A DNA stretch of 64,000 nt from Beverwykella pulmonaria (Eukaryota; Ascomycota; Dothideomycetes; Pleosporales; Melanommataceae): assembly GCA_001599595.1 (NCBI GenBank), contig BCHH01000003.1:627403-691402 (forward strand), given 5' to 3'. The position numbers and the translations under genes were made by a program. Position 1 is the first letter of the stretch; every line of letters begins with the position of its first letter. This document shows positions 1 through 64,000 of this stretch, one piece after another. The notes below the pieces were generated by a model. It was given only the letters and a program-made list of their open reading frames with translations. It did not search any database and had not been told where the DNA came from.

Positions 1-1291
1 AATGGCAATGAGTTCGATCTCGGGTCCTCCGACCCATCGTACGGCGGGAAGCTTGTTGGTGAGAAGGAGGTGGTTCGCCTCGTCGTCAAACCCCCACTGG
101 CATATTACGACGTTGGCCCCCGTGTCTTTGATCTGCTGTATCATCTCCGTGAACTTGTTCTGCTCGTAGTTCTGAAGCTTCTTGAATTCTTCCACGCTGG
201 TAATGTCGAGCTTATGCTTCGTCTTCGGTTTCGGAGGCTCGAATGCGCAGGTGAGAATCGCAAGCTTTGCGTCCTTAACCTCGCTCGGCATCTGCGGATG
301 GGAGAAGTCCTTGTCTATTATAACGCCCTTGACCAGCAGCGTGTCCTCGAGCGCACCACCCACTTTCCCATCTACCTTGATGAGTTCAAAGTTTACGTCC
401 TTGGCTTCGAGATCTGCGACGGCTAGCACAGCGTCTACCGCAATCCTGGCAAAGTGGTCGTGTGCCTTGGAAACAATTTTGCTGCCCAAGCTCGTCTTGG
501 CGACCTTGAAGAGCTCCTCGGTGTTTCCCTGGGAGAATTTGATCTCGTCGCTGATCTCGTCGAGCTTTGCAACGGCCACCTCGCAAGCTGCATCGTATCC
601 ATCTGCTATCCGAATAGGGTGGATGCCTTTGTCAATGAGATCCGCGGCCTGCTCCAAAAGTGCCCCTGCCAGCACCACCACGCCCGTGGTACCGTCGCCG
701 ATTTCGTCATCTTGTGACTTGGAGAGCTCTACGAGAAGTTTTGCGACGTGGTTCGAGATCTCCATCTGTGACAGAATAGTGGCACCATCGTTGGTCACGG
801 TGATGTCTCCGTCCGGCGATATCAGAATCTTGTCTAGGCCTCGGGGGCCCTGTGTATTCACGTTAGCAGAGCCTTGCCATATAGGGGGCGAGTCGCACCA
901 GAGAGGTCTTGACGATGTTCGCAACGGTCCTCGCAGCTAAGATGTGGGATTTGACTGCCTCGTTGCCATGCTGCCGCTTCTTCTTGCCCTGACTGCAGCC
1001 GTGTCAGCTGCTAGTACACAGACAGTCCCCGGTAGTTCACATACTCTCTGACAATAATGAACGGCCTCCCCGACTCATCCTTCATCACCTGCGCTGTATC
1101 CCACCATATCAGTCGTTCGTTCTGCGAGAATGCGGGGCACTCGCGGGCCGTGGGGGAAAGGGGCGCATACCATTCGACATATCGAGTTCTGCATATACAC
1201 CTGGTTAGCGCATTATCATCCAAAGGCTGTGTCTCCACCGAGAGGGGATTTGGGAGCTGTATCGAAGCCTGCAGCACTTACGCATCGCCAT
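1..1291 (-). CDS. CCT5: T-complex protein 1 subunit epsilon (CCT5), 3' end cut off by the window edge
   Basis: Epsilon subunit of the cytosolic chaperonin TRiC/CCT, which folds actin, tubulin and other proteins with ATP. The minus-strand exons are 1282-1291, 1171-1188, 1045-1093, 899-992 and 1-849, joined by GT-AG introns; together they give 340 residues in one frame and run off the left edge. Visible family signatures are GRPFIIV near the N-terminus, [12 protein letters not shown] (ATP-binding loop), [26 protein letters not shown] (nucleotide/Asp motif), [19 protein letters not shown] and [14 protein letters not shown], which is diagnostic for the epsilon paralogue. The first two exons are only 10 and 18 nt long, so the start at 1291 rests on splice sites and homology rather than on an open frame. 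It diverges from the HP1 gene across a 389-bp spacer. No lesion is visible in the part present. Confidence 0.95.
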
Positions 1292-1680
1292 GGTGGCTGA
1301 AGACCCCGCGCTGGGACGTCGTCTGATACAAGCAGATACGTGAGTATTCTACTGTACGGCAGGGAGTAAAAGAAGCTGTTGTCTGGAGTGAATGGTCGAG
1401 TGTTGGACGCGTGTAAACAGTTGCCTTGTCACTGTGGTCGAGAAATTTTGGAAAGCCGTGAACCCCAGACTTGGCAGGCGGTCTGTGCGCGCGACGCGAT
1501 GAGCTTCTTCCACCTTGGGAATTTACCACTCGGCCGCCTGTCCCTTTCACTAACCACCGGCTGGCCCTGTGCCTGCTATTGCGCCGCACATCAATTGACC
1601 CTTCACCCGATCTTCCTGAGCTCCCAGCGGCTATTTCTACCCAGTCATCACATCCCCCGAATTGCGACAAGACCCCAAAC
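1292..1680. promoter_or_regulatory. Divergent intergenic region between CCT5 and the HP1 gene
   Basis: This 389-bp spacer separates the start codons of two head-to-head genes and must hold both promoters. I see no repeat, RNA gene or convincing ORF in it. Confidence 0.5.
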
Positions 1681-2642
1681 ATGCCGCGTGAGTGCGTCCT
1701 CACGAAGCTCGCCACGGCATATTCACTGACGCTCGCGCAGCCGCTCTCAGCGACGACGAAAACGGCGCGTCCTCTGGCGAAGAGGAGATCCCCTACCGTG
1801 GCGCAAAGGCGGCGCCTGCGGATGACGAGCAAGACGAGCACGAAGAGGGTGATAGTACTGAGGGCACAGACGAGTATGCGCATCGTTCGTTTGGCATCTG
1901 GCGCGCTTCGCGCTGATCATGCGACAGATATGTTGTGGAGAAGATCCTCCAGCATCGCTTTACCAAGGAAGCGAGTGGTTCCTTCCATAACGCGTGCCGC
2001 ACGTTCCGCTAACAAGAGTAGGGCGTCACAGAGTACAATGTCAAGTGGCTAGGCTACGAGAAGAAGGCGGACCTGACTTGGGAGCCCGAGGATAATCTGT
2101 GAGCCTGTTGTGCGCCCTTTGTCGTAAAACTTGCGGTTGATCCAGTGTTAGCGCGACAGCTTCCGAAGTCCTAAACGAATACTTTGAGGAAATTGGTGGC
2201 CGGCCCGTGCCTGGTGACGGCAAGAGAAAGAAGCGCAAGGGCCGGAGGTCTGTGGTCGAATCTGAGTCGGGCACCCCAGCGTCAAGTACCAAACGCATAA
2301 AGAAGGACAAGGAGAGGGAATGGTCGCCACCGCCGGGATCCTGGGAGAACCATGTCGCCTACGTTGATACAGTAGAAGAGAGCGTGGACCCCAAAACAGG
2401 CAATTTGGCCCGATATGCGTACTTGGTCTGGACAAACTCAAAGAAGACCCAACATCCTCTGGCGCACGTCTATCACAAGTGCCCGCAAAAGGTACGTAGG
2501 AAATTGTGGAATGACACACAGCAGGTCGTGCGCATGACTGACATTTTTTTGGCAGATGCTGAGGTACTACGAAAGCCACCTCGTGTTCACGCACAGCCCA
2601 GAAGAGAACGGAGACAGCATCATGAAGGGTGGCGAATACTAA
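1681..2642 (+). CDS. Heterochromatin protein 1 homolog (chromo plus chromoshadow domain)
   Basis: HP1/Swi6/HepA-type protein that binds H3K9-methylated nucleosomes and maintains heterochromatin. Exons 1681-1687, 1741-1873, 1928-1970, 2022-2098, 2152-2491 and 2556-2642 give 228 aa. An acidic N-terminus (about residues 5-43) is followed by a chromo domain (about 45-90) with YVVEKIL, EYNVKWLGYE and LTWEPEDNL, which carries the aromatic-cage residues. Next come a basic linker with KRKKRKGRR and a chromoshadow domain (about 148-215) with WENHVAYVDTVEE, YLVWTNSKK and HVYHKCPQKMLRYYE. The length suits fungal HP1. Intron 3 only keeps frame and the conserved KEGVTEYNVKW if a GC donor at 1971 is used; the alternative GT at 1974 gives KEAKYNVKW and loses conserved residues. 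Divergent from CCT5. Confidence 0.92.
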
Positions 2643-3457
2643 GCTGGGAAAAGTCATGTTCTCAACTCTTGAAACAACGTACTTTCCATTGGATGGCGCT
2701 GGCATGAGTTGCGGTGACCGCCTGACGAGCCATTTCAATCACCGCCAGCTCTTAGGATTTCGACCGTACTATTTTCGTTGTATTTCTCATTGGGTGTTTG
2801 CATTTCTAGCATGGAGTACTTGGATTATTCCCATTGTGCCTGGGCAGGTTCTTTGAGCATTGAAGGGAATCTACTGCGGATTGTCGTGGCGATTGGGTCT
2901 TTGGATATATGTATTTTATTACGGGGTTCTAACACTCGTACCACATCAACTGAGAGACGAAATTGGCGACATGCGTATGCATGTCGCAGAAGAGCGCTAT
3001 TCAGCTGCATTCCAATAAATATCACCACTAGTTGTGGTGAGGCACCTTCCACCAAAGAGAATTAAAAGTGGTAGGAGAAAGCACCAAAAGAAATTTTTTC
3101 GAACGAGCAGGGCACACAAGAACTGACGATTATGATGATGTTTTAGCAATATCAGTGTTGATATTCCTGAGGACTAACGAGATGATATTAATAACATCTC
3201 GGGTATCGAAAACTAAACTACTGGCGAAATATCAAACCAGACACTGCGACCTTCGCATTAACCACGGACGTGTATGTCCAAACCCAAACGCCGTTCCGCT
3301 ATGCTGTATGCCTCCCATTCGAACTTCTTTCTGTTCGCCCATCCCATTTTTGCGTATGTGCATGTGGCGTATAGATGCAAGTCGTAAATGCGTCGTGAAT
3401 CCTCCTCTTTTCTCTTGCTTGTGCTTGTTTTCACTCGTGATATCGGATGTGAGGCGC
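2643..3457. other. Intergenic, no gene seen
   Basis: This is the 3' flank of the HP1 gene. Only short shadow frames are present, and I see no repeat or RNA gene. Confidence 0.5.
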
Positions 3458-3601
3458 TCACACCTCAGTGACATCTGAGACCGAGGATGCGGTGCCGCCA
3501 ACGGCCATTCGTGTCTGCAGGTAGTAGATCACATAGCCAATGAGCCCGATGAGCATAAAGAGGATGAGGATGATGAGGAAGATGACGACGTTGCGCTTCA
3601 T
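3458..3601 (-). CDS. Small single-pass membrane protein (47 aa)
   Basis: A 47-codon ORF begins with Met at 3601. A short basic start (MKR) is followed by an almost continuous hydrophobic segment (residues 4-28: VVIFLIILILFMLIGLIGYV then IYYL), then QTR and a Ser/Thr-rich polar tail with an acidic end (SVSDVTEV). This is a clean tail-in/tail-out membrane micro-protein layout. The same frame stays open upstream to 3760 but that extension looks like leader sequence. I do not recognise a family; small membrane ORFs of this type occur next to ordinary genes in many ascomycetes. Not part of any visible operon-like set. It could be chance, since one hydrophobic run is cheap, but the codon context and sharp start favour a real gene. 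Confidence 0.5.
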   Translation of the reverse strand: MKRNVVIFLIILILFMLIGLIGYVIYYLQTRMAVGGTASSVSDVTEV

Positions 3602-6147
3602 GGTTGCGGGTGGGTGCGATGTACAAGGACGGCTAGCGAGGCGAGTGAGATAAGGTTGCGATGCGTAGAGATTTCCGTTGAGTTGTTGTGGTTGTGTGGG
3701 GACAGTTATGAGGTGTGATGTGAGGCTGGAGGGAACGGTAACACTGCAGAGAATTAGCAATTCGATCTTTGGGAGTGGATTGAAGCTTGGAGAAGCTGTA
3801 CGTACCTCGTATCTCTGAGCCTTTTAAATCAGATCTCGAAATTAGGCCTCGTAGTCGTCTTGCCAACGGTTCAAGTCAAGGGATGATATGGTCCGAGCTT
3901 GAGTTTGGTCGGCCAGGCGATAGTGCACGGAAGCACTTTGTTTGCAAGAGTTGTAAGATGATGAAAGGTGGATGGATGCTTGGAATTGCGTCGCACGAAT
4001 TTCAAGGTGAAGAGCGATATGCAGGTGTGTAATGAAAGAGGAAATGGTGCAACGCATGCGGCTCTGAGACTTTTGTAGAAGAAGTTGGTGGGGTTGGTGC
4101 GCTAGTGGGGTGGTTGGCATGAGACGTGGTTGGGAATATTTTGTGGCTGGGCGAGGACGATGTGGCTGGTAAGGGGCACGCACAACTCGAAGCCATTGTC
4201 AGGGAGTGTAGCATCAGGAGTAGATTTATTATCAGAATTTTGGAGCTTAATTCTACAACCTGATCAAATGCGTATTTGGGTTCAAATTCCATTGGGCGTG
4301 GAAGGCTAGGTCACGTGATCGAAATAGCACGCTCCCGATTTATCCTCTCGTATCTTCCGCACATAGTCATCGAGATTGCGTCTTTTCCCTCTTATTTTAA
4401 ACCCCTTTGATCTCGTTACTAGTTGTCATGCAGCAGATATGCGTCCAACGGACCACGATTTGAGCTCCTGGAGATCACATGTTCGGTCCCACCGTCCTCT
4501 GGATAGCGAAAACCATGATGCAATACACCCCAGCATGTATATCATAATGATTGGGCTACAGGCTGTGCCTGCATCAAAGGCTGGCGCCGCCACGCTCATC
4601 TGGGCGCCTCAAAACCTCAGCCTTGTCTTCCATCGGACAGTCTTTAATAGGCGATGCCTATATCTTTCACTGAACTCTATGCTACCACACATTCACAACA
4701 CCTTCTATACCCTCCCATCTCACGCTCTTGATTTCCGCTACCTCACTCGTCTCTTGAAATGAAGTTTACATCATGCAAAACAGAGATAGAGACGCCACTC
4801 AGCCGGCTCTGCGACCAATGCATGCGAATGAGGGACCCGCCTAGCCTAGAATGGCAACCTCATCATCCGCCATTTTGGTTATGGGATCTGCAGCGGATGC
4901 TGGATATCCTGTCTGCACCATAGTACTGAAATAACGGTTCAGATCAAATAGCAACGATCCTGACCACTCACTGTGGCCCCTCACAATATCGATTCCGTCA
5001 GGGAGAAGACCTCTTGTAAGCAGGAGAGTCGAGGAAAGAGTATTAATATGTGTATTCTGTGTGATGTATCTAAATATCGCTTATGCATGGAGGGTGGAAA
5101 TGAGATGTTTGTTTTTGATCGTGAATAATAGCGAAGTTACGAACCTGAGTTCATCGTACATGATTCCAGCTCATACTGGTGCGCGCCGGACGTAGTTGCT
5201 GTTGCAGGCGCCTGGCTGAGTACATGTTTGAGTGGACATTCGACTTGTTCCCAAGGATCCTGGGCTACTATCCTTTTCGCATACTTGACCTGAGCCACAT
5301 CAGCCCTCGACTTGTGGCATAAAATCATCACGCAGATGCGGAACTATGCGAACGAAATTGAAGGTCCTTATGCAACTCTCAGCCATTACTGAGGCAAGTA
5401 TCCAGCGTTTCTCACTCTAACAACGGAAAATTTCAACGATTTCGAGTAGGGAATTCCGGAAGAGACCCCGTATTCGCACCAACCTTCCACTACAACGGCC
5501 CAACCACATCACCTAAGCCAACAAACATGTCGTGGCTGGATTATAGAGCTTGCGACAACTCGAACAGAACGTGTAGTGGGAAGCATGCAGAATAACCCAA
5601 TTGTGCTAAATTGAGGGCTATGATCGTAAGCTCTTAAGACTTACGTCAATAGAGACATTGAAACCGACGGTATGGCAGTATGTTGGAGTTTAAATCAGGT
5701 GAATGGAGCTCTCTGTGTGTCAGAGAAGGTTGGGCGAGAGGACCCCTATATATAGCTAGTACAATGGCACGTGATATAGTAATGTACGTGATATAACCGT
5801 AACACAATATAAGGGACAAACGAATTGCAAGTAAGAGAGAGTAATAAGGGGGAGTCGATCCTCACGGTCTGGAGGAGGAATAATTGTTTGCTGTCGCCCA
5901 AGTTTGAGATTAGGCGGGTGTAACGCTTTCTGGAGTATTTTTGCAAAAGCTCATCCAAGGCGCAATATATGCAGCCTGGTAATATTATCAAATACATGTC
6001 TTCCTTATTGGCTAGTGAAATCAAGGGGAAAAAAAAGTTTTTGAACTTATTCATGTTCGTACTCGCTCGTCATCTCGGTATACCACTTACAAATACATAA
6101 GTCTACAGCTTCCCACTTCCTTTTCTTTTGTCCTCCGTGTCATAGAG
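3602..6147. other. Gene-poor intergenic stretch
   Basis: About 2.5 kb without a supportable gene. Open frames here lack ATG starts or show low-complexity translations. It contains one decayed piece of the LTR-like repeat at about 5015-5070. Confidence 0.45.
5015..5070 (-). repeat. Fragment of the LTR-like repeat family
   Basis: Begins TGTAAGCAGGAGAG and continues with ATGTGTATTCTGTGTGATGTAT. This matches the terminal part of the reverse-oriented copies at 34274 and 53246. The match fades after about 55 bp, so this is a truncated, diverged copy without a visible target duplication. Confidence 0.5.
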
Positions 6148-6803
6148 TCACTTCTTCTCCTCCGGACTGAAATTGATGCTCACACTGTTCACACAATGCC
6201 GCTCATCCTTCGGATTCCCGAACCGCTCGCCCTTGAAAATATGTCCGAGATGACCGCCACAGTTGTTGCACACAATTTCGGTGCGCATCATGCCTAGGCC
6301 GGGATCAGGTTTCTGCCCCACGGCCCCGGGAACCGCGTCCCAGAAGGCAGGCCATCCACATCCCGAGTCAAATTTGTGGTTCGCTTTGTAGAGAGGGGCG
6401 TCGCATGCGCCGCAGGTGTAAACGCCGGCATCGGGGTAGTGCTTGTCGTATTTTCCGGTTCCGGCCATTTCGGTGCCCTTTTTGCGGAGGATACGGAATT
6501 GCTCTGCGAGAAACCATGTCAGTATCAATACGTAGAGGTGGTTGTGGTGAACGTACCAGGACTCAATTGGGCCTGCCACTCGCCCTCCGTCTTCTGCACC
6601 GGGTAGTTCGTGCTGTCGGCCATGTTGCCAGAGCTTGAGCCAAAGAGCGCTCCGAGAAAGGGAATGTTGGGCATAGACCGTAGCACTGTCGCGTGCTGGG
6701 GAGCTCGGTAGAGGCTGCGGCCGAGGGCGGGGGTTGCGCGGAGTGTGGTGTTGGAAAAGGCGTGGAAGGTGCGGATGATGGTTTGGAGGTTTGGCATGCG
6801 CAT
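6148..6803 (-). CDS. Peptide methionine-R-sulfoxide reductase (MsrB), probably dual-targeted
   Basis: Reduces methionine-R-sulfoxide in proteins. Two exons (6557-6803 and 6148-6503) around a 53-bp GT-AG intron give 200 aa. The MsrB core starts at about residue 76 (LSPEQFRILRKKGTE). It holds both zinc-binding Cys pairs (CGAC and CNNC), the CGWPAF motif, GHLGHIF and the catalytic RHCVNS with the resolving/peroxidatic Cys. The roughly 60 N-terminal residues are Arg/Ser/Ala-rich without acids, like a mitochondrial presequence, and are followed by an internal Met at 6623 (MADSTNYP) that would start a cytosolic form of typical MsrB length. Dual targeting from two starts is inference. Confidence 0.93.
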
Positions 6804-8001
6804 GAAGAGGGGCTTATATGTGCGAGGCCCTTGAATTGATTTGGAAGCGCAATGGAATGTGAGGAGAGATGTTGTTGCGTTGATGAGGAATCATGAGGTG
6901 GGGCATGAGCCTGCGCCACCACAGCTAGCGTGTCGGATTTGGAATTGCGTCACCAGTCGCGTCGCTGATCGCTTATCACTCATCGTCCATCTTTCCCTGT
7001 CCCTCCACGTGCTTTCATCCATCGCGCCTCGGCGACACGCTAAGACGACGACTCAACCCCGGTAGATGCTCTGTACAACATGCAGAAACGTGTTTGGTCG
7101 CGTCGGCGCACCACGAATCCTTGGATGCCTTGCAGCTGGCTGCAGCAGCAGCTGTTCTTCAGAATAACGAAGACCTTTGTCGACTGTCAGGCCCACAATC
7201 AGATAATATCCAGCATCTCAAACTCTTGCTAAACGCATATCTTCATCGCTGGAAGGAAGGCAGCTCCAGGACCCAGATCATGATTGTGATCTTATCTTCC
7301 AACAATGGAGTCCCGGAAGCAGGCCTTTTTGCATATTATTGGCTTCAGACGTGCTTAGACGGTCTGGGCGCTGGCCCGTCTGCTTATCCCCCCAGATTAC
7401 TCAATGTGTCATTCGCAATCCTACAACTTCTGCTTGGAGAACCGCTAACACCCTTGTCTACTCCATATACCGCGCTGAGCCACACATTACAGGTCGACCA
7501 TGGAACCTAGGAACCTCCTAACTTTGTTAGATCGCTTCAATTTCATAGAAGCTGGCCTAATTGTTTGTGAAATGAGAGGCACAATCTTGGCGGATCTCAA
7601 CCCTAACACCTTATAAAGAAGTGCTATACGCCTCCACTCTCGCCCAGCTACATCTCCCTCTATGCGGACTTGGACTGAGTCTCGCATTTCCTTTTCCCCG
7701 CTGTTTCGATCGTTGTTCCCAAAGTCATCTATGCATCATTCCCACGAAAGGCAAGGCTTCCAACAGCAGCTAGAAATGGCAGACGACATAAAGGATAAAA
7801 GTCCCCAGCTTGACCACCACGGTGTCAATGAGAGAATCAGAACCGAAAAGAAGTCAAGACACATATTAGATTGGTAGGTTATAGGAATGTCCTCAACCGC
7901 ATGTTGACTTGAATTCCTTTAGGGGAGATTATTAAAATGAAAAGTTCCTGCGGTGCTGAACATGCTTCTACAGAACATTGCAACACTGGATTCCCGTACC
8001 A
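6804..8001. other. Intergenic, no supportable gene
   Basis: About 1.2 kb. An open frame at 7094-7510 has no ATG start, no recognisable domain and no clean splice partners. I see no repeats. Confidence 0.4.
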
Positions 8002-9519
8002 TCAGTACATCTCGTAGCGCCAATTGAGCTGCAACATTTCCTCGGTAACGCCCCCCTTGATGACCTTCGCTATCTCCTCCGGATTGCCCGACTCCATCCG
8101 TTTGTTTTCGCGCAAGACGAGCCACCTGTAACATGTGATTGTGGCTGCAAACAAAAAGGCGCAGCCCATGAGCGTGCCGAAGGCGGCGAAGAATTGCGGA
8201 GGCGCATAGTACAGGTACGAAGCCCAAATGTTCGAGGTCCCGCCAATAGCATTAACAAGGGCAGAGGCTGCTGCGCGCTTCGATACCGGTCGTGCCAGAT
8301 GCAGATTGATGGTTTTGTACAGGACCAGCTGGGGGCCGACGGATGCGAACGGTAAGATCATCATTGAGAAGTAGCGCGCACCGACATTGAGTGTAGCCAT
8401 TGGGATAATGTACATGCCGATGGAGATGGAAATGCACACAAGGATGATCGGGTATGCCGTGTTCTTACGATCCGAGTACCACATGAGGTAGTAGTAGACG
8501 ATGCCAGCGAGGATGTAGGGCGGCGCCGTCAGGACCAAGCTAATGGTACTAGAAAATTTGAGCGAAGACACAAGGGTAGGGAAGTAATTGGCAATGGAGC
8601 CTTGGGCTTGGGATAGCAGGTTGCAAAGGATGAGCAGCAAGAGCTTGGGATCAGACAGAGCTTTACCGAAGCCCTTGAACACGCTCTCGTTCTCCGTTCC
8701 TTCTGCGGCGCCCGACTCGGATTCGATACGCCAGACCGCAAGATCACGCTCTGTCTGCGAGAGGATGCGGCTGTTGTGCGGGAACTCGGGCATAAGGAAT
8801 GCGCAGACGGTTCCAATCCCCACAGTTGCCGACCCTTCGATAATGAAGAGCCACTGCCAGCCTCGAATTCCGTGTGCTCCGTCGAGTTGGAATACAGCTG
8901 CGGCGAAGAGCCCACCGAAAGCGTTACCGAACTGCTGCGCAATGTACAGGCTTGCAATCCGCTTGCCGAGCTCAAACTTGGTGTACCAGGCAGAAAGATA
9001 GTAAATTGCCCCTGGAAAGAAAACTGCCTCGGCAATACCGAGAATAGCCCGGACCGTGAGCAGCTGCCCGTAACTTTGAACAGCCGCCGTTGCTGCCGAA
9101 ATCGAGCCCCAGATCACCACAGCAACACAGATGTACATGCCCGGGCGTGGGACCTTAGTAATGATGAGGTTGCTGGGGATCTGGAATGGTAGGTATCCAA
9201 CAAAGAGGATCGAAATTGACGTGGCGAATTGCTGCGTCGTCATGTTGAGATCGTCCATGATGCCTTGGAGCTTCGCTGCTGCCAAGTTCTGGCGGTCGAT
9301 GTAGTTCAGGATGTACAAAATGCCGATGATAGGTAGGATGATCAGGTCAATCTTGCGGACTAGCTTGTGGTTCAGTTTTGCGATCTCTTCGTCGCTCAAG
9401 TGGCTGAGGGACTCGGGTACCCGTCGGTAGGGTTCGCTAATGCCTTCGATATGGGACGAAGTGGTCGTTTTGGCGTTGTCCAGGGGGATGCCGATGGTCA
9501 TGTCCTTGGTGGTGTCCAT
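8002..9519 (-). CDS. MFS permease, anion:cation symporter (ACS, Dal5/Tna1-like) family
   Basis: Uptake permease of the plasma membrane, intronless, 505 aa, which is the usual ACS length. An acidic cytosolic N-terminus of about 55 residues leads into TM1 (KIDLIILPIIGILYILNYID), whose NYIDRQNLAAAK loop is the ACS hallmark. Other family features are the FVGYLPFQIPSNLIITKV helix, the AILGIAEAVFFPGAIYYLSAWY helix and FRAWQW-like GIRGWQWLFIIEGSAT before TM6. The central loop carries the usual acidic/Arg linker. Family members carry allantoate, nicotinate, ureidosuccinate, pantothenate or other small carboxylates, so the substrate is not predictable. It diverges from the HpaI aldolase over a 784-bp spacer that has three GAGCTC boxes. 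Confidence 0.92.
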   Translation of the reverse strand: MDTTKDMTIGIPLDNAKTTTSSHIEGISEPYRRVPESLSHLSDEEIAKLNHKLVRKIDLIILPIIGILYILNYIDRQNLAAAKLQGIMDDLNMTTQQFATSISILFVGYLPFQIPSNLIITKVPRPGMYICVAVVIWGSISAATAAVQSYGQLLTVRAILGIAEAVFFPGAIYYLSAWYTKFELGKRIASLYIAQQFGNAFGGLFAAAVFQLDGAHGIRGWQWLFIIEGSATVGIGTVCAFLMPEFPHNSRILSQTERDLAVWRIESESGAAEGTENESVFKGFGKALSDPKLLLLILCNLLSQAQGSIANYFPTLVSSLKFSSTISLVLTAPPYILAGIVYYYLMWYSDRKNTAYPIILVCISISIGMYIIPMATLNVGARYFSMMILPFASVGPQLVLYKTINLHLARPVSKRAAASALVNAIGGTSNIWASYLYYAPPQFFAAFGTLMGCAFLFAATITCYRWLVLRENKRMESGNPEEIAKVIKGGVTEEMLQLNWRYEMY

Positions 9520-9882
9520 GGCGGTGTCTACGGCAGTGTTTAGAGAGGTATGCCGTTTATGTTAAAGACGGAATGGCAAGAAGATACCGTTGGCTCAAAA
9601 GATGCGTCAACCAAAAGTGCGAAAGGAGAACAAGGGCGAGGGCGACGTCTTGCCTGCTTTGCCTGGTTGAACTCTGGGCCTCTTCATTATGAAGAGCTTT
9701 ATGTTATTCTGATGTTCAGCTATCATTGAATGAGAGGGAGGAGCGTCGTAGCGTTATCTTCTTAGCTTCATTCGGTGGCTATTCGGTGCGAGCTAGGGTA
9801 GCCCCGGATACCTTATCACCGATCGAGTCTGACGTCTGGGGTGCATGGCTTGGCCCAACGGCACGACCCTACCTTGGCGATG

Positions 9883-9892
9883 GAGCTCCTCC
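9883..9892 (+). promoter_or_regulatory. GAGCTCCTCC element, copy 1
   Basis: Exact 10-mer; the flanks extend it to GGAGCTCCTCCC. It lies about 365 bp upstream of the permease start and 410 bp upstream of the aldolase start. Confidence 0.5.
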
Positions 9893-9967
9893 CTCCATAT
9901 TTCCCGAGGTTGGGTTCGACTTTTGTGAGGCTGAAGAGAAATATTGACTGTGCAGAAACGAGGCACG

Positions 9968-9984
9968 GAGCTCTGAGCTCCTCC
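9968..9984 (+). promoter_or_regulatory. Double GAGCTC with GAGCTCCTCC, copy 2
   Basis: GAGCTC at 9968-9973 is followed one base later by GAGCTCCTCC at 9975-9984. Two half-sites side by side suggest a dimeric or two-finger binding site. Confidence 0.5.
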
Positions 9985-10303
9985 TTGTGGGGCGATAAGC
10001 TGCATCTGAGTCTTTTCGCGAGGAGGATTGAATTAATAGTGTGCCCTTACAGACAATGTAGTACGCAAAGAGGTAACCAAATTTCATCATAGAGTAATCA
10101 GCTCTTTACTACTTTAGAGAACGTACGATTTTCCTTCTACGTGAATGCACGTCTCAGCATTCTTCCTCGCTCTTTCATACTCCTATTCATCTACCAACAA
10201 GAACAAAAATCATCGTCAGCTCAAACTCCACACCCTCTGACAACATACTCCAACAAAACTCACCACCATCTCACATCTACACCCACGCACCCCAACCACC
10301 ACC

Positions 10304-11128
10304 ATGAGCCCCCACAAAATAACACTTGAAACTTACCCCACCGCCCACACAACCACCATCTCAAATCCTCGCCTCCGCCTCCTGAACAAAATCAAAGCCG
10401 GCGACTTCCCCCTAATGACCTTCGTCGCCATCCCCTCGGTCCGCCAAGCCCAAATCGTCGCCTTGACCGGTCTCGATGGCATTATCCTTGACTGTGAACA
10501 CGGCCACATCTCCGACGACTCAATGCACAACTCCGTGGCCGCCATATCTGCACTCGGCGTGTCACCCGTGATCCGCATCCGCGGCCCTGCACACGATATC
10601 ATCAAACGGGCCCTCGATACTGGCGCACATGGCATCATGGTACCACAGATCAACAACGCAGAGGAGGCGGAGCAAATCGTCCAGAGCTCCAAGTTCCCCC
10701 CGTACGGCGTCCGAGGACAAGGCTCCGCGTTCCCAGCCATTGGCCACGGGCTCACAACACCAGAGTACATGAAATCTGCCAACGAGACCATCGTCACCAT
10801 GATCCAGATCGAGACGCGCGCTGGCGTCGAGAACGTCGATGCCATTGCCGCCGTGCCCGGCGTGGATATGCTGTTCATTGGGCCCAACGATCTTGCGCAA
10901 TCACTCCTTGGATATGTGCCTGCTCGGGGAGACGAACCCGAGTTTGTGGAGGCTGTTGATAGGATTATTGAGGCGGGGCGCAGGCATGGGAAGTGGGTGG
11001 GACGAATGGTTAATGATGGGGCGGCAGCAAAGGTTGCTAGGAAAAGATATGACACTGTTGCTATTACGGGCGATACGAAGGCGATTCAGAATTGGTATAT
11101 TTCTGAGTTTGAGGTGGCAAGATCGTGA
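10304..11128 (+). CDS. HpcH/HpaI-family class II aldolase (2-oxo acid aldolase)
   Basis: Metal-dependent aldolase that cleaves 4-hydroxy-2-oxo acids to pyruvate (or a related 2-oxo acid) and an aldehyde. Single exon, 274 aa, close to bacterial HpaI/GarL/RhmA length. Motifs in order: DCEHGH at about residue 63 (catalytic His region), IRIRGP, GAHGIMVPQINNAEEAEQ, PPYGVRG, MIQIETRAG with the metal-binding Glu, and DMLFIGPNDLAQSLG-type DMLFIGPNDLA with the metal-binding Asp. No organelle signal is obvious. It diverges from the ACS permease, which could supply its substrate. The closest activities could be a 2-keto-3-deoxy-sugar acid or 4-hydroxy-2-oxoglutarate type; the sequence does not decide. 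Confidence 0.93.
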   Translation: MSPHKITLETYPTAHTTTISNPRLRLLNKIKAGDFPLMTFVAIPSVRQAQIVALTGLDGIILDCEHGHISDDSMHNSVAAISALGVSPVIRIRGPAHDIIKRALDTGAHGIMVPQINNAEEAEQIVQSSKFPPYGVRGQGSAFPAIGHGLTTPEYMKSANETIVTMIQIETRAGVENVDAIAAVPGVDMLFIGPNDLAQSLLGYVPARGDEPEFVEAVDRIIEAGRRHGKWVGRMVNDGAAAKVARKRYDTVAITGDTKAIQNWYISEFEVARS

Positions 11129-12131
11129 TGAGAAAGAGATCGGGTACAGGAAGAGGAAAGAGTACTTGAGGTGAAGGTTATGCAACGTATATCAAGTGTT
11201 ATGAGGTGGAAAAAGTGATAGAATACATATCAATTCTTCAGTACAGTCAACTCCCATTAAAGCGATCGCCGATAAGCGCCTTGGAAACATTCTCAACCTG
11301 AAAAATTTCGCACTTACCCCAACTAACGATATATCGCCTCTCATACTCAAAATATCGCTCTATCAAACACTACTCCACTATGACTCCTGCCCTTCATAAG
11401 CCTATCTTACAGGCTGAATGACAAGCCCTACGACGCTATTACGCCAATACAAAGCCTCGCCCACGCCAGAGGGATCTTATCGCATTGTTCTTCATCCGCA
11501 AGCAGCCAGTCCACTATCTCTGAGTCGCTTAGCAATAACTCTAAACACCTACCACCAGCCGACATATCGTACACATGAGAGCAAGTGGCTACTGCTTAAG
11601 AAGATCCTCTCCTTGTGGTAACAATAGTTTAAGGTACAGGGTGCAAGGGTAATATACTGTGTACTATTCCCCACGCGAATTAGCTTAGTGTTGATTGCTT
11701 GTACCTTTTGGTGGTTGCTTAGTGGACCGATTGCACTTTTCTGCGACGTGACTGAATAGTTCTTTATATCAGCCTCTTCTCTTAGAGAAGGTTCTTCTGT
11801 CGACCGCATGAACACTAACGAGGGCACTTTGACGAATGCACTACGACATTGAATCTTGACACGGCAGTCTTTTCATCCTAATGATTTTTGGCTATTTGTG
11901 CAAGACCGCTCGTCTCTGAATCTCCAGGCTAAGCTTGTACCATGTATTGAGGATCTGTTTGTATTGTTTATTTGCACGAGGTCAGCTACTCGTTGGCGTA
12001 TTTTTCATTGCTTTTGTTCATGCATTTGGTCCAAGATTACCTTGTCAAGAAGCGTAGATTGCGGATGGCACAGGAACTCCATGCAGAAATTCTTCCATCT
12101 ATTCTTCATCCATTCCCTTTCCCAACACCTC
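11129..12131. other. Intergenic with transposon relic
   Basis: Spacer of 1 kb between the aldolase and RidA genes, which converge here. About half of it is the pogo-type relic at 11244-11754. I see no gene in the remainder. Confidence 0.5.
11244..11754 (+). mobile_element. Pogo/Fot (Tc1-mariner superfamily) DNA transposon relic
   Basis: The left end CAGTCAACTCCCATTAAAGC is preceded by the dinucleotide TA. The right end, read on the other strand, begins CAGTCACGTCGCAG and continues with AATCGGTCC..TAAGC, a diverged match to the left terminus (AAAGCGATCG..ATAAGC). Between them a broken frame from 11380 reads MTPALHKPILQAE, stop, QALRRYYANTKPRPRQRDLI and, after a frameshift, TISESLSNN. That is the N-terminal helix-turn-helix layout of CENP-B/pogo transposases. 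The element is only about 510 bp, without a DDE domain, so it is an internally deleted non-autonomous copy. The right TA duplication is not clean. Confidence 0.65.
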
Positions 12132-12600
12132 CTAAACCTGCGCAATACACTCAATCTCAATAACCGTCCCCTGTCCCGGCGCTACTGCCTGCAAACAACT
12201 TCTTGCTGGCATTGGTTGCGGCAAAAACTCAATATACACTTGATTCATCGCCGCAAAGTCCTTCATATCCGCTAGATACACGTTATATTTCACTACCTGC
12301 TCGAGAGAAGATCCCGAGAGCTCGAGGACCTCTTTGAGGTTTTGGAGGACCGTTTTCTGTAGTCTGTTAATTGGTGATGAGTGAGTTGGAGGGCTGGAGG
12401 GGAGGTTTACGGTTGCTTGCTTGATTTCCCCCGTCGCTGTTTGGCCAGCGCAGAAAACTAGGCCGGGAACTTTAACGGCAGGACCTGCATGTTTCGTCAG
12501 AGAATGTCACAAGGAAAAGCCTCTCATAGCTTTTCAGTCGGCACTTGCAGTTGTGAGGCTTGGTAGGAAATTTATCGCTTGAGATGAGTTGCCGAGACAT
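12132..12600 (-). CDS. RidA (YjgF/YER057c/UK114) family enamine/imine deaminase
   Basis: Hydrolyses reactive enamine/imine intermediates released by PLP enzymes or amine oxidation. Exons 12549-12600, 12411-12484 and 12132-12356 give 116 aa. Seen are MSRQLISSDKFP at the start, AVKVPGLVFCAGQTATG, KTVLQNLKEVLELSGSSLEQVV, KYNVYLADMKDF and MPARSCLQAVAPGQGTVIEIECIAQ at the end. The Arg of PARS is the catalytic substrate-binding residue, and the Glu of IEIE fits the trimer-interface pattern. Intron 1 stays in frame only with a GC donor (GCAAGT, 12548-12543) and a CTGAC branch site. The joined product lacks the usual GPYSQ stretch and is about 12 residues short, so exon 1 may be mis-set or the gene slightly decayed. 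Divergent from the 2OG oxygenase. Confidence 0.8.
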
Positions 12601-12804
12601 GTTTGCTGAAGAATGTGAAATATATGTCGTCCAAAATTGTAACGATATCAAGGAAGGCGGTGAAAAAGATGCAAGTGTTGAAGAGAGATGTGGATGTGAA
12701 TGTGAATGTCCAAGTCTCAAATGTCAACTAGAGAAAGGATAATATCTCCATAGCCCCAGCGAACGAATTCTCCTTATCTTCAAACTTGCTGTTGTTTTCT
12801 TCAT

Positions 12805-12814
12805 GGAGGAGCTC
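12805..12814 (-). promoter_or_regulatory. GAGCTCCTCC element, copy 3 (reverse)
   Basis: GGAGGAGCTC on the plus strand is the exact reverse complement of the 10-mer in the permease/aldolase promoter. Confidence 0.5.
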
Positions 12815-12880
12815 ACGCACGCACGGACTTCCAACAAAAGACCCGCCACTATGGTCCTCCGGGAATGACCTGGGCGATCT

Positions 12881-12896
12881 GGGAGGAGCTCCTCCC
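12881..12896. promoter_or_regulatory. Perfect 16-bp palindrome GGGAGGAGCTCCTCCC
   Basis: It carries the GAGCTCCTCC element in both orientations, so it is the strongest candidate operator. It lies 281 bp upstream of the RidA start and 393 bp upstream of the oxygenase start. Confidence 0.55.
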
Positions 12897-13288
12897 ACGC
12901 CAAGCGGCTAACCGCATTAGTCCTCACTCCTCCGCCCTCACCACGCGTATGGGTTGGGAGCTCTCATTATCGTAGTGAGTGAGCATGTGGTTTTCCAGAA
13001 GCGGAGGAGTAGAGTTGAAGGATGGACAAGAGCGTAATTGGAGAATGGACAAGGATGATGGCGCACTGAATGAATATCCCGTGTCGATTGTTTGGGAGAC
13101 CGAAACGTCAGTCTCTTGCCAGGTGGTACGATTCTCTCGTTGTCCCGAAGAGCTCAATTGACATGTAGAAGGTATAAGAAGAAAAGTTTCAACCGTATAC
13201 CAGTATCAGTCAAAACTACCAGTACCTACTTTCCAATATTCCTTAGCATTTCATTTACCCTCATACATAGCACATTCAAACCATCACC

Positions 13289-14659
13289 ATGGCGCCCACA
13301 GCCCCCTTTAACCCCCCTTCATCTAATATTCCCGGAAAACCCTTCGTGCCTGATTGGGTCGCCCCACCAGTTACAAAGGAAACGCACAACTTCGCCCAAC
13401 TCAAGTCAATCGACCTATCGCTGCTGGACTCAGAAGATCCCGCCGTCGTTGACGGCCTGGTGCAGAAGGTCAAACAGGCAATCCGCGATGATGGCTTCCT
13501 ATTTCTGGAGAACTATGGCGTTTCGTTGGAGCAGGTAAGTGAAAGAAAGCATGGGAAAGACAATGAGAGACACTACTAATTGCGTTGACAGCTCCATCAC
13601 CAATTTGCCCTCGCACAGTATCTGTACAACAACATCAGCGACGAGGACAAGCAACGTCTCCTATTCGACCCGGAAACTGGTGCTTGGTCAGGGTACAAGC
13701 ATCCCTATGGCTTCAAGGTACGCCCCTCATCGCTCATGTAATTGCTCCAAATTCATACTAACTCCTCAGCGCCACCGAGGCCCTCCCGATGGCATCGAGC
13801 AGTTCAACTGGTACAAGCCGGACTGGGAAGACATCAACCGCGTCCCCTCGTGCCTCCACCCATTTATGGACGAAATAGAATCCTTCTGCAACTACCTCAC
13901 GCAGTCCGTAAACAGGCGCCTTCTCGTGCTCCTCTCGCGCGTCCTCGAACTCCCCGACGATTATCTCTGGGACAACGTACAATCGCACGGGAGTCCTACG
14001 GGAGAAGGCTATTTCCGACACGCGCTGTTCCGCCCCGTACAGAAGAAGACAGAGGTGGCGTCCAAGGGCCTGAGAATGCACGGACACACTGACTTCGGAC
14101 TGACGACGCTGCTGTTTTCGGTGCCGGTATCATGTCTGCAGATTTGGGGACACGACGAGCAGTGGTACTACGTGCCGTACAAGCCAGGGGCGCTCGTCGT
14201 CAATATTGGGGATACGCTTGAGATTGTGTCTGGGGGCCACTTTAAGGCAACGCGCCACAGGGTGTACAAGCCACCTGTAGATCAGCTGCAGTTGGAGCGC
14301 CTCTCTTTGGTGCTGTTTAACAGCTCTGTGGGCGATTTGCGGATGGGGCCTGCGAAGGGTAAGTTGTTTGACTAAAACAGACTTCACGGAACATACACTG
14401 ATCACTTTGAACAGAGTCACCGCTCATCCAACGCGAGGGCTGCATCGACGAGCAGGGCGTATACAAAGAGTTCAAGGACCGCACAGCCGAAGGCAAAATT
14501 GTGCCTACCAATAAGCAGTGGCGTGAAATTCAGATTGCTACCGCGACCGACCCCACGGATACGGTGCACAACAGGGTCGGTGTTCATCAGGTTATTATCG
14601 ATGGAAAGCTCATGCACCAACGAGAGTATATGGGCGTGAAGGTCGTGCTGCCCGTATAA
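13289..14659 (+). CDS. 2-oxoglutarate/Fe(II)-dependent oxygenase (isopenicillin N synthase-like)
   Basis: Non-heme iron oxygenase that couples 2-oxoglutarate decarboxylation to substrate oxidation. Exons 13289-13534, 13592-13717, 13770-14358 and 14415-14659 give 401 aa, all with GT-AG borders. The N-terminal DIOX_N-like part has IDLSLLDSEDP and AIRDDGFLFLENYGV. The iron ligands are the His and Asp of MHGHTDFGLTTLL (about residues 226-238) and the distal His of ATRHRVYKPP. The Arg and Ser of ERLSLVLF fit the 2OG-binding R-x-S. A C-terminal extension of about 80 residues (after MGPAKE) is seen in fungal members. It diverges from RidA with shared GAGCTC boxes and converges on the C2H2 regulator. 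The substrate is unknown; a small acid or amino acid would fit the neighbourhood. Confidence 0.92.
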
Positions 14660-15171
14660 GGTACACACAGGCAGCGACATAGTGAAAATTCGAAGTCTGA
14701 TTGGATCAGCATCCGGTTGATTTGTTTAAAGAAAAACAAGGGTTGAAGTGCTTACTGTACTAAGAGAGAGCAGGCGAACGTGAGATCATGCAGTTTGAGC
14801 CTTTGCAGGTGCTCACGTATGCTTTGTCCAAATCTTATGTATTTTCAAAGCTGTGCCATTTGCGAACTCATAGGGCGGCGATAGTGAACCGTATTCCCTG
14901 ACTTTTTGATACTGACTTTGTTAAGAGAAGGCGGTCTGTGTATGTGGCATCCCAAAGTCGATCTATGTCTGCTGCGGCGTGCTGGGGCAACATGGATAAG
15001 ATATGAAAATAACGGGACACGGCAAATACTGGCACAAGTTGACGGGGACAAGAAGAGAGGAAGGCTGCAGATCATCCATCCTTGATTGACTGGAAGCACC
15101 TCGAATCCCAGACCAGAGCCTAGCCCCAACTGAAACAACGCTTGAACGCAAACAAATAACCAGTGCACCAA
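14660..15171. other. Convergent 3' intergenic region
   Basis: About 510 bp between the ends of the oxygenase and the C2H2 regulator. I see no gene or repeat. Confidence 0.5.
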
Positions 15172-17316
15172 TCACTTTTCTAGCGTATTTATACATGTCA
15201 AAATAATCTTGCCTAGCTGCCATGGCTCTCTACACCGAAACACCTTTCGTGCCCAGATCAACGCTCCCTCTACATCCCCATCAAGGACACCAACGACTTG
15301 CATGCCTCCCGATATTCCTCCTTTCACGAGTTGCCACGCAATCATGAATGCCTTATACGCATACAACGTAATCCACGGCGCCTCCGAGTCCGGCACGCCT
15401 GTGGTGTCGAGATAGCGCAAGAACCAATCGACGTGTGGCTGAATAGACTTTGCGGTATTGGATTTGCGGAGGAACTCGATGGATGGCGCCAGATATGTCA
15501 TCTGATGCAACACTGCATCGATGCTGCCTTCCACAATGCCGCCAGTGTGCGATGATGACCACATCTGCATCTCTATCATGGCCGCCTCCCACGTTGCCTC
15601 GCACAACGCTGTATGCGGTGCGTTTGTTGTTTGGGAAGACGGCGAACAGATGAATGGGTTGAGAGCAAGCAGCGATGCCCTCAGGGGTTCCAGTCGGTCC
15701 ATGCTGAGCATCCCCGTCATAGTGGACCAGCCGGACACTTCGCGAGCGCTGGAAACTAGAAATTGTGTAATGTTGATGGCACCGTAGGGATCAAATGCGG
15801 GGATTGAGTGGAGGTCATCGGACGAGAGAAAGCGTCGGACAGCATCCGTATACCGTATCCACGAACCGTGATGCTTGGCGACTAGTCGCCGATGTGCCCA
15901 CTCTCCGGACGAGGACGCCGTCCAGTAGTCTTCTGGGCAGGGTAGATCGTGCTTGATTTCTAGATGTGAGAGAGAACGAGGGATGGATAAGAATTGGTAC
16001 CACAGCGTATCGATTTGATGTACAGCGAACACTGTCCGCTTGTGTGACTCAGCCTTGATGAAGTGTCGCCATAGGGAATCCAGATCTTCGGTTGCGGTAG
16101 ATTCGATGGATATTGGCTGCATTAAACCGCCGGATCGTGCAAGAGAAATCATCTTGGAGTGCGTCTTGAGTCCGTATGCTGAGTCATCGCCACAGGAATA
16201 CAGCATGGCATAGATCTGAAGTAGCAAGTACGCTTGAACTAAGGTGACGGAATGTGTAGAGCTAGCCGTCCTCTCCTTATCAGAAGCGATAAGGGGTTGA
16301 ACTTGTTGGAAGCAACGCGCAGACAAACTTTTACCCGAGCCTTCTTGATAGCTGCAATCTGGATCCTCGCCGTACTGATACGATAGGCAAAGCATGCTGA
16401 GGAGCAGGTGATTGGGGATTTGAGTGGAGTTGAATGTTGGTCGGTGAAGGAAGGGCACAAAATGCGAGACGTAGGCGAAGAAGAGATGACAGCCCCATGC
16501 AACCTGTGCACTGGAAGGAAGCCAGTTGTCTTGTATCTGTGACATGTCCATGGATAATAGGCTGTTGGACATGCTTTGGTCGAAGTCGAAGCCGGGAACA
16601 TTTGTATTGTACGAAGCAGGTTGAGAAATGTTTCGAGGATGCATCGGTGTACTGAGTCGATGATCATGATCAAGAAAAGCGCTCTCCAATATCAGGTTCG
16701 AACTCATATCCGTCGAATTTTGCGGAATGGGGCGGATACCAGTCGACTTGCTCATGGATGTTTGTTGGGCGAATGGACCTGTGGTGACGATTTGGCTGTC
16801 ATCCCCTTCAGTGCTAGAAGGTGCACCAGGCCACATTCCGCTATCCATGTCCAGCGGCGATAGAGAAGGCGCCTCTCCTTGAGGACTTCCTCCATGGCCC
16901 CTTTGCGTGGGTGTGTGCATGTCGCGCTGTGGCCTTTTCCTAGTCCGTTTCCCGGGGTTCTCATCTTGGTCGAGATGTTTCCTCTTCATATGCCGATGAC
17001 GTAGATCCGGGCGTGAGAACGTAGCATAGCATATTTCGCAAGCGAGCGTGGCCTGGTTTGGCGAACGTGAGTGAAGCGCAGCATGTCGCTTCAGGTTCTC
17101 ATGCCTGGTGAAGCGACATTGACAGATGGGGCATTGGAATGGTTGGGTGGATAGCCGCTCTTGGAGGATGGTAGACACAGTGGAGACAGACATGACAGAC
17201 ACAAGGGCAGTATTTTGGTTGTATGAAGATGCATCGATCAGTCCTGACATCGGGGTTGGGAGCGCGTCTCCATCCCCGCAATCTGAAGCGCGGCGCATTA
17301 TCTTTCCTACTAGCAT
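15172..17316 (-). CDS. C2H2 zinc-finger transcription factor with fungal-specific regulatory domain
   Basis: Nuclear regulator, intronless, 714 aa. Two adjacent C2H2 fingers lie at about residues 60-82 (FQCPICQCRFTRHENLKRH..H) and 91-114 (LACEICYATFSRPDLRHRH..H). They are followed by a basic stretch (KRTRKRPQRD) that can serve as nuclear signal, then a Ser/Pro-rich linker. From about 270 to 640 an alpha-helical middle-homology region typical of fungal Zn regulators is recognisable (WGCHLFFAYVSHFVPFLHRP, LLLQIYAMLYSC, WRHFIKAESHKRTVFAVHQI). It sits next to the permease/aldolase and RidA/oxygenase pairs and is the natural candidate regulator of the shared GAGCTCCTCC element; RHENLKRH-type fingers commonly read G-rich triplets. 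That link is inference. Confidence 0.9.
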   Translation of the reverse strand: MLVGKIMRRASDCGDGDALPTPMSGLIDASSYNQNTALVSVMSVSTVSTILQERLSTQPFQCPICQCRFTRHENLKRHAALHSRSPNQATLACEICYATFSRPDLRHRHMKRKHLDQDENPGKRTRKRPQRDMHTPTQRGHGGSPQGEAPSLSPLDMDSGMWPGAPSSTEGDDSQIVTTGPFAQQTSMSKSTGIRPIPQNSTDMSSNLILESAFLDHDHRLSTPMHPRNISQPASYNTNVPGFDFDQSMSNSLLSMDMSQIQDNWLPSSAQVAWGCHLFFAYVSHFVPFLHRPTFNSTQIPNHLLLSMLCLSYQYGEDPDCSYQEGSGKSLSARCFQQVQPLIASDKERTASSTHSVTLVQAYLLLQIYAMLYSCGDDSAYGLKTHSKMISLARSGGLMQPISIESTATEDLDSLWRHFIKAESHKRTVFAVHQIDTLWYQFLSIPRSLSHLEIKHDLPCPEDYWTASSSGEWAHRRLVAKHHGSWIRYTDAVRRFLSSDDLHSIPAFDPYGAINITQFLVSSAREVSGWSTMTGMLSMDRLEPLRASLLALNPFICSPSSQTTNAPHTALCEATWEAAMIEMQMWSSSHTGGIVEGSIDAVLHQMTYLAPSIEFLRKSNTAKSIQPHVDWFLRYLDTTGVPDSEAPWITLYAYKAFMIAWQLVKGGISGGMQVVGVLDGDVEGALIWARKVFRCREPWQLGKIILTCINTLEK

Positions 17317-17751
17317 AATCCTCGAACGTCAATTGGACCATTCCTTCTTATCGCTTACCCACATTGCCGCTGACTCGTCTTCGGGCCGATCATTCATCGG
17401 TGTTTGAGTAGCAGTTTGCAGATGCCGGGCTAGTTATTCATCCCATCGCTGCGCCCTTTCTTTGCCTTATAGCTTATCTAGTGGCTAGACGAACTAGAGT
17501 AAGTTGTTATAGATGTGAAAGAGAATGTTATAAAACTGCGGGTTTATCGTCTTAGTAATACTATTAGCATTCGATGTTTCCAAGCTTCCATAGAATACAC
17601 CATCCGTGACCAGATTACTAGTCAACGTATCCAAACAGAATGCTATCTACGGCCAAAGTCTACCCGTCACGTCCCAAGGATCTATGTCAAAAAATCCCTA
17701 TGCCAAAGAAAACCCCCTTCTCTATGTTGTTACCGAATGTTGTGTTTCTTC
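17317..17751. other. Intergenic, regulator promoter
   Basis: About 435 bp upstream of the C2H2 gene and downstream of the MFS gene. I see no GAGCTCCTCC copy, repeat or gene. Confidence 0.45.
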
Positions 17752-19780
17752 CTAATTGTCTCTTTTGACACTGCCGTCCCCCATCCTAACCTCGCCCTCC
17801 AACAATACCTCATGCCCACTCCCTTCCCGCACCCCCTGCGCCACAATACACCCGACGACTGCCACAATAGCCATTATCCACCACGCCAGCCCCACAACCC
17901 CCATATCCAGGCCTCTGCCAAATATCCAGCCTCCCATAACCGGGCCAAATGTTCGTGTAAGACTAGACACCGACTGACCAATCCCATGCACCGTGCCAAG
18001 CACGCTCGGGTGTGGAGAGGCGTTATTAATTAAGATAGCGGTGCAAGGAAGGGCGAAGGTACGAGCTAAAACCTGTATGAATAAGACCACGGTGATGGCA
18101 GCCCAAATGAGGGCACCCGAGACCCCAGCAGGCGGTTTGGACCAGCTGGGCACTATACTCAAGAATGGAGCTAATGCATACGTGATTGGAAACAAGGCCA
18201 GAAAGATTCTATAACTCTTTGCAGCGCCGAGTCGATGACTTAGTCGCGGGTAGACAAATAGCTGCAGGGTGATTCCGATGATGCCGAGGATAGCCAGGGC
18301 AAGTCCAATGCGTGGCGGCGGAAGTGCGAGGCCACCCGTGAAATGGATGAGACCATGAGGTTTGTAGTTAGGGGGCTGCGGATGTGTGGGGTCAAAGCGT
18401 GGGGCGGAGAGGAAGATGAACCATAGGGAGTTGAAGGTGCCCACGTGCATGGCAAGTATGCCGTGGGCAAAGAGGGTCATAATCAAGTTGCGCGTCCAGA
18501 TTTGGCGAAAAGGAAGCACTCGTCGCAATAGAGGCTTGTCCCCAGCAGGTGTTTCGGGTCGTGTGGAGGTGGGCGTTTGTTGTAGCTCCATATCCTGCAC
18601 TTCCGATGACGTGGAGGGGACAGCGGAATATCCATCTGTATTTCTCTGGCGGAACACGTGCCGGCGGATCCAGCGGCCCATACTGAGAGGGTAGTCCGGG
18701 ACATGTTTGCACAGCTCGCTAGTCTCTTCAAGGAACAGAAGTACGCTGATGGTGGATACTAGAAGAAAGATGGCGCTCATAAGGTTGGGAAGGGCGTAGG
18801 GGTACTTCTTCATCCAGTGCACGCCGTCTTTACCTCCTATTGGAGATCCAGGTCCGAAGACTGAGGGATAGCTGCCTACGGGATCAGCCAGGAGCCCGCC
18901 TATTCAAATCAGCTACAAAAGGTCATGGGGTGGCAGGGCACATAGGCATACCCAATATGGGCCCAATGATAACCCCAATGTTGAAAGTCATAGGCATGAT
19001 CAAAAAAGCCCTTGACTGATACTTCTTCTCCTTAATAATTTCGCTGATCATGGTTCTCATAACCCCGATATTCCCGTTGAGGATTCCTCCCATACACCTA
19101 AAAAACACAGCCATGGGGAAGCTATTCGAGAATCCGAATCCAATTATCGAGAGCATAGTCCCCAAAAGCCCGAACCAAATAACTCTTTTCCGGCCGCCAT
19201 GTTCCGAGTCGGCAAAGCGGCCCCAGAGGATAGCAGTCAGGAACTGTGCCGCGGGGAATGCTGCCTGAATGATGCCAGCTTGTGAGGAAATTGTGGAGTC
19301 GGGAAGGCTTGGATCAAAGGACTTGAGCTGGTAGAAGATGTATGCACCCAGTGAAGTTTGGGTCAGAGGCTCTGATAGGCGCGCTAGACTCAATACGAGG
19401 AGTTGGTCTTTTCGAGGTAATGAATGCCATGACACAAAATTTTCTTTTGCAGCCTCGAATTTTTCGGTTTCGTCGGCATGCGGGAGGGCCAAACCGGCTT
19501 GCGCGCTGGTCTTGAAGATGAGGTTCCGGGGCTGCCGATCTCGGCTTGATGAGCGCTTTGTACTTGATTCGTCGTCGCTTAGGTCCAAGGTGTTAGTACT
19601 ATTGCCCCCTATGAGGAGACCTCGCTCTCCATACTCTATGTGCTGTTTCCAGGACGACTTGGTTATGCTCCCTCTAGACGAGGTGAAGTCGGAGTCGGAC
19701 CCCGCATCCTCCGAAGCACTCGTAGAGTTGGTCCCCGACTTATTATTCAAGCTCATCAGAATATGATATCGATATCCCAA
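17752..19780 (-). CDS. MFS transporter, DHA1/ZIFL-like exporter type
   Basis: Plasma- or vacuolar-membrane drug:proton antiporter-like protein. Exon 1 18952-19780 and exon 2 17752-18899, around a 52-bp GT-AG intron, give 658 aa. A long Ser-rich cytosolic N-terminus (about 110 residues) precedes TM1 (DQLLVLSLARLSEPLTQTSL). Then come RFADSEHGGRKRVIWFGLLG, a variant of the MFS motif A loop, and IGVIIGPILGGLL (motif C, typical of exporters) split by the intron. A long central loop (about 345-420) is followed by six more helices (TM7 near MTLFAHGILAMHVGTFNSLWF) and a short basic tail. Met10 could also be the start. It lies beside the putative catabolic cluster but lacks the shared motif, so membership is uncertain. 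Confidence 0.9.
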
Positions 19781-20491
19781 TACCCAAGTGGACTAACAAA
19801 GGCCAACTTGAGAGAACAGAGAATTAGAGATAAGGGGAAAAGAAGTCTTGGGAAGGCACACGACTTATCAGCACTGGAAGAAAGCGCGAAAAGCTACTGC
19901 ACAGTCAGTCGGGAGCTAGATCGATGGGCCGGTTAACGCATGGCCACAGTCCACTACTGATTTCTATTGGTGTTGAACGACGCCTGCTATTCATCACATG
20001 CAGCAGGATGCCGGTCCAGCCGTAAGAGGCGTGGGTCTCGACGTTGGTGGCGGGGAAATATCGCACCGGAGCCAAGCATGGCTTCTCTGGAGGCGCGTGG
20101 ATGTTGAAGATGAGGAGAATTTATCGAAGCTTTCACTTCAGAACTTATATTCGGGTTGGTATTGGGCTACCAGTATAGTATGGTACCATGTTGGGTGTGC
20201 CTGGGAGAAACAGAAATTGTGGACAGCCGAAAAAAAGGTGAAGCGCTAAGCCGAAACAGGCAAGCCGATTCCGGAGCTGAACCCCGCGACGATCGACCAT
20301 TTTGCCGTTCTCTCGTCTCAATAGTGGCTCCTCCGTAAGGTCCTCGGGAATGGTAGCATTTTGCTGTCAAAGCAAATCATTTAATTATATATCCCAAGAT
20401 TGCTTAGTATAGTCAGTTACTAAAAGCAGAAGGATGAATTCAAATTTCTACCTCAGGGATTCTCAGATCAATAATATACCCTGAATCTATA
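19781..20491. other. Intergenic, MFS promoter side
   Basis: About 710 bp upstream of the MFS transporter. No gene or repeat is recognised. Confidence 0.4.
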
Positions 20492-22356
20492 CTACTGGAC
20501 AAGTGGTAATCGTGGAGGAGGAAGAACAACTGGACACCCCACATTCCTAAATCTTTGATTTATAACCGCCTCAAGCAATTCGCAAGCCTTCTTCAGCTCT
20601 TTGCCAAATTTTTGATCCCCTTGTGCTTCCTCATCCATCGATGCTTCTCCTCTCGGATATCATTGTTCAGATGCCAAATTTCGATGAACCACTCACCAGC
20701 CCCATGGTTGAGACAGCCTGCTGATGGAGGATGTTGGGAAAGACTGACTAAAGGTGGTGAAACTGGGATTCGGAATGCCGAATCCATTATTGACCCGCAA
20801 AGCATTGAACGTGCCCTTGACAACTCCTTTTTGGGGACAACGTGGGGGCCAATAGAGGAGGATTATCCTTATGCTCTTCGTAAGGGCTGGCGGATTTTGG
20901 ACTCTGATTGGTCGAGACGTCCTGTGTACTGGAGAGGTCTGAGTTCCTTCTCTGTAACTGCTTTCCCAAGCAAACCGCTGAGGCGATTTTTCAATATGAA
21001 CACAAAAATAGAGGGCAACCTTCCCAATCTAGCAGTGAATGGATATGTTGCTTTCTCGAATATCAGGGAAGGACATCTTACGCACAAGCCGATAGGTAAG
21101 TCAAAGTTTATCCGAATTCAGCGCAGGCCACTCTCAGAGGAGGAGGGAACAGCTTTGTTGTTGCTGCCGAGGTATTGATCGTCGGAGATTGTTTCAGGAG
21201 CGGGAACAACGCGCTTCAATTGCCTGAGAAGGACTTCAGATGTGTGTTCAAGGCGTCAAGAACGGCGTTGATTTCGTTGCTGCAATTCCGTAGTTGATTG
21301 TACAAAGAAGGCATCTGCACTGCAGCTAGAATTCCGATCTCGAAGCCGACGCGTTCTACAGTTTCGCGGATAGTCTGTGAAAGAGCCTCAGCAGACTCGT
21401 CCTTCAAGAAATTATAGACCCCTCGAAGGCTTTTCTAGCTCCCGCTATTGCCAGATAGAATGACCTTGTTGCTGAAGACCTGGTGGTTTTGGGGAGCTCT
21501 TTGAGGGTAGGAAGCACAGACGTCAACCTATCGTGAAGATCCTTGAAGGCTATGAGATTTGCAGGGGAGAGGCTTTCCAGCGCGAAGTTAATCCCATGGG
21601 AGTAACTGATTAGCTTGTTCTATATGATACCAATTTCTGCCGGCTAGGACTGGAACATGTAGTGTTGTTGCTGGTGTTGTTTCTGCTCGACTTCTCGAGC
21701 AATCTGGGTTGTCATTTCAAATATTGGATCGTTCTCAACGGCTTCTGCAGTCTGTTTTATCTGTTCATCCTCCTTCGTATCGATATCTTCAAGATAGGCC
21801 TGAGTTCCTCATCTTTGCGCTGCTTCGCGGCCTAGCCAGCAAGCCCATCATTCCACACTGCAAATCTAGCTTTCGTATGGGACGGAACATTTTTGAGGAT
21901 GTAAATCATATCGAAATGACAGTTGAGGCCCTCGTCATAATCATCTGCCGAGTAGTGTATCTGAAAGATGCCGGTGTTGAAGACGCCTTCTGTACGCGTC
22001 TAATTTGGACGTCCATGTGCTGCTTGTGGCTCATGCAGCGGGGCAGGGGTTGTCCAGTGTTTAGATTCGGATGATAGTTGGGCTTCTGAGCGTTTCATAA
22101 AGACTTGAATACTGGGCAGTGTCGCCGCAGCCATCGTTACGGCGAGTTCAAGTGCACTGACCACTTGAACAACCTCGGCGCCGAAGACTTGCTTTAGCTG
22201 GCAGGCGGCGACTATACTGGCGCGCCATAGGGAACGGAGGAAATGCGTCTTGAAGTGCCGCAGAAGGAGTCTTGTGCGATGTACCTGTGGGGAGAGCAGC
22301 GATGGTAAACTCGGCAAGAAGAAGGTTGAGAAGACGGCGACGACACTGCCAGTCAT
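20492..22356 (-). pseudogene. Decayed gene of unknown family
   Basis: The minus strand carries long stretches that read like protein but in broken frames. The presumed C-terminus is coherent (KELKKACELLEAVINQ then VVLPPPRLPLVQ, stop at 20492). The middle reads LISYSHGINFALESLS, LTSVLPTLKELPKTT and AEALSQTIRETVERVGFEIG, helical and polar. The front reads VVQVVSALELAVTMAAATL and NCHFDMIYILKNVP. Stops interrupt it at 21834, 21646, 21622 and 21406, and the frame changes after 21406. The two TAGs at 21646 and 21622 fit CAG to TAG changes. No domain is recognised; a STAND/HET-type N-terminal helical domain is possible but unproven. A plus-strand frame at 20555-21178 is taken as its shadow. Confidence 0.45.
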
Positions 22357-22482
22357 GTCGATATGTCACTGGACTTATCAAGTCCGCCACACATATATCA
22401 GCTGTACATTACACACATCATAGGTATCCGACATACACACACATACAACACACCCTCTCACCCCCTCTACACTCTGCTTACA
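22327..22482 (+). repeat. Diverged LTR-like repeat copy
   Basis: Contains GACAC..GTC.TGT.GATATG.CACTG, AGTCCGCCACACATATATCA, GCTGTACAT and ends CTCTGCTTACA, in the same order as the better copies. The first bases and flanks have decayed and no target duplication is visible. Confidence 0.6.
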
Positions 22483-22821
22483 AACTGTGAAATACAGGTT
22501 CTTGTTTCACATAATTTAGCAACGGCAGTGCGGGTAGCACGGCGGGCTAAATAATTCTGAGGCATGTCTAACATAAAGTTTTAAAGATCGGTTCTTAAGA
22601 AATTTCAATGTAGCACGCAAACCGCAGCATCTGTGTGTATGCACTCAGCATTGCGGCAAAGCCCAACCTTACCAATCGGCCCTGTTCCTTATCTCCGAAC
22701 GCAATCCGAAACCCCGCCACTAAATCCATCACAACATCGATATTAACCTCATCCGTGCATCACTGCATCACTTCAGAAAGACGCATGTCCTTGACAACGA
22801 ACACTCTGTGCAAATCGTACC

Positions 22822-24488
22822 ATGGAGTTGCTTGATTTATGCTACGACGTCCTGATCCGGATCCTGGAGGAGATAGATCCCACGGATCTGGCAGCATGTG
22901 CCCGGACCTCGTGGGGGTTCAATCACTTCATCAAAGAGAACCATCGTCTGCACAAGGCCCATTATCTGCATCATTTTGTAGGTATAATCGCCCTTCCATC
23001 AAATGGTCTTGCTTTGCTGACTAAGACCCAGGACGACCCTCGCGGTGAACCATCAGATCCGGAACCGCAATGGATACAGGAGCTTCAGAAGCTTGTCAAA
23101 TGCCAGAAGATTTTCCAGTCAAAAGACATGGAAACGAAGGTAGGATTTTCGACTACACTTCGAGTCTCTGCATTGCTTAATCACGTGTAGAAAGAGGGCT
23201 TCACATTCGTTGCAGCAACAATAGAAGGGCTGCTTAGAACTGCGAACGAGACTAGTCATGAATCACTGAACAAACAGCTGCTGCAGCTGTGCTTCGAGAA
23301 TTCTCAAAATCTAGATGCTTTTATGTACAGGTCATCTCTGTATGTACGTGCTGGGACAGAAGCCCAACAACCGGCCGATAACGAAGAAGGCCGGCAAATG
23401 AGCGCCAAGCTGCATTGCTTATATGGAATTCCGGGGACCCCTTCTGGACGACGGTCGCTGTCTACCCATCCGTACGCCAGATCCAAAGTATACGATCTTC
23501 GAAACTATACCGACAAGACAAAATGGGGGCCGTTCAGAGAGGATGGCTCGATGAGAGTGGACTGGGAGATGGTCGAGGCCATTATGATTGTTCTTGCGTA
23601 TAACTCGGATATGTGTTGTCGGAGGAATCTACGTCGGTTCCAACCCATTTGGTCTAATCCGTTTGAGGGACTGGTGAAGGATAGTGTCGTCCCAAAATAT
23701 GAGTTGCCGTTACCGATGGAGCCAGATATTCCGCTTGAACTGAGAGATCCGTATAACATTTCAGGCCTCTGGTCAAGGGTGAGTCAATATTCATAATATT
23801 AACTTTGAAAGCTGACGTTCCAACAGATAGTTTGTTTCATGGGTATCGTCCATCACGACAAGAGTTCCAAGACATTTGCTAACTCGCCCAGATTATAACG
23901 ACCTTTATGCGTTTAACTTTGGCAAAAAACAAGTTTCACCCGACGAACCAAGAGAACCAATCACTAAAGAGGAGGTGATTCGGCATATTTTGATGAGATT
24001 GCAAATCACCAAGCTCGAAGCTCCCGGCCCATTCGACAACCAAGCCCTGCCTATTGCGCACTTTACCGGGAAGTCGAGATCTATCGATGTATCGTGGGAT
24101 CCCAACGCAAATTCCAAAATAAAGGGTAATCAATCTCTGTCCTACAAACTCACAAAGGCTAACATTCAAGGAACCGTTCGGCTCACTCCTGAGGGCGAAG
24201 TACGCTGGACCACCATCTCTATATTTCACGGGTATGCTCAATCCCCATCATTTTACTGTAGACAAAATCTTACTCACTGGCAATAGCGGAGACGAAAGAT
24301 GGCGAAGCGAAGGCGTCCAAGTGGGAGGAATCAATACGAAGCGAGGTGTAGTTGGGACATGGTTTGACAAAGACTACGATCCACATGGGCCGGCGGGACC
24401 GACTGCTTTTTGGAAGGTGACAGATCAGACGTTTTACAAGATTAATGAAGAGGAAGAAAGTGACAGCAGTGATGAGTCCGAATGGTGA
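22822..24488 (+). CDS. F-box domain protein
   Basis: Probable substrate receptor of an SCF ubiquitin ligase. Seven exons (22822-22977, 23032-23139, 23191-23778, 23827-23842, 23892-24125, 24171-24231, 24287-24488) give 454 aa. An F-box lies at residues 2-45 (LDLCYDVLIRILEEIDPTDL then ARTSWGFNHFIKEN). The remainder is a fungal-specific region with WGPFREDGSMRVDWEMVEA, GLWSRIVCFMDYNDLYAFNF, GTVRLTPEGEVRWTTISIF, GVQVGGINTKRGVVGTWFD and GPAGPTAFWKV, the pattern of large F-box families in Pezizomycotina. It ends in an acidic Ser tail (EEEESDSSDESEW). Exon 4 is only 16 nt. Intron 1 (54 nt) keeps the frame open, so its retention would add 18 residues. Confidence 0.88.
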
Positions 24489-25871
24489 GATATGGAAGTA
24501 TGCGTGTATCTAGGTATGGTACCCCTGTTTCGAATCTACCGTGTCTTTTGCTCTTTACATCTTAGTTCTATGTATGTTATTATCTGCTGTATCTTGGAAT
24601 GAAATCTGGCTTGGTAACTGTTATCCTACTTGCGGATGTGAAGCCGCCATTCCATGACCACGATACTCTTAATATACCTCATCTAACGCTAAATCGCAAT
24701 ACCTGGCAAATGAAAAATCAATCCATGGGGCTCAAATGAGACCCTAGGCTCGTATCAGATTTGCGTCCAAAATTTCGTCTTTCACCTGTCAACACCACAC
24801 CAAGCATCGTCATCTTCGCGCTAAACTACCTCATCTCCAGTTTTGCGCGCGTCGCCAAGCCATTATCCTAGATTCGTAATTCCGATGACAGCGACGAAAC
24901 TTTCGCATCAATCCGACCGGATTTCACAGACTCTCACAGTCCACTACTGTTTTCGCACACCACTACCACAACGCAGCACCCATGACCTACACCGCGCCAC
25001 ACACAATCTTGACGCATATAGGTATATAGGTTAAACATTTTTTGACTTATTTTATCCTCTGCTCTTATATCTTGCTTGTGACAACATGTCTCCTATCCCG
25101 AGGACCGCAGCCGCCGACAGCAAGAAGATGCCTCTCCGCCTCAGCAGCAGCAACGGCAGCATTAATATCAGCAAACAAGATGGCTCTACACGCCAGCACA
25201 GAGAAGGTCATACCTGCCATCAAAAAGTTGGCTACGAGGCCAAGGTCATCGCGAAGACGGTCAACAAGAGGGACGAAGTTTGATAGAGAGATAGATGTTG
25301 GTTGTATTGATTCTACTGAGGAGCTATCGAAGAAATATCTGTGTGATTGCCAAGCACGCTAAGAGCCTGCCAAGATAGTGAAGGCAAATATATAGGAAAC
25401 ACATCATGTGACGTGTGACCCGAGGAAACTCATCATGTGACTTGCCGGCCGACAATATTAGCATTTGAGATATTCTAGGCCTATATATAGCCACTAAATT
25501 TTCTACATTAGAGCTTTGCAAATAGTCTTTGTAACGAGATGGCTAGTAATAGAACTGCTTATAAGAATTTGCCACGCTTAGGCTTTCATAGAAGGCAGTG
25601 GAATACTGGTAATCGCGCTAGCAGAAAGGGTGGTCCCTTGTGCTTCTAGAGGATAGCCTGGATATGCTTGAATTTTTGACACAGACGATATCAACGTCAA
25701 TGCGTTCTGGAATCTTTCGTGAATAGACGAATAGTTACAATTCTTCGAAGGTAATGCCATCATCAAGGAGCATAAGGAACTCAAGAAGGTTGTGGATTCA
25801 ATCATCGCTGTTCTTCGCCGACGCAAGATTTATGGTTCGAACCTCGATTACAGCGATTTCCTTCGAGTAAT
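24489..25871. other. Gene-poor intergenic stretch
   Basis: About 1.4 kb. Short frames (for instance 25086-25283 and 25578-25826) have no recognisable domain. The repeat CATCATGTGAC occurs twice (about 25404 and 25430) before a TATATATAG stretch; I cannot name an element. Confidence 0.4.
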
Positions 25872-28496
25872 TTACATTCCAACAAAGTTCCACTTCAAAT
25901 CTCGAGCGGCAGCTCCTCTAATGGTTATGACTTTCCTCTCCTCCGGCACAAGATCAAATCCGTTGTCATCTAGTTTTACCCCTTGTTTTTCCCTGAACAC
26001 AAATCCTTTGACAGGTCGTTTTGCAGAAACGGTTACTCTTGAGCTATCGCTTGAAAATTCTACTTGGACTCCGCGGTCTAAAAAGTTTAAGTATTTAATC
26101 GGGTCGGGCCAAGAAACGTCTGTCGCTACTGCTTCTCCTTCGACACTCAAAGAAGCGTGGATAACGAAGGGGTCTACCCTCGACGTGTCGAACGGACTAC
26201 TTGCGTCTCGAGCTCCTGGTAGTTTCATCTTTCGGCCTTTGATCACTTCTGTGGTCCCATTCGCCTCAATCTTGACGTCTTCACCCAGTGATGGGTGGAT
26301 GTCTTCGCCAGTACGAACGGAAATAAATCGCACTACGATCTTCCCATCGACGGTTGTCACCTTATTGCTTGCTACCCATACATCAAACTCGATATTTTCC
26401 CATATTTTTTTCATGTCCACATGGCTTGTATCCCGATTCCAAAGCTCGTCTGAATGCCTCATTGTCCAATTGTTGAACTTTCTCGTCACTCCAACTACGA
26501 CTGGCTCCATTGCGCGCTTGATCGCGTAATATGCGGGTTTCGGAACAAGATAGTAATCGACCACCGCCCAGGATATTGTCGGCCAGCAATCGTTCAGTTG
26601 CCAGACCAACACGCCGCCACACCCTCTATTCCCCGCAGTACCCCACTGTCTCCGCCATGACTTGTACGCCCACAGCATTGCATCGGCTTGCATGATCTGC
26701 GTCAAATGCGTAAACCCGGACAGATCGTATTTGATTTTGAAATTCTCGGCCACATATGACACTAGTCGGCGTTCATGCCCAATCGCTTTGTTCCGGAAAT
26801 CCATTGCCATTGATCCAGGAAATCTATCTTCTTCACGCGTGATTGACTTCTCAAGCGTTTCCGTGTGTGGGTATGCCTCCATACCAAACTCCGATACGAA
26901 CCGACCACCTATTTCGGGGAGCTGTTGATACGGCTTCATGTTCCCATGCCACACATTCCACTGATGCACATCGCCAATCTTCGGATCTACTTTAAGAGTG
27001 GTACTCGTCCCGTTGCCGAAGGGAGAGCTTGGATGATATGGCACGCCTACTGTCTCTTCTGACACGATCTTGGGTAATAGATACTCGTAAAAGTACCGCG
27101 CAGGGAAGTCAGTCTTAAGCCATGACTCGGGATTCTTGTCCTCCTCATACCGATACTCAAGTCCGTATCTCTCCACAATCTGGTAGTCCTCGTTATTCCC
27201 ACACCAAACTACGATGCTCGGGTGATTGCGCAGCCTCTGCACATTCTGTCTTGCCTCTTCCTCTACGGACTTCGCGTACGCGGGATACGCAGGGTAGTTG
27301 GCACATGCGAACATGAAATCCTGCCACACTAGCAATCCGAGCTCATCAGCTGCTTCGTAGAAGGCGTCATGTTCGTAGATCCCACCACCCCATACTCTAA
27401 TCATGATTTGGTTTCCAGCAGCGGCAATCTCCATCCAGTTTCGATACGTTTCCGGGGTCACTTGCGATAGGAAGGAGTCCGTGGGTATCCAGCAGGAGCC
27501 TCCAGTGAAGATGTCGGTGTTGTTGATGCAGAAGTAAAACGAGGTGCCAACTGTATCTTTCTTCTGGACGAGCGCGACTTTGCGGAAACCCATAGCCTTG
27601 GTGACCTCGTCTACAATATTGCCATTCTCTATAACCAGTTTCGCAGAAACGTGATAGAGCGACTGCGGACCGTACCCCCGCGGCCACCATAGATCGACAT
27701 CAAGCTCGAAAGGCGCTACAAAGACACCATCCTCCGCTTTACCATCCAGCTTTGCGACGATACCTTTTTCGCCAGACTTTCTAATCTCGAACTGCACCTT
27801 TCCTTTTGCTCCGGCGACCTTCGCGAATAGCATCCCCTTTGCACTCTTTAGATCATCACTAAGCTCATATTCAGACCATACATCTTCAAAGCACACAACA
27901 AACGTCTCAAGCACGATCGGCTTCCACGGCCCACAAGTCATCAGTATAGGCCCCCAATCCCAACCCCAATGATACTGCGCCTTTCTCACCGGTCCCCTCG
28001 AGAGCTCCGTCTGATGCACGATAAACCTATGTTCTGGATGCTCCTTCAATAACTCCAACCCCCTCTTCCGTGCCGACTGAAACACAACTTCTAAGACATT
28101 TTTTGCGTCACCATACTTCTTGAGGGTTGCGGTGACATCGATTCGGTGGGATAGGAACATGTTTTCGGCTTCCAGGATCAGTATCCCGTTTAGGTATACC
28201 GAGGCAAATGTGTCCAACCCGCCAAACTCTAGCACGGTCGTCGCACCGGGCTCCCCACTCTTCGAAGGGGTCGCGAAGGAGGTGCGGTACGTCCATGATT
28301 CGTCTGCGATCCAGCGCACAGAGAGCTCGTTGAGGTTCTTGAAGGGGTGGGCGATTTTGTCGTTCTTTAGTAGGTCCCGGTGCACGTCCGTAGGCAGATC
28401 GTTAGCGGGAAGGTATTCTGATCCAGAGTCGAGGCCCCCTTGTTTGAATATCCAGTTGGAGATGAGACTTAGCGAGGTGCGTGGAATTGTTGCCAT
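25872..28496 (-). CDS. Beta-mannosidase (glycoside hydrolase family 2)
   Basis: Exo-acting enzyme releasing mannose from the non-reducing ends of manno-oligosaccharides. Intronless, 874 aa from Met at 28496 (MATIPRTSLS); an in-frame Met at 28514 and open frame to 28589 exist but look non-coding. GH2 layout: sugar-binding jelly roll (GSEYLPANDLPTDVHRDLL, DTFASVYLNG, SHRIDVT, RGPVRKAQYHWGWDWGP), Ig-like domain, then the TIM barrel with RVWGGGIYEHDAFYEAADEL, the acid/base Glu in VVWCGNNED and the nucleophile Glu in RFVSEFGMEAYP. No signal peptide is visible, which fits the intracellular MndB-type clade that hydrolyses imported mannobiose. It diverges from a sugar porter over 434 bp containing CreA-like boxes. 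Confidence 0.95.
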   Translation of the reverse strand: MATIPRTSLSLISNWIFKQGGLDSGSEYLPANDLPTDVHRDLLKNDKIAHPFKNLNELSVRWIADESWTYRTSFATPSKSGEPGATTVLEFGGLDTFASVYLNGILILEAENMFLSHRIDVTATLKKYGDAKNVLEVVFQSARKRGLELLKEHPEHRFIVHQTELSRGPVRKAQYHWGWDWGPILMTCGPWKPIVLETFVVCFEDVWSEYELSDDLKSAKGMLFAKVAGAKGKVQFEIRKSGEKGIVAKLDGKAEDGVFVAPFELDVDLWWPRGYGPQSLYHVSAKLVIENGNIVDEVTKAMGFRKVALVQKKDTVGTSFYFCINNTDIFTGGSCWIPTDSFLSQVTPETYRNWMEIAAAGNQIMIRVWGGGIYEHDAFYEAADELGLLVWQDFMFACANYPAYPAYAKSVEEEARQNVQRLRNHPSIVVWCGNNEDYQIVERYGLEYRYEEDKNPESWLKTDFPARYFYEYLLPKIVSEETVGVPYHPSSPFGNGTSTTLKVDPKIGDVHQWNVWHGNMKPYQQLPEIGGRFVSEFGMEAYPHTETLEKSITREEDRFPGSMAMDFRNKAIGHERRLVSYVAENFKIKYDLSGFTHLTQIMQADAMLWAYKSWRRQWGTAGNRGCGGVLVWQLNDCWPTISWAVVDYYLVPKPAYYAIKRAMEPVVVGVTRKFNNWTMRHSDELWNRDTSHVDMKKIWENIEFDVWVASNKVTTVDGKIVVRFISVRTGEDIHPSLGEDVKIEANGTTEVIKGRKMKLPGARDASSPFDTSRVDPFVIHASLSVEGEAVATDVSWPDPIKYLNFLDRGVQVEFSSDSSRVTVSAKRPVKGFVFREKQGVKLDDNGFDLVPEERKVITIRGAAARDLKWNFVGM

Positions 28497-28575
28497 GATG
28501 CCGCCACTGCCCATGCTGAAAATGAGTCTAGGAGGTGATGTTGAAACTGGTAACGTATACCACAAATAATAGACA

Positions 28576-28863
28576 CCCCACAGCGCCACAAGCGACCGTT
28601 TTTATGCCTGCCTCCGAACAACGATTCAGAAGCAATTCAAACGTGGCTAGGATGCAGGATGCGGGGCTTCGCTCTTCTCTCTGTGGGGTAATGATCACCA
28701 CTAGCCATCTCATGTCACAATCACCAACCATTCCTTCGGGCAAAAGACTTCCGACACCCCGAGAGAGCGGCAGGAATCAAGAATCGAGCTCTGTAACGAT
28801 AAGATACGACGTCGCACCAATATAAAAGCATGGGTACCGAGTGCCTGGGAGTGAGTTGTGGGG
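28576..28863. promoter_or_regulatory. Four CreA-like boxes in the beta-mannosidase / sugar-porter promoter
   Basis: Matches to the carbon-repressor consensus SYGGRG occur at 28576-28581 (reverse GTGGGG), 28661-28666 (GCGGGG), 28683-28688 (GTGGGG) and 28858-28863 (GTGGGG), all within the 434-bp divergent spacer. The consensus is short, so single hits mean little; four close together suggest glucose repression of the pair. Confidence 0.4.
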
Positions 28864-28930
28864 AAGCTGTCAGACCTCAATCTCAACGACCCCGCATTTC
28901 ACCACCACAGATCGTTGAAGGTCAAGCATT

Positions 28931-30838
28931 ATGGCAGACGAGAGGACAACCGATGCAGAATATGCTGGCGAGAAGAAATTGACTGAAGATGGAAAAAAGA
29001 TCATTGAAGAGGGTGAGCTAGAAGGAGTGAATCCGACCTTCACAGCTATCATGGCGAAACACAAGCCGAACCCGTGGGGAAAGGGACATCTCCAGTTGTA
29101 CGCGCTGTGTGCCGTCATATTCCTAAATTCAACCATGAGTGGTATGTCTGCTTCGGAATTCCGTCTGATCAATGTTGCTGATCATTTGCCCAAGGCTTCG
29201 ACGGCTCACTAATGGGCAGCATAAACGTTCTGCCAAACTACACAAGCTACTACCACCTTCCCACAAAGGGAACCGCATCCACGGGCATTGTCTTTGCCAT
29301 CTACCAAGTCGGCCAGATGACCGCTGCACTGTTCGTATGGATAGCAGATTGGCGCGGTCGGAAGCAGATGATGTTCGTTGGAACAATAGGGGTCGTTTTG
29401 GGCACTATTATCACCGCGACTGCGCAGAAACTCTCTGTTTTCATTGGAGGAAGGTTCCTACTAGCGTTTTTTGCGACTTTGGCTTGTTCAGCGAGTCCAC
29501 TCTATCTAGTTGAGATTGCGCCGCCGCAGTATCGTGGAACACTTGCCGGGTTGTACAACACCTTCTACTACTTCGTAAGTATAAATCTCTTAAACATGAA
29601 GACGACTAACGGACCAACTAGGGATCCATCCTCGCCACCTCCGCCGTATACGGCGCCCATAAACATTTATCGGACAGTAACCTCGACTGGCGCCTGCCCC
29701 TCTGGATCCAAATGGTCTGCCCCGCTCTCGTCTCCTGCATCATCCTCTTCTTTCCCGAATCTCCGCGCTGGCTTGTCGGCAAAGATAGGCATGAAGAAGC
29801 ACTCGCCTTCCTCGTAAAGTACCATGCAAACGGCGACCCTGACCATCCTCTCGTCGCACTTGAAATGAGCGAGATGGTGGAGTCCCTAAGGCAAGACCCA
29901 GTCACGCATTGGCGCAACTTTTTTGATTTAAGGGTCCTATATAAGACGAGAGCGAGGAGGTATAGGACAATGCTCAATATGACTTTTGCGTGGTTTGGCC
30001 AGTTCTCGGGAAATAAGTGAGTACCACCTAAACATTGTAGACATCTGGGCGTAGGACGCCACAAGGCTTAGTCACCATGTACTAATATCTCACAGCGTCG
30101 TCTCCTATTACCTTCCCTATCTCCTCGCAAACGTGGGCATTACCTCAGCTGATACAAAACTCCTCCTCAACATCATCTACGCACTCGTTGGTTACATATT
30201 CTCCTCCGCCGGTGCACGCTTGCACGACGTCTTCGGGCGGCGCAAAATGCTTCTCGGGTCTACCGCTGGCTTAATTGTTGCCTTGAGCATCACTGCAGGC
30301 ACGGCGGCAGGATACGTCAACACCGGGAGTAAGACATCGAGCTCAGCTTCTATTGGTTTCATCTTTGTGTTTGGCGCGATCTTTGCATTTGCCTTCACTA
30401 GTATGCAGCCGATTTATCCTGCGGAGGTTATGAGTAACGATATGAGGGCTAAAGGTGCGGGGACGTATAAGCTTGTCGGTGGATGTGCCAGCTTCATCAA
30501 CACGTTTGCGGCCCCGATCGCATTGTCTAATGTAAGCATTCGCTCGTCACTTCCTTCTCCTCTCCCTTCCTCTTTCCCCCACCACGAATCACAGACTCAG
30601 ATTTATGATCTAGATTGGCTACTGGTTCTACGTCTTCTTCATCTTCTGGGACATGTTCGAATTTGCATTCATGTACTTCTTCTTCGTGGAGACGAAGGGC
30701 CTCACTCTTGAGGAGATGGATGATATTTTTGAGGCGAAGAATCCGAGGAAGGCGAGTACAGAGAAAAAGAGGATTAAGGTTAGGACTGTGGTTGCGGAAA
30801 ATGGGAAGGTCGAGAGTGAGATTAGGGAGGTAGTTTAA
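28931..30838 (+). CDS. Sugar porter (MFS, lactose/oligosaccharide permease-like)
   Basis: Proton-coupled sugar uptake protein of the plasma membrane. Five exons (28931-29141, 29195-29574, 29622-30016, 30096-30531, 30614-30838) give 548 aa with 12 predicted helices. Sugar-porter signatures: [18 protein letters not shown] at TM1, WRGRKQMMF (motif A), [11 protein letters not shown] and [26 protein letters not shown] after TM6, VFGRRKMLL in the central half, [14 protein letters not shown], and [17 protein letters not shown] at the end. The N-terminus is a hydrophilic 70 residues, as in fungal lactose-permease-type transporters. Divergent pairing with an intracellular beta-mannosidase points to mannobiose or manno-oligosaccharides as cargo; that is inference from context. 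Confidence 0.93.
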
Positions 30839-32652
30839 TGGGATGAAGAAGGGCACTCGATTAGTTGATTTGTACTATCGAAATATAGTGGTGTGAGTCC
30901 AATTTCAAAAGCATCCGATGGTTTTTCTAGATGGACGCCTTGTGTGAGATAATCCAAGACTTTATACATCCGATTCAAGATCAGGCAGATATCGAATCTC
31001 ACGCGAGAGATATTGGGTTATATGTATGCAACTTTCGAGTCTCACTCTGCCCATGATACAGAAGAGCGAAAACACAATTATCACTGTAAAGTGAATAGTC
31101 TGGCGCGGATTAGATAAACAGAGTCTTGTATTCGGCTAACGAAAATCGTCCTAACTAATTACCGGGCCGTGTCCGCATTGTCAACCCCGCGTGAGTTTGA
31201 AACGGAAGCACACTCGCTGCCATTGGGTCCAAAATCATTGGTTTATTTGACTATACCATCAAGAGGGTTGTCAAGATTTGATAATGGGTCTTGATGGTAG
31301 TTAACGGTGACATAGTCTATAGTAGAATATCATGATAGAGGTTATCGTTGGCTCTGACGGCCTCGAAGGTGCCAGATAAGAGACCTACCTCCTCCTTTCG
31401 GACGTGGTAAAAGGCTCGATCCTCCTCTCTGAGTTGTTGTCAGTTGGTGGTTCTACTGGTGCGCTAGTAATCTACCAATCACGTAGATATACCACGGACC
31501 AGCTATGTCCTCTGAACTAACTTATCATGTAAGCCCAGGACACCATACTGTCACGTGGATATGCCACTGACTAATCAGTCCGTCATATATATATCAGCTG
31601 TACATACATCACATATTTTCCCTTACCACAACTTTCATTACAGATATTATCAAGCAGTTGAGAATAAAATAGTCGATGACACATTGCCGGAATACAAATA
31701 ACTGACGGAGGAATTGGTACAACCATCCTAGTCAACTAACCAGACGTGCCAACTAAATTTCTTGAATCTACGATTTCCTTTGGTTTAGGTCATGGATTCC
31801 GACTAAATTATAACAAGAGGATACATGTTAGAAGACTTCGAAGCTATGAGGTTTTCACAAACTGATAATTACATTAACGGCAGAAGTTACCTCCTACGCG
31901 AACACTTTGCTTTTGATTTACAATCCAATATACACGCGCTATTTTGGTTTTGTTCATTCCACACAGACTTCTATAGTGTCACTCGCATTCCATTTCCCCT
32001 ATTCCTCACGAGCATGATGTTCATTTCACGTTATTCCGACATGCTAATTTTCCCATAGATGAGTTCGGCATGAAATGATGCGGATTAATACTAAGCGCTT
32101 GAAACTTTGACAAAATTTCCCATTTTGTGAACGTGGGAAGAAATTGGGGCAGTGGGTGGGACGACATGATCTGTCACGTTTGGTGGAGGCTAACAACTCG
32201 CACGAGAACCATATACCTGAAACAACGCCAGGTTGGAAAGGGCATAGATCACTTGTGCTTTGCACCATTTTAAGAATAGCACGCCTGAGTTGACGTGAAT
32301 TTGCAGGGGCACTCGCATCTTGTATCTTTCCTCCTGGAGGGTCCCATGCATGGGAAACACAATAATGTGACAGCTTATCACTTGAAACCATAACGCCGCA
32401 CACGTTCAGCTTTTTTCAGGACCTAGTTAAACGCCCAGTTAGTTATAGGAGCGGGCTTTAAATGAAATGGTCGGGGTTGTCGCTAGTCAAATCAAGATCG
32501 AGACGGCGCAGGATTGCTAAAGCGACCAGTGCATGGGCTGAAAGCTGAGCTGACTGTCATATTTTAAAGCATATGTCCCCTGTGGATGCGTCTTGAGTTT
32601 CAATACTCTCATCTATCATTCCAACGCATTCTGAATACTCAATTACACAGTG
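30839..32652. other. Intergenic with an LTR-like repeat
   Basis: About 1.8 kb. It holds the repeat at 31528-31642. Just before it, at about 31478-31515, TCACGTAGATATACCACGGACC resembles the repeat core with G-to-A changes. No gene is seen. Confidence 0.45.
31528..31642 (+). repeat. LTR-like repeat copy, damaged 3' end
   Basis: Starts TGTAAGCCCAGGACACCATA and shares TCACGTGGATATGCCACTGA, CTAATCAGTCCGTCATATAT and CAGCTGTACATACATCACAT with the other copies. The last 40 bp diverge and end CATTACA. The five bases on the left (TATCA) are not repeated immediately at the right end; TATCA appears 6 bp further on. Confidence 0.65.
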
Positions 32653-33668
32653 ATGGCGGCACTAAAGAGTTTATGGACACAGTGGTATCCCCCGGCAGCC
32701 ACCTTCACGGACAAAGACCTTCACAACCAAAATGGAAAAGTGTTCATCATCACAGGCGCAAATGGCGGCATCGGTTTCGAACTCGCTAAAATGCTGTATC
32801 CTACTGGTGCGACTATATATATGGCTGGGCGCTCTGAATCACGAATGAAGACGGCCATTTCCACAATTCGATCGGCTGTCACGACGACCACCCCAGCAAC
32901 GCTAAAATTCCTCTACATAGATTTGGCAGATCTAAGAAGCGTGAAGAAATCTGCGGAGGAATTCGCGAATCAAGAAACAAAGCTGGACATTCTTTGGAAC
33001 AACGCCGCGATAGGTGTGTTGTCACAATTCATTGAATATCTCAGATCACAATTGATTCAACAACAGGCGGCGCCCCGAACGGCACAACAACCACACAAAA
33101 TATAGAAGCCCATATTGGAACAAACTGTGTCGCGCCGCTTTTATTCACGCAGCTTCTGCTACCCCAGCTTCGCAACGCAACAAAGGATGCACCTAAGGGA
33201 AACGTTCGTGTCATTTGGACTGGTTCTGCAATGGTGGACTCTCACTCTGTTCAAGGCGGTATCAACTTCACATCCATCGCAGCGGGCAAAACAACAAGCT
33301 CGAACTCGGATTATGCAGCTAGCAAGGTCGGCAATTGGTTTCTCTCCATAGAGGCTGCAAAAGCGTGGGACGGGTTCGGCATTGTGTCGGTGGTGCAGAA
33401 TCCGGGGAACCTGAATACTGAGGCGTATCGCTATCAACCGTGGCTCTTTAGGTGGATCTTGAAACTGCTCGCTCTGCATGATGCCAAGTATGGTGCTTAC
33501 ACAATGCTATACTCGGCGTTCAGTGAAGAGTTGAGAAATGGAGATTACATTTGGCCATGGGGAAGAAAAGCGCGGAGTGAGAGGAAAGACATACATCAGG
33601 CGATTGAAAAAGGAGCTCCTGAACGGTTTTGGAAGTGGTGCGAAGAGCAAGCCAAACCCTATGCATGA
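32653..33668 (+). CDS. Short-chain dehydrogenase/reductase (retinol dehydrogenase-like)
   Basis: NAD(P)-dependent oxidoreductase. Two exons (32653-33013, 33067-33668) with a GT-AG intron give 320 aa. Rossmann motif TGANGGIG at about residue 37, an Arg after beta2 (MAGRSESR) favouring NADPH, cofactor motif NNAAIG spanning the intron, Ser in WTGSAMV, and catalytic YAASK. The N-terminal extension (LKSLWTQWYPPAATFTDKDL) is typical of fungal members annotated as retinol dehydrogenase-like. Substrate unknown. Its neighbours are repeats and a sugar porter, so context gives no function. Confidence 0.9.
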
Positions 33669-35093
33669 GGGAAAGAGAAGAACACTGAAATCTCCATATT
33701 GGGTAACAAGTTTAGATTGAACTAAAATACGCAAGAGGAGCAAAACTATTCGCTCAAATGAAGATGAGAAGGATTAAGAGTGGACTTAGAATGAGTTCGT
33801 ATTGAAAATGGTGATATTTCGTTTCGTAAACTCTTGAGCTTCTGGGAGCTGCTTTTGCTTGAAGTTTTGGCGGTTTTCATCTCTCCAGTCGCATCACCTT
33901 TCTTCCCTATCTACATTCTAGACGTTCCAGGCTCAATGCGATATATAGCGAACCTCGAGTGTTACTTTAGGGATCTATATTGCAATAATTAACATTGGGT
34001 TTCCTCACCCTCCCACCTGAGGTTCTGCGATCTTAGCCTTTCATTTCGCCACCTTGCATAAGAATTAGCGTTGGCTTTATTGAGTCATGGAGGCCCCAGC
34101 CCCTCCCTCTGCTTGTCACAGTCTCGCCAAGGTCCTTCAACAACGCTCCACCGCTAATCATTAATAGTTGCAGCACCTTTGTCTATCCGCGTAATTCCCG
34201 GCCAATGTTGAAGTGCTAGCTGTTATCGAACCAGAAAGGCGGAACCACCCCACAATTTGGTTCCCTTTCATTTTGTAAGCTGAAGGGCGGAGGAAAGAGG
34301 TGTCAAGATGTGTATTCTATGTGATGTATGTACAGCTGATATATATATGTGACGGACTGATTAGTCAGTGGCATATCCACGTGACATTATGGTGTCCTCG
34401 GCTTACACATTTCCTCTCCGCCGAGTACCCTCCTGGCCAGGCATGTTATTGGGCTGGGAAACTATCCCCGCTACATGCAGGCATAATGCGCACATCTAAA
34501 TATCCTTTGACCAACAACTTTTCTGTTCCTGCACCTCAGATTTAATACTTCAAGATTCGAGCCCATCAACACTGAATCATTTTATCCACACGTTTTAGCA
34601 TGTGAGGGTTGTACTAGCAATTCGTATTACTTTCGCATTTAAGTGGTTGAGTGTTCTAGGAGCAAGCCATACCCAGCACCAGGTGCCGCAACTCTAACAG
34701 GACATGATGTGTGATTGCACGTATTGATCTTCTCTGGCTCAAATATGCCTCATGGGATGTTTCTTCTTAGCGCTACAACTCTTTTTTGCAATTTGATTCC
34801 TTGAAGTTTCTTTTGCCAGGTGGCTGTTATAACAAGACACAAAATGCTAGGAAGGTTGATCGGGATATGAGGGGCATCATTGCAGATTTTATATATTTTC
34901 AGCAGCTGAAAAAAAAACTGCCTTTGGAAGGTTTTATATCACAACGGTCTGAGATTAGGCATTGAAAATTACTTATAAAACTGCCGTATATTATTATGAA
35001 TTGGCCATACGCTTCCCTGACAAAGCAACACTAAGGAGAGTTAAGTCCAGTCCAACTACATTACCCAATCAACATGATCATCGATCCAATCTC
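33669..35093. other. Intergenic with an LTR-like repeat
   Basis: About 1.4 kb between the SDR and the convergent sugar porter. It contains the repeat at 34274-34407. No gene is seen. Confidence 0.45.
34274..34407 (-). mobile_element. Solo LTR-like element with 5-bp target duplication CATTT
   Basis: 134 bp starting TGTAAGC and ending GCTTACA, flanked on both sides by CATTT (34269-34273 and 34408-34412). TG..CA ends plus a 5-bp duplication are the signature of an LTR retrotransposon; the absence of internal coding sequence makes it a solo LTR or a tiny non-autonomous derivative. It is in reverse orientation relative to the copies at 31528 and 52986. Confidence 0.8.
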
Positions 35094-36956
35094 TCAAATC
35101 TTGTCTAGCCCAACATGCTCCTCGTGCGCCAAAGCCGACTTATGCTCCCTTTCATGAAGCTCACTCTCTAAGATCCTTCCCTTCTCCGTCGCAGCATTCC
35201 CGCCAACGAGCGCAGCGTCGCCGTCGAAGTGCTTGGCGATTTCCTCGAGAGGCGTATGGCGCGTCTCAATGTAGTAGAACCAGACGAAGATGAGTTCCGC
35301 TGCGAGCCAGACACACTATAGAAAAATTTGTCAGAGCAGGAACTTAAGGGTCTGAAGGGAAAGGATAACATGAAAGCAAGACTTACGTATACGATGTAGT
35401 ACTTCCACTTAATATGCTCTAGGGCGATTGGATTGACATAAGTGTTGAAGAATAGGGCAACGTCGACAAAGGCAAACATGTAACACATTCCCTTTGCGCG
35501 GATGCCGAATGGAAGGATCTCAACAGTGTAACCGACAAGAAGCCCGGACCACGCGAGATTGTAAAAAGTGTAGTAGAGGAAGATCATGAAAACAACGGCG
35601 CTGCCATTGGCCTTCACTTTTGTGGCATCATAGCGCTCTGAGCAGATGGTCCATATAATGAAGCACATCATCATGCCACCGGTGGAGACAAGGAAGAGGG
35701 GGCGACGTCCAATCTTGTCAACGAAGAAGCCTGAAGTCGTGGTTTAGTATGTGCTTGAAGGAAGACAACGGTGATGCTTACACATGGTAGTAGCGACAAC
35801 GCAGTTCCAAATTGTTAAACAGCCATTGATCTTGAGTTGCATGTCCGGATCGGTAATTCCTATGCCATCGAGAACACCGCTGATGTAGTACGACACAAGG
35901 CCGTTGCCCGACCACTGCGAGAATAGACCAGCCGAGATCAAGATCAATAGCCTGTGGCGATTTCCCTTAGTCTTGAAGAGCTCGAGCCAGCCAGTCTGCT
36001 CAGCCTCTTTCTCAATGGCGAGAGTCTCCTTGATTTCCTCAAATTCGAGCTGGACGAGTTCATCATCGGCATTCCCTTCTGCGTGAACATGTGCCAGAAC
36101 AGAAAGCGCTTTCTCGGGGTTCCCCTTGGAGATGTACCAGCGAGGAGATTCGGGAACAAACCATACGCAGGAAATTTGAAGTAGAGAGGGAAATGCTTGA
36201 ACGATGGATGGGATACGCCATGCCCAATTACTGTTGATGCGGTTTGTCCCGTACGTCAGCCACGCGGCTACAATTGCACCTTCATACCAGGTAGTGTTGT
36301 ACTAATATCATGTCAGTTAGAGTCTGCGAAATTTTTACCCTCGTGTTAATACATACAACTGTAGTGAAGATAGCACGATGCTGCGGATGGCATAGCTCAG
36401 TGATGAGCAACGGTGCGGAACCGTGCGCAATCGCAACACCAAAGCCAAGGAAGAATCGAGCTGCGATGAACATGTGGAAGTTGATAGACACACTCTGAAG
36501 GATGACAGCGAATATCATAATCATCGAGCCGATGCAGATACCCCAGCGTCGACCGAGACCATCTGCGAGGTATGGTGTAATTGGCAGAGCGAGCAAGGAA
36601 CCGAGGAACATAATTCCAGAGAAGAGTCCCTTGATAGAACCTGAGGGGTTGTGCATGTCTAAATGTTGGTCAGCTTATTGAATGCCTCACATGTCAGGTA
36701 TTGCACGTACAATTGGTGAATTGGTCCAAGGACAGAAGTCCATTGACCATGGATCCATCGTAACCATTGGTAGCCTAATTACGGTCAATTGAATCTAAAA
36801 ACTTAGTGTCACAGCCGTAAGGCTTACACTAGTCAGGACAACGAAGAAAAGGACAAAATAGGTCTTCCTCAGACGGGGTAGACTCCACCAACTGACGTTG
36901 GCGAAATCCTTGCCAGCTACCCTGAAGTGGCCCTTTGGAATAGAGGTGTCAGCCAT
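35094..36956 (-). CDS. Sugar porter (MFS), second copy
   Basis: Hexose/disaccharide transporter of the plasma membrane. Six exons (36828-36956, 36711-36774, 36357-36658, 35782-36301, 35387-35730, 35094-35315), all GT-AG, give 526 aa. Seen in order: ATNGYDGSMVNGL (TM1), DGLGRRWGICIG (motif A), ARFFLGFGVAIAHGSAPLLI, ELCHPQHRAIFTT, WAWRIPSIVQAFPSLLQI, FVPESPRWYISKGNPEKA, GNGLVSYYISGVLDGIGI, DKIGRRPLFLVSTGG, GYTVEILPFGIRAKG and YYIETRHTPLEEIAKHF. The length and motifs are complete. It is co-oriented with the third porter 1.7 kb upstream; there is no hydrolase beside it, so the sugar is unknown. Confidence 0.92.
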
Positions 36957-38691
36957 GGTAGCTGCTCACCTTTGATTGTGTAAAGTTGAATTGACTTGAT
37001 AAGAACCCTGGAGTATTCAATGGGTACAAGATGTTGGAGCTATGAACGGACTTCGAGGAGGGCAGCACAAGGGTTCATATACACTAAGACGGTGTCTCCC
37101 GATCATGCATGCCATTGTTGCTCATGTTTGATTTTATCCGTAGGCCACCCAGCCCGATACGAAAGGTTCCAGAAATTCTAGGGCCACGCCACGGGATGTG
37201 CATCTGGTGATACCATCAAAGCTTTGATGTTGATAGACAGGGGTTCGAAAACGAGGCGTCCCCTCCCCGGCCCGCGGGGCAATAAGGATAAAATGGATAA
37301 AATGCTTGCAGTGGCGCCAACCACTGACTGGTGAACCGTTCGGGCTTGGGCAAGATCGTCGCAGGGGTGTTACATCGAAGAAGGACTGGAAGCCTGAGGT
37401 TTCGGCACATCGCCATTCAGAAGCGGGAGTGTTGATGCGATAAGATTAGACATGTCGTTCGAGAACTCTTGTAGCATCCCGCTGACAACGCTTCCGGGCT
37501 AAAGGAACCTCAAAATGGAAAGTGCAGGAAACAAATTGCAAGAACCTTTTTCCAGGCACAGGACCCCAACAGCATGGTGGTTGGGACTTATCTTAGATGA
37601 GATGGCAGTATACGCTGCAATTTTGGGTGTTGGGTTCTCATCTCAAATGGCCTGGTCAATGGCGCGAGCGGCTGTGTCGTACGACTCTTGGGCAATATAT
37701 ATATCCTCGCCGAATGTCCTTTTCTTGTCTCTTTTCCCTTTCTTGGTTTCAAAACACGGTTTTGGATCGTAACACCACGTGTGCAGGAGGAAAGACGGCT
37801 CGAAGATCCGCTCGCAACGATGGCTGTGATGCATGAAGATTTTCATTGTGTGACAATGAGAGGAGTAGTAACTGCTGACCAGCGCTGGTTTTCGCAGTCT
37901 ATTCGCAGCATAGGCGCCTAGCCTGGTCAGTGCGACACAATTCGACCTTCCTATTTTGCTCAAATCACCCCGTGTGCGGTGTTGCGAGGCCACAAGAGCG
38001 CCAGGGAGGGGGACGAATGAAATGCAATGTTTGTAGCTAAAGGAATCCAGAGTACTTAGAATCGTTGATCAACGTACTTATCGGAAAACCGGAAAGACAA
38101 GACGAAGAATATTGTCTCAAAGCCCGGGAAAAATGCGCAGCCACCCGATGTACCCCTCTCACGTGGCTATTTTGTAAACCTTGCCTTGGAGACAACCAAT
38201 AGTCGATTGCCTCTCCTCTGCGGGTTATGTTGCAGACAACACAAACCCAGACACTGGTTGAGCCAACGATGAGATGCGGGATCCAGCACCCCGGACCCAA
38301 GCATTCTGATATAGGATCTTTATCAACAGCCAATGACTCTTCATATCTCCCCACACTTCATTTTCATCGACCCAAATGTAGGTCAAGCCGGCCACCACAC
38401 CACCAGTAACACCAGCGAAACCTAGTATCTTAGTCGCTTACTACATCTATATCCAACATTGGGGTACTGAACCCTAGCATGGCCATGTACGTATTCTCAC
38501 GAAATTACTCTATCCTCCAGTCTACCTTCGCTTAAGACGAATATGCCTTCGCTTAGAACCTATGCAGAAGATGTCTATATTGTGTCCGTGCCCCAACTCT
38601 TAGGCAATTCCGCTGTAGCGTTTCGCGAAATCGACGCTTGCGAGAGTGTTCTCCACAACGTTAAACAGACGTCTAGTCTCAATTCCAACCA
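36957..38691. other. Intergenic between two sugar porters
   Basis: About 1.7 kb holding the promoter of the second porter. A GC-rich patch at about 37257-37280 (CTCCCCGGCCCGCGGGGC) is a palindrome-like sequence that overlaps CreA-type boxes. A frame at 37515-37772 has an ATG but no recognisable protein features. Confidence 0.4.
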
Positions 38692-40535
38692 CTACGACAC
38701 TGCGCTGTGCTCCATTTTCTTGATAACCTCATCTTTGTCTTTGCTCCCCAAACTCCCTTCCTCTAGCCCCACAGGCGTGTTTCTTGATCGTGCGAAGCCC
38801 TCGCCAGGGCCCCAGCCAGACTTTGCGACGCGGCGACTGCGACGCACGGCCTTGCCTTCGTAGAAGAGCCAGTCGATCTCTTCGAGCGTGAGATTGGCAG
38901 TTTCGGGGTAGCAGAAATACTAGCAATATGTATGAGTAACATTTGCGTGAACGTAAGAAGAGAAACTTACGACAAGCGGAATGAATGAGAAATTCAAACA
39001 CATGAAGATAAGGTAGGCTTTCCATTGTAGATTGTTAATTATTGTAGGTGTGATCATCCTGTGATATGCAGTCAGTATGTGCCTCAGATACAAACGCGGA
39101 ATGAGAAGACTTACACAACGAAGAAGTTCCAGATCCAATTCGCCGAGATGCCCACTGCGGTACCTTTTGCCCTGACATGCAATGGCAGAATCTCGGGAAC
39201 ATAAACCCAGGGAATACAGTTCACTGTGGCCCCAAATACCAGCATATATACGAAAAAAAATGCAACGCTCGCGGAGCTTGTGGCTTTTGCCAGACTCCCG
39301 CCATTGCTTTGGAAACTCAAGAGAATCGAGATCATCATCATAGACAAGCCTAACCCGAATGAACCCCACATCATGGGCTTCCTTCTTCCCGATTTGTCGA
39401 GGTAAAAGGTGGGGTAGAGAGAACCAAAGAAGAACATCATGTTGATGACACCTCCCAGCAAGAGTGACAAGTTCCTCGTCAGCCCAACGTTGATCTGAAG
39501 GACAGAGGTAATGTAATAGACGACCAGATTGATACCGCCCATCTGATTCATGAACTGCATGCCATAGGCCAGGAGCACTCTTCTTCCGGTTTGCACTTCG
39601 TCGCGCTTCAAGAGCTGGCTCCAGCGATATTCTCCGTCTGCTTGCTCAATTTCCAGTGCCTCAAGGACTTCCTTGTTCTCTTTCGCAATTTTTGGATCAT
39701 CGGGTGTGCCGTCGTACACGTCGCAGAGGATCTGGAGGGCTTCCTCGCCGCGCCCGGCTCGATAGAGATATCGCGGTGATTCTGGTAGTCCAAATACCAT
39801 TACGATCACGATCCGCGCAGAAGGTCAGATTTGCCCATCTCAATTCTCAGCAATCTTACTTACAATTGCGAAGACTATTTGACAAGCAATTGGCAATCTC
39901 CACGCAATGGGCCCGGTCGTGAAGCTCATCCCGTAGTCGAACCAATATGCAATCACGATGCCGACTCCAACGAACAGCGGTTCCGAAGAAACCAGACGTC
40001 CACGTTTCGATGCCTCGCATAACTCAGATTGGTACATGGGAACGGTGGATGTCTCAATACCGGTTCCGATACCGGTAATAAAGCGAGCGATCATGATATG
40101 TGGGACGCTGTACGCCGTCGTCTGGAGAACAGCTCCAACCTGCCGCGATGTTAGTTTCCCACCTGAATTCATGATGAAAATGCCGACTTACGATGATCCA
40201 TACCATGGCAATCCACATCTGACGAAAGATTAGAACAGTACTGCGCAGATCGTGCGTATTTCTCTCACCGCGAGTCTCCGGCCAGTCGTCTCGCAGAAGA
40301 AGAAGCTCATAATGCATCCCGTAAAGCATCCCAAGTTGTAAATGGAGACAATGATACCCTCGAGGCCCGGCGCCGGGTGCCCAAAAGTATTCAACCAATC
40401 CGCATTTCCGATAATGCCGCTAAAGACGCCTTGATCATAGCCAAACAGCACGAAGGCGAGCTGACAGGCAACGGTGATGGCAGCGCGCAGCTTGAAGCCG
40501 CGCCCGTACCAATTAAAGTGTGGCGCCTTGAACAT
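38692..40535 (-). CDS. Sugar porter (MFS), third copy, with an abnormal splice acceptor
   Basis: Hexose-type transporter. Exons 40269-40535, 40192-40218 (27 nt), 39864-40139, 39115-39812, 38971-39058 and 38692-38919 would give 527 aa. Start chosen at MFKAPHFNWYGRG, the usual first residues of this clade. Motifs include FVLFGYDQGVFSGII, CETTGRRLA, RFITGIGTGIETSTVPMYQS, LPESPRYLYRAGRGEEA, QMGGINLVVYYI, DKSGRRKPMMW, YVPEILPLHVRAKG and CYPETANLTLEEIDWLF. Between exons 3 and 4 the expected acceptor reads GCGCGG instead of GCGCAG, and no AG exists between the upstream stop and the conserved frame. A canonical but damaging alternative joins 39860 to 39781 and deletes about ten residues of TM6 including the Glu of PESPR. 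Confidence 0.85.
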
Positions 40536-42619
40536 CGCGATGCAGAGGATGACGAAACGGATAAGTCGCTTACAGTTTTGAGGCTGCAAAGTTCAAGCGA
40601 CAGTGGAGAGTAGAGTCGTGGCTCTATATATCTCGAGGCCATAGTCATCACCGAGACCCTTCCATCCATCCCATCCACCGGCCGAAGTGATAGCCGTTAA
40701 CAATAGCCGTTGAGAGTTAGTAACGGTCAGGATCCAGGGGCTCATCAGCAAAATCGGCTCATGGTGGGTAGTATTACTCTATTGAGTTTCATTCCTTGCC
40801 CAGATAAGATGCTAAACAGGAGGCTAGCCTCTGAGATCAAGACACGGAAGAAATCAACCAAATAAAAACTGGGGATCGGTGGTGGAAATAATCCGGGGGT
40901 TAGTGTTGGTGGGGAGATTTTGTGCGGGGGACATGACGTCGACGGCTGATTGGATCGTGCCGCCATCCGAAACATGGCCGAAGCGAGTACGCCGAACGTT
41001 CAAAGCTCTACAAAGGTTATTCTTCGCAGAGATGAGCAGCGGAGATCCGCGCCGTATGTAGACAATCTGTATCGGGCAAACCGAGGCACTTTGTTCTGCT
41101 TTGAGAGAGGCATTAATTGTTAAAGACTCTTGGGACGAGGCCGTCAAAGTACGTTTGTTCTTCCCTCGCTGGTTGAAGGCTACACTTTGTTCGCGACATG
41201 ATCTTTCAGATGGATTACCACCTTAGAATTTGGGATCTTTGAATAGTTACTCCTCTTGCGACGGGGTCATTCACAAATCTTGTTAGAATTAGCTGAAGAT
41301 TATGCTTACTGACGCCTTTGATCACCTCTCGCCAGATACATGCATTTTCCTGAGCTACATCCCCGGCATCCAACTTAACGGCTGCAGATAGTGAGCCATT
41401 CAACTCCAGACTACCCTCTGCTGTTTCGAGTCCTAATTTTTCCCTCATCACAGCTTCAACCCAGGGTTTGGCTTCGCCAGGAAGCTCGACCTTGTCATGT
41501 CTCTCCTACCCTCATTCGGGCTCACTTTGCCGGAAACGCTCTATTGCTTGCACCACGCCGGGAGTAGGAAGCTAAGAGCAAAGACAGTGAAGGCCACACT
41601 GACGCCTACGCTTGCATATACAGGGGAAGATAGCTATGATCTAATCGAGGGGGCCGGAGTGAAGGCAGGGCCCGGTGAAAGATTTTTTGTTCAAGAGTTT
41701 ATGGCTGCTGGAATCATCGTCTCTAACGTATTTGAGGGTGCCGCAGCAACGAAAATCCTTGGATTAGCCTGGATGCATATCGCAAGTACCGCGTGGGTCA
41801 GCGTCCGGGACTCGTGTGAACAGTAACCCTCTGTGCAAAAGAAGCCCTTTACCCTAGTTGCCCCAAGTTGATCCTTCCAAGGTAGTAGAGAGAAGTGAAC
41901 ATCGGGAGAGCATGCGGTTGTAACAGGAACGCGCCCACTGCTGTTAGGTGTTATTTCGTTCGGCCCGTACGCCAGGCAGTTCATCGGCATCTGGACAAGA
42001 TGATAGCCATGGTTAAAGTCATAGAGTGGTTACTAAAGAATACGCGGATGATCAATGGTAGACTTTTGGGATCCACGATAAGCATGACACTATGGCTAAC
42101 ACGCCGAGCTCCAAACAGCGATCGCAATGTTAGAATAGTCGACCACACCTCGGGGCGAGGTTATTATGCGCGGGTTCGAGGAGAGCGGAACCTCTCATAT
42201 ATTGCTAGTAAGCAAAAGGATAGCCACGAGAATAAATGACTCCACTAGGCGTAATGGAAGACAGGGAGTAATTAAACAAGGATGATGAACGAGAAGAAAG
42301 ACAGAGCTCGTTCAAATGCATTCTAATGGGTCTTTGAGCAACTCACTGGTGTGGTTGCTGTGCAAAGCTGGTTGCAGAAAACTGCGCGCAGGACGATCGA
42401 ACAAATACGACAGTGGAGTAACCACGAACAGCGCAAGAGATGAAAAGCGAGTCGGCGCAAAAGAGCGGTGTCAGCCAAGATGAAAGAACAGGATAGAGTT
42501 CGAACTCGGATCCAACGTAGATGGGTAGAGAGTCTAACTAACTGAAATAATGTACAGGAATCGCCTGGTATCACTAGCCAGGTTAAATATGCTTACAGAT
42601 TAGGGTGTTACGACTTCTC
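40536..42619. other. Gene-poor intergenic stretch with possible relic
   Basis: About 2.1 kb. A minus-strand segment around 41215-41500 reads VELPGEAKPWVEAVMREKLG and then SLELNGSLSAAVKLDAGDVA before losing coherence, so it may be the relic of a gene I cannot name. I see no repeat copy. Confidence 0.35.
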
Positions 42620-44158
42620 CTATCCATGCTGAGTGGCACCAAGCCGGGAGCTAAACGACGGAGTTGTCTGGCTTTGCAACGGATTCGATTTATAGATCTG
42701 GCGCAGGATAGCCCGTCGAGGCATCGAAATCCTGCTGTAGAGCACAACCGCACCTGTAAGGAGAGCCAGAGCGCCGGCCTGGTGAGATGCAGCTAACCAC
42801 GTGGGAACCATGTAGATGAGGGTACTGATGCCAAGGGCTGCCTGCATCCAAACGAGATGCACCATGCCTGTGACGCCTTTCTTGGCGTCGCGCGGCAGCT
42901 TACTCCGGACAGCGCCAGAGAATCGAGTGTATGCGAACAAGCTTATGACGGCAGTGAAGGTAGTCGTAGCTAAGATGCGATGGTCGAGCTGGACGAGTGA
43001 CGGGTTCTCCAGCATGTTGCGCCACCACAGATCAGAATGATCGGGCACGTGGCTGTAGAAGGGATCGAACAACTCCTTTCTGGGCGGGGTGAGACCTAAG
43101 CCCATCCACGGGAATTCGTTGTAGATTAGACCAGCGTCCAAACCGGCCACCAGCGCACCCGACATGGCCGTAGTGAAGACGAGGAGGACGAGGCCCGAGA
43201 CGGAGCCTCGAAAGAGGCGGAGGGCGGGATGCTTGAGCGTTTCTATCGCAGCGGCTGCTTTCTTGGGGTCGGCGAGGAGACGGTGTTCCTTTAGGATGGA
43301 AAGACCGGAAAGGATCATGGAGCAGTAAACAACGAAGGCTGCTCCCAGATGTGCGGTCAGGCGATATTGGCTGACGCGGGGGTGGCTTCCAGGCGCAAAT
43401 AGGTCGTCGCGGAGACCACTCTTGACCATCCACCAGCCGATGAAGCCTTGGAAGCCAATCATGCCGCATATTCCCGTGAGCTTCACTGCCATCGAGGGTG
43501 GCACTCGGCGGCGGGCAATGAAGTAGAGGGTTGGTACGAGGAAGGTGACACCGATGACCCTGCCCCACAGGCGGTGGGTCCACTCCATCCAGTATATCTG
43601 CTTGAACTCGGGGAGGGTCATGCCAGAATTGAGGCGGACAAACTCGGGCGAGTCTCTATATTTGGTAAACTCGCGGTCCCAGTCGGCCTGGGTCATGGGC
43701 GGGAGGGACCCGGTGACGGGGCGCCATTCGGTGATGCTAAGGCTAGGCGATGTGAGTGGAGGGGTCTATACGTGAGCGATTGAAGCATACCCAGACTCTG
43801 TGAGTCTCGTTAGCCCTCCAAACACCACAATGCCAAAGACACTGGCAGCGCTGCCCAGCAGCCAGTACGCAACACTCTTGGAGCTCGTCTTGGGAAAGCT
43901 GCCAGAGCTCCCGCTGTTCTTGGCGGATGCTTCGGTGAGCACTGAAGCTTCGCTGCCTGTAGAGGCATTGGTTGCATAACTTCGCAGTGCCTGGGTTGAC
44001 TTCCATCGCACGGATCGCAGGACTGAAGGCGATGCGCGTGGAGGGGTGACGGCGGTGCGCAGAGGCGAATTGAGGCATGGCCGGCACACGAACAGTCGGC
44101 GTGTGAGGCGTGGTGCAGCCGTGCGCAGCTGGGGAAAGGCCTGGAAGATGGGCGCCAT
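42620..44158 (-). CDS. COX15: Cytochrome c oxidase assembly protein COX15, heme A synthase
   Basis: Mitochondrial inner-membrane enzyme converting heme O to heme A. Two exons (43791-44158, 42620-43742) give 496 aa. The first about 95 residues are Arg/Ser/Pro-rich, a presequence. The heme-ligand and core motifs are present: GGLTRLTESGLSITEW across the intron, WMEWTHRLWGR (His), RLTAHLGAAFVVY (His), MSGALVAGLDAGLIYNEFP, LDHRILA (His) and LAASHQAGAL (His), with eight membrane segments. Start at MAPIFQAFP (44158); an upstream in-frame Met at 44275 is less likely. It diverges from a BTB-protein gene over 450 bp. No lesion. Confidence 0.96.
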
Positions 44159-44608
44159 CGCAATGGCAACGGAGAGGGGAGGTATGATAGTGGTGATGGG
44201 CGCGCTGTGGTGTTGGGTTGTGCTGGCGTGATACCGGTATTTGCCCGAGCGGCTGTAAAGATGCCGAGCCGACAATGGCCGGGCCGATAACGGGCAGGCA
44301 GGTACAAGCGCTGGTCACGGGACCTCGTCAAATGGTGTGTAGTTCCAATCACACGGCCACATCCACCGTCATGGCGAAGATCATCTCCGTCACAATGCCA
44401 CGGCAGCAGGCCTGACGTGCAGTAATCCTCCCACGCCCTCCTTCTTTGCCTCTTTCTTCTTTCTTTCCTTTTACTAGATACCCATTGTCGCGTCCTGCTG
44501 TTCCGTTTCCATATATTCGGTCTCTCTAGTTCTGTAACTTACCCCGCCGTTAGCTCACTACGCATCATCCCCGATAAGCTTGATGCGCGTCGATGGTTGC
44601 GCCCCAAC
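44159..44608. promoter_or_regulatory. Divergent intergenic region, COX15 / BTB protein
   Basis: 450 bp holding two promoters. A pyrimidine-rich tract (about 44430-44475) lies upstream of the BTB gene, as is common before fungal transcription starts. Nothing else is seen. Confidence 0.45.
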
Positions 44609-47599
44609 ATGAGCGCCGCCCATCACCAGGAGGGCCTCCCAGCCGATGAAAACGACGCGAACAACAGCGGCCCTGAGCAGCCATCCCAGTCAGGCCCAGA
44701 CACAGATGTCGATAGCAGCGTCACCGGCAGCGTGCCCCATGTCAGTCTCTTCTCGCCCGGTGTCCCCTCCATCCCATCACCACCACAGCCGTCCGACTTC
44801 ACAACGATCTCTTCATCCTCCTCCTCCTCCTCCACCACCCCCACTCGAGGCCATGTCAGCGGTTCGTCCCCGTCCAACTCGTCGCGCCCACTCGCCTCCC
44901 TTGCATCTATCTCTGCCATGACGAAGCGCACTGCCAGAATGAAAGTGTCGGACAAGCAGTCGCCCATTGCCCAATTTAACGCCCAGATCCCCCAGGCCCT
45001 CAAGGACGCCGATGACCCCACCACACCTGTCGACAGCGGCAGCTCCATTGATCCTCGCGCGGCCTCGTACCAGACCCTCACGGCGCTGTTTTCGGGCGAC
45101 ATGCCCAGCTCGCGAACGCCCTCGTACCACAACGCTTCCGGCCCCTTGTATCTGCGAGGTAGGTAATCTTCCACCATTGATACTAGATGTGCAGTGGTAG
45201 ATTGGAATACTCATGGGTGCACAGCTTCGAACGACTCCATGTCTCTCCCAGACCACCTCTACACCCGCGGCTTGCTCGAAGGCCGGCACTCAGACATCAC
45301 AATCATCGCCTTTGGCCAGAGATACAACCTGCATCGCTTGATGCTTGACCGTGCCCCATTCTTTACCACCGCCTTGTCCGAGCCGTGGATCGAAAGCCAG
45401 GCAAAGGAGGTCAACCTATACCCTGAACAGATCGACATTAGCATCACACAGCCCTCATTCGAGCTGGCCATCAAGAAGCTATATGGAGTGGACATCTCTA
45501 AAGAGTGTGATGCTGAGGCCGTGGGCTTGTTTGCCACGGGCTGCTGGTTGGAGATGCAGGATCTGATTGACTCCTCCATTGAGTCTATCCTGCGTCAAAT
45601 GTGTCCTGAGCTGCTTGCGCCTCTGATTCGCCTGGTCACATCCAATTACTATGGCCGCTCTGGAGACCGCATTCTGGAATCGGCCAAGGCTATGTTGAGT
45701 AGGAATGGGTGGGAGATGCCGCTCAAATACTGGGACGGCATGCCAGGCGACATCATCCGAGAGCTAGTCGCCTCCGATGGCTTCTTCGTCGATAGCGAGT
45801 GGGATCGATGGGTGCTCACCAAGCGACTCCTCGACCGTCGACTTCGCCAAGCGGCCGTCGACGCTGGACTCATACAGCGTGGACAGCGTCCCATTCCAAA
45901 GGCCCCAGATTCGCTCTCCCTTATGGCTATCCGGTTCGATGCTATTTATCGCCAAAATTCTCCGCCAGTGCAGCATATGCCAGACGGCCACCACCTCTGG
46001 GTCGCCCTTTACACCAGCCCTGATATTGAGCGTATTCTGGTTCTCCTCGACGAAGGTATCCACTACATCCACATGGAGTATGAGCAGCTCGAATTCATTA
46101 AGAATGCACGTGATATATTTGGTCTGCCTGTCATGCCTGAAAAGGTAATCTCAAATGCCCTCTGGCAGCAATTAGCCCTGCGCCAAAAGGTGCTGAATGC
46201 AGACGAGACGTTGCAAGAGCTAGGCTTATGCAAGACTCCACCAGAGCCGGGAGCAGCCAACGAAGGCACCAAGAGCGCGGGAACATCGTCGGGCAAGCAA
46301 AAAGTCGTTGCCTACACTCCAGAGAAGGAGTCGGAAATGGAATCGGGGAGCTGGGATGGAAACGCGAAACCACGAAAATTCTGGATCCCTAGCTCCGACT
46401 GCAACATCGTTCTCGGAAACGGTGCGGATCCAGTTGTCACTACTTCTAGCTCTTTTCAGCGGCATGCCACTCGCCTTTCCGCCACGATTCAAGCCGAGGA
46501 TGCTCAATGGGCTACCGACTTTGCGTCCTCCCCATCGACAATGGCAAACCCCAATACACGGACTGATTATCCTGTCCGGCCGATATCAGCAGGCGGAAGC
46601 AACGCCGGCCAGCCAAAACCCATTGCTTATACCGAGTACCCGCCGTTCCGATTTTCTGCCGAGTTTCCCAACCCGCGATTCCTGAAAGAAAAGAAGCGAG
46701 TATACTCTCGCACTGTCTCTTATGCTGGCTCGCTTTGGAACATTTACATTCAAAAGGTACGATCCGCTAAAAATGTCCAATTAGGCGTATACCTACACAG
46801 AGCCAAGGAACGTGAGCCCGAAGAGATGCAAGGGAATGGCCTCAATCAGCAGAATCTTGGATCTGTTGATGAGCGCATCGGACAACTCGAACGAGAAATG
46901 ATACTGCGTAGCGAGAGACGCGAGCGCCGCAGGAGTAATCGTGCCCCATTGATCGACCAAACAGGTGAAGAAGACACTAGCGGCAGCGGAGGCGATCCGG
47001 ACGCGACCCTCGTCTCATCAAACAGCCGCACCCGTCTTTCGGGCAGCACACTGAGCAGCAACCTGAGTCGACGGCATACTCCAATCTCCTTTCCACGGCT
47101 ACCTGCCGCTCGTGGGATTTCTCAGTTTCAATTCCCATTGCTCGCAACCTCGCCTCCTACAGATGGCGAACCCTCCGATTCACCATTCTTCCCCCTGGCC
47201 ATGTACTCTGGTTCTGAGCATGGATCCCACGAAGAGGAAGATGAGGAAGATGACGACGAACCAGATACCGCTTATCCAAACCCGTCTCTCGCGAACATCA
47301 TTCCGAACCGCAAATCCCGTGCTGTGTCCTCCACTCTACCCTCGTATGTCGACGGGCGGCCAACGATCAGAACATATTTCAAGATTTACAGTCCGAGCAA
47401 GGGTGGTAGGATGTTGAGTATCTACGAGAGTGCGCCGGATCGGTTTAACTTTAGCCAGAGTTGGGGTTGGAAGAGTAGCACACTTATGCTGGATGAATCG
47501 ATGGGCAATGGGAGCGATGATGGGACCATCAGAGAGGGTGTGCCAAATAAGAAGGGAGATGGGAAGTTGAGATTTATGGTTGTTATTGGAAACCTGTAA
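44609..47599 (+). CDS. BTB/POZ domain protein, germ-cell-less-like architecture
   Basis: Probable adaptor, perhaps for a Cullin-3 ligase. Exons 44609-45158 and 45225-47599 give 974 aa; the start is the first ATG in frame (MSAAHHQEG). An N-terminal Ser/Pro-rich disordered part (1-180) precedes the BTB fold (about 190-290: LLEGRHSDITIIAFGQRYNL, HRLMLDRAPFFTTAL, FELAIKKLYGVDI). A BACK-like helical region follows (CPELLAPLIRLVTSNYY) with a C-terminal region holding PPFRFSAEFPNPRFL, SYAGSLWNIYIQKV and LGVYLHRAKE. That region is interrupted by disordered linkers rich in Arg/Ser and an acidic run (EEEDEEDDDEPD). The layout resembles fungal homologs of germ-cell-less BTB proteins. A low-complexity Ser run follows from a TCC repeat near 44815. 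Confidence 0.88.
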
Positions 47600-47925
47600 A
47601 TTCAAGGTGGCGGGTTCTAATGCACCGTGGTGAAGGGAGACTCCTGCGTGACGTGTATGACAAGAATTTCGATGGAATTTGATTTGTGCAGTGTTGAGAT
47701 ACACAAAGTGCTTCAGGCCATCAGACTATATTCACGCAGTCCGTTTTGGTGCTACATCGGATGATGGCTGCGTGACATTTTGAGCGATTTCTTGGGATAA
47801 ACGGGCATTTGGAGCCATGAGTTGGAGAAGCGCCTGGTTGACACAGAGTATATACATTCCTATGATTGATGATAATGACTTTGACATATGCGCACAAGCA
47901 AAGTGGGGATTTCTGCCAGCAGCAA
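47600..47925. other. Convergent 3' intergenic region
   Basis: 326 bp between the BTB gene and the P450 gene ends. I see nothing distinct. Confidence 0.5.
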
Positions 47926-49763
47926 TCATGATCTGCGAGGATCCAGTCTTCGCCCTCCAAACTTATCCCGCTCACTTCTCCGAATCCGTACCGGGACTTT
48001 TCCAGCCGGATGCGCAACGCCCATACTGAAGCTTCCGAGATCCTCGTTCATTTCCGCATCGGCGTCAAGCAGCTCACAGTCGAACAATGTTACCATCAAC
48101 GCCGTCGTCAGCAAGATCTGCCGCTTAGCAAACTGCCTCCCTGGACACTGTCGCGGTCCGCCACCATACGGGATCCACGACCCTTCTACCTCCTTCGTCG
48201 AGAACATCGGTTCCTCAGAGCCCTTCGAATACGTGAGAAATCGTTCGCCCCAGAACTTGTCTACAGGATGCTTGTTGTTGGCGCCCGTGTTAAAAGCGTC
48301 TGGATCCATGTGTGCAACGGTGGTACTAGTTACGACGACTTTTTGGCGAGGGAGTATCCAGTCGCGGATTTGCATAGGGACGCGGTCCGCCATTCGGATG
48401 ATGTAAAAATGCATTCGGAGTCGTAACGCCTCGGCGTATACCGATTGTAGGGTAGGCAGGCGGAGGAGTTTCTCTACGTCAAAACGGATGCGCTCACCTG
48501 AACTACTCAAGATGCAATTGTCTACCTCGGCTCGTACTTTGGCAAGAAGCTTGGGATCCTGGTATAACTCGTAGATGGTCCATGATGTAGCAGTGATGGA
48601 GTTTCGCGCTCTGTGCGGAGATCAGTGTGTTGTACTTCACGGCGAAGATGGAAGTAGCGTACGCCCATATCGCCCCGAGATCCTGCGATGCAATAGCTGC
48701 ATGATCATACCCCTCCATTTCCAGGAACATTACATGCCGTTCGCGGTAGAACTTACTGCCCCAGAAGGGGTCATCGCCGCCTTCATCCTGAGCAGCATCT
48801 GTATAATAATCCCGCGCATGCTTCTGCCACAACATGATAGACGCGAGCACCTTATTTCTTGCTGCATAGGCACGCGGTGCAAATATCCATGGCACACCTT
48901 GATAGAAATTAGCTATTTACGTCGTGATTCCTGGAGCAGAGATTGCGTTCATAGATGTACATACCTTTGAGGAACGTTGGCATCGCCCTATCAAACTGCC
49001 AAAACTCCTCCAAGAATCCCGGACACAGCTTTAGCAGGTTTGGACCACATAACGCATTCAAAAATGAATTCATCGCATTGTCGGCAACGAACTGCATCAT
49101 ATCCTCATGATAATTCCACGCAGTCCCAATACTTAGATGTCGATCGTGAAGTCTCCGCGTAATTCCATCCATGAACCTTGTCCAAAAAGGTCCAAGCCCT
49201 TCTCCGAGGAGAAGACGGGTCATGGAGGCATGTACACGGTAGTCAATCCGATTCCTCGCCTCCACACGACTATCGGGATGAGGTATATGTCCCGGGCCCG
49301 AATCGTCTAAATCATAGAGCTTTGCTGCCTTGGTCGGTAGCCCGAACGCGCTAACGACGGCAAATTTTACAAAGGGAATCGAAGTACATAAGCTAGAATT
49401 CCGGAAAAGAGACAAGATATTGGAGGGTCCTTGGACGATGTAGAGATTTTTGTGCAGGATTCTAACCAGTGTAGGATGTGGAGCGCGGAAGAAATTGCTG
49501 TTGCAGACCAAGTTAGGTACTAAGCATCACGAGCAAGAGGCGTCTTACTTTCTATTCAACAAAAATGCTCGCGGATTCCATAAGTAACCCAGTGGCAGGT
49601 TACCCAGTATCGGGAAGAAGGAGGGAAATAGTGGTGGCTCACTTTTGCCATTTTGGGATTTCTGGACGGAGCGGAAGCGGCCTTTGAGACTTCGATAACG
49701 GCATATAAGAATTATAATTAAACCCAGTAATAGGCTAGCGTAGAGCTGCGAAAATTCCCGCAT
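47926..49763 (-). CDS. Cytochrome P450 monooxygenase
   Basis: Heme-thiolate monooxygenase anchored in the ER. Exons 49549-49763, 48965-49497, 48663-48897 and 47926-48610, all GT-AG, give 555 aa. An N-terminal membrane anchor (LYASLLLGLIIILICRY) is followed by a basic/Pro-rich hinge (PPLFPSFFPILGNLP). The I-helix crosses intron 3 (AARNSITATSWTIYELY), the K-helix ExxR is EALRLR, and the heme-binding loop is WIPYGGGPRQCPGRQFAKRQ with the Cys ligand. The GGGxRxCPGRxFAK form of the loop is shared with fungal relatives of the CYP7/CYP8 group. No cluster partner is adjacent, so the substrate is open. No broken motif. Confidence 0.92.
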
Positions 49764-51554
49764 ATCGAATCAACGGAGAATTGCGAAGGCGGGCTGTCGC
49801 TGCGTTGCGGTCGTTTCTTTGATGAAACGGGTTTCTCCGCAGATATTCAGCTTGATAATGACTCAAATAGATTGGGAGCAAGGCCAAGAATTGAGAAAGG
49901 CCCTAATAAAGAAGTACAAGGGGCCAGCTGCGCTCCCTGCTAGTGCTGGTACTGTTTTAGCCGTATAAGGCGTAGCTCTTGAATAATTTATAAGCCAAAG
50001 AAGCTGTCAGAACACATTCTAGAAGTAATATATATAAATACATATATAAATTACAATGCTGCGACAGATACACACATACACCTCAAAATGCCGAATCTTG
50101 TACGCCGGAACTGTGGCCACCACCCCCCTCCACTTCTTCGCTATCTAGTCCTTTGACAGCCAAGAACCCGGCTCTCTGTCCGCGAGTGTGATATTGCATA
50201 TACTCTTAATTGCTATGCTGGTTGGACTCATTAGAGGATTGGCAGCTCTCATGGTGTCTCTTGTAGTGCAATATCTGCCTCTCTCTAAAAGGATACTTGG
50301 ACTCTCAAAAGCAGAGAGGAAGAAAACCATATGTTAATACACCAACCCAACAGCGCCTTATTGCCTGGGGCAACGGAAGTGCTAGCAGAGAGCGCAGCTG
50401 GCCCGCTCATGTTACCTCCTTGTAGTCTTCTTTGGTGTTGGTGGGTGGCACGGGCCGCAGCAACCGTACAATTCAGTACGGAGTCGTACTTTTAGTTCTC
50501 GACCGAGCATCGACTGCAACCACGGTAAGATGCTAGAAAAATCGAGTTCTTCTTAGACATTCTTGCTGTATTCGCTGGAGGAGACTTCCTGCTTTTGAAG
50601 ATATTGCTAGGTATTCTTTACTAACGTAAAGCACAAACGATCAGCTCATCATTTCAACGAAACGCCACTCTAAAGCAAAATAACTTCGTAACGCAAGAAG
50701 ATATATTGTAAACCCAGGACACCCTACAATCGTGTAGATGTCCCACCGACTAATCATTCCGTCACACAATACACATCTTTATGTCGTTTCATCCATGCCC
50801 TGCTTACAATAGTAAAGGTTAATTATATGTTAAAAGTTGCAATCGTAACTCTTACAGCTTCAATTTTCATAGCCAAGAAAAACCCTATTTCACTTTACCT
50901 AGCAACTGCTTGCTGTAGGGCTTACTTAAGGAGAAGCGCACTTGCGGAAACCCGGTGCGTTCTTTATGAGTGCAGTGATAGGAGGCTCAGTAGGCCATAA
51001 AATGTGACTGTTGGGAGTATATCGAACGTGGTTATCACGTGTTTGTCACGTGAGGCACTAGCGATGCTTGGCGGCAGAGGGATGGGACGATTCCCTCAGC
51101 CGCACCTCACATAAGATATACATGAATCAACACCTCGTTTTAGGACACCCCCATTGCAATTGCAATAAGTCTTGTGATGCCAACAGTGACGAAGCTTAGT
51201 TTTGTGACTTCGTCTTTCTGTGAATGCCCTATTAGTGGCAAACTATTTAGCTTTGGTGATCGCCTGATGAAAGTCGAATGACCAGATACCTCGGCTAGGC
51301 TTGGTATGCATTTGTATGTAGATCTGACATTGCTAATCGAGCCATAGCCAATGAACTTTTGAAATGTAATTGCATGAGCTAAGACTTCTTTCTTCTTTCG
51401 GGGGTGTCAGTAGACATCTCATGATTCTTAATGACGAAGGCAAAGTACTAATATCTGGAGTTTTAAATAAAAGTATAAAGACACCGGAAGAAGTCAATAC
51501 ATACCTCACCCATTATCATTTATTCCCAAAGCAATTTTACAAGATAATCTTTCC
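49764..51554. other. AT-rich gene-poor stretch
   Basis: About 1.8 kb at the left border of the accessory island, with one LTR-like copy at 50707-50808. No gene is recognised; frames are short and interrupted. Confidence 0.4.
50707..50808 (+). repeat. LTR-like repeat copy with internal deletion
   Basis: Starts TGTAAACCCAGGACACC and ends CCCTGCTTACA, with GTAGATGTCCCACCGACTAA and ACACATCTT in between. The ATATAT..CAGCTGTACATACATCAC block is missing, which shortens it to 102 bp. The flanking 5-mers (TATAT and ATAGT) do not match. Confidence 0.6.
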
Positions 51555-52776
51555 ATGGCTGAGACATCAATCTGCAATGCGAGTAGTGCTAATATCATGC
51601 GATTGGGGGGCCAGATTGCCCGTCAGCCTCTTCTCCCGCTTGTCTCTAGACTCAGGGCTGACTTGATGCACAGATGCACCACTAATTCTGTCCTGGTCAA
51701 ACGATCGTATTGACATCTTCCACATTGGGACCAACGGCAAGCTCTACCAATGCTCTCGAAATGGCGACTATAAGTCCTCCTTCGGCGAATGGTCTAATAT
51801 CTCATCAACTGAAATATCCGCCTTAGCGGGTATTTGCTGGGGAGCCAATCGCATGGACATTTTTGCCACTGGTGCCGTGGACAATTACCTCTTGCACAAA
51901 TGGTTCAACCCAGATGGACACAATTTCGAAACTATCAACGTCAAGGACATCGGTGGGCCCGTCACCGTGCTAGGAAACGTCACAGTTGCCACGTTCGGAC
52001 CGAATACATTATTTGTCTTCTTCCGGAGAATGGATAATTGGGTAGATGGCGTGTACTGGAATCAATCCAAGGGATGCTGGTTAAAACTCGGTATCCCGCA
52101 GGAATGGGGCTTTCATGTTAGCGGAGCACCGAAAGTCGCGGCCTTTAAGCCAGATGACAACACCTATCGTATTGACATTTTTGTGCGCGACTTGAAGAAC
52201 CAGGTACATTACAAAACTCTAGTATTTAGCGACCCGGACAAGCCCCTGGATGGCACTTGGATACCGGCAGGCTATGGCTGGAACGCTCTCGGTGGCGACC
52301 CCGTCATTGACGATGTGACTGTGGTCCATGTCACCAATAGCCAACACAAATGGCGCACCCACCTTATTTCACGTAACCAGTACAATCAGGTTGTCCGCCG
52401 CTGTCATCGTCAAGAAGATACTGCTTGGACTCCAGCCGCGGGTTGGGACGTATCGTGGGCCTTAAGCGGATGCCCCGTACAAAGTATTGCTGGGAAAGAG
52501 AAGATCATGCTCGCAATCACGGGAGACGTCAATGTCATTGATGTTGCCGAAATAGATTTCGATGGCAAAGAGATCGCTCCTTTCCTTCGAATCAATGTGC
52601 CGTCTCCAGAGGGCGTGCCGATGACTGAGCACCCGGTCCTCCATCCACGAGGTGATCCTGGGTGGGAAGCAGATGGGACTAGCAGACCACTTGAGGTTTT
52701 CTTTAGGGCGACCGACGCTTCTTGTCAAAGGATCCTTGTGAATCAGAATGACATCGTTCCGACAATTTCCAAGTAA
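51555..52776 (+). CDS. Beta-propeller lectin-like protein (fucose-lectin / PLL type)
   Basis: Predicted carbohydrate-binding or host-interaction protein, cytosolic since no signal peptide is visible. Exon 1 51555-51582 and exon 2 51674-52776 give 376 aa. Exon 2 opens only by splicing because a stop precedes it, and the chosen exon 1 is a 28-nt guess. Repeated blades carry the same motif: DRIDIFHIGTNGKLYQ, NRMDIFATGAVDNYLLHKW, YRIDIFVRDLKNQVHYKTL and RTHLISRNQYNQVVRR. They alternate with W-rich strands such as FGEWSNIS, GCWLKLGIP and GTWIPAGYGWNALGG. This is the D-x-F-x-x-G/R-x-x-x-x-L-x pattern of fungal fucose-binding and PLL-type propellers. The gene stands alone in a repeat-rich island; the frame is intact. 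Confidence 0.7.
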
Positions 52777-52985
52777 CTTTGGGAGACTTCATGATCAACG
52801 CGATGTCGTGTTTTTACAAAATCCAACTTTCCTTATTTTATATTCGCAAACTTAATGTGGAATTAATATGAGTATAAGTGGAATGTCGGGCAGACCCATT
52901 AGGACACATGCTTTTTTGAGCAGGGAATGTATCTCTTTCATATAGTGGCGAATACGAAGTTATCACTATTATCGACATTATTGTC

Positions 52986-53110
52986 TGTAAGCCCAGGATG
53001 CTATACCGTCACGTGGATATCACTGACTAATTAGACCGTTATATATACATCAGCTGTACATACACCGAATACACATCTTGATACCTTTTTCCTCTATACT
53101 TTTGCTTACA
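52986..53110 (+). mobile_element. Solo LTR-like element with 5-bp target duplication TTGTC
   Basis: 125 bp from TGTAAGCCCAGGA to TTTGCTTACA. It is flanked by TTGTC at 52981-52985 and 53111-53115, a perfect 5-bp duplication. Internal blocks TCACGTGGATAT, CAGCTGTACATACA and ACACATCTTGATACC match the other copies. Confidence 0.85.
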
Positions 53111-53245
53111 TTGTCAGTTATCATCTACGCACTGTAGCTTATAACTTCCGAGGCGACCTCAACGCCTTCACGGTCTTTATATTCGGTTTCTTCGCCAAGG
53201 TCAAAGCATCCGACGCCCATCGAGCCTCCAGATTCTCTTACCTAA

Positions 53246-53376
53246 TGTAAGCAGAAGTGTGTCGGAAAAGGTTTCAAGATGTGTCTTGTATGTGATGTAT
53301 GTACAGCTGATATATATATGACGGACTGATTAGTCAGTGGCATATCCACGTGACAGTATGGTGTTCTGGGCTTACA
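53246..53376 (-). mobile_element. Solo LTR-like element with 5-bp target duplication CCTAA
   Basis: 131 bp, reverse orientation, TGTAAGC to GCTTACA. It is flanked by CCTAA at 53241-53245 and 53377-53381. It lies 135 bp from the oppositely oriented copy at 52986. The two have different target duplications, so they are independent insertions rather than one element's two ends. Confidence 0.85.
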
Positions 53377-54299
53377 CCTAAGGAAGACGAACATGTTTCA
53401 CATAGCCGAACTGACGATCCTGGGTCGGTTTCCGACTAGACTTGGTTCTTTGGTACTAAGCCAGTCCATGCAGAACTGTTCAATGATACGTGGAGCCGCA
53501 ATGGGCAGCTTTCATCATTTCTCTTGGCATGATAATTGACATGTAGGAGTCTGAAATAAACACTCACTGCTACACGTGCGCACGTGTCCACCAAAGTGTG
53601 CCCCTACAAACAGGTTGGACGCATACGTGACCGTCAACATCGTCAACTAAGGCTAAAACAATGCTAGGATGATGAACGCCACTCTAGTGTACAACAGTAC
53701 AACGCTGTCCCCACAAGCGGCTTCACGATCCAGTTTCCAATCCAGTACAACACACCCTTCCACTTATGCTGCCGAACTCCATGCTTGCGGAATAGATCCT
53801 CGAGCGCATTAATATCAACATCGGTGTGCTAGTTAGCTTTGCCTTGCCATACAACGACATGCGCTGCTTTTTGTAAATCTGTTGCATGCGCTGCACTTCA
53901 TAATTACACTTTGCAACATCGTCCTGATTAGTAAAAATGGTGTCAACCTAGAGGCGCCATGTCATGTCTGGCGCCAATGACCGCAGCGTGCGGAGTGCTG
54001 CATGTAAGTTCGTGGTTACGAGGAAGGAGGCTCAATCCAGAAAAATGGGCTTCATCTTTATACTACCCTCTTAAGTATAGGATACCGCTTCATACGTGGC
54101 ACTATTGCTAATATTATCTAGGGGGACGTTTTCAAGCCTGCATTCTATTGGGGACCTGTTCCCATTGGGGTCATCAGTAGACGACAGTAACAACTTGATC
54201 GTACGGATTCCATTCTTGAGGCGGTCCAAATGCGTATAGGAAAAGTTTTTTTTTTTGAAATTGTACGGAAAGACATGCTAGTGCAACGGCTATGAACCT

Positions 54300-54600
54300 G
54301 GAAGCCGCTGTCAAGGCCCACCGCGAATGTGCACGAGGTCGTCGTCAAAGCTGCTGCTCGAGACGGGCAAGGTCGACGTTAACTCGAAGGATGTGGATGT
54401 GTGGACGTTGTTGTTGAGGGCGACATGCAACTAGCACGAAACGGTAGTTAAGCTGCTCTAAACACTAGTCAAGTTGAAGTTGACTTGGAGGATAAGGATG
54501 AACGGACGCTGCTATTGTGAGCGGCGGTGATCAAGCTGCTGCTGAACACCGGCTAGGTCGACTGGAAGGATAAGGATGGGCGGACGCCGGAACCTCCAGG
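54300..54600 (+). pseudogene. Ankyrin-repeat gene relic
   Basis: Translation of 54345 onward gives KLLLETGKVDVNSKDVDVW then TLLLRAT, stop, HETVVKLL, stop. In shifted frames VKLKLTWRIRMNGR corresponds to a second VDLEDKDERTLL-type repeat, and a third unit ends KDKDGRTP-like (DNA AAGGATAAGGATGGGCGGAC). The DNA repeats GGATAAGGATG..CGGACGC at about 90-bp spacing, the length of an ankyrin unit. Several stops and frameshifts show it is dead. Probably the tail of a NACHT/STAND-ankyrin type gene, but no upstream domain survives. Confidence 0.65.
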
Positions 54601-56434
54601 TCCGTTCCGATGATAACGCCATAAGTAAATTAATTAGCCAGCTTCAGCGGCAAAGCTTGACAAATGACCATCATGTTTCAATTTTGGTCAGGACCGCTTT
54701 CGCAATGAAATATGAAATTTTCACATAAATAGCCTTATCCGTCGCTTGAGAGACGATACTAAGCTTAGTGACGATGAATGCTATACTGCAACAAACTAAA
54801 TATTGCTTTGGAGAACTTTATATAGGGAAACGAAACGACATGTCGCTTCAAGACAGAGTATTTTAATTTCGCGAGGTTTCAAAGACTAAAAATAAATTAC
54901 ATAGGCTGATGCCACGGATGGTGCCAGATTTGGTTCCTAGGAGCCTCAGCGTCCCTGGAACAACCTCCCAGGCACATGAACGTTCTAGGACAATCGGTCC
55001 AGGAAAATCGACATCCCTGGAGAATTTGCCCAAGCACCCTAATCTTCTAGTCGATTGGTCCCGGAGAATTCTCCTGGGAATATTCTCGTGGGACTAACCT
55101 CCTTGGAGGAAGCTTAGCCCAGGAGCATCCTCCTAGTACTGACTTCATCTCAGTAAACTCTGCTGACATGATTATGGGTACCATGAAGCTCACCTCTTTA
55201 GGCCCCTGAAGGCGTGTCTTTCTAGCTTCAGTCACTTCGCGTTCATTTTCGGGTCCATTCTTCTCTCACCTCGGATCAAAATTGTGCAACTATCTATTCC
55301 ATCACGTTGTTGCGCACGACCCTGTCGATAGGGTGAAGTCTTGATAGCCTAAGTTACCTCGGTTCTAATCGCTAGCATCTTCCTGATCCTCTCCTATCAA
55401 CTTCACACTAATTTACTATTACTAGTGGCGTTGATTAATAAGAGGCCTATAGATCTCACCAAAATAGCTCCGTCGTAACTGCGAGTAGAAGAAACTTACA
55501 GGTTAATGAGGAATTGGAAATTAGGGTCTGATGAAGCAATCTTGGGATGGGCTAAGTTTGTATTCTGTCGATGGTAGTCAGAATCGCACACTGATTCCAT
55601 TTAGGGAGTACATGCCACAGCTATCATGCATCGAAATTCCCATTAAATACTGGCTCAAGAGGACGTTCACGGGACATTTGGTCGATATCACGTGCTCCGA
55701 ATTTGTTATGTTCAGCATCTGCGAATTCGTCCTCGCTATTGAACGAACATCCCATCCCGTAGCAAAAGCTATCACGGTCATCAAGGCAGTTCTTCCACAT
55801 GACCCTTCCCAGTATGACAGCGGAAAGGCTACAGAAACCGCGCAGTGGTCGACTAATAATAAGAAAGCATGCGGAGCATTCTAAAATCGTGCGTCGAGAT
55901 CCTGGCTTCGAGAACCAGGGTACTAGGTAGCCTCAAATACTAACGCCAGAAAGAAGGCCAGAAAATCCAACCTCTGAGACTGATGAGGATGCGCCACAAG
56001 ATCTAGTCTCACTTGCACGCATTCTGAAGACTCCTTTGATGATATGAAAGCAATTCGGATACTCGTTCAACAGTTCAGTTCAAGCAGCTCAGCGTTAAGT
56101 ATACTACGTTATAGAACACTTTAGACCTGCTCATGTGTTACATCCGAGTACTGATGGATAGTGAAAGATATGAAGTCCAAAAAAATAAAAAAACTCTTGA
56201 TCAAGTTCAGATATATGTTTCTAAATAGGTGTGTGTAACTTGGGGTACGAGATTGAGGGCAAAATTGCTTGAAATGGTAATGCTGTTCAAATGTGCAGTT
56301 CTGTACTACATCTGAGCGTGCAAAGATTATAATTTAGCCATAACTTAGCTACATATTTTAGAACCTCTAAGTTTTTCCCTACACTTCACTCTACTTAGGG
56401 CCTGGTCACCTATTCCAAGTCTCCTTTCCTAAAT

Positions 56435-57385
56435 TTAGGAGGGGCTACCTCTTTGTTTCAGGGTTTGGCCCCCAGTATCAAGGGAGGTAGAGCTGCCATG
56501 CGCCTGATCCTCCTGCTCAATCTTCTTCACGTCCACACCTCTCTCGACAGGAAGTACTGTGGCATTAAAGGCAGCCATGGTGAGGCCAAAACGAGATAAG
56601 ATGCGGGGCTCCCAGTTCGGCGAAAATCGTTCCTCGGTGAGCATGGGTCGGAGGTCATCGACGCGGCCACCGAAGATGGTCAGCATGGTTGAAGAACTGC
56701 GCTTCAGTCAGCTGAATAGTAGTTTCAAGGTAGGCGCAACGTACTTTGAGCTGCCAAACATATTGTGAAACAAGCTCTCGGTGTAGGCTTCATTCGTCTT
56801 CTTAGCAGCATACCTCCTCTTCGAGAGCGCTAAACTCAGGTCCTTCTTCGTCAGCAGAGGCAATCCATCTGCCGTTTTTCCGGTCGCCTCCTTCAAAAGC
56901 TCATCCACGAGTTGTAGATCGGGCTTTCCTTGATCTGGCACTAGCGCTGCGTCATGACGTGTGAGGCTTCCGTCGTGCTCAATCGCATTGTGCTTGCTCA
57001 GATCGGCGAGATCAAATTTGCCATCCCAATACGAGCGGTCCAGAAAGTCGGCAGAGAACTTTGGCACGAAGAAGCAGAAAGAAGGTGCAAAATTGAACGT
57101 GTGGCGAATTGCTGTGTTCATCTCGCGGAAGGTGATGTTCTTGCCGTCGTGGGGTAGGATGCCATGGTTCGCCATAGCATTCAGCATAGGGCAGGCGCTG
57201 CGGGAGTCACCGTCATTTGGAGGAACGTACTCGGGCCACTGGCCATTGTGTCCTGGAGCTCCTGCTGGTACGACATGGCCGGGCTTGTGGGCAGGCAGGA
57301 CGATGTTGAGCAAGAAGAGGTTCAAGTCCCAGACAAGGACAAAAGTATCAATAAAGGGCTTCGTGATTTTCTGGACGAGACCCAT
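56435..57385 (-). CDS. Heme-thiolate peroxidase (chloroperoxidase / unspecific peroxygenase family)
   Basis: Extracellular or secretory heme enzyme using H2O2 to halogenate or oxygenate substrates. Exons 56745-57385 and 56435-56696 give 300 aa, a short-type peroxygenase. Start chosen at MGLVQKITKPFIDTFVLVWD, whose hydrophobic segment can act as signal/anchor. The proximal heme loop reads SRSACPMLNAMANHGILPHD: the Cys ligand is kept but the usual PCP is ACP. The distal acid-base motif is IEHDGSLTRHD (Glu-His-Asp), and the C-terminal FGGRVDDLRPMLTEERFSPN is typical of fungal members. The same frame stays open 135 codons upstream (to 57790), which I take as leader sequence. No metabolic partner is adjacent. 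Confidence 0.85.
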
Positions 57386-58408
57386 CCTGGTGTGAATGGG
57401 GTGAGGCAGGCAGGTGTCTGGAAGCAGATATGGCGGGGGCAAGCTCTTGGGGATCTTCATAACCAATATGTGCGGGGCTTCTGTCCATCCTGCAGTGGTG
57501 CGATCGTTAGCAAGCCAGCCACCGCCGATTAACTCGTCTATTGGCTTCGTGCCATTGGCTCTCGCCTGGTGACACACAATAGTGTGTGACGTGCCAGCAG
57601 CATCAATGTAACGCGTTTGGGCAAAGCTTTCAGAGCAGCCCGCACGATTGGAGGATCTGATCTTGGATGAGGAACGGGCCGTGAATCCTGCGACCAAAGC
57701 AGAAACGAAGGCAGCGGTAAGTGAATCCCATACTCGCGCCAAGAGAAATAATTGCTTTTTAGGGTTGAAGCAATAAAAGAAAGCAGCCATTGTGACTCCG
57801 TTACATCGTCAACGAAATCAATAGTGATGGTCGAGTATTATACATCCGTCAGTCCCAATAGTCTGGTTTATGTGGAACATTCAAACTATAGTTCGACTGT
57901 TCGGAAACTCTTCCCGGGGATTATTACCATTCAAAGTCACGAACCACGACTGCAAATTCCAAACAAACGTTGTAATGCTGGCCGCACGCCTCCTTGGCAA
58001 AGAAAGCCACGACTTTGAAATCATTATCGGAACCTTTCAATTTCTCTAAAACTTTCTGCAAAATGGCTTGCCTACCCATCTGGAAACTTATCTTTCTTAA
58101 ATCACCAGGATTTTATCTTTTTATTATAATTCGATGGCTTTCTTCTCAACTACTCGAAATACAGCTAAGATGGTTCCATTGTTCTGGCGGAATGCATCTA
58201 CAAGATCGGCAAGTAAAACGAATCAAAACTGCAACCCTCCCAAATTCCCGGCAACAATTGTGGCACAGGAAGTGCGATTCCTACAACGTTGTACAAGAAA
58301 ACCTTCGAAGGCAATTCTCAAGTGTGAAAGGGTGATTGGAACCCAGCATGCGATCAACCAAGCCTCTTTACTTAGAACTCACTAACGCCGCTTGTCAAGC
58401 CGATTAGG
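57386..58408. other. Intergenic, peroxidase promoter side
   Basis: About 1 kb. The first 400 bp is the open upstream frame of the peroxidase; no independent gene is recognised. Confidence 0.4.
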
Positions 58409-60259
58409 TTACAAGTGGCTGGCACAGCTTCCAGTACAGCCCACACAAGCTCCTTTAGTGTCCACCAATGTTTGTACACCGCGAACTGGTTCGTCAATAA
58501 GCAGGGTCTTCGCACCTTGGTCCTGGAGCCCATACCAAGCGAGGGAGAATGCATTTCTGAGCGTATCAATGGCAGTGAGAATCAACTCTCCGTTGGAGCC
58601 ATATGTCGTTGGTATGAGAGAAATTACTTCCGAAGTCCGGGGAGTTGAAGTTAGTGGAGCCAGACGAATCCTTGACACACCGAACTCCTCCATCTCATCA
58701 GGGTAGTAACGAAGAACGCGGTTAACAGTATCGCCGACGATCATATCATTCGCCATGGCGAATCGGGTGAAATTGGCAGAATATTGCGCGGTCGCATTCC
58801 TGAGCCAGAGGTTACCGTCTACACCAGCGAGGAGAGAATAGGTACTGGTGGTATCCCGAATGGTTGTGGAATTTTTTGCAAGACTCGGATCTGCGGGAAC
58901 ACAGAAGTTTGACCCGCCTCCTTCATGAGGCCCGTGAGGATGGTCGTGGTGGCCTGGGCCGTTGTTGCAGTCGCATCCGCACCTATCTCTAGCTTCAAAG
59001 TCGGAGCTGCAATGCTCCTTTTACGAGAAAAGCTAGACAAGCCGCGTTTACTGATATGGATCTTGGAGGTTCCCAGGAAGTCAGACGCAAGGATGTACTC
59101 CGAATGAAGCAAGTTCGCTTCTCCCATTGGATAGACGGCATTCACATCATTGAGGAGTTTGATCTACCAGTTAACACTATTGCATGTGTACGTATCGTAA
59201 TCTGCCTCGAACCCCAGACCCGGTCTCTCTATTATACCGGCTTGAAGGGTGAAAAGGCCGCTGAGCAAGTCGGGGCCGAGCCGAACACTAAATGGAAGGC
59301 CAATAATTGCATCAGCAGAGACTTGACCCCGGGCTTGGAAGACCTTCTCTAGACTTGGTTCAAACCTAGAAGCGTAAGAGTTCCATGGAGCCATGAGATC
59401 GATGGACATGTCCAGTTGCCGCCAGACGAGATCGACACCGGCTTCCACTTAGCCCTGGGCTCGAGCATTGACATCAGCGTCAAAGTCTAGGGTTACCTCC
59501 GGACCGATTGTGATTACACCGGGAACTGAGAAATCAGGGATTCCCATTGCCGCGATACGTAGCGAGAATGCCTTGTCGTTGTATAGCCCTTCAGCGTCAA
59601 GACCGAGGCTGACCCCCGCTGTGAGGTCGCCTGTGATTCTTATAATGCCTCCAATGGCACAGAGGATATGCGAGACACGTATGCTACCTGTTGTGTAAAG
59701 ATCGCCATGGAACCCGCAATCGACGCAGTATAGTGAAACGTCTGAACCTTGCGCGCCTTGACTTCCACAGTTCCAAAGCTTGAATGCACTTTCCCATGAG
59801 GAGCTTACTTCGGGCATTAGTCCGATGGCAATGGGGCGAGGAAGAGTAATGGATGGCTCGACAGTGAAGGTATCGAAAATTCATCCAACGGTATCGGAAA
59901 CTCAATTCCCGATGTCCTTGAACGCGTCCGAGAAGAAGTTCCGATATCGGAAATGGCATCACCAACTCCAGATGCAACATCTTCGCCGGCGTCGATTATC
60001 TATTACTTGTCAATCAAATGACATGTTTCTTGAAGGCTATTACCACAACGCTTACAGCTCCCATAGTGCTTTCAACCACTCCACCTACTGCATCACAGAA
60101 ATCATCAAATAAATGTATTGTTCTATTTACAGTTAGGCTGCCAAGCACCTCATCTACAAGAATTCTCGCGACGAGATATCTCAGCCTCATCACATCCACC
60201 TCATGTGAGCTCATCTCATCAAGCCTCTCACGCGACGCTTGATCGACGATTTGAATCAC
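58409..60259 (-). pseudogene. Decayed gene for a large secreted or cell-wall protein
   Basis: The minus strand reads as one protein interrupted by lesions. Order: FDDFCDAVGGVVESTMGA, a GTAAGC intron, IDAGEDVASGVGDAISDIG, SDAFKDIGN, stop, VSDTVG, stop, IFDTFTVEPSITLPRPIAIG, LYCVDCGFHGDLYTTGSI, PGVITIGPEVTLDFDADV, stop, VEAGVDLVWRQLDMS, NSYASRFEPSLEKVFQARGQ, YTCNSVNW, stop, YPMGEANLLHSEYILASDFL, frame change, CGCDCNNGPGHHDHPHGPHE, NFCVPADPSLAKNSTTIRD, ASHL stop. The stops at 59904, 59883, 59451 and 59166 all fit C-to-T or G-to-A transitions. The CxxC start followed by beta-strands recalls large fungal secreted proteins of unknown function; family not certain. Confidence 0.7.
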
Positions 60260-60769
60260 CCACCCGCCGTCCCTTTTAGCATTGTTTATTGTTTTTGTTT
60301 TTTAGATAGCATCTCCCAGTTTCGTCTCGGTCTCCATTCAGGGGGATCAACACCTCACTGATCGATAGAGAAGCTCTACTATCTCTACTCTGATAGGCCT
60401 GTCTTGCTAAGCTCACGGCAAGCTTCAAGGCAAGCACAACGCTCACGGGGCCTATCACGAGCCTGAGTACGAGCCTGAGCCTATCGGTCAAATACGTGAG
60501 GCGAGACGAGCTCTGGCCCCCAATACAAGCGTTCCACAACCAAACTACCTACTTCCTGCAGGCCGGAGTGATAAATAGACCATGGCGTGGAAAGCGTCCC
60601 GTTAATGCATTTTGTACGTTCTGGGGATGTTGGAGAAGTAGTGGATAGCTTTTATTCATGTAGGACTTTGAGCTGCCAGGATTACGGTATAAGAAGAGTT
60701 TGAGATATCCCATTTGAAGTGATTTAAATCGTAATTGCTTTCTGACTAGTCCTGAACAACCGACGTCAT
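60260..60769. other. Intergenic, nothing seen
   Basis: About 510 bp at the right border of the island. It contains several CTCACGG/GCTCACG and GAGCCTGA words near 60410-60490 but no recognisable element. Confidence 0.35.
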
Positions 60770-61597
60770 TTACCTCGATGTATATCCCCCATCAACCATG
60801 AGTGCAGAGCCAGTTACGAAAGAGCTCCTTCCTCCTGACAGATAAAGAACTCCGTCAGCTATTTCTTTCGGACTTCCCATACGCTTCATCGGCACTGCAG
60901 TTGCGACACGCTCTTCCATTGCCTTCAATACCTGTGGGTTTTTGGTCGTCATTGGTGTCTCCGTGTACCCCGGGCATATGGCATTAATGCGCAGTCCAAT
61001 GCTGGCATAGTCTTCCGAAGCGGTTCGAGTAAGACCGATCACTGCATGTTTCGTGGCCGTATAAGCAGTAGACAGTGTGATTCCAACAACTCCTTGGATG
61101 GATCCAAAGTTTACGATCGAGCCCCTCTGTAATGGTCTATCGTCGATAGTCGAGAGAATTGGTTCTTGCTCCAGCATAATTTTAGCAGCGGCTCTCAGGA
61201 CGAAAAATGTTCCTGTGAGATTGATATCGATAACACGTTGCCAATCGGTCGTCTTTGTGAATGCAGCTCCGCCCTCGTGCTTGATTGCGATACCCGCAGC
61301 GTTGATGACGTAATCGAGGCGGCCAAATTTTCTGGCCACTTCGCTGACGACTTGATTGACCTGGTCCTCATTGGTGACATCGACTGGGTATATCTCAATC
61401 TGGCATCGTGTGCTTTTTGATCTGTTTTGTCTTTTTCTGAAATCGCCTTCAATTTCGACCTTCGTAGCTTCCAAGGCCTCCTTGTTAATATCTAATATTG
61501 CGATTCCAGCAGAACCTTCTTCGGCGAAAGCTTTCGCGCATGCTTTACCGATGCCTGAGGCACCCCCCGTGACTAGTGCGAAGCCTGGAACGTCCAT
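60770..61597 (-). CDS. Short-chain dehydrogenase/reductase (3-oxoacyl reductase-like)
   Basis: Classical NAD(P)-dependent SDR, intronless, 275 aa. Motifs: TGGASGIG at residue 10, an acidic residue after beta2 (AILDINKEA) that favours NAD, VDVTNEDQV, NAAGIA, Ser in NFGSIQG, YTATK, and PGYTETPM with GSPKEIADGVLYL near the end, then VDGGYTSR. An unusual Arg/Lys-rich insertion (RKRQNRSKSTR) sits between helix C and the DV motif. It lies 447 bp downstream of a Baeyer-Villiger monooxygenase on the same strand. An alcohol-to-ketone step followed by ketone-to-ester would fit, but the pairing is inference. Confidence 0.93.
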   Translation of the reverse strand: MDVPGFALVTGGASGIGKACAKAFAEEGSAGIAILDINKEALEATKVEIEGDFRKRQNRSKSTRCQIEIYPVDVTNEDQVNQVVSEVARKFGRLDYVINAAGIAIKHEGGAAFTKTTDWQRVIDINLTGTFFVLRAAAKIMLEQEPILSTIDDRPLQRGSIVNFGSIQGVVGITLSTAYTATKHAVIGLTRTASEDYASIGLRINAICPGYTETPMTTKNPQVLKAMEERVATAVPMKRMGSPKEIADGVLYLSGGRSSFVTGSALMVDGGYTSR

Positions 61598-62044
61598 GCC
61601 GAAATGATGATGAGGAAATTTAGGTTCGGTGCAAAGGATATAACGGAAGTTGTAGAGTAACCTTTAATATGATTCCATAATTCCATCTCCGATTTTACTT
61701 TGGTGTCTTCGCGTGCAAAATATGCGGGGAAAACTACCTTGTATCGGGAAGACTTTCCTCTGACGAACTTACGGAATTTAGCGTTGTCACATCGAATCGG
61801 ATGATCATCCACATCTACTACTTAGAAATTGACCCTCTCCTCAACGTGCTAGATTGGACTAGCGTCAGTGAGCGGTTTTTACAAGCCCGGTTTTCTTTGA
61901 TTGAAATCATATGCGTTTTGAAATGGAGGTGCAAAAATTGGAGGGGAAAGCAATTTGAATTGATGGAATTATCATTCTCTCTGAACATTTGCTCAATGCA
62001 TAATATTTTGATAGATTTCGACAGGCAATAACAGGAGTCGTCGT
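61598..62044. other. Intergenic, SDR promoter
   Basis: 447 bp between the co-oriented monooxygenase and SDR genes. No element is recognised. Confidence 0.45.
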
Positions 62045-63724
62045 CTATGCAAATACCAAGCCCGTGTAACCAGAAAGCTTACAATCCTCGCATCGCTTGC
62101 GGAATTCAAGAGCACTCCCCGTATACCTTGCCACAACCCTAGTTGTCTTCCCTTTGACATTCTTGTTCACACCCGTCATCCAACTGTCCACCTCATTCAA
62201 TAACACATTACGCTTGTCGCACTCAGCCACATGCTCAGACCATTCATTCACAGCCTCCTGTGTCGGCTCAACATACGTATAATTATTATCTTTGCAGTGT
62301 TGCAACAGATCCGAAATCACCTGCACTGCATGCTCAATGCTGCGAGTAGCATTCCCAAATGGTTGATGAGGACCGAGAACCATGAACATATTTGGCATAG
62401 CGTGCGCGGTGAGACCCAGAAATGTGCTTGGTTTATGGTCAGCCCAGATGGCTCGGTTGCCTACTTTGGTTTCACTGCTTGCTATAAGAGGTCGGTTGTC
62501 TTTGGCATGCCAGTCAATCGCATTGAAAGCACCAGTGATAGCATCAAAGCCAGTGGCATAGATCAAAACGTCCAGTTCATATTCCCAGCCCTCAGATGTT
62601 ACGACACCATTTGTCGTGATATGCAAAAGAGGAGTTTTCTGCAAATCAACCAAGTGAATATTCGGTTGATTGAAAGCTTCAAAGTAGCCACTTTCGAGTG
62701 GTACCCGTCGCGTTCCGAAGCCATGGTTCTTCGGAATCAGGCTCTCTGCCACAATCGGATCGTGCACCCTCTCTCGAATCTTGTTGGCCATGAACTTTGA
62801 GTATAATTCATTGGCCTGTCGGTTTGTGTACGTGTCACTGAATACGCCTAGCCATTTTCCGAAACCGGGTTCATCGTAGAGCTTCTCCCATAGCGCGATT
62901 CGTTCTTCTTCGGTCACGTCAAGGGATTTGCGAGGGTCGGCTTGATGTAGGAAACATGCAGATGTCTCTGCGCAGCGTTGAAAGATGGCATCGTACTCTG
63001 TCTTATGCTTGGCCATCTCATCGGCAGAGATTTCTGAATTGCGAAGCGGTGCAGACCAGTTCGCCGTCCGCTGGAAAACGGTGAGAGACTTGATATTCGA
63101 TTCTTTCGATAGGGCGGTGATTGTTTGGATACCCGTTGCACCCGTACCAATGATCCCGATCCGCTTGTTTGCGAAGTCGTGGCTAATATCGATGTCTGTT
63201 GGCCAGCGGGACGTGTGAAAGGCCTCGCCCTGGAAATTTTCGATTCCGGGAATCGCTGGCAAGGTGGGAGAGGAGAGAAAACCGAGACAGCTGATAAAAA
63301 ACGTTGTCACGTACTCATTTCCAACATCATCCACAAATGTCCATGTATGGTTACTGTCATTCCACTGCGCCGTCTTCACCGTAGTGTTAAATTGAATGTC
63401 CTTGTACAGGTTGTGCTTGTCGGCCACGCGTTGAATATACTTGTAAGTTTCTGGCTGGGGCGAGAAAGCTTCCTTCCAATGCCACTCTTCGAGAAGGTCT
63501 TTGTCGAACGAAAAGCCATATGAAAGAGATTCTGAATCGAATCGGCAGCCTGGATAGCGATTCCAGTACCAGGTGCCGCCGACGTCTTGGCCGGCCTCGA
63601 GGATCCTCACGCGCCATGATGGAAAAAGTTGGCGGATATGGTAGAGACTACAAATGCCTGAAAGTCCCGCACCGATGATCAGGACGTCGAAAGTAAATTC
63701 AGTTGGAGTTAGCATTAACCCCAT
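62045..63724 (-). CDS. Baeyer-Villiger monooxygenase (FAD/NADPH, cyclohexanone-type)
   Basis: Flavoprotein inserting oxygen next to a carbonyl to make esters or lactones. Intronless, 559 aa, typical length. FAD-binding GxGxxG is GAGLSG at about residue 18, followed by GGTWYWNRYPGCRFD; the diagnostic fingerprint FxGxxxHxxxWP is FQGEAFHTSRWP at about 164. The NADPH-binding second Rossmann motif is GTGATG, the ATG motif appears as LIYATGFD, and the C-terminal core has MFMVLGPHQPFGN. All BVMO landmarks are present. Start at 63724; Met4 is equally usable. It lies upstream of an SDR on the same strand and close to the window end, so a larger cluster may continue to the right. Confidence 0.94.
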   Translation of the reverse strand: MGLMLTPTEFTFDVLIIGAGLSGICSLYHIRQLFPSWRVRILEAGQDVGGTWYWNRYPGCRFDSESLSYGFSFDKDLLEEWHWKEAFSPQPETYKYIQRVADKHNLYKDIQFNTTVKTAQWNDSNHTWTFVDDVGNEYVTTFFISCLGFLSSPTLPAIPGIENFQGEAFHTSRWPTDIDISHDFANKRIGIIGTGATGIQTITALSKESNIKSLTVFQRTANWSAPLRNSEISADEMAKHKTEYDAIFQRCAETSACFLHQADPRKSLDVTEEERIALWEKLYDEPGFGKWLGVFSDTYTNRQANELYSKFMANKIRERVHDPIVAESLIPKNHGFGTRRVPLESGYFEAFNQPNIHLVDLQKTPLLHITTNGVVTSEGWEYELDVLIYATGFDAITGAFNAIDWHAKDNRPLIASSETKVGNRAIWADHKPSTFLGLTAHAMPNMFMVLGPHQPFGNATRSIEHAVQVISDLLQHCKDNNYTYVEPTQEAVNEWSEHVAECDKRNVLLNEVDSWMTGVNKNVKGKTTRVVARYTGSALEFRKRCEDCKLSGYTGLVFA

Positions 63725-64000
63725 GTCGTGAGTTGCGTGAAATTTGTGAATACGGTGATTGATTCGTTGGACTGTTGATAGAGTGGGTGTGATAATTCGT
63801 TGTAGGAATCGTTGGCGGTTTGTGCGAGTATAACTTCGATATCATAGCAAGTCTTCGTATATGGTGTTTTGAAATGTCACACGAAAGCGAGACGCGTTGT
63901 AGCAGGCAAGAAGGTGTCTGCTCAGCCTTCCTGTTGTAGTAGACACTGAAGAATCGTAACCCACCCCCTTCGTCTATGGCGCAATATTTTCTATCGGCCA
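63725..64000. other. Monooxygenase upstream region at window end
   Basis: 276 bp of promoter sequence; no further gene begins inside the window. Confidence 0.4.

What the first reader, a model, noticed from the sequence alone, without database searches (positions are those of the whole stretch)
9883..12896. Exact 10-mer GAGCTCCTCC shared by two divergent promoters
The sequence shows GAGCTCCTCC at 9883, 9975, 12805 (reverse) and 12882/12886 (both strands of one palindrome). These lie only in the two spacers that separate permease/aldolase and RidA/2OG oxygenase. The hexamer GAGCTC occurs 7 times in these 1,472 bp, where about 0.4 is expected in random DNA. The aldolase and RidA coding regions and a transposon relic lie between, so this is not one duplicated block. 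It suggests a common regulator and ties four genes into one regulon.
Basis: partly seen in the sequence, partly recalled or inferred. Interest (0 to 1): 0.8.

Follow-up and report, generated by a model that had tools for sequence, protein, structure and literature searches.

The report
Shared control element in fungal promoters
Two neighbouring two-way promoters in a fungal metabolic gene cluster carry the same short DNA word, and the word fits the predicted target of the zinc-finger regulator encoded beside them, so the cluster is probably one small regulon; this is a tidy example of a known kind of gene control.

Summary
GAGCTCCTCC lies at 9883+, 9975+, 12805- and 12882-/12886+, and GAGCTC occurs 7 times in the two spacers against 0.37 expected from intergenic background. 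The word is not rare genome-wide: 208 copies, against 200 for the reversed control. What is unusual is the clustering. No other 3-kb stretch among the 208 copies holds more than two. The two other pairs within 300 bp lie inside long reading frames. The palindrome GGAGGAGCTCCTCC occurs once in 45.6 Mb.

The neighbouring regulator (15172-17316, minus strand) has two C2H2 fingers plus PF04082. By the finger code, which I recalled and did not compute, it should read 5'-GNGGAG, and the element contains GAGGAG. Locus tags and shared contigs link the regulator, aldolase and 2OG oxygenase in other Pezizomycotina.

I judge it most likely an operator of this regulator, controlling permease/aldolase and RidA/2OG oxygenase. 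The closest known case is HxnR of the nicotinate regulon; as far as tested this is not that cluster. No binding or expression data exist here, and orthologous promoters could not be read.

The parts
9883..9892 (+). element copy 1, GAGCTCCTCC (GAGGAG read on minus strand)
9975..9984 (+). element copy 2, GAGCTCCTCC, with another GAGCTC just before it at 9968
12805..12814 (-). element copy 3
12882..12895 (.). perfect palindrome GGAGGAGCTCCTCC = two elements face to face; the only copy in the genome
9737..9743 (+). GGAGGAG half element without GAGCTC
10020..10025 (+). GAGGAG half element without GAGCTC
12927..12933 (-). half element, CTCCTCC on the plus strand; overlaps a CreA-type match at 12930
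13003..13009 (+). GGAGGAG half element; overlaps a CreA-type match at 13001
9520..10303 (.). divergent promoter A (permease / aldolase), no second copy found in the genome
12601..13288 (.). divergent promoter B (RidA / 2OG oxygenase)
8002..9519 (-). MFS permease (PF07690; best NCBIfam matches D-galactonate transporter and HpaX, both below cut-off)
10304..11128 (+). HpcH/HpaI aldolase (PF03328) in one reading frame of 274 aa, up to 89% identical to other fungal proteins
12132..12600 (-). RidA-family deaminase (PF01042); my model has two introns, the first GC-AG, 116 aa
13289..14659 (+). 2OG-Fe(II) oxygenase, 4 exons, 401 aa; up to 88% identical to other fungal proteins
15172..17316 (-). C2H2 (two fingers) + PF04082 regulator, 714 aa from the first Met (start not determined); no close paralogue in the genome

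Best explanation
GGAGGAGCTC (read back as GAGCTCCTCC) is the operator of the pathway regulator encoded at 15172-17316. Finger 2 (R-L-R) reads G-N-G and finger 1 (R-N-R) reads G-A-G, giving 5'-GNGGAG, which is present in each element as GAGGAG. The trailing CTC is the finger-1 triplet of a second, inverted monomer. So the palindrome at 12882 would be a full dimer site and the other copies one-and-a-half sites. The 10-mers sit 205-474 bp from the start codons, within both divergent promoters, and would switch permease + aldolase and RidA + 2OG oxygenase together. SHOWN: the copies, their unique clustering, the finger residues, the linkage of regulator, aldolase and oxygenase in other fungi. INFERRED: binding, dimer geometry, co-regulation, and that the pathway is catabolic (uptake, oxygenation, aldol cleavage, imine/enamine clean-up). 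The finger code is recalled, not computed.
For: Word clustering unique among the 208 genomic copies. The two other pairs within 300 bp are inside 1177-aa and 308-aa reading frames. Ranking of words shared by both spacers puts words of this element first at k = 6, 7 and 8, and 0 of 5,671 background chunk pairs share any 10-mer twice in each. GAGGAG 9 found, 1.1 expected; GGAGGAG 8 found, 0.3 expected. Finger helices RHENLKR / RPDLRHR; the residues at -1, 3 and 6 are R-N-R and R-L-R in all 105 homologues whose fingers parsed, of 120 listed, 15 not parsed. By my arithmetic from the density, a 10-mer holds GNGGAG by chance in about 1% of cases. HxnR, a regulator of the same architecture, was predicted to bind GHGGGG or GNGGDG in the hxn promoters (PMC8478523, passages).
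Against: Single copies are no commoner than the reversed control genome-wide (208 to 200), and palindromes with up to one mismatch neither (17 including the perfect one, control 18), so there is no sign of a wider regulon. The regulator's own upstream stretch (17314-17751) has no GNGGAG, so no autoregulation through it is indicated. The full finger prediction GNGGAG is only moderately enriched (12 to 3.15), and its non-GAGGAG forms hardly (3 to about 2), so the fingers alone do not explain the fixed GAGCTC. Three GAGCTC copies (9968, 12958, 13150) are not followed by CTCC on either strand. With overlaps removed, 3 of 5,671 background pairs at k = 7 and 22 at k = 8 are as extreme as the spacers. 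Orthologous promoters were not seen.
Confidence: 0.62

Rival explanations
1. The element is a real shared control site of the cluster but is read by another protein, for example a broad-domain C2H2 or a zinc-cluster factor that recognises the GAGCTC palindrome; the neighbouring regulator uses other sites.
For: GAGCTC is the strongest shared hexamer (7 found, 0.37-0.39 expected) and three of its copies lack the CTCC part; the regulator's predicted GNGGAG is only moderately enriched as a degenerate motif. CreA-type SYGGRG matches (consensus recalled) overlap the two half elements at 12927 and 13003.
Against: The element contains the finger-code prediction of the adjacent, linked regulator, by my arithmetic a roughly 1% coincidence. 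None of the eight CreA-type matches in the spacers overlaps one of the five 10-mers. The genome shows no wider use of the paired element, which speaks against a broad regulator.
Confidence: 0.22
2. Chance: a G+C-rich word recurring in two spacers, noticed after the fact.
For: The word is common in the genome (208 copies), and the search for a striking word was open-ended. At k = 7 and 8, three and 22 of 5,671 background pairs are as extreme.
Against: No other 3-kb stretch holds more than two copies. 0 of 5,671 background pairs share a 10-mer twice in each. At k = 7 and 8 the five best background pairs listed all involve one chunk with an ATTG repeat. The fit to the finger code is independent of the count.
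Confidence: 0.1
3. The copies were spread by a duplicated or mobile sequence.
For: A repeated stretch, probably a transposon relic, lies between the two promoters: 11242-11641 has a copy on contig C2, 78% identical over most of it.
Against: Spacer A has no second copy. The repeated part ends before spacer B. The longest stretch shared by the spacers is 12 bp, and copies lie in both orientations.
Confidence: 0.06

Closest known systems
HxnR and the hxn (nicotinate) regulon of Aspergillus nidulans (PMC5746545 and PMC8478523: passages and one section each; PMC9304392: passages)
   Same: Pathway regulator with two N-terminal C2H2 fingers plus PF04082, encoded in the cluster; divergent gene pairs thought to share promoters; predicted sites of the form GNGGDG, which includes GNGGAG; a 2OG oxygenase, HxnY, in the regulon. 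That HxnP and HxnZ are permeases is recalled.
   Different: 714 aa here, 865 in HxnR; HxnR's nuclear-signal sequence was not found in the 120 homologues nor seen in the window's protein; the word aldolase does not occur in the main text of PMC8478523 or PMC9304392, nor RidA in PMC8478523; HxnR's canonical form is not enriched here (GNGGGG 1 found, 2.36 expected); thymine hydroxylase 5c3q, HxnY's nearest structural homologue by PMC9304392, is not in the table of 26 solved sequences matched at 1e-8 by P0242, the 88%-identical homologue of this oxygenase.
ADR1 of yeast
   Same: Two-finger C2H2 pair (2adr_A matched at 3.6e-6, though many animal zinc-finger chains match better); inverted GGAG-core sites (recalled).
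   Different: Finger-1 residue 3 is His in ADR1 (recalled), Asn here, hence GAG and not GGG expected.
niiA-niaD type bidirectional promoter with repeated NirA sites (named in section 8 of PMC8478523, and a reference title in PMC5746545)
   Same: Several sites of one pathway regulator in a shared promoter.
   Different: NirA is a zinc-cluster protein (recalled).

Membership tests
Pathway-specific C2H2 + PF04082 regulator (HxnR-like class) | Two adjacent C2H2 fingers and a PF04082 domain in one protein | tested here: met
   PF00096 at 64-86 and PF04082 at 281-481 of the 718-aa frame; second finger by its sequence, not by a Pfam hit
Pathway-specific C2H2 + PF04082 regulator (HxnR-like class) | Encoded next to the genes it controls, linkage kept in other species | tested here: met
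   Locus tags and shared contigs for regulator, aldolase and oxygenase; linkage only, not control; permease and RidA not tested
Pathway-specific C2H2 + PF04082 regulator (HxnR-like class) | Repeated sites matching its finger code in the promoters of the set | tested here: met
   GNGGAG 12 found, 3.15 expected; GAGGAG 9 found, 1.1 expected; finger code itself recalled
Pathway-specific C2H2 + PF04082 regulator (HxnR-like class) | Binding and inducer-dependent activation | not testable with these tools
   needs bench work
HxnR / nicotinate (hxn) cluster | Orthologue of HxnR | tested here: inconclusive
   HxnR sequence not at hand, so no alignment; length and nuclear-signal sequence differ
HxnR / nicotinate (hxn) cluster | HxnS-type molybdenum hydroxylase and partner hxn enzymes beside the regulator | tested here: not met
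   No molybdenum-hydroxylase, old-yellow-enzyme or phenol-monooxygenase domain in Pfam scans of 50 of the 122 ORFs of 110 aa or more, or parts of them; the other 72 were not scanned. Short-chain dehydrogenases and an FMO-like protein are present but more than 15 kb away

The most novel reading that the evidence does not exclude
An undescribed but old metabolic cluster of filamentous ascomycetes (permease, HpaI-type aldolase, RidA, 2OG oxygenase) has its own C2H2 regulator with an invariant GNGGAG finger code. It binds abutting inverted half-sites GGAGGAG|CTCCTCC, a head-to-head two-finger dimer site with no spacer, and this locus keeps the one perfect copy in its genome.
Probability: 0.4. Interest if true: 0.5.

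Novelty: new member of a known kind. Interest (0 to 1): 0.38.

Why it matters
If true, the regulator's target can be read straight from the genome, and a conserved cluster for which my searches found no description gains a regulon, a regulator and a testable operator. [quoted passage not shown]

Tried and rejected
Genome-wide regulon by near-palindromes: 17 copies with up to one mismatch against 18 for the control, no enrichment. Orthologous DNA: viral contigs gave no relative; genome contigs gave four bacterial aldolases of 34-38% identity, not followed. Literature for the cluster: searches showed no description of this gene set in what I saw (titles and abstract starts; searches returned no paper; 12 of 23 papers listed). 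CreA as reader of the 10-mer: its consensus (recalled) does not fit and no match overlaps a 10-mer, but two overlap half elements. Transposon spread: rejected. AreA-type HGATAR sites are present, four in A and two in B; about 2.3 are expected in A by my arithmetic, so not argued.

The k-mer ranking counts overlapping words twice in the palindrome (GAGCTCC 8 found, 0.14 expected). With overlaps removed the best 7-mer is CTCCTCC, 8 found, 0.31 expected, and 3 of 5,671 background pairs are as extreme.

Full report
WHAT WAS CLAIMED.

CHECK. All positions are right. The window lies in a 45.6-Mb genome of 31 contigs, a fungus by its introns and homologues. GAGCTC occurs 33 times in the window, 19.55 expected from shuffles, and 7 times in the two spacers, 0.37 expected from intergenic background. 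The word is not special by number: 208 copies in the genome, the reversed word 200. I obtained all 208 positions by splitting the word by its next base (63 + 78 + 67) and checked neighbours. Apart from this locus there are six pairs within 3.1 kb and no triple. Two of those pairs are within 300 bp; both lie inside long reading frames, 1177 aa and 308 aa. This locus has five copies at four places in 3.0 kb, all in the two divergent spacers. For this word about 9e-5 clusters of four are expected per genome.

AFTER-THE-FACT CHOICE. Because the word was picked by eye, I ranked all words shared by both spacers. Words of this element come first at k = 6, 7 and 8. I then compared 5,671 pairs of background intergenic chunks (107 chunks from about 91 kb, with the selected 10-mers masked). 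At k = 10 two pairs are as extreme (one CA repeat with 1+4 copies, one word with 3+1); at k = 7 three and at k = 8 twenty-two, the five best listed at each of these two lengths all involving one chunk with an ATTG repeat. No pair shares a 10-mer with two or more copies in each, although 62 of the 107 chunks hold some repeated 10-mer. Chance is unlikely, but the background is small and the pairs reuse the same chunks.

ANATOMY. Gene order: permease (-), aldolase (+), a repeated relic, RidA (-), 2OG oxygenase (+), C2H2 regulator (-). The 10-mers stand 205-474 bp from the start codons of both partners (in which the permease start was taken 2 bp off). The copy at 12882-12895 is a perfect palindrome, the only one in the genome. 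GGAGGAG or CTCCTCC also occurs in the spacers at 9737, 12927 and 13003. The relic matches C2 over 11242-11641 (78% in the main piece) and C10 over 11662-11709, and does not include the sites; spacer A has no second copy.

THE REGULATOR. It carries fingers with helices RHENLKR and RPDLRHR and PF04082. With the standard finger code (recalled), finger 1 (R, N, R) reads GAG and finger 2 (R, L, R) reads GNG, so the site is 5'-GNGGAG. These six residues are the same in all 105 homologues whose fingers parsed, of 120 listed; 15 did not parse. The genome has no close paralogue: the five other matches are 25-41% identical and confined to residues 275-499. GAGGAG occurs 9 times in the spacers, 1.1 expected. 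The other GNGGAG forms are not clearly raised (3, about 2 expected), and the stretch upstream of the regulator has none. I read the constant CTC after GAGGAG as the finger-1 triplet of a second, inverted monomer; this is inference.

THE CLUSTER ELSEWHERE. Neighbouring locus tags: Fusarium nematophilum regulator 014976 and oxygenase 014978; Neocucurbitaria 111570 and 111610 (tags probably in steps of ten); Penicillium fimorum regulator 001903 and aldolase 001900; Oleoguttula aldolase 008994 and oxygenase 008996; Xylaria hypoxylon aldolase g431 and oxygenase g429; Conoideocrella aldolase 006353 and oxygenase 006356. By equal contig lengths among the 120 listed of 412, 1,123 and 324 hits, regulator and aldolase share 18 contigs (among them 8.8, 9.0 and 13.4 kb), regulator and oxygenase 9 (one of 15.3 kb), aldolase and oxygenase 11 (one of 14.9 kb), all three 3. 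On whole chromosomes this is weak; on short contigs it is strong. RidA and the permease were not tested for linkage.

PATHWAY. The aldolase matches HpaI and GarL models and the permease D-galactonate transporter and HpaX models, all below their cut-offs. RidA is of the Rid deaminase family, below cut-off in NCBIfam but above it in Pfam. P0242, the homologue used for the oxygenase, matches many plant and microbial 2OG oxygenases at about the same weak level (best 1.8e-15). Uptake and aldol cleavage of a hydroxy-keto acid is my guess; the substrate is unknown.

COMPARISON. HxnR is the nearest regulated system: same architecture, divergent promoters, predicted GHGGGG/GNGGDG sites. As far as tested, this locus is not the nicotinate cluster. 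Whether the regulator is an HxnR orthologue was not settled by alignment; length and nuclear-signal sequence speak against it.

VERDICT. A probable operator of a small cluster-specific regulon.

Noticed in passing
11242-11709: Relic: 11242-11641 matches C2:67715-68169 of the same genome (78% in the main piece) and 11662-11709 matches C10 over 48 bp.
   Followed up: partly
12485-12548: The full-length RidA gene model that I found uses a GC-AG intron (donor GCAAGT, acceptor ATGCAG).
   Followed up: partly
17752-19792: MFS transporter pieces in two ORFs on the minus strand stand upstream of the regulator; only the 18923-19792 piece gives a Pfam hit.
   Followed up: no
25872-39824: Beta-mannosidase-like GH2 protein (25872-28601) near three sugar-transporter stretches (29182-30711, 35168-36301, 39111-39824), perhaps a separate sugar-use group.
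   Followed up: no
2141-2707: Chromo shadow domain (PF01393) in a plus-strand ORF at the window's start.
   Followed up: no
P0243-P0246: In Aspergillus flavus relatives the oxygenase record is 552 aa with extra domains PF21485 and PF01287 (eIF5A-type, recalled), probably a gene-model fusion.
   Followed up: no
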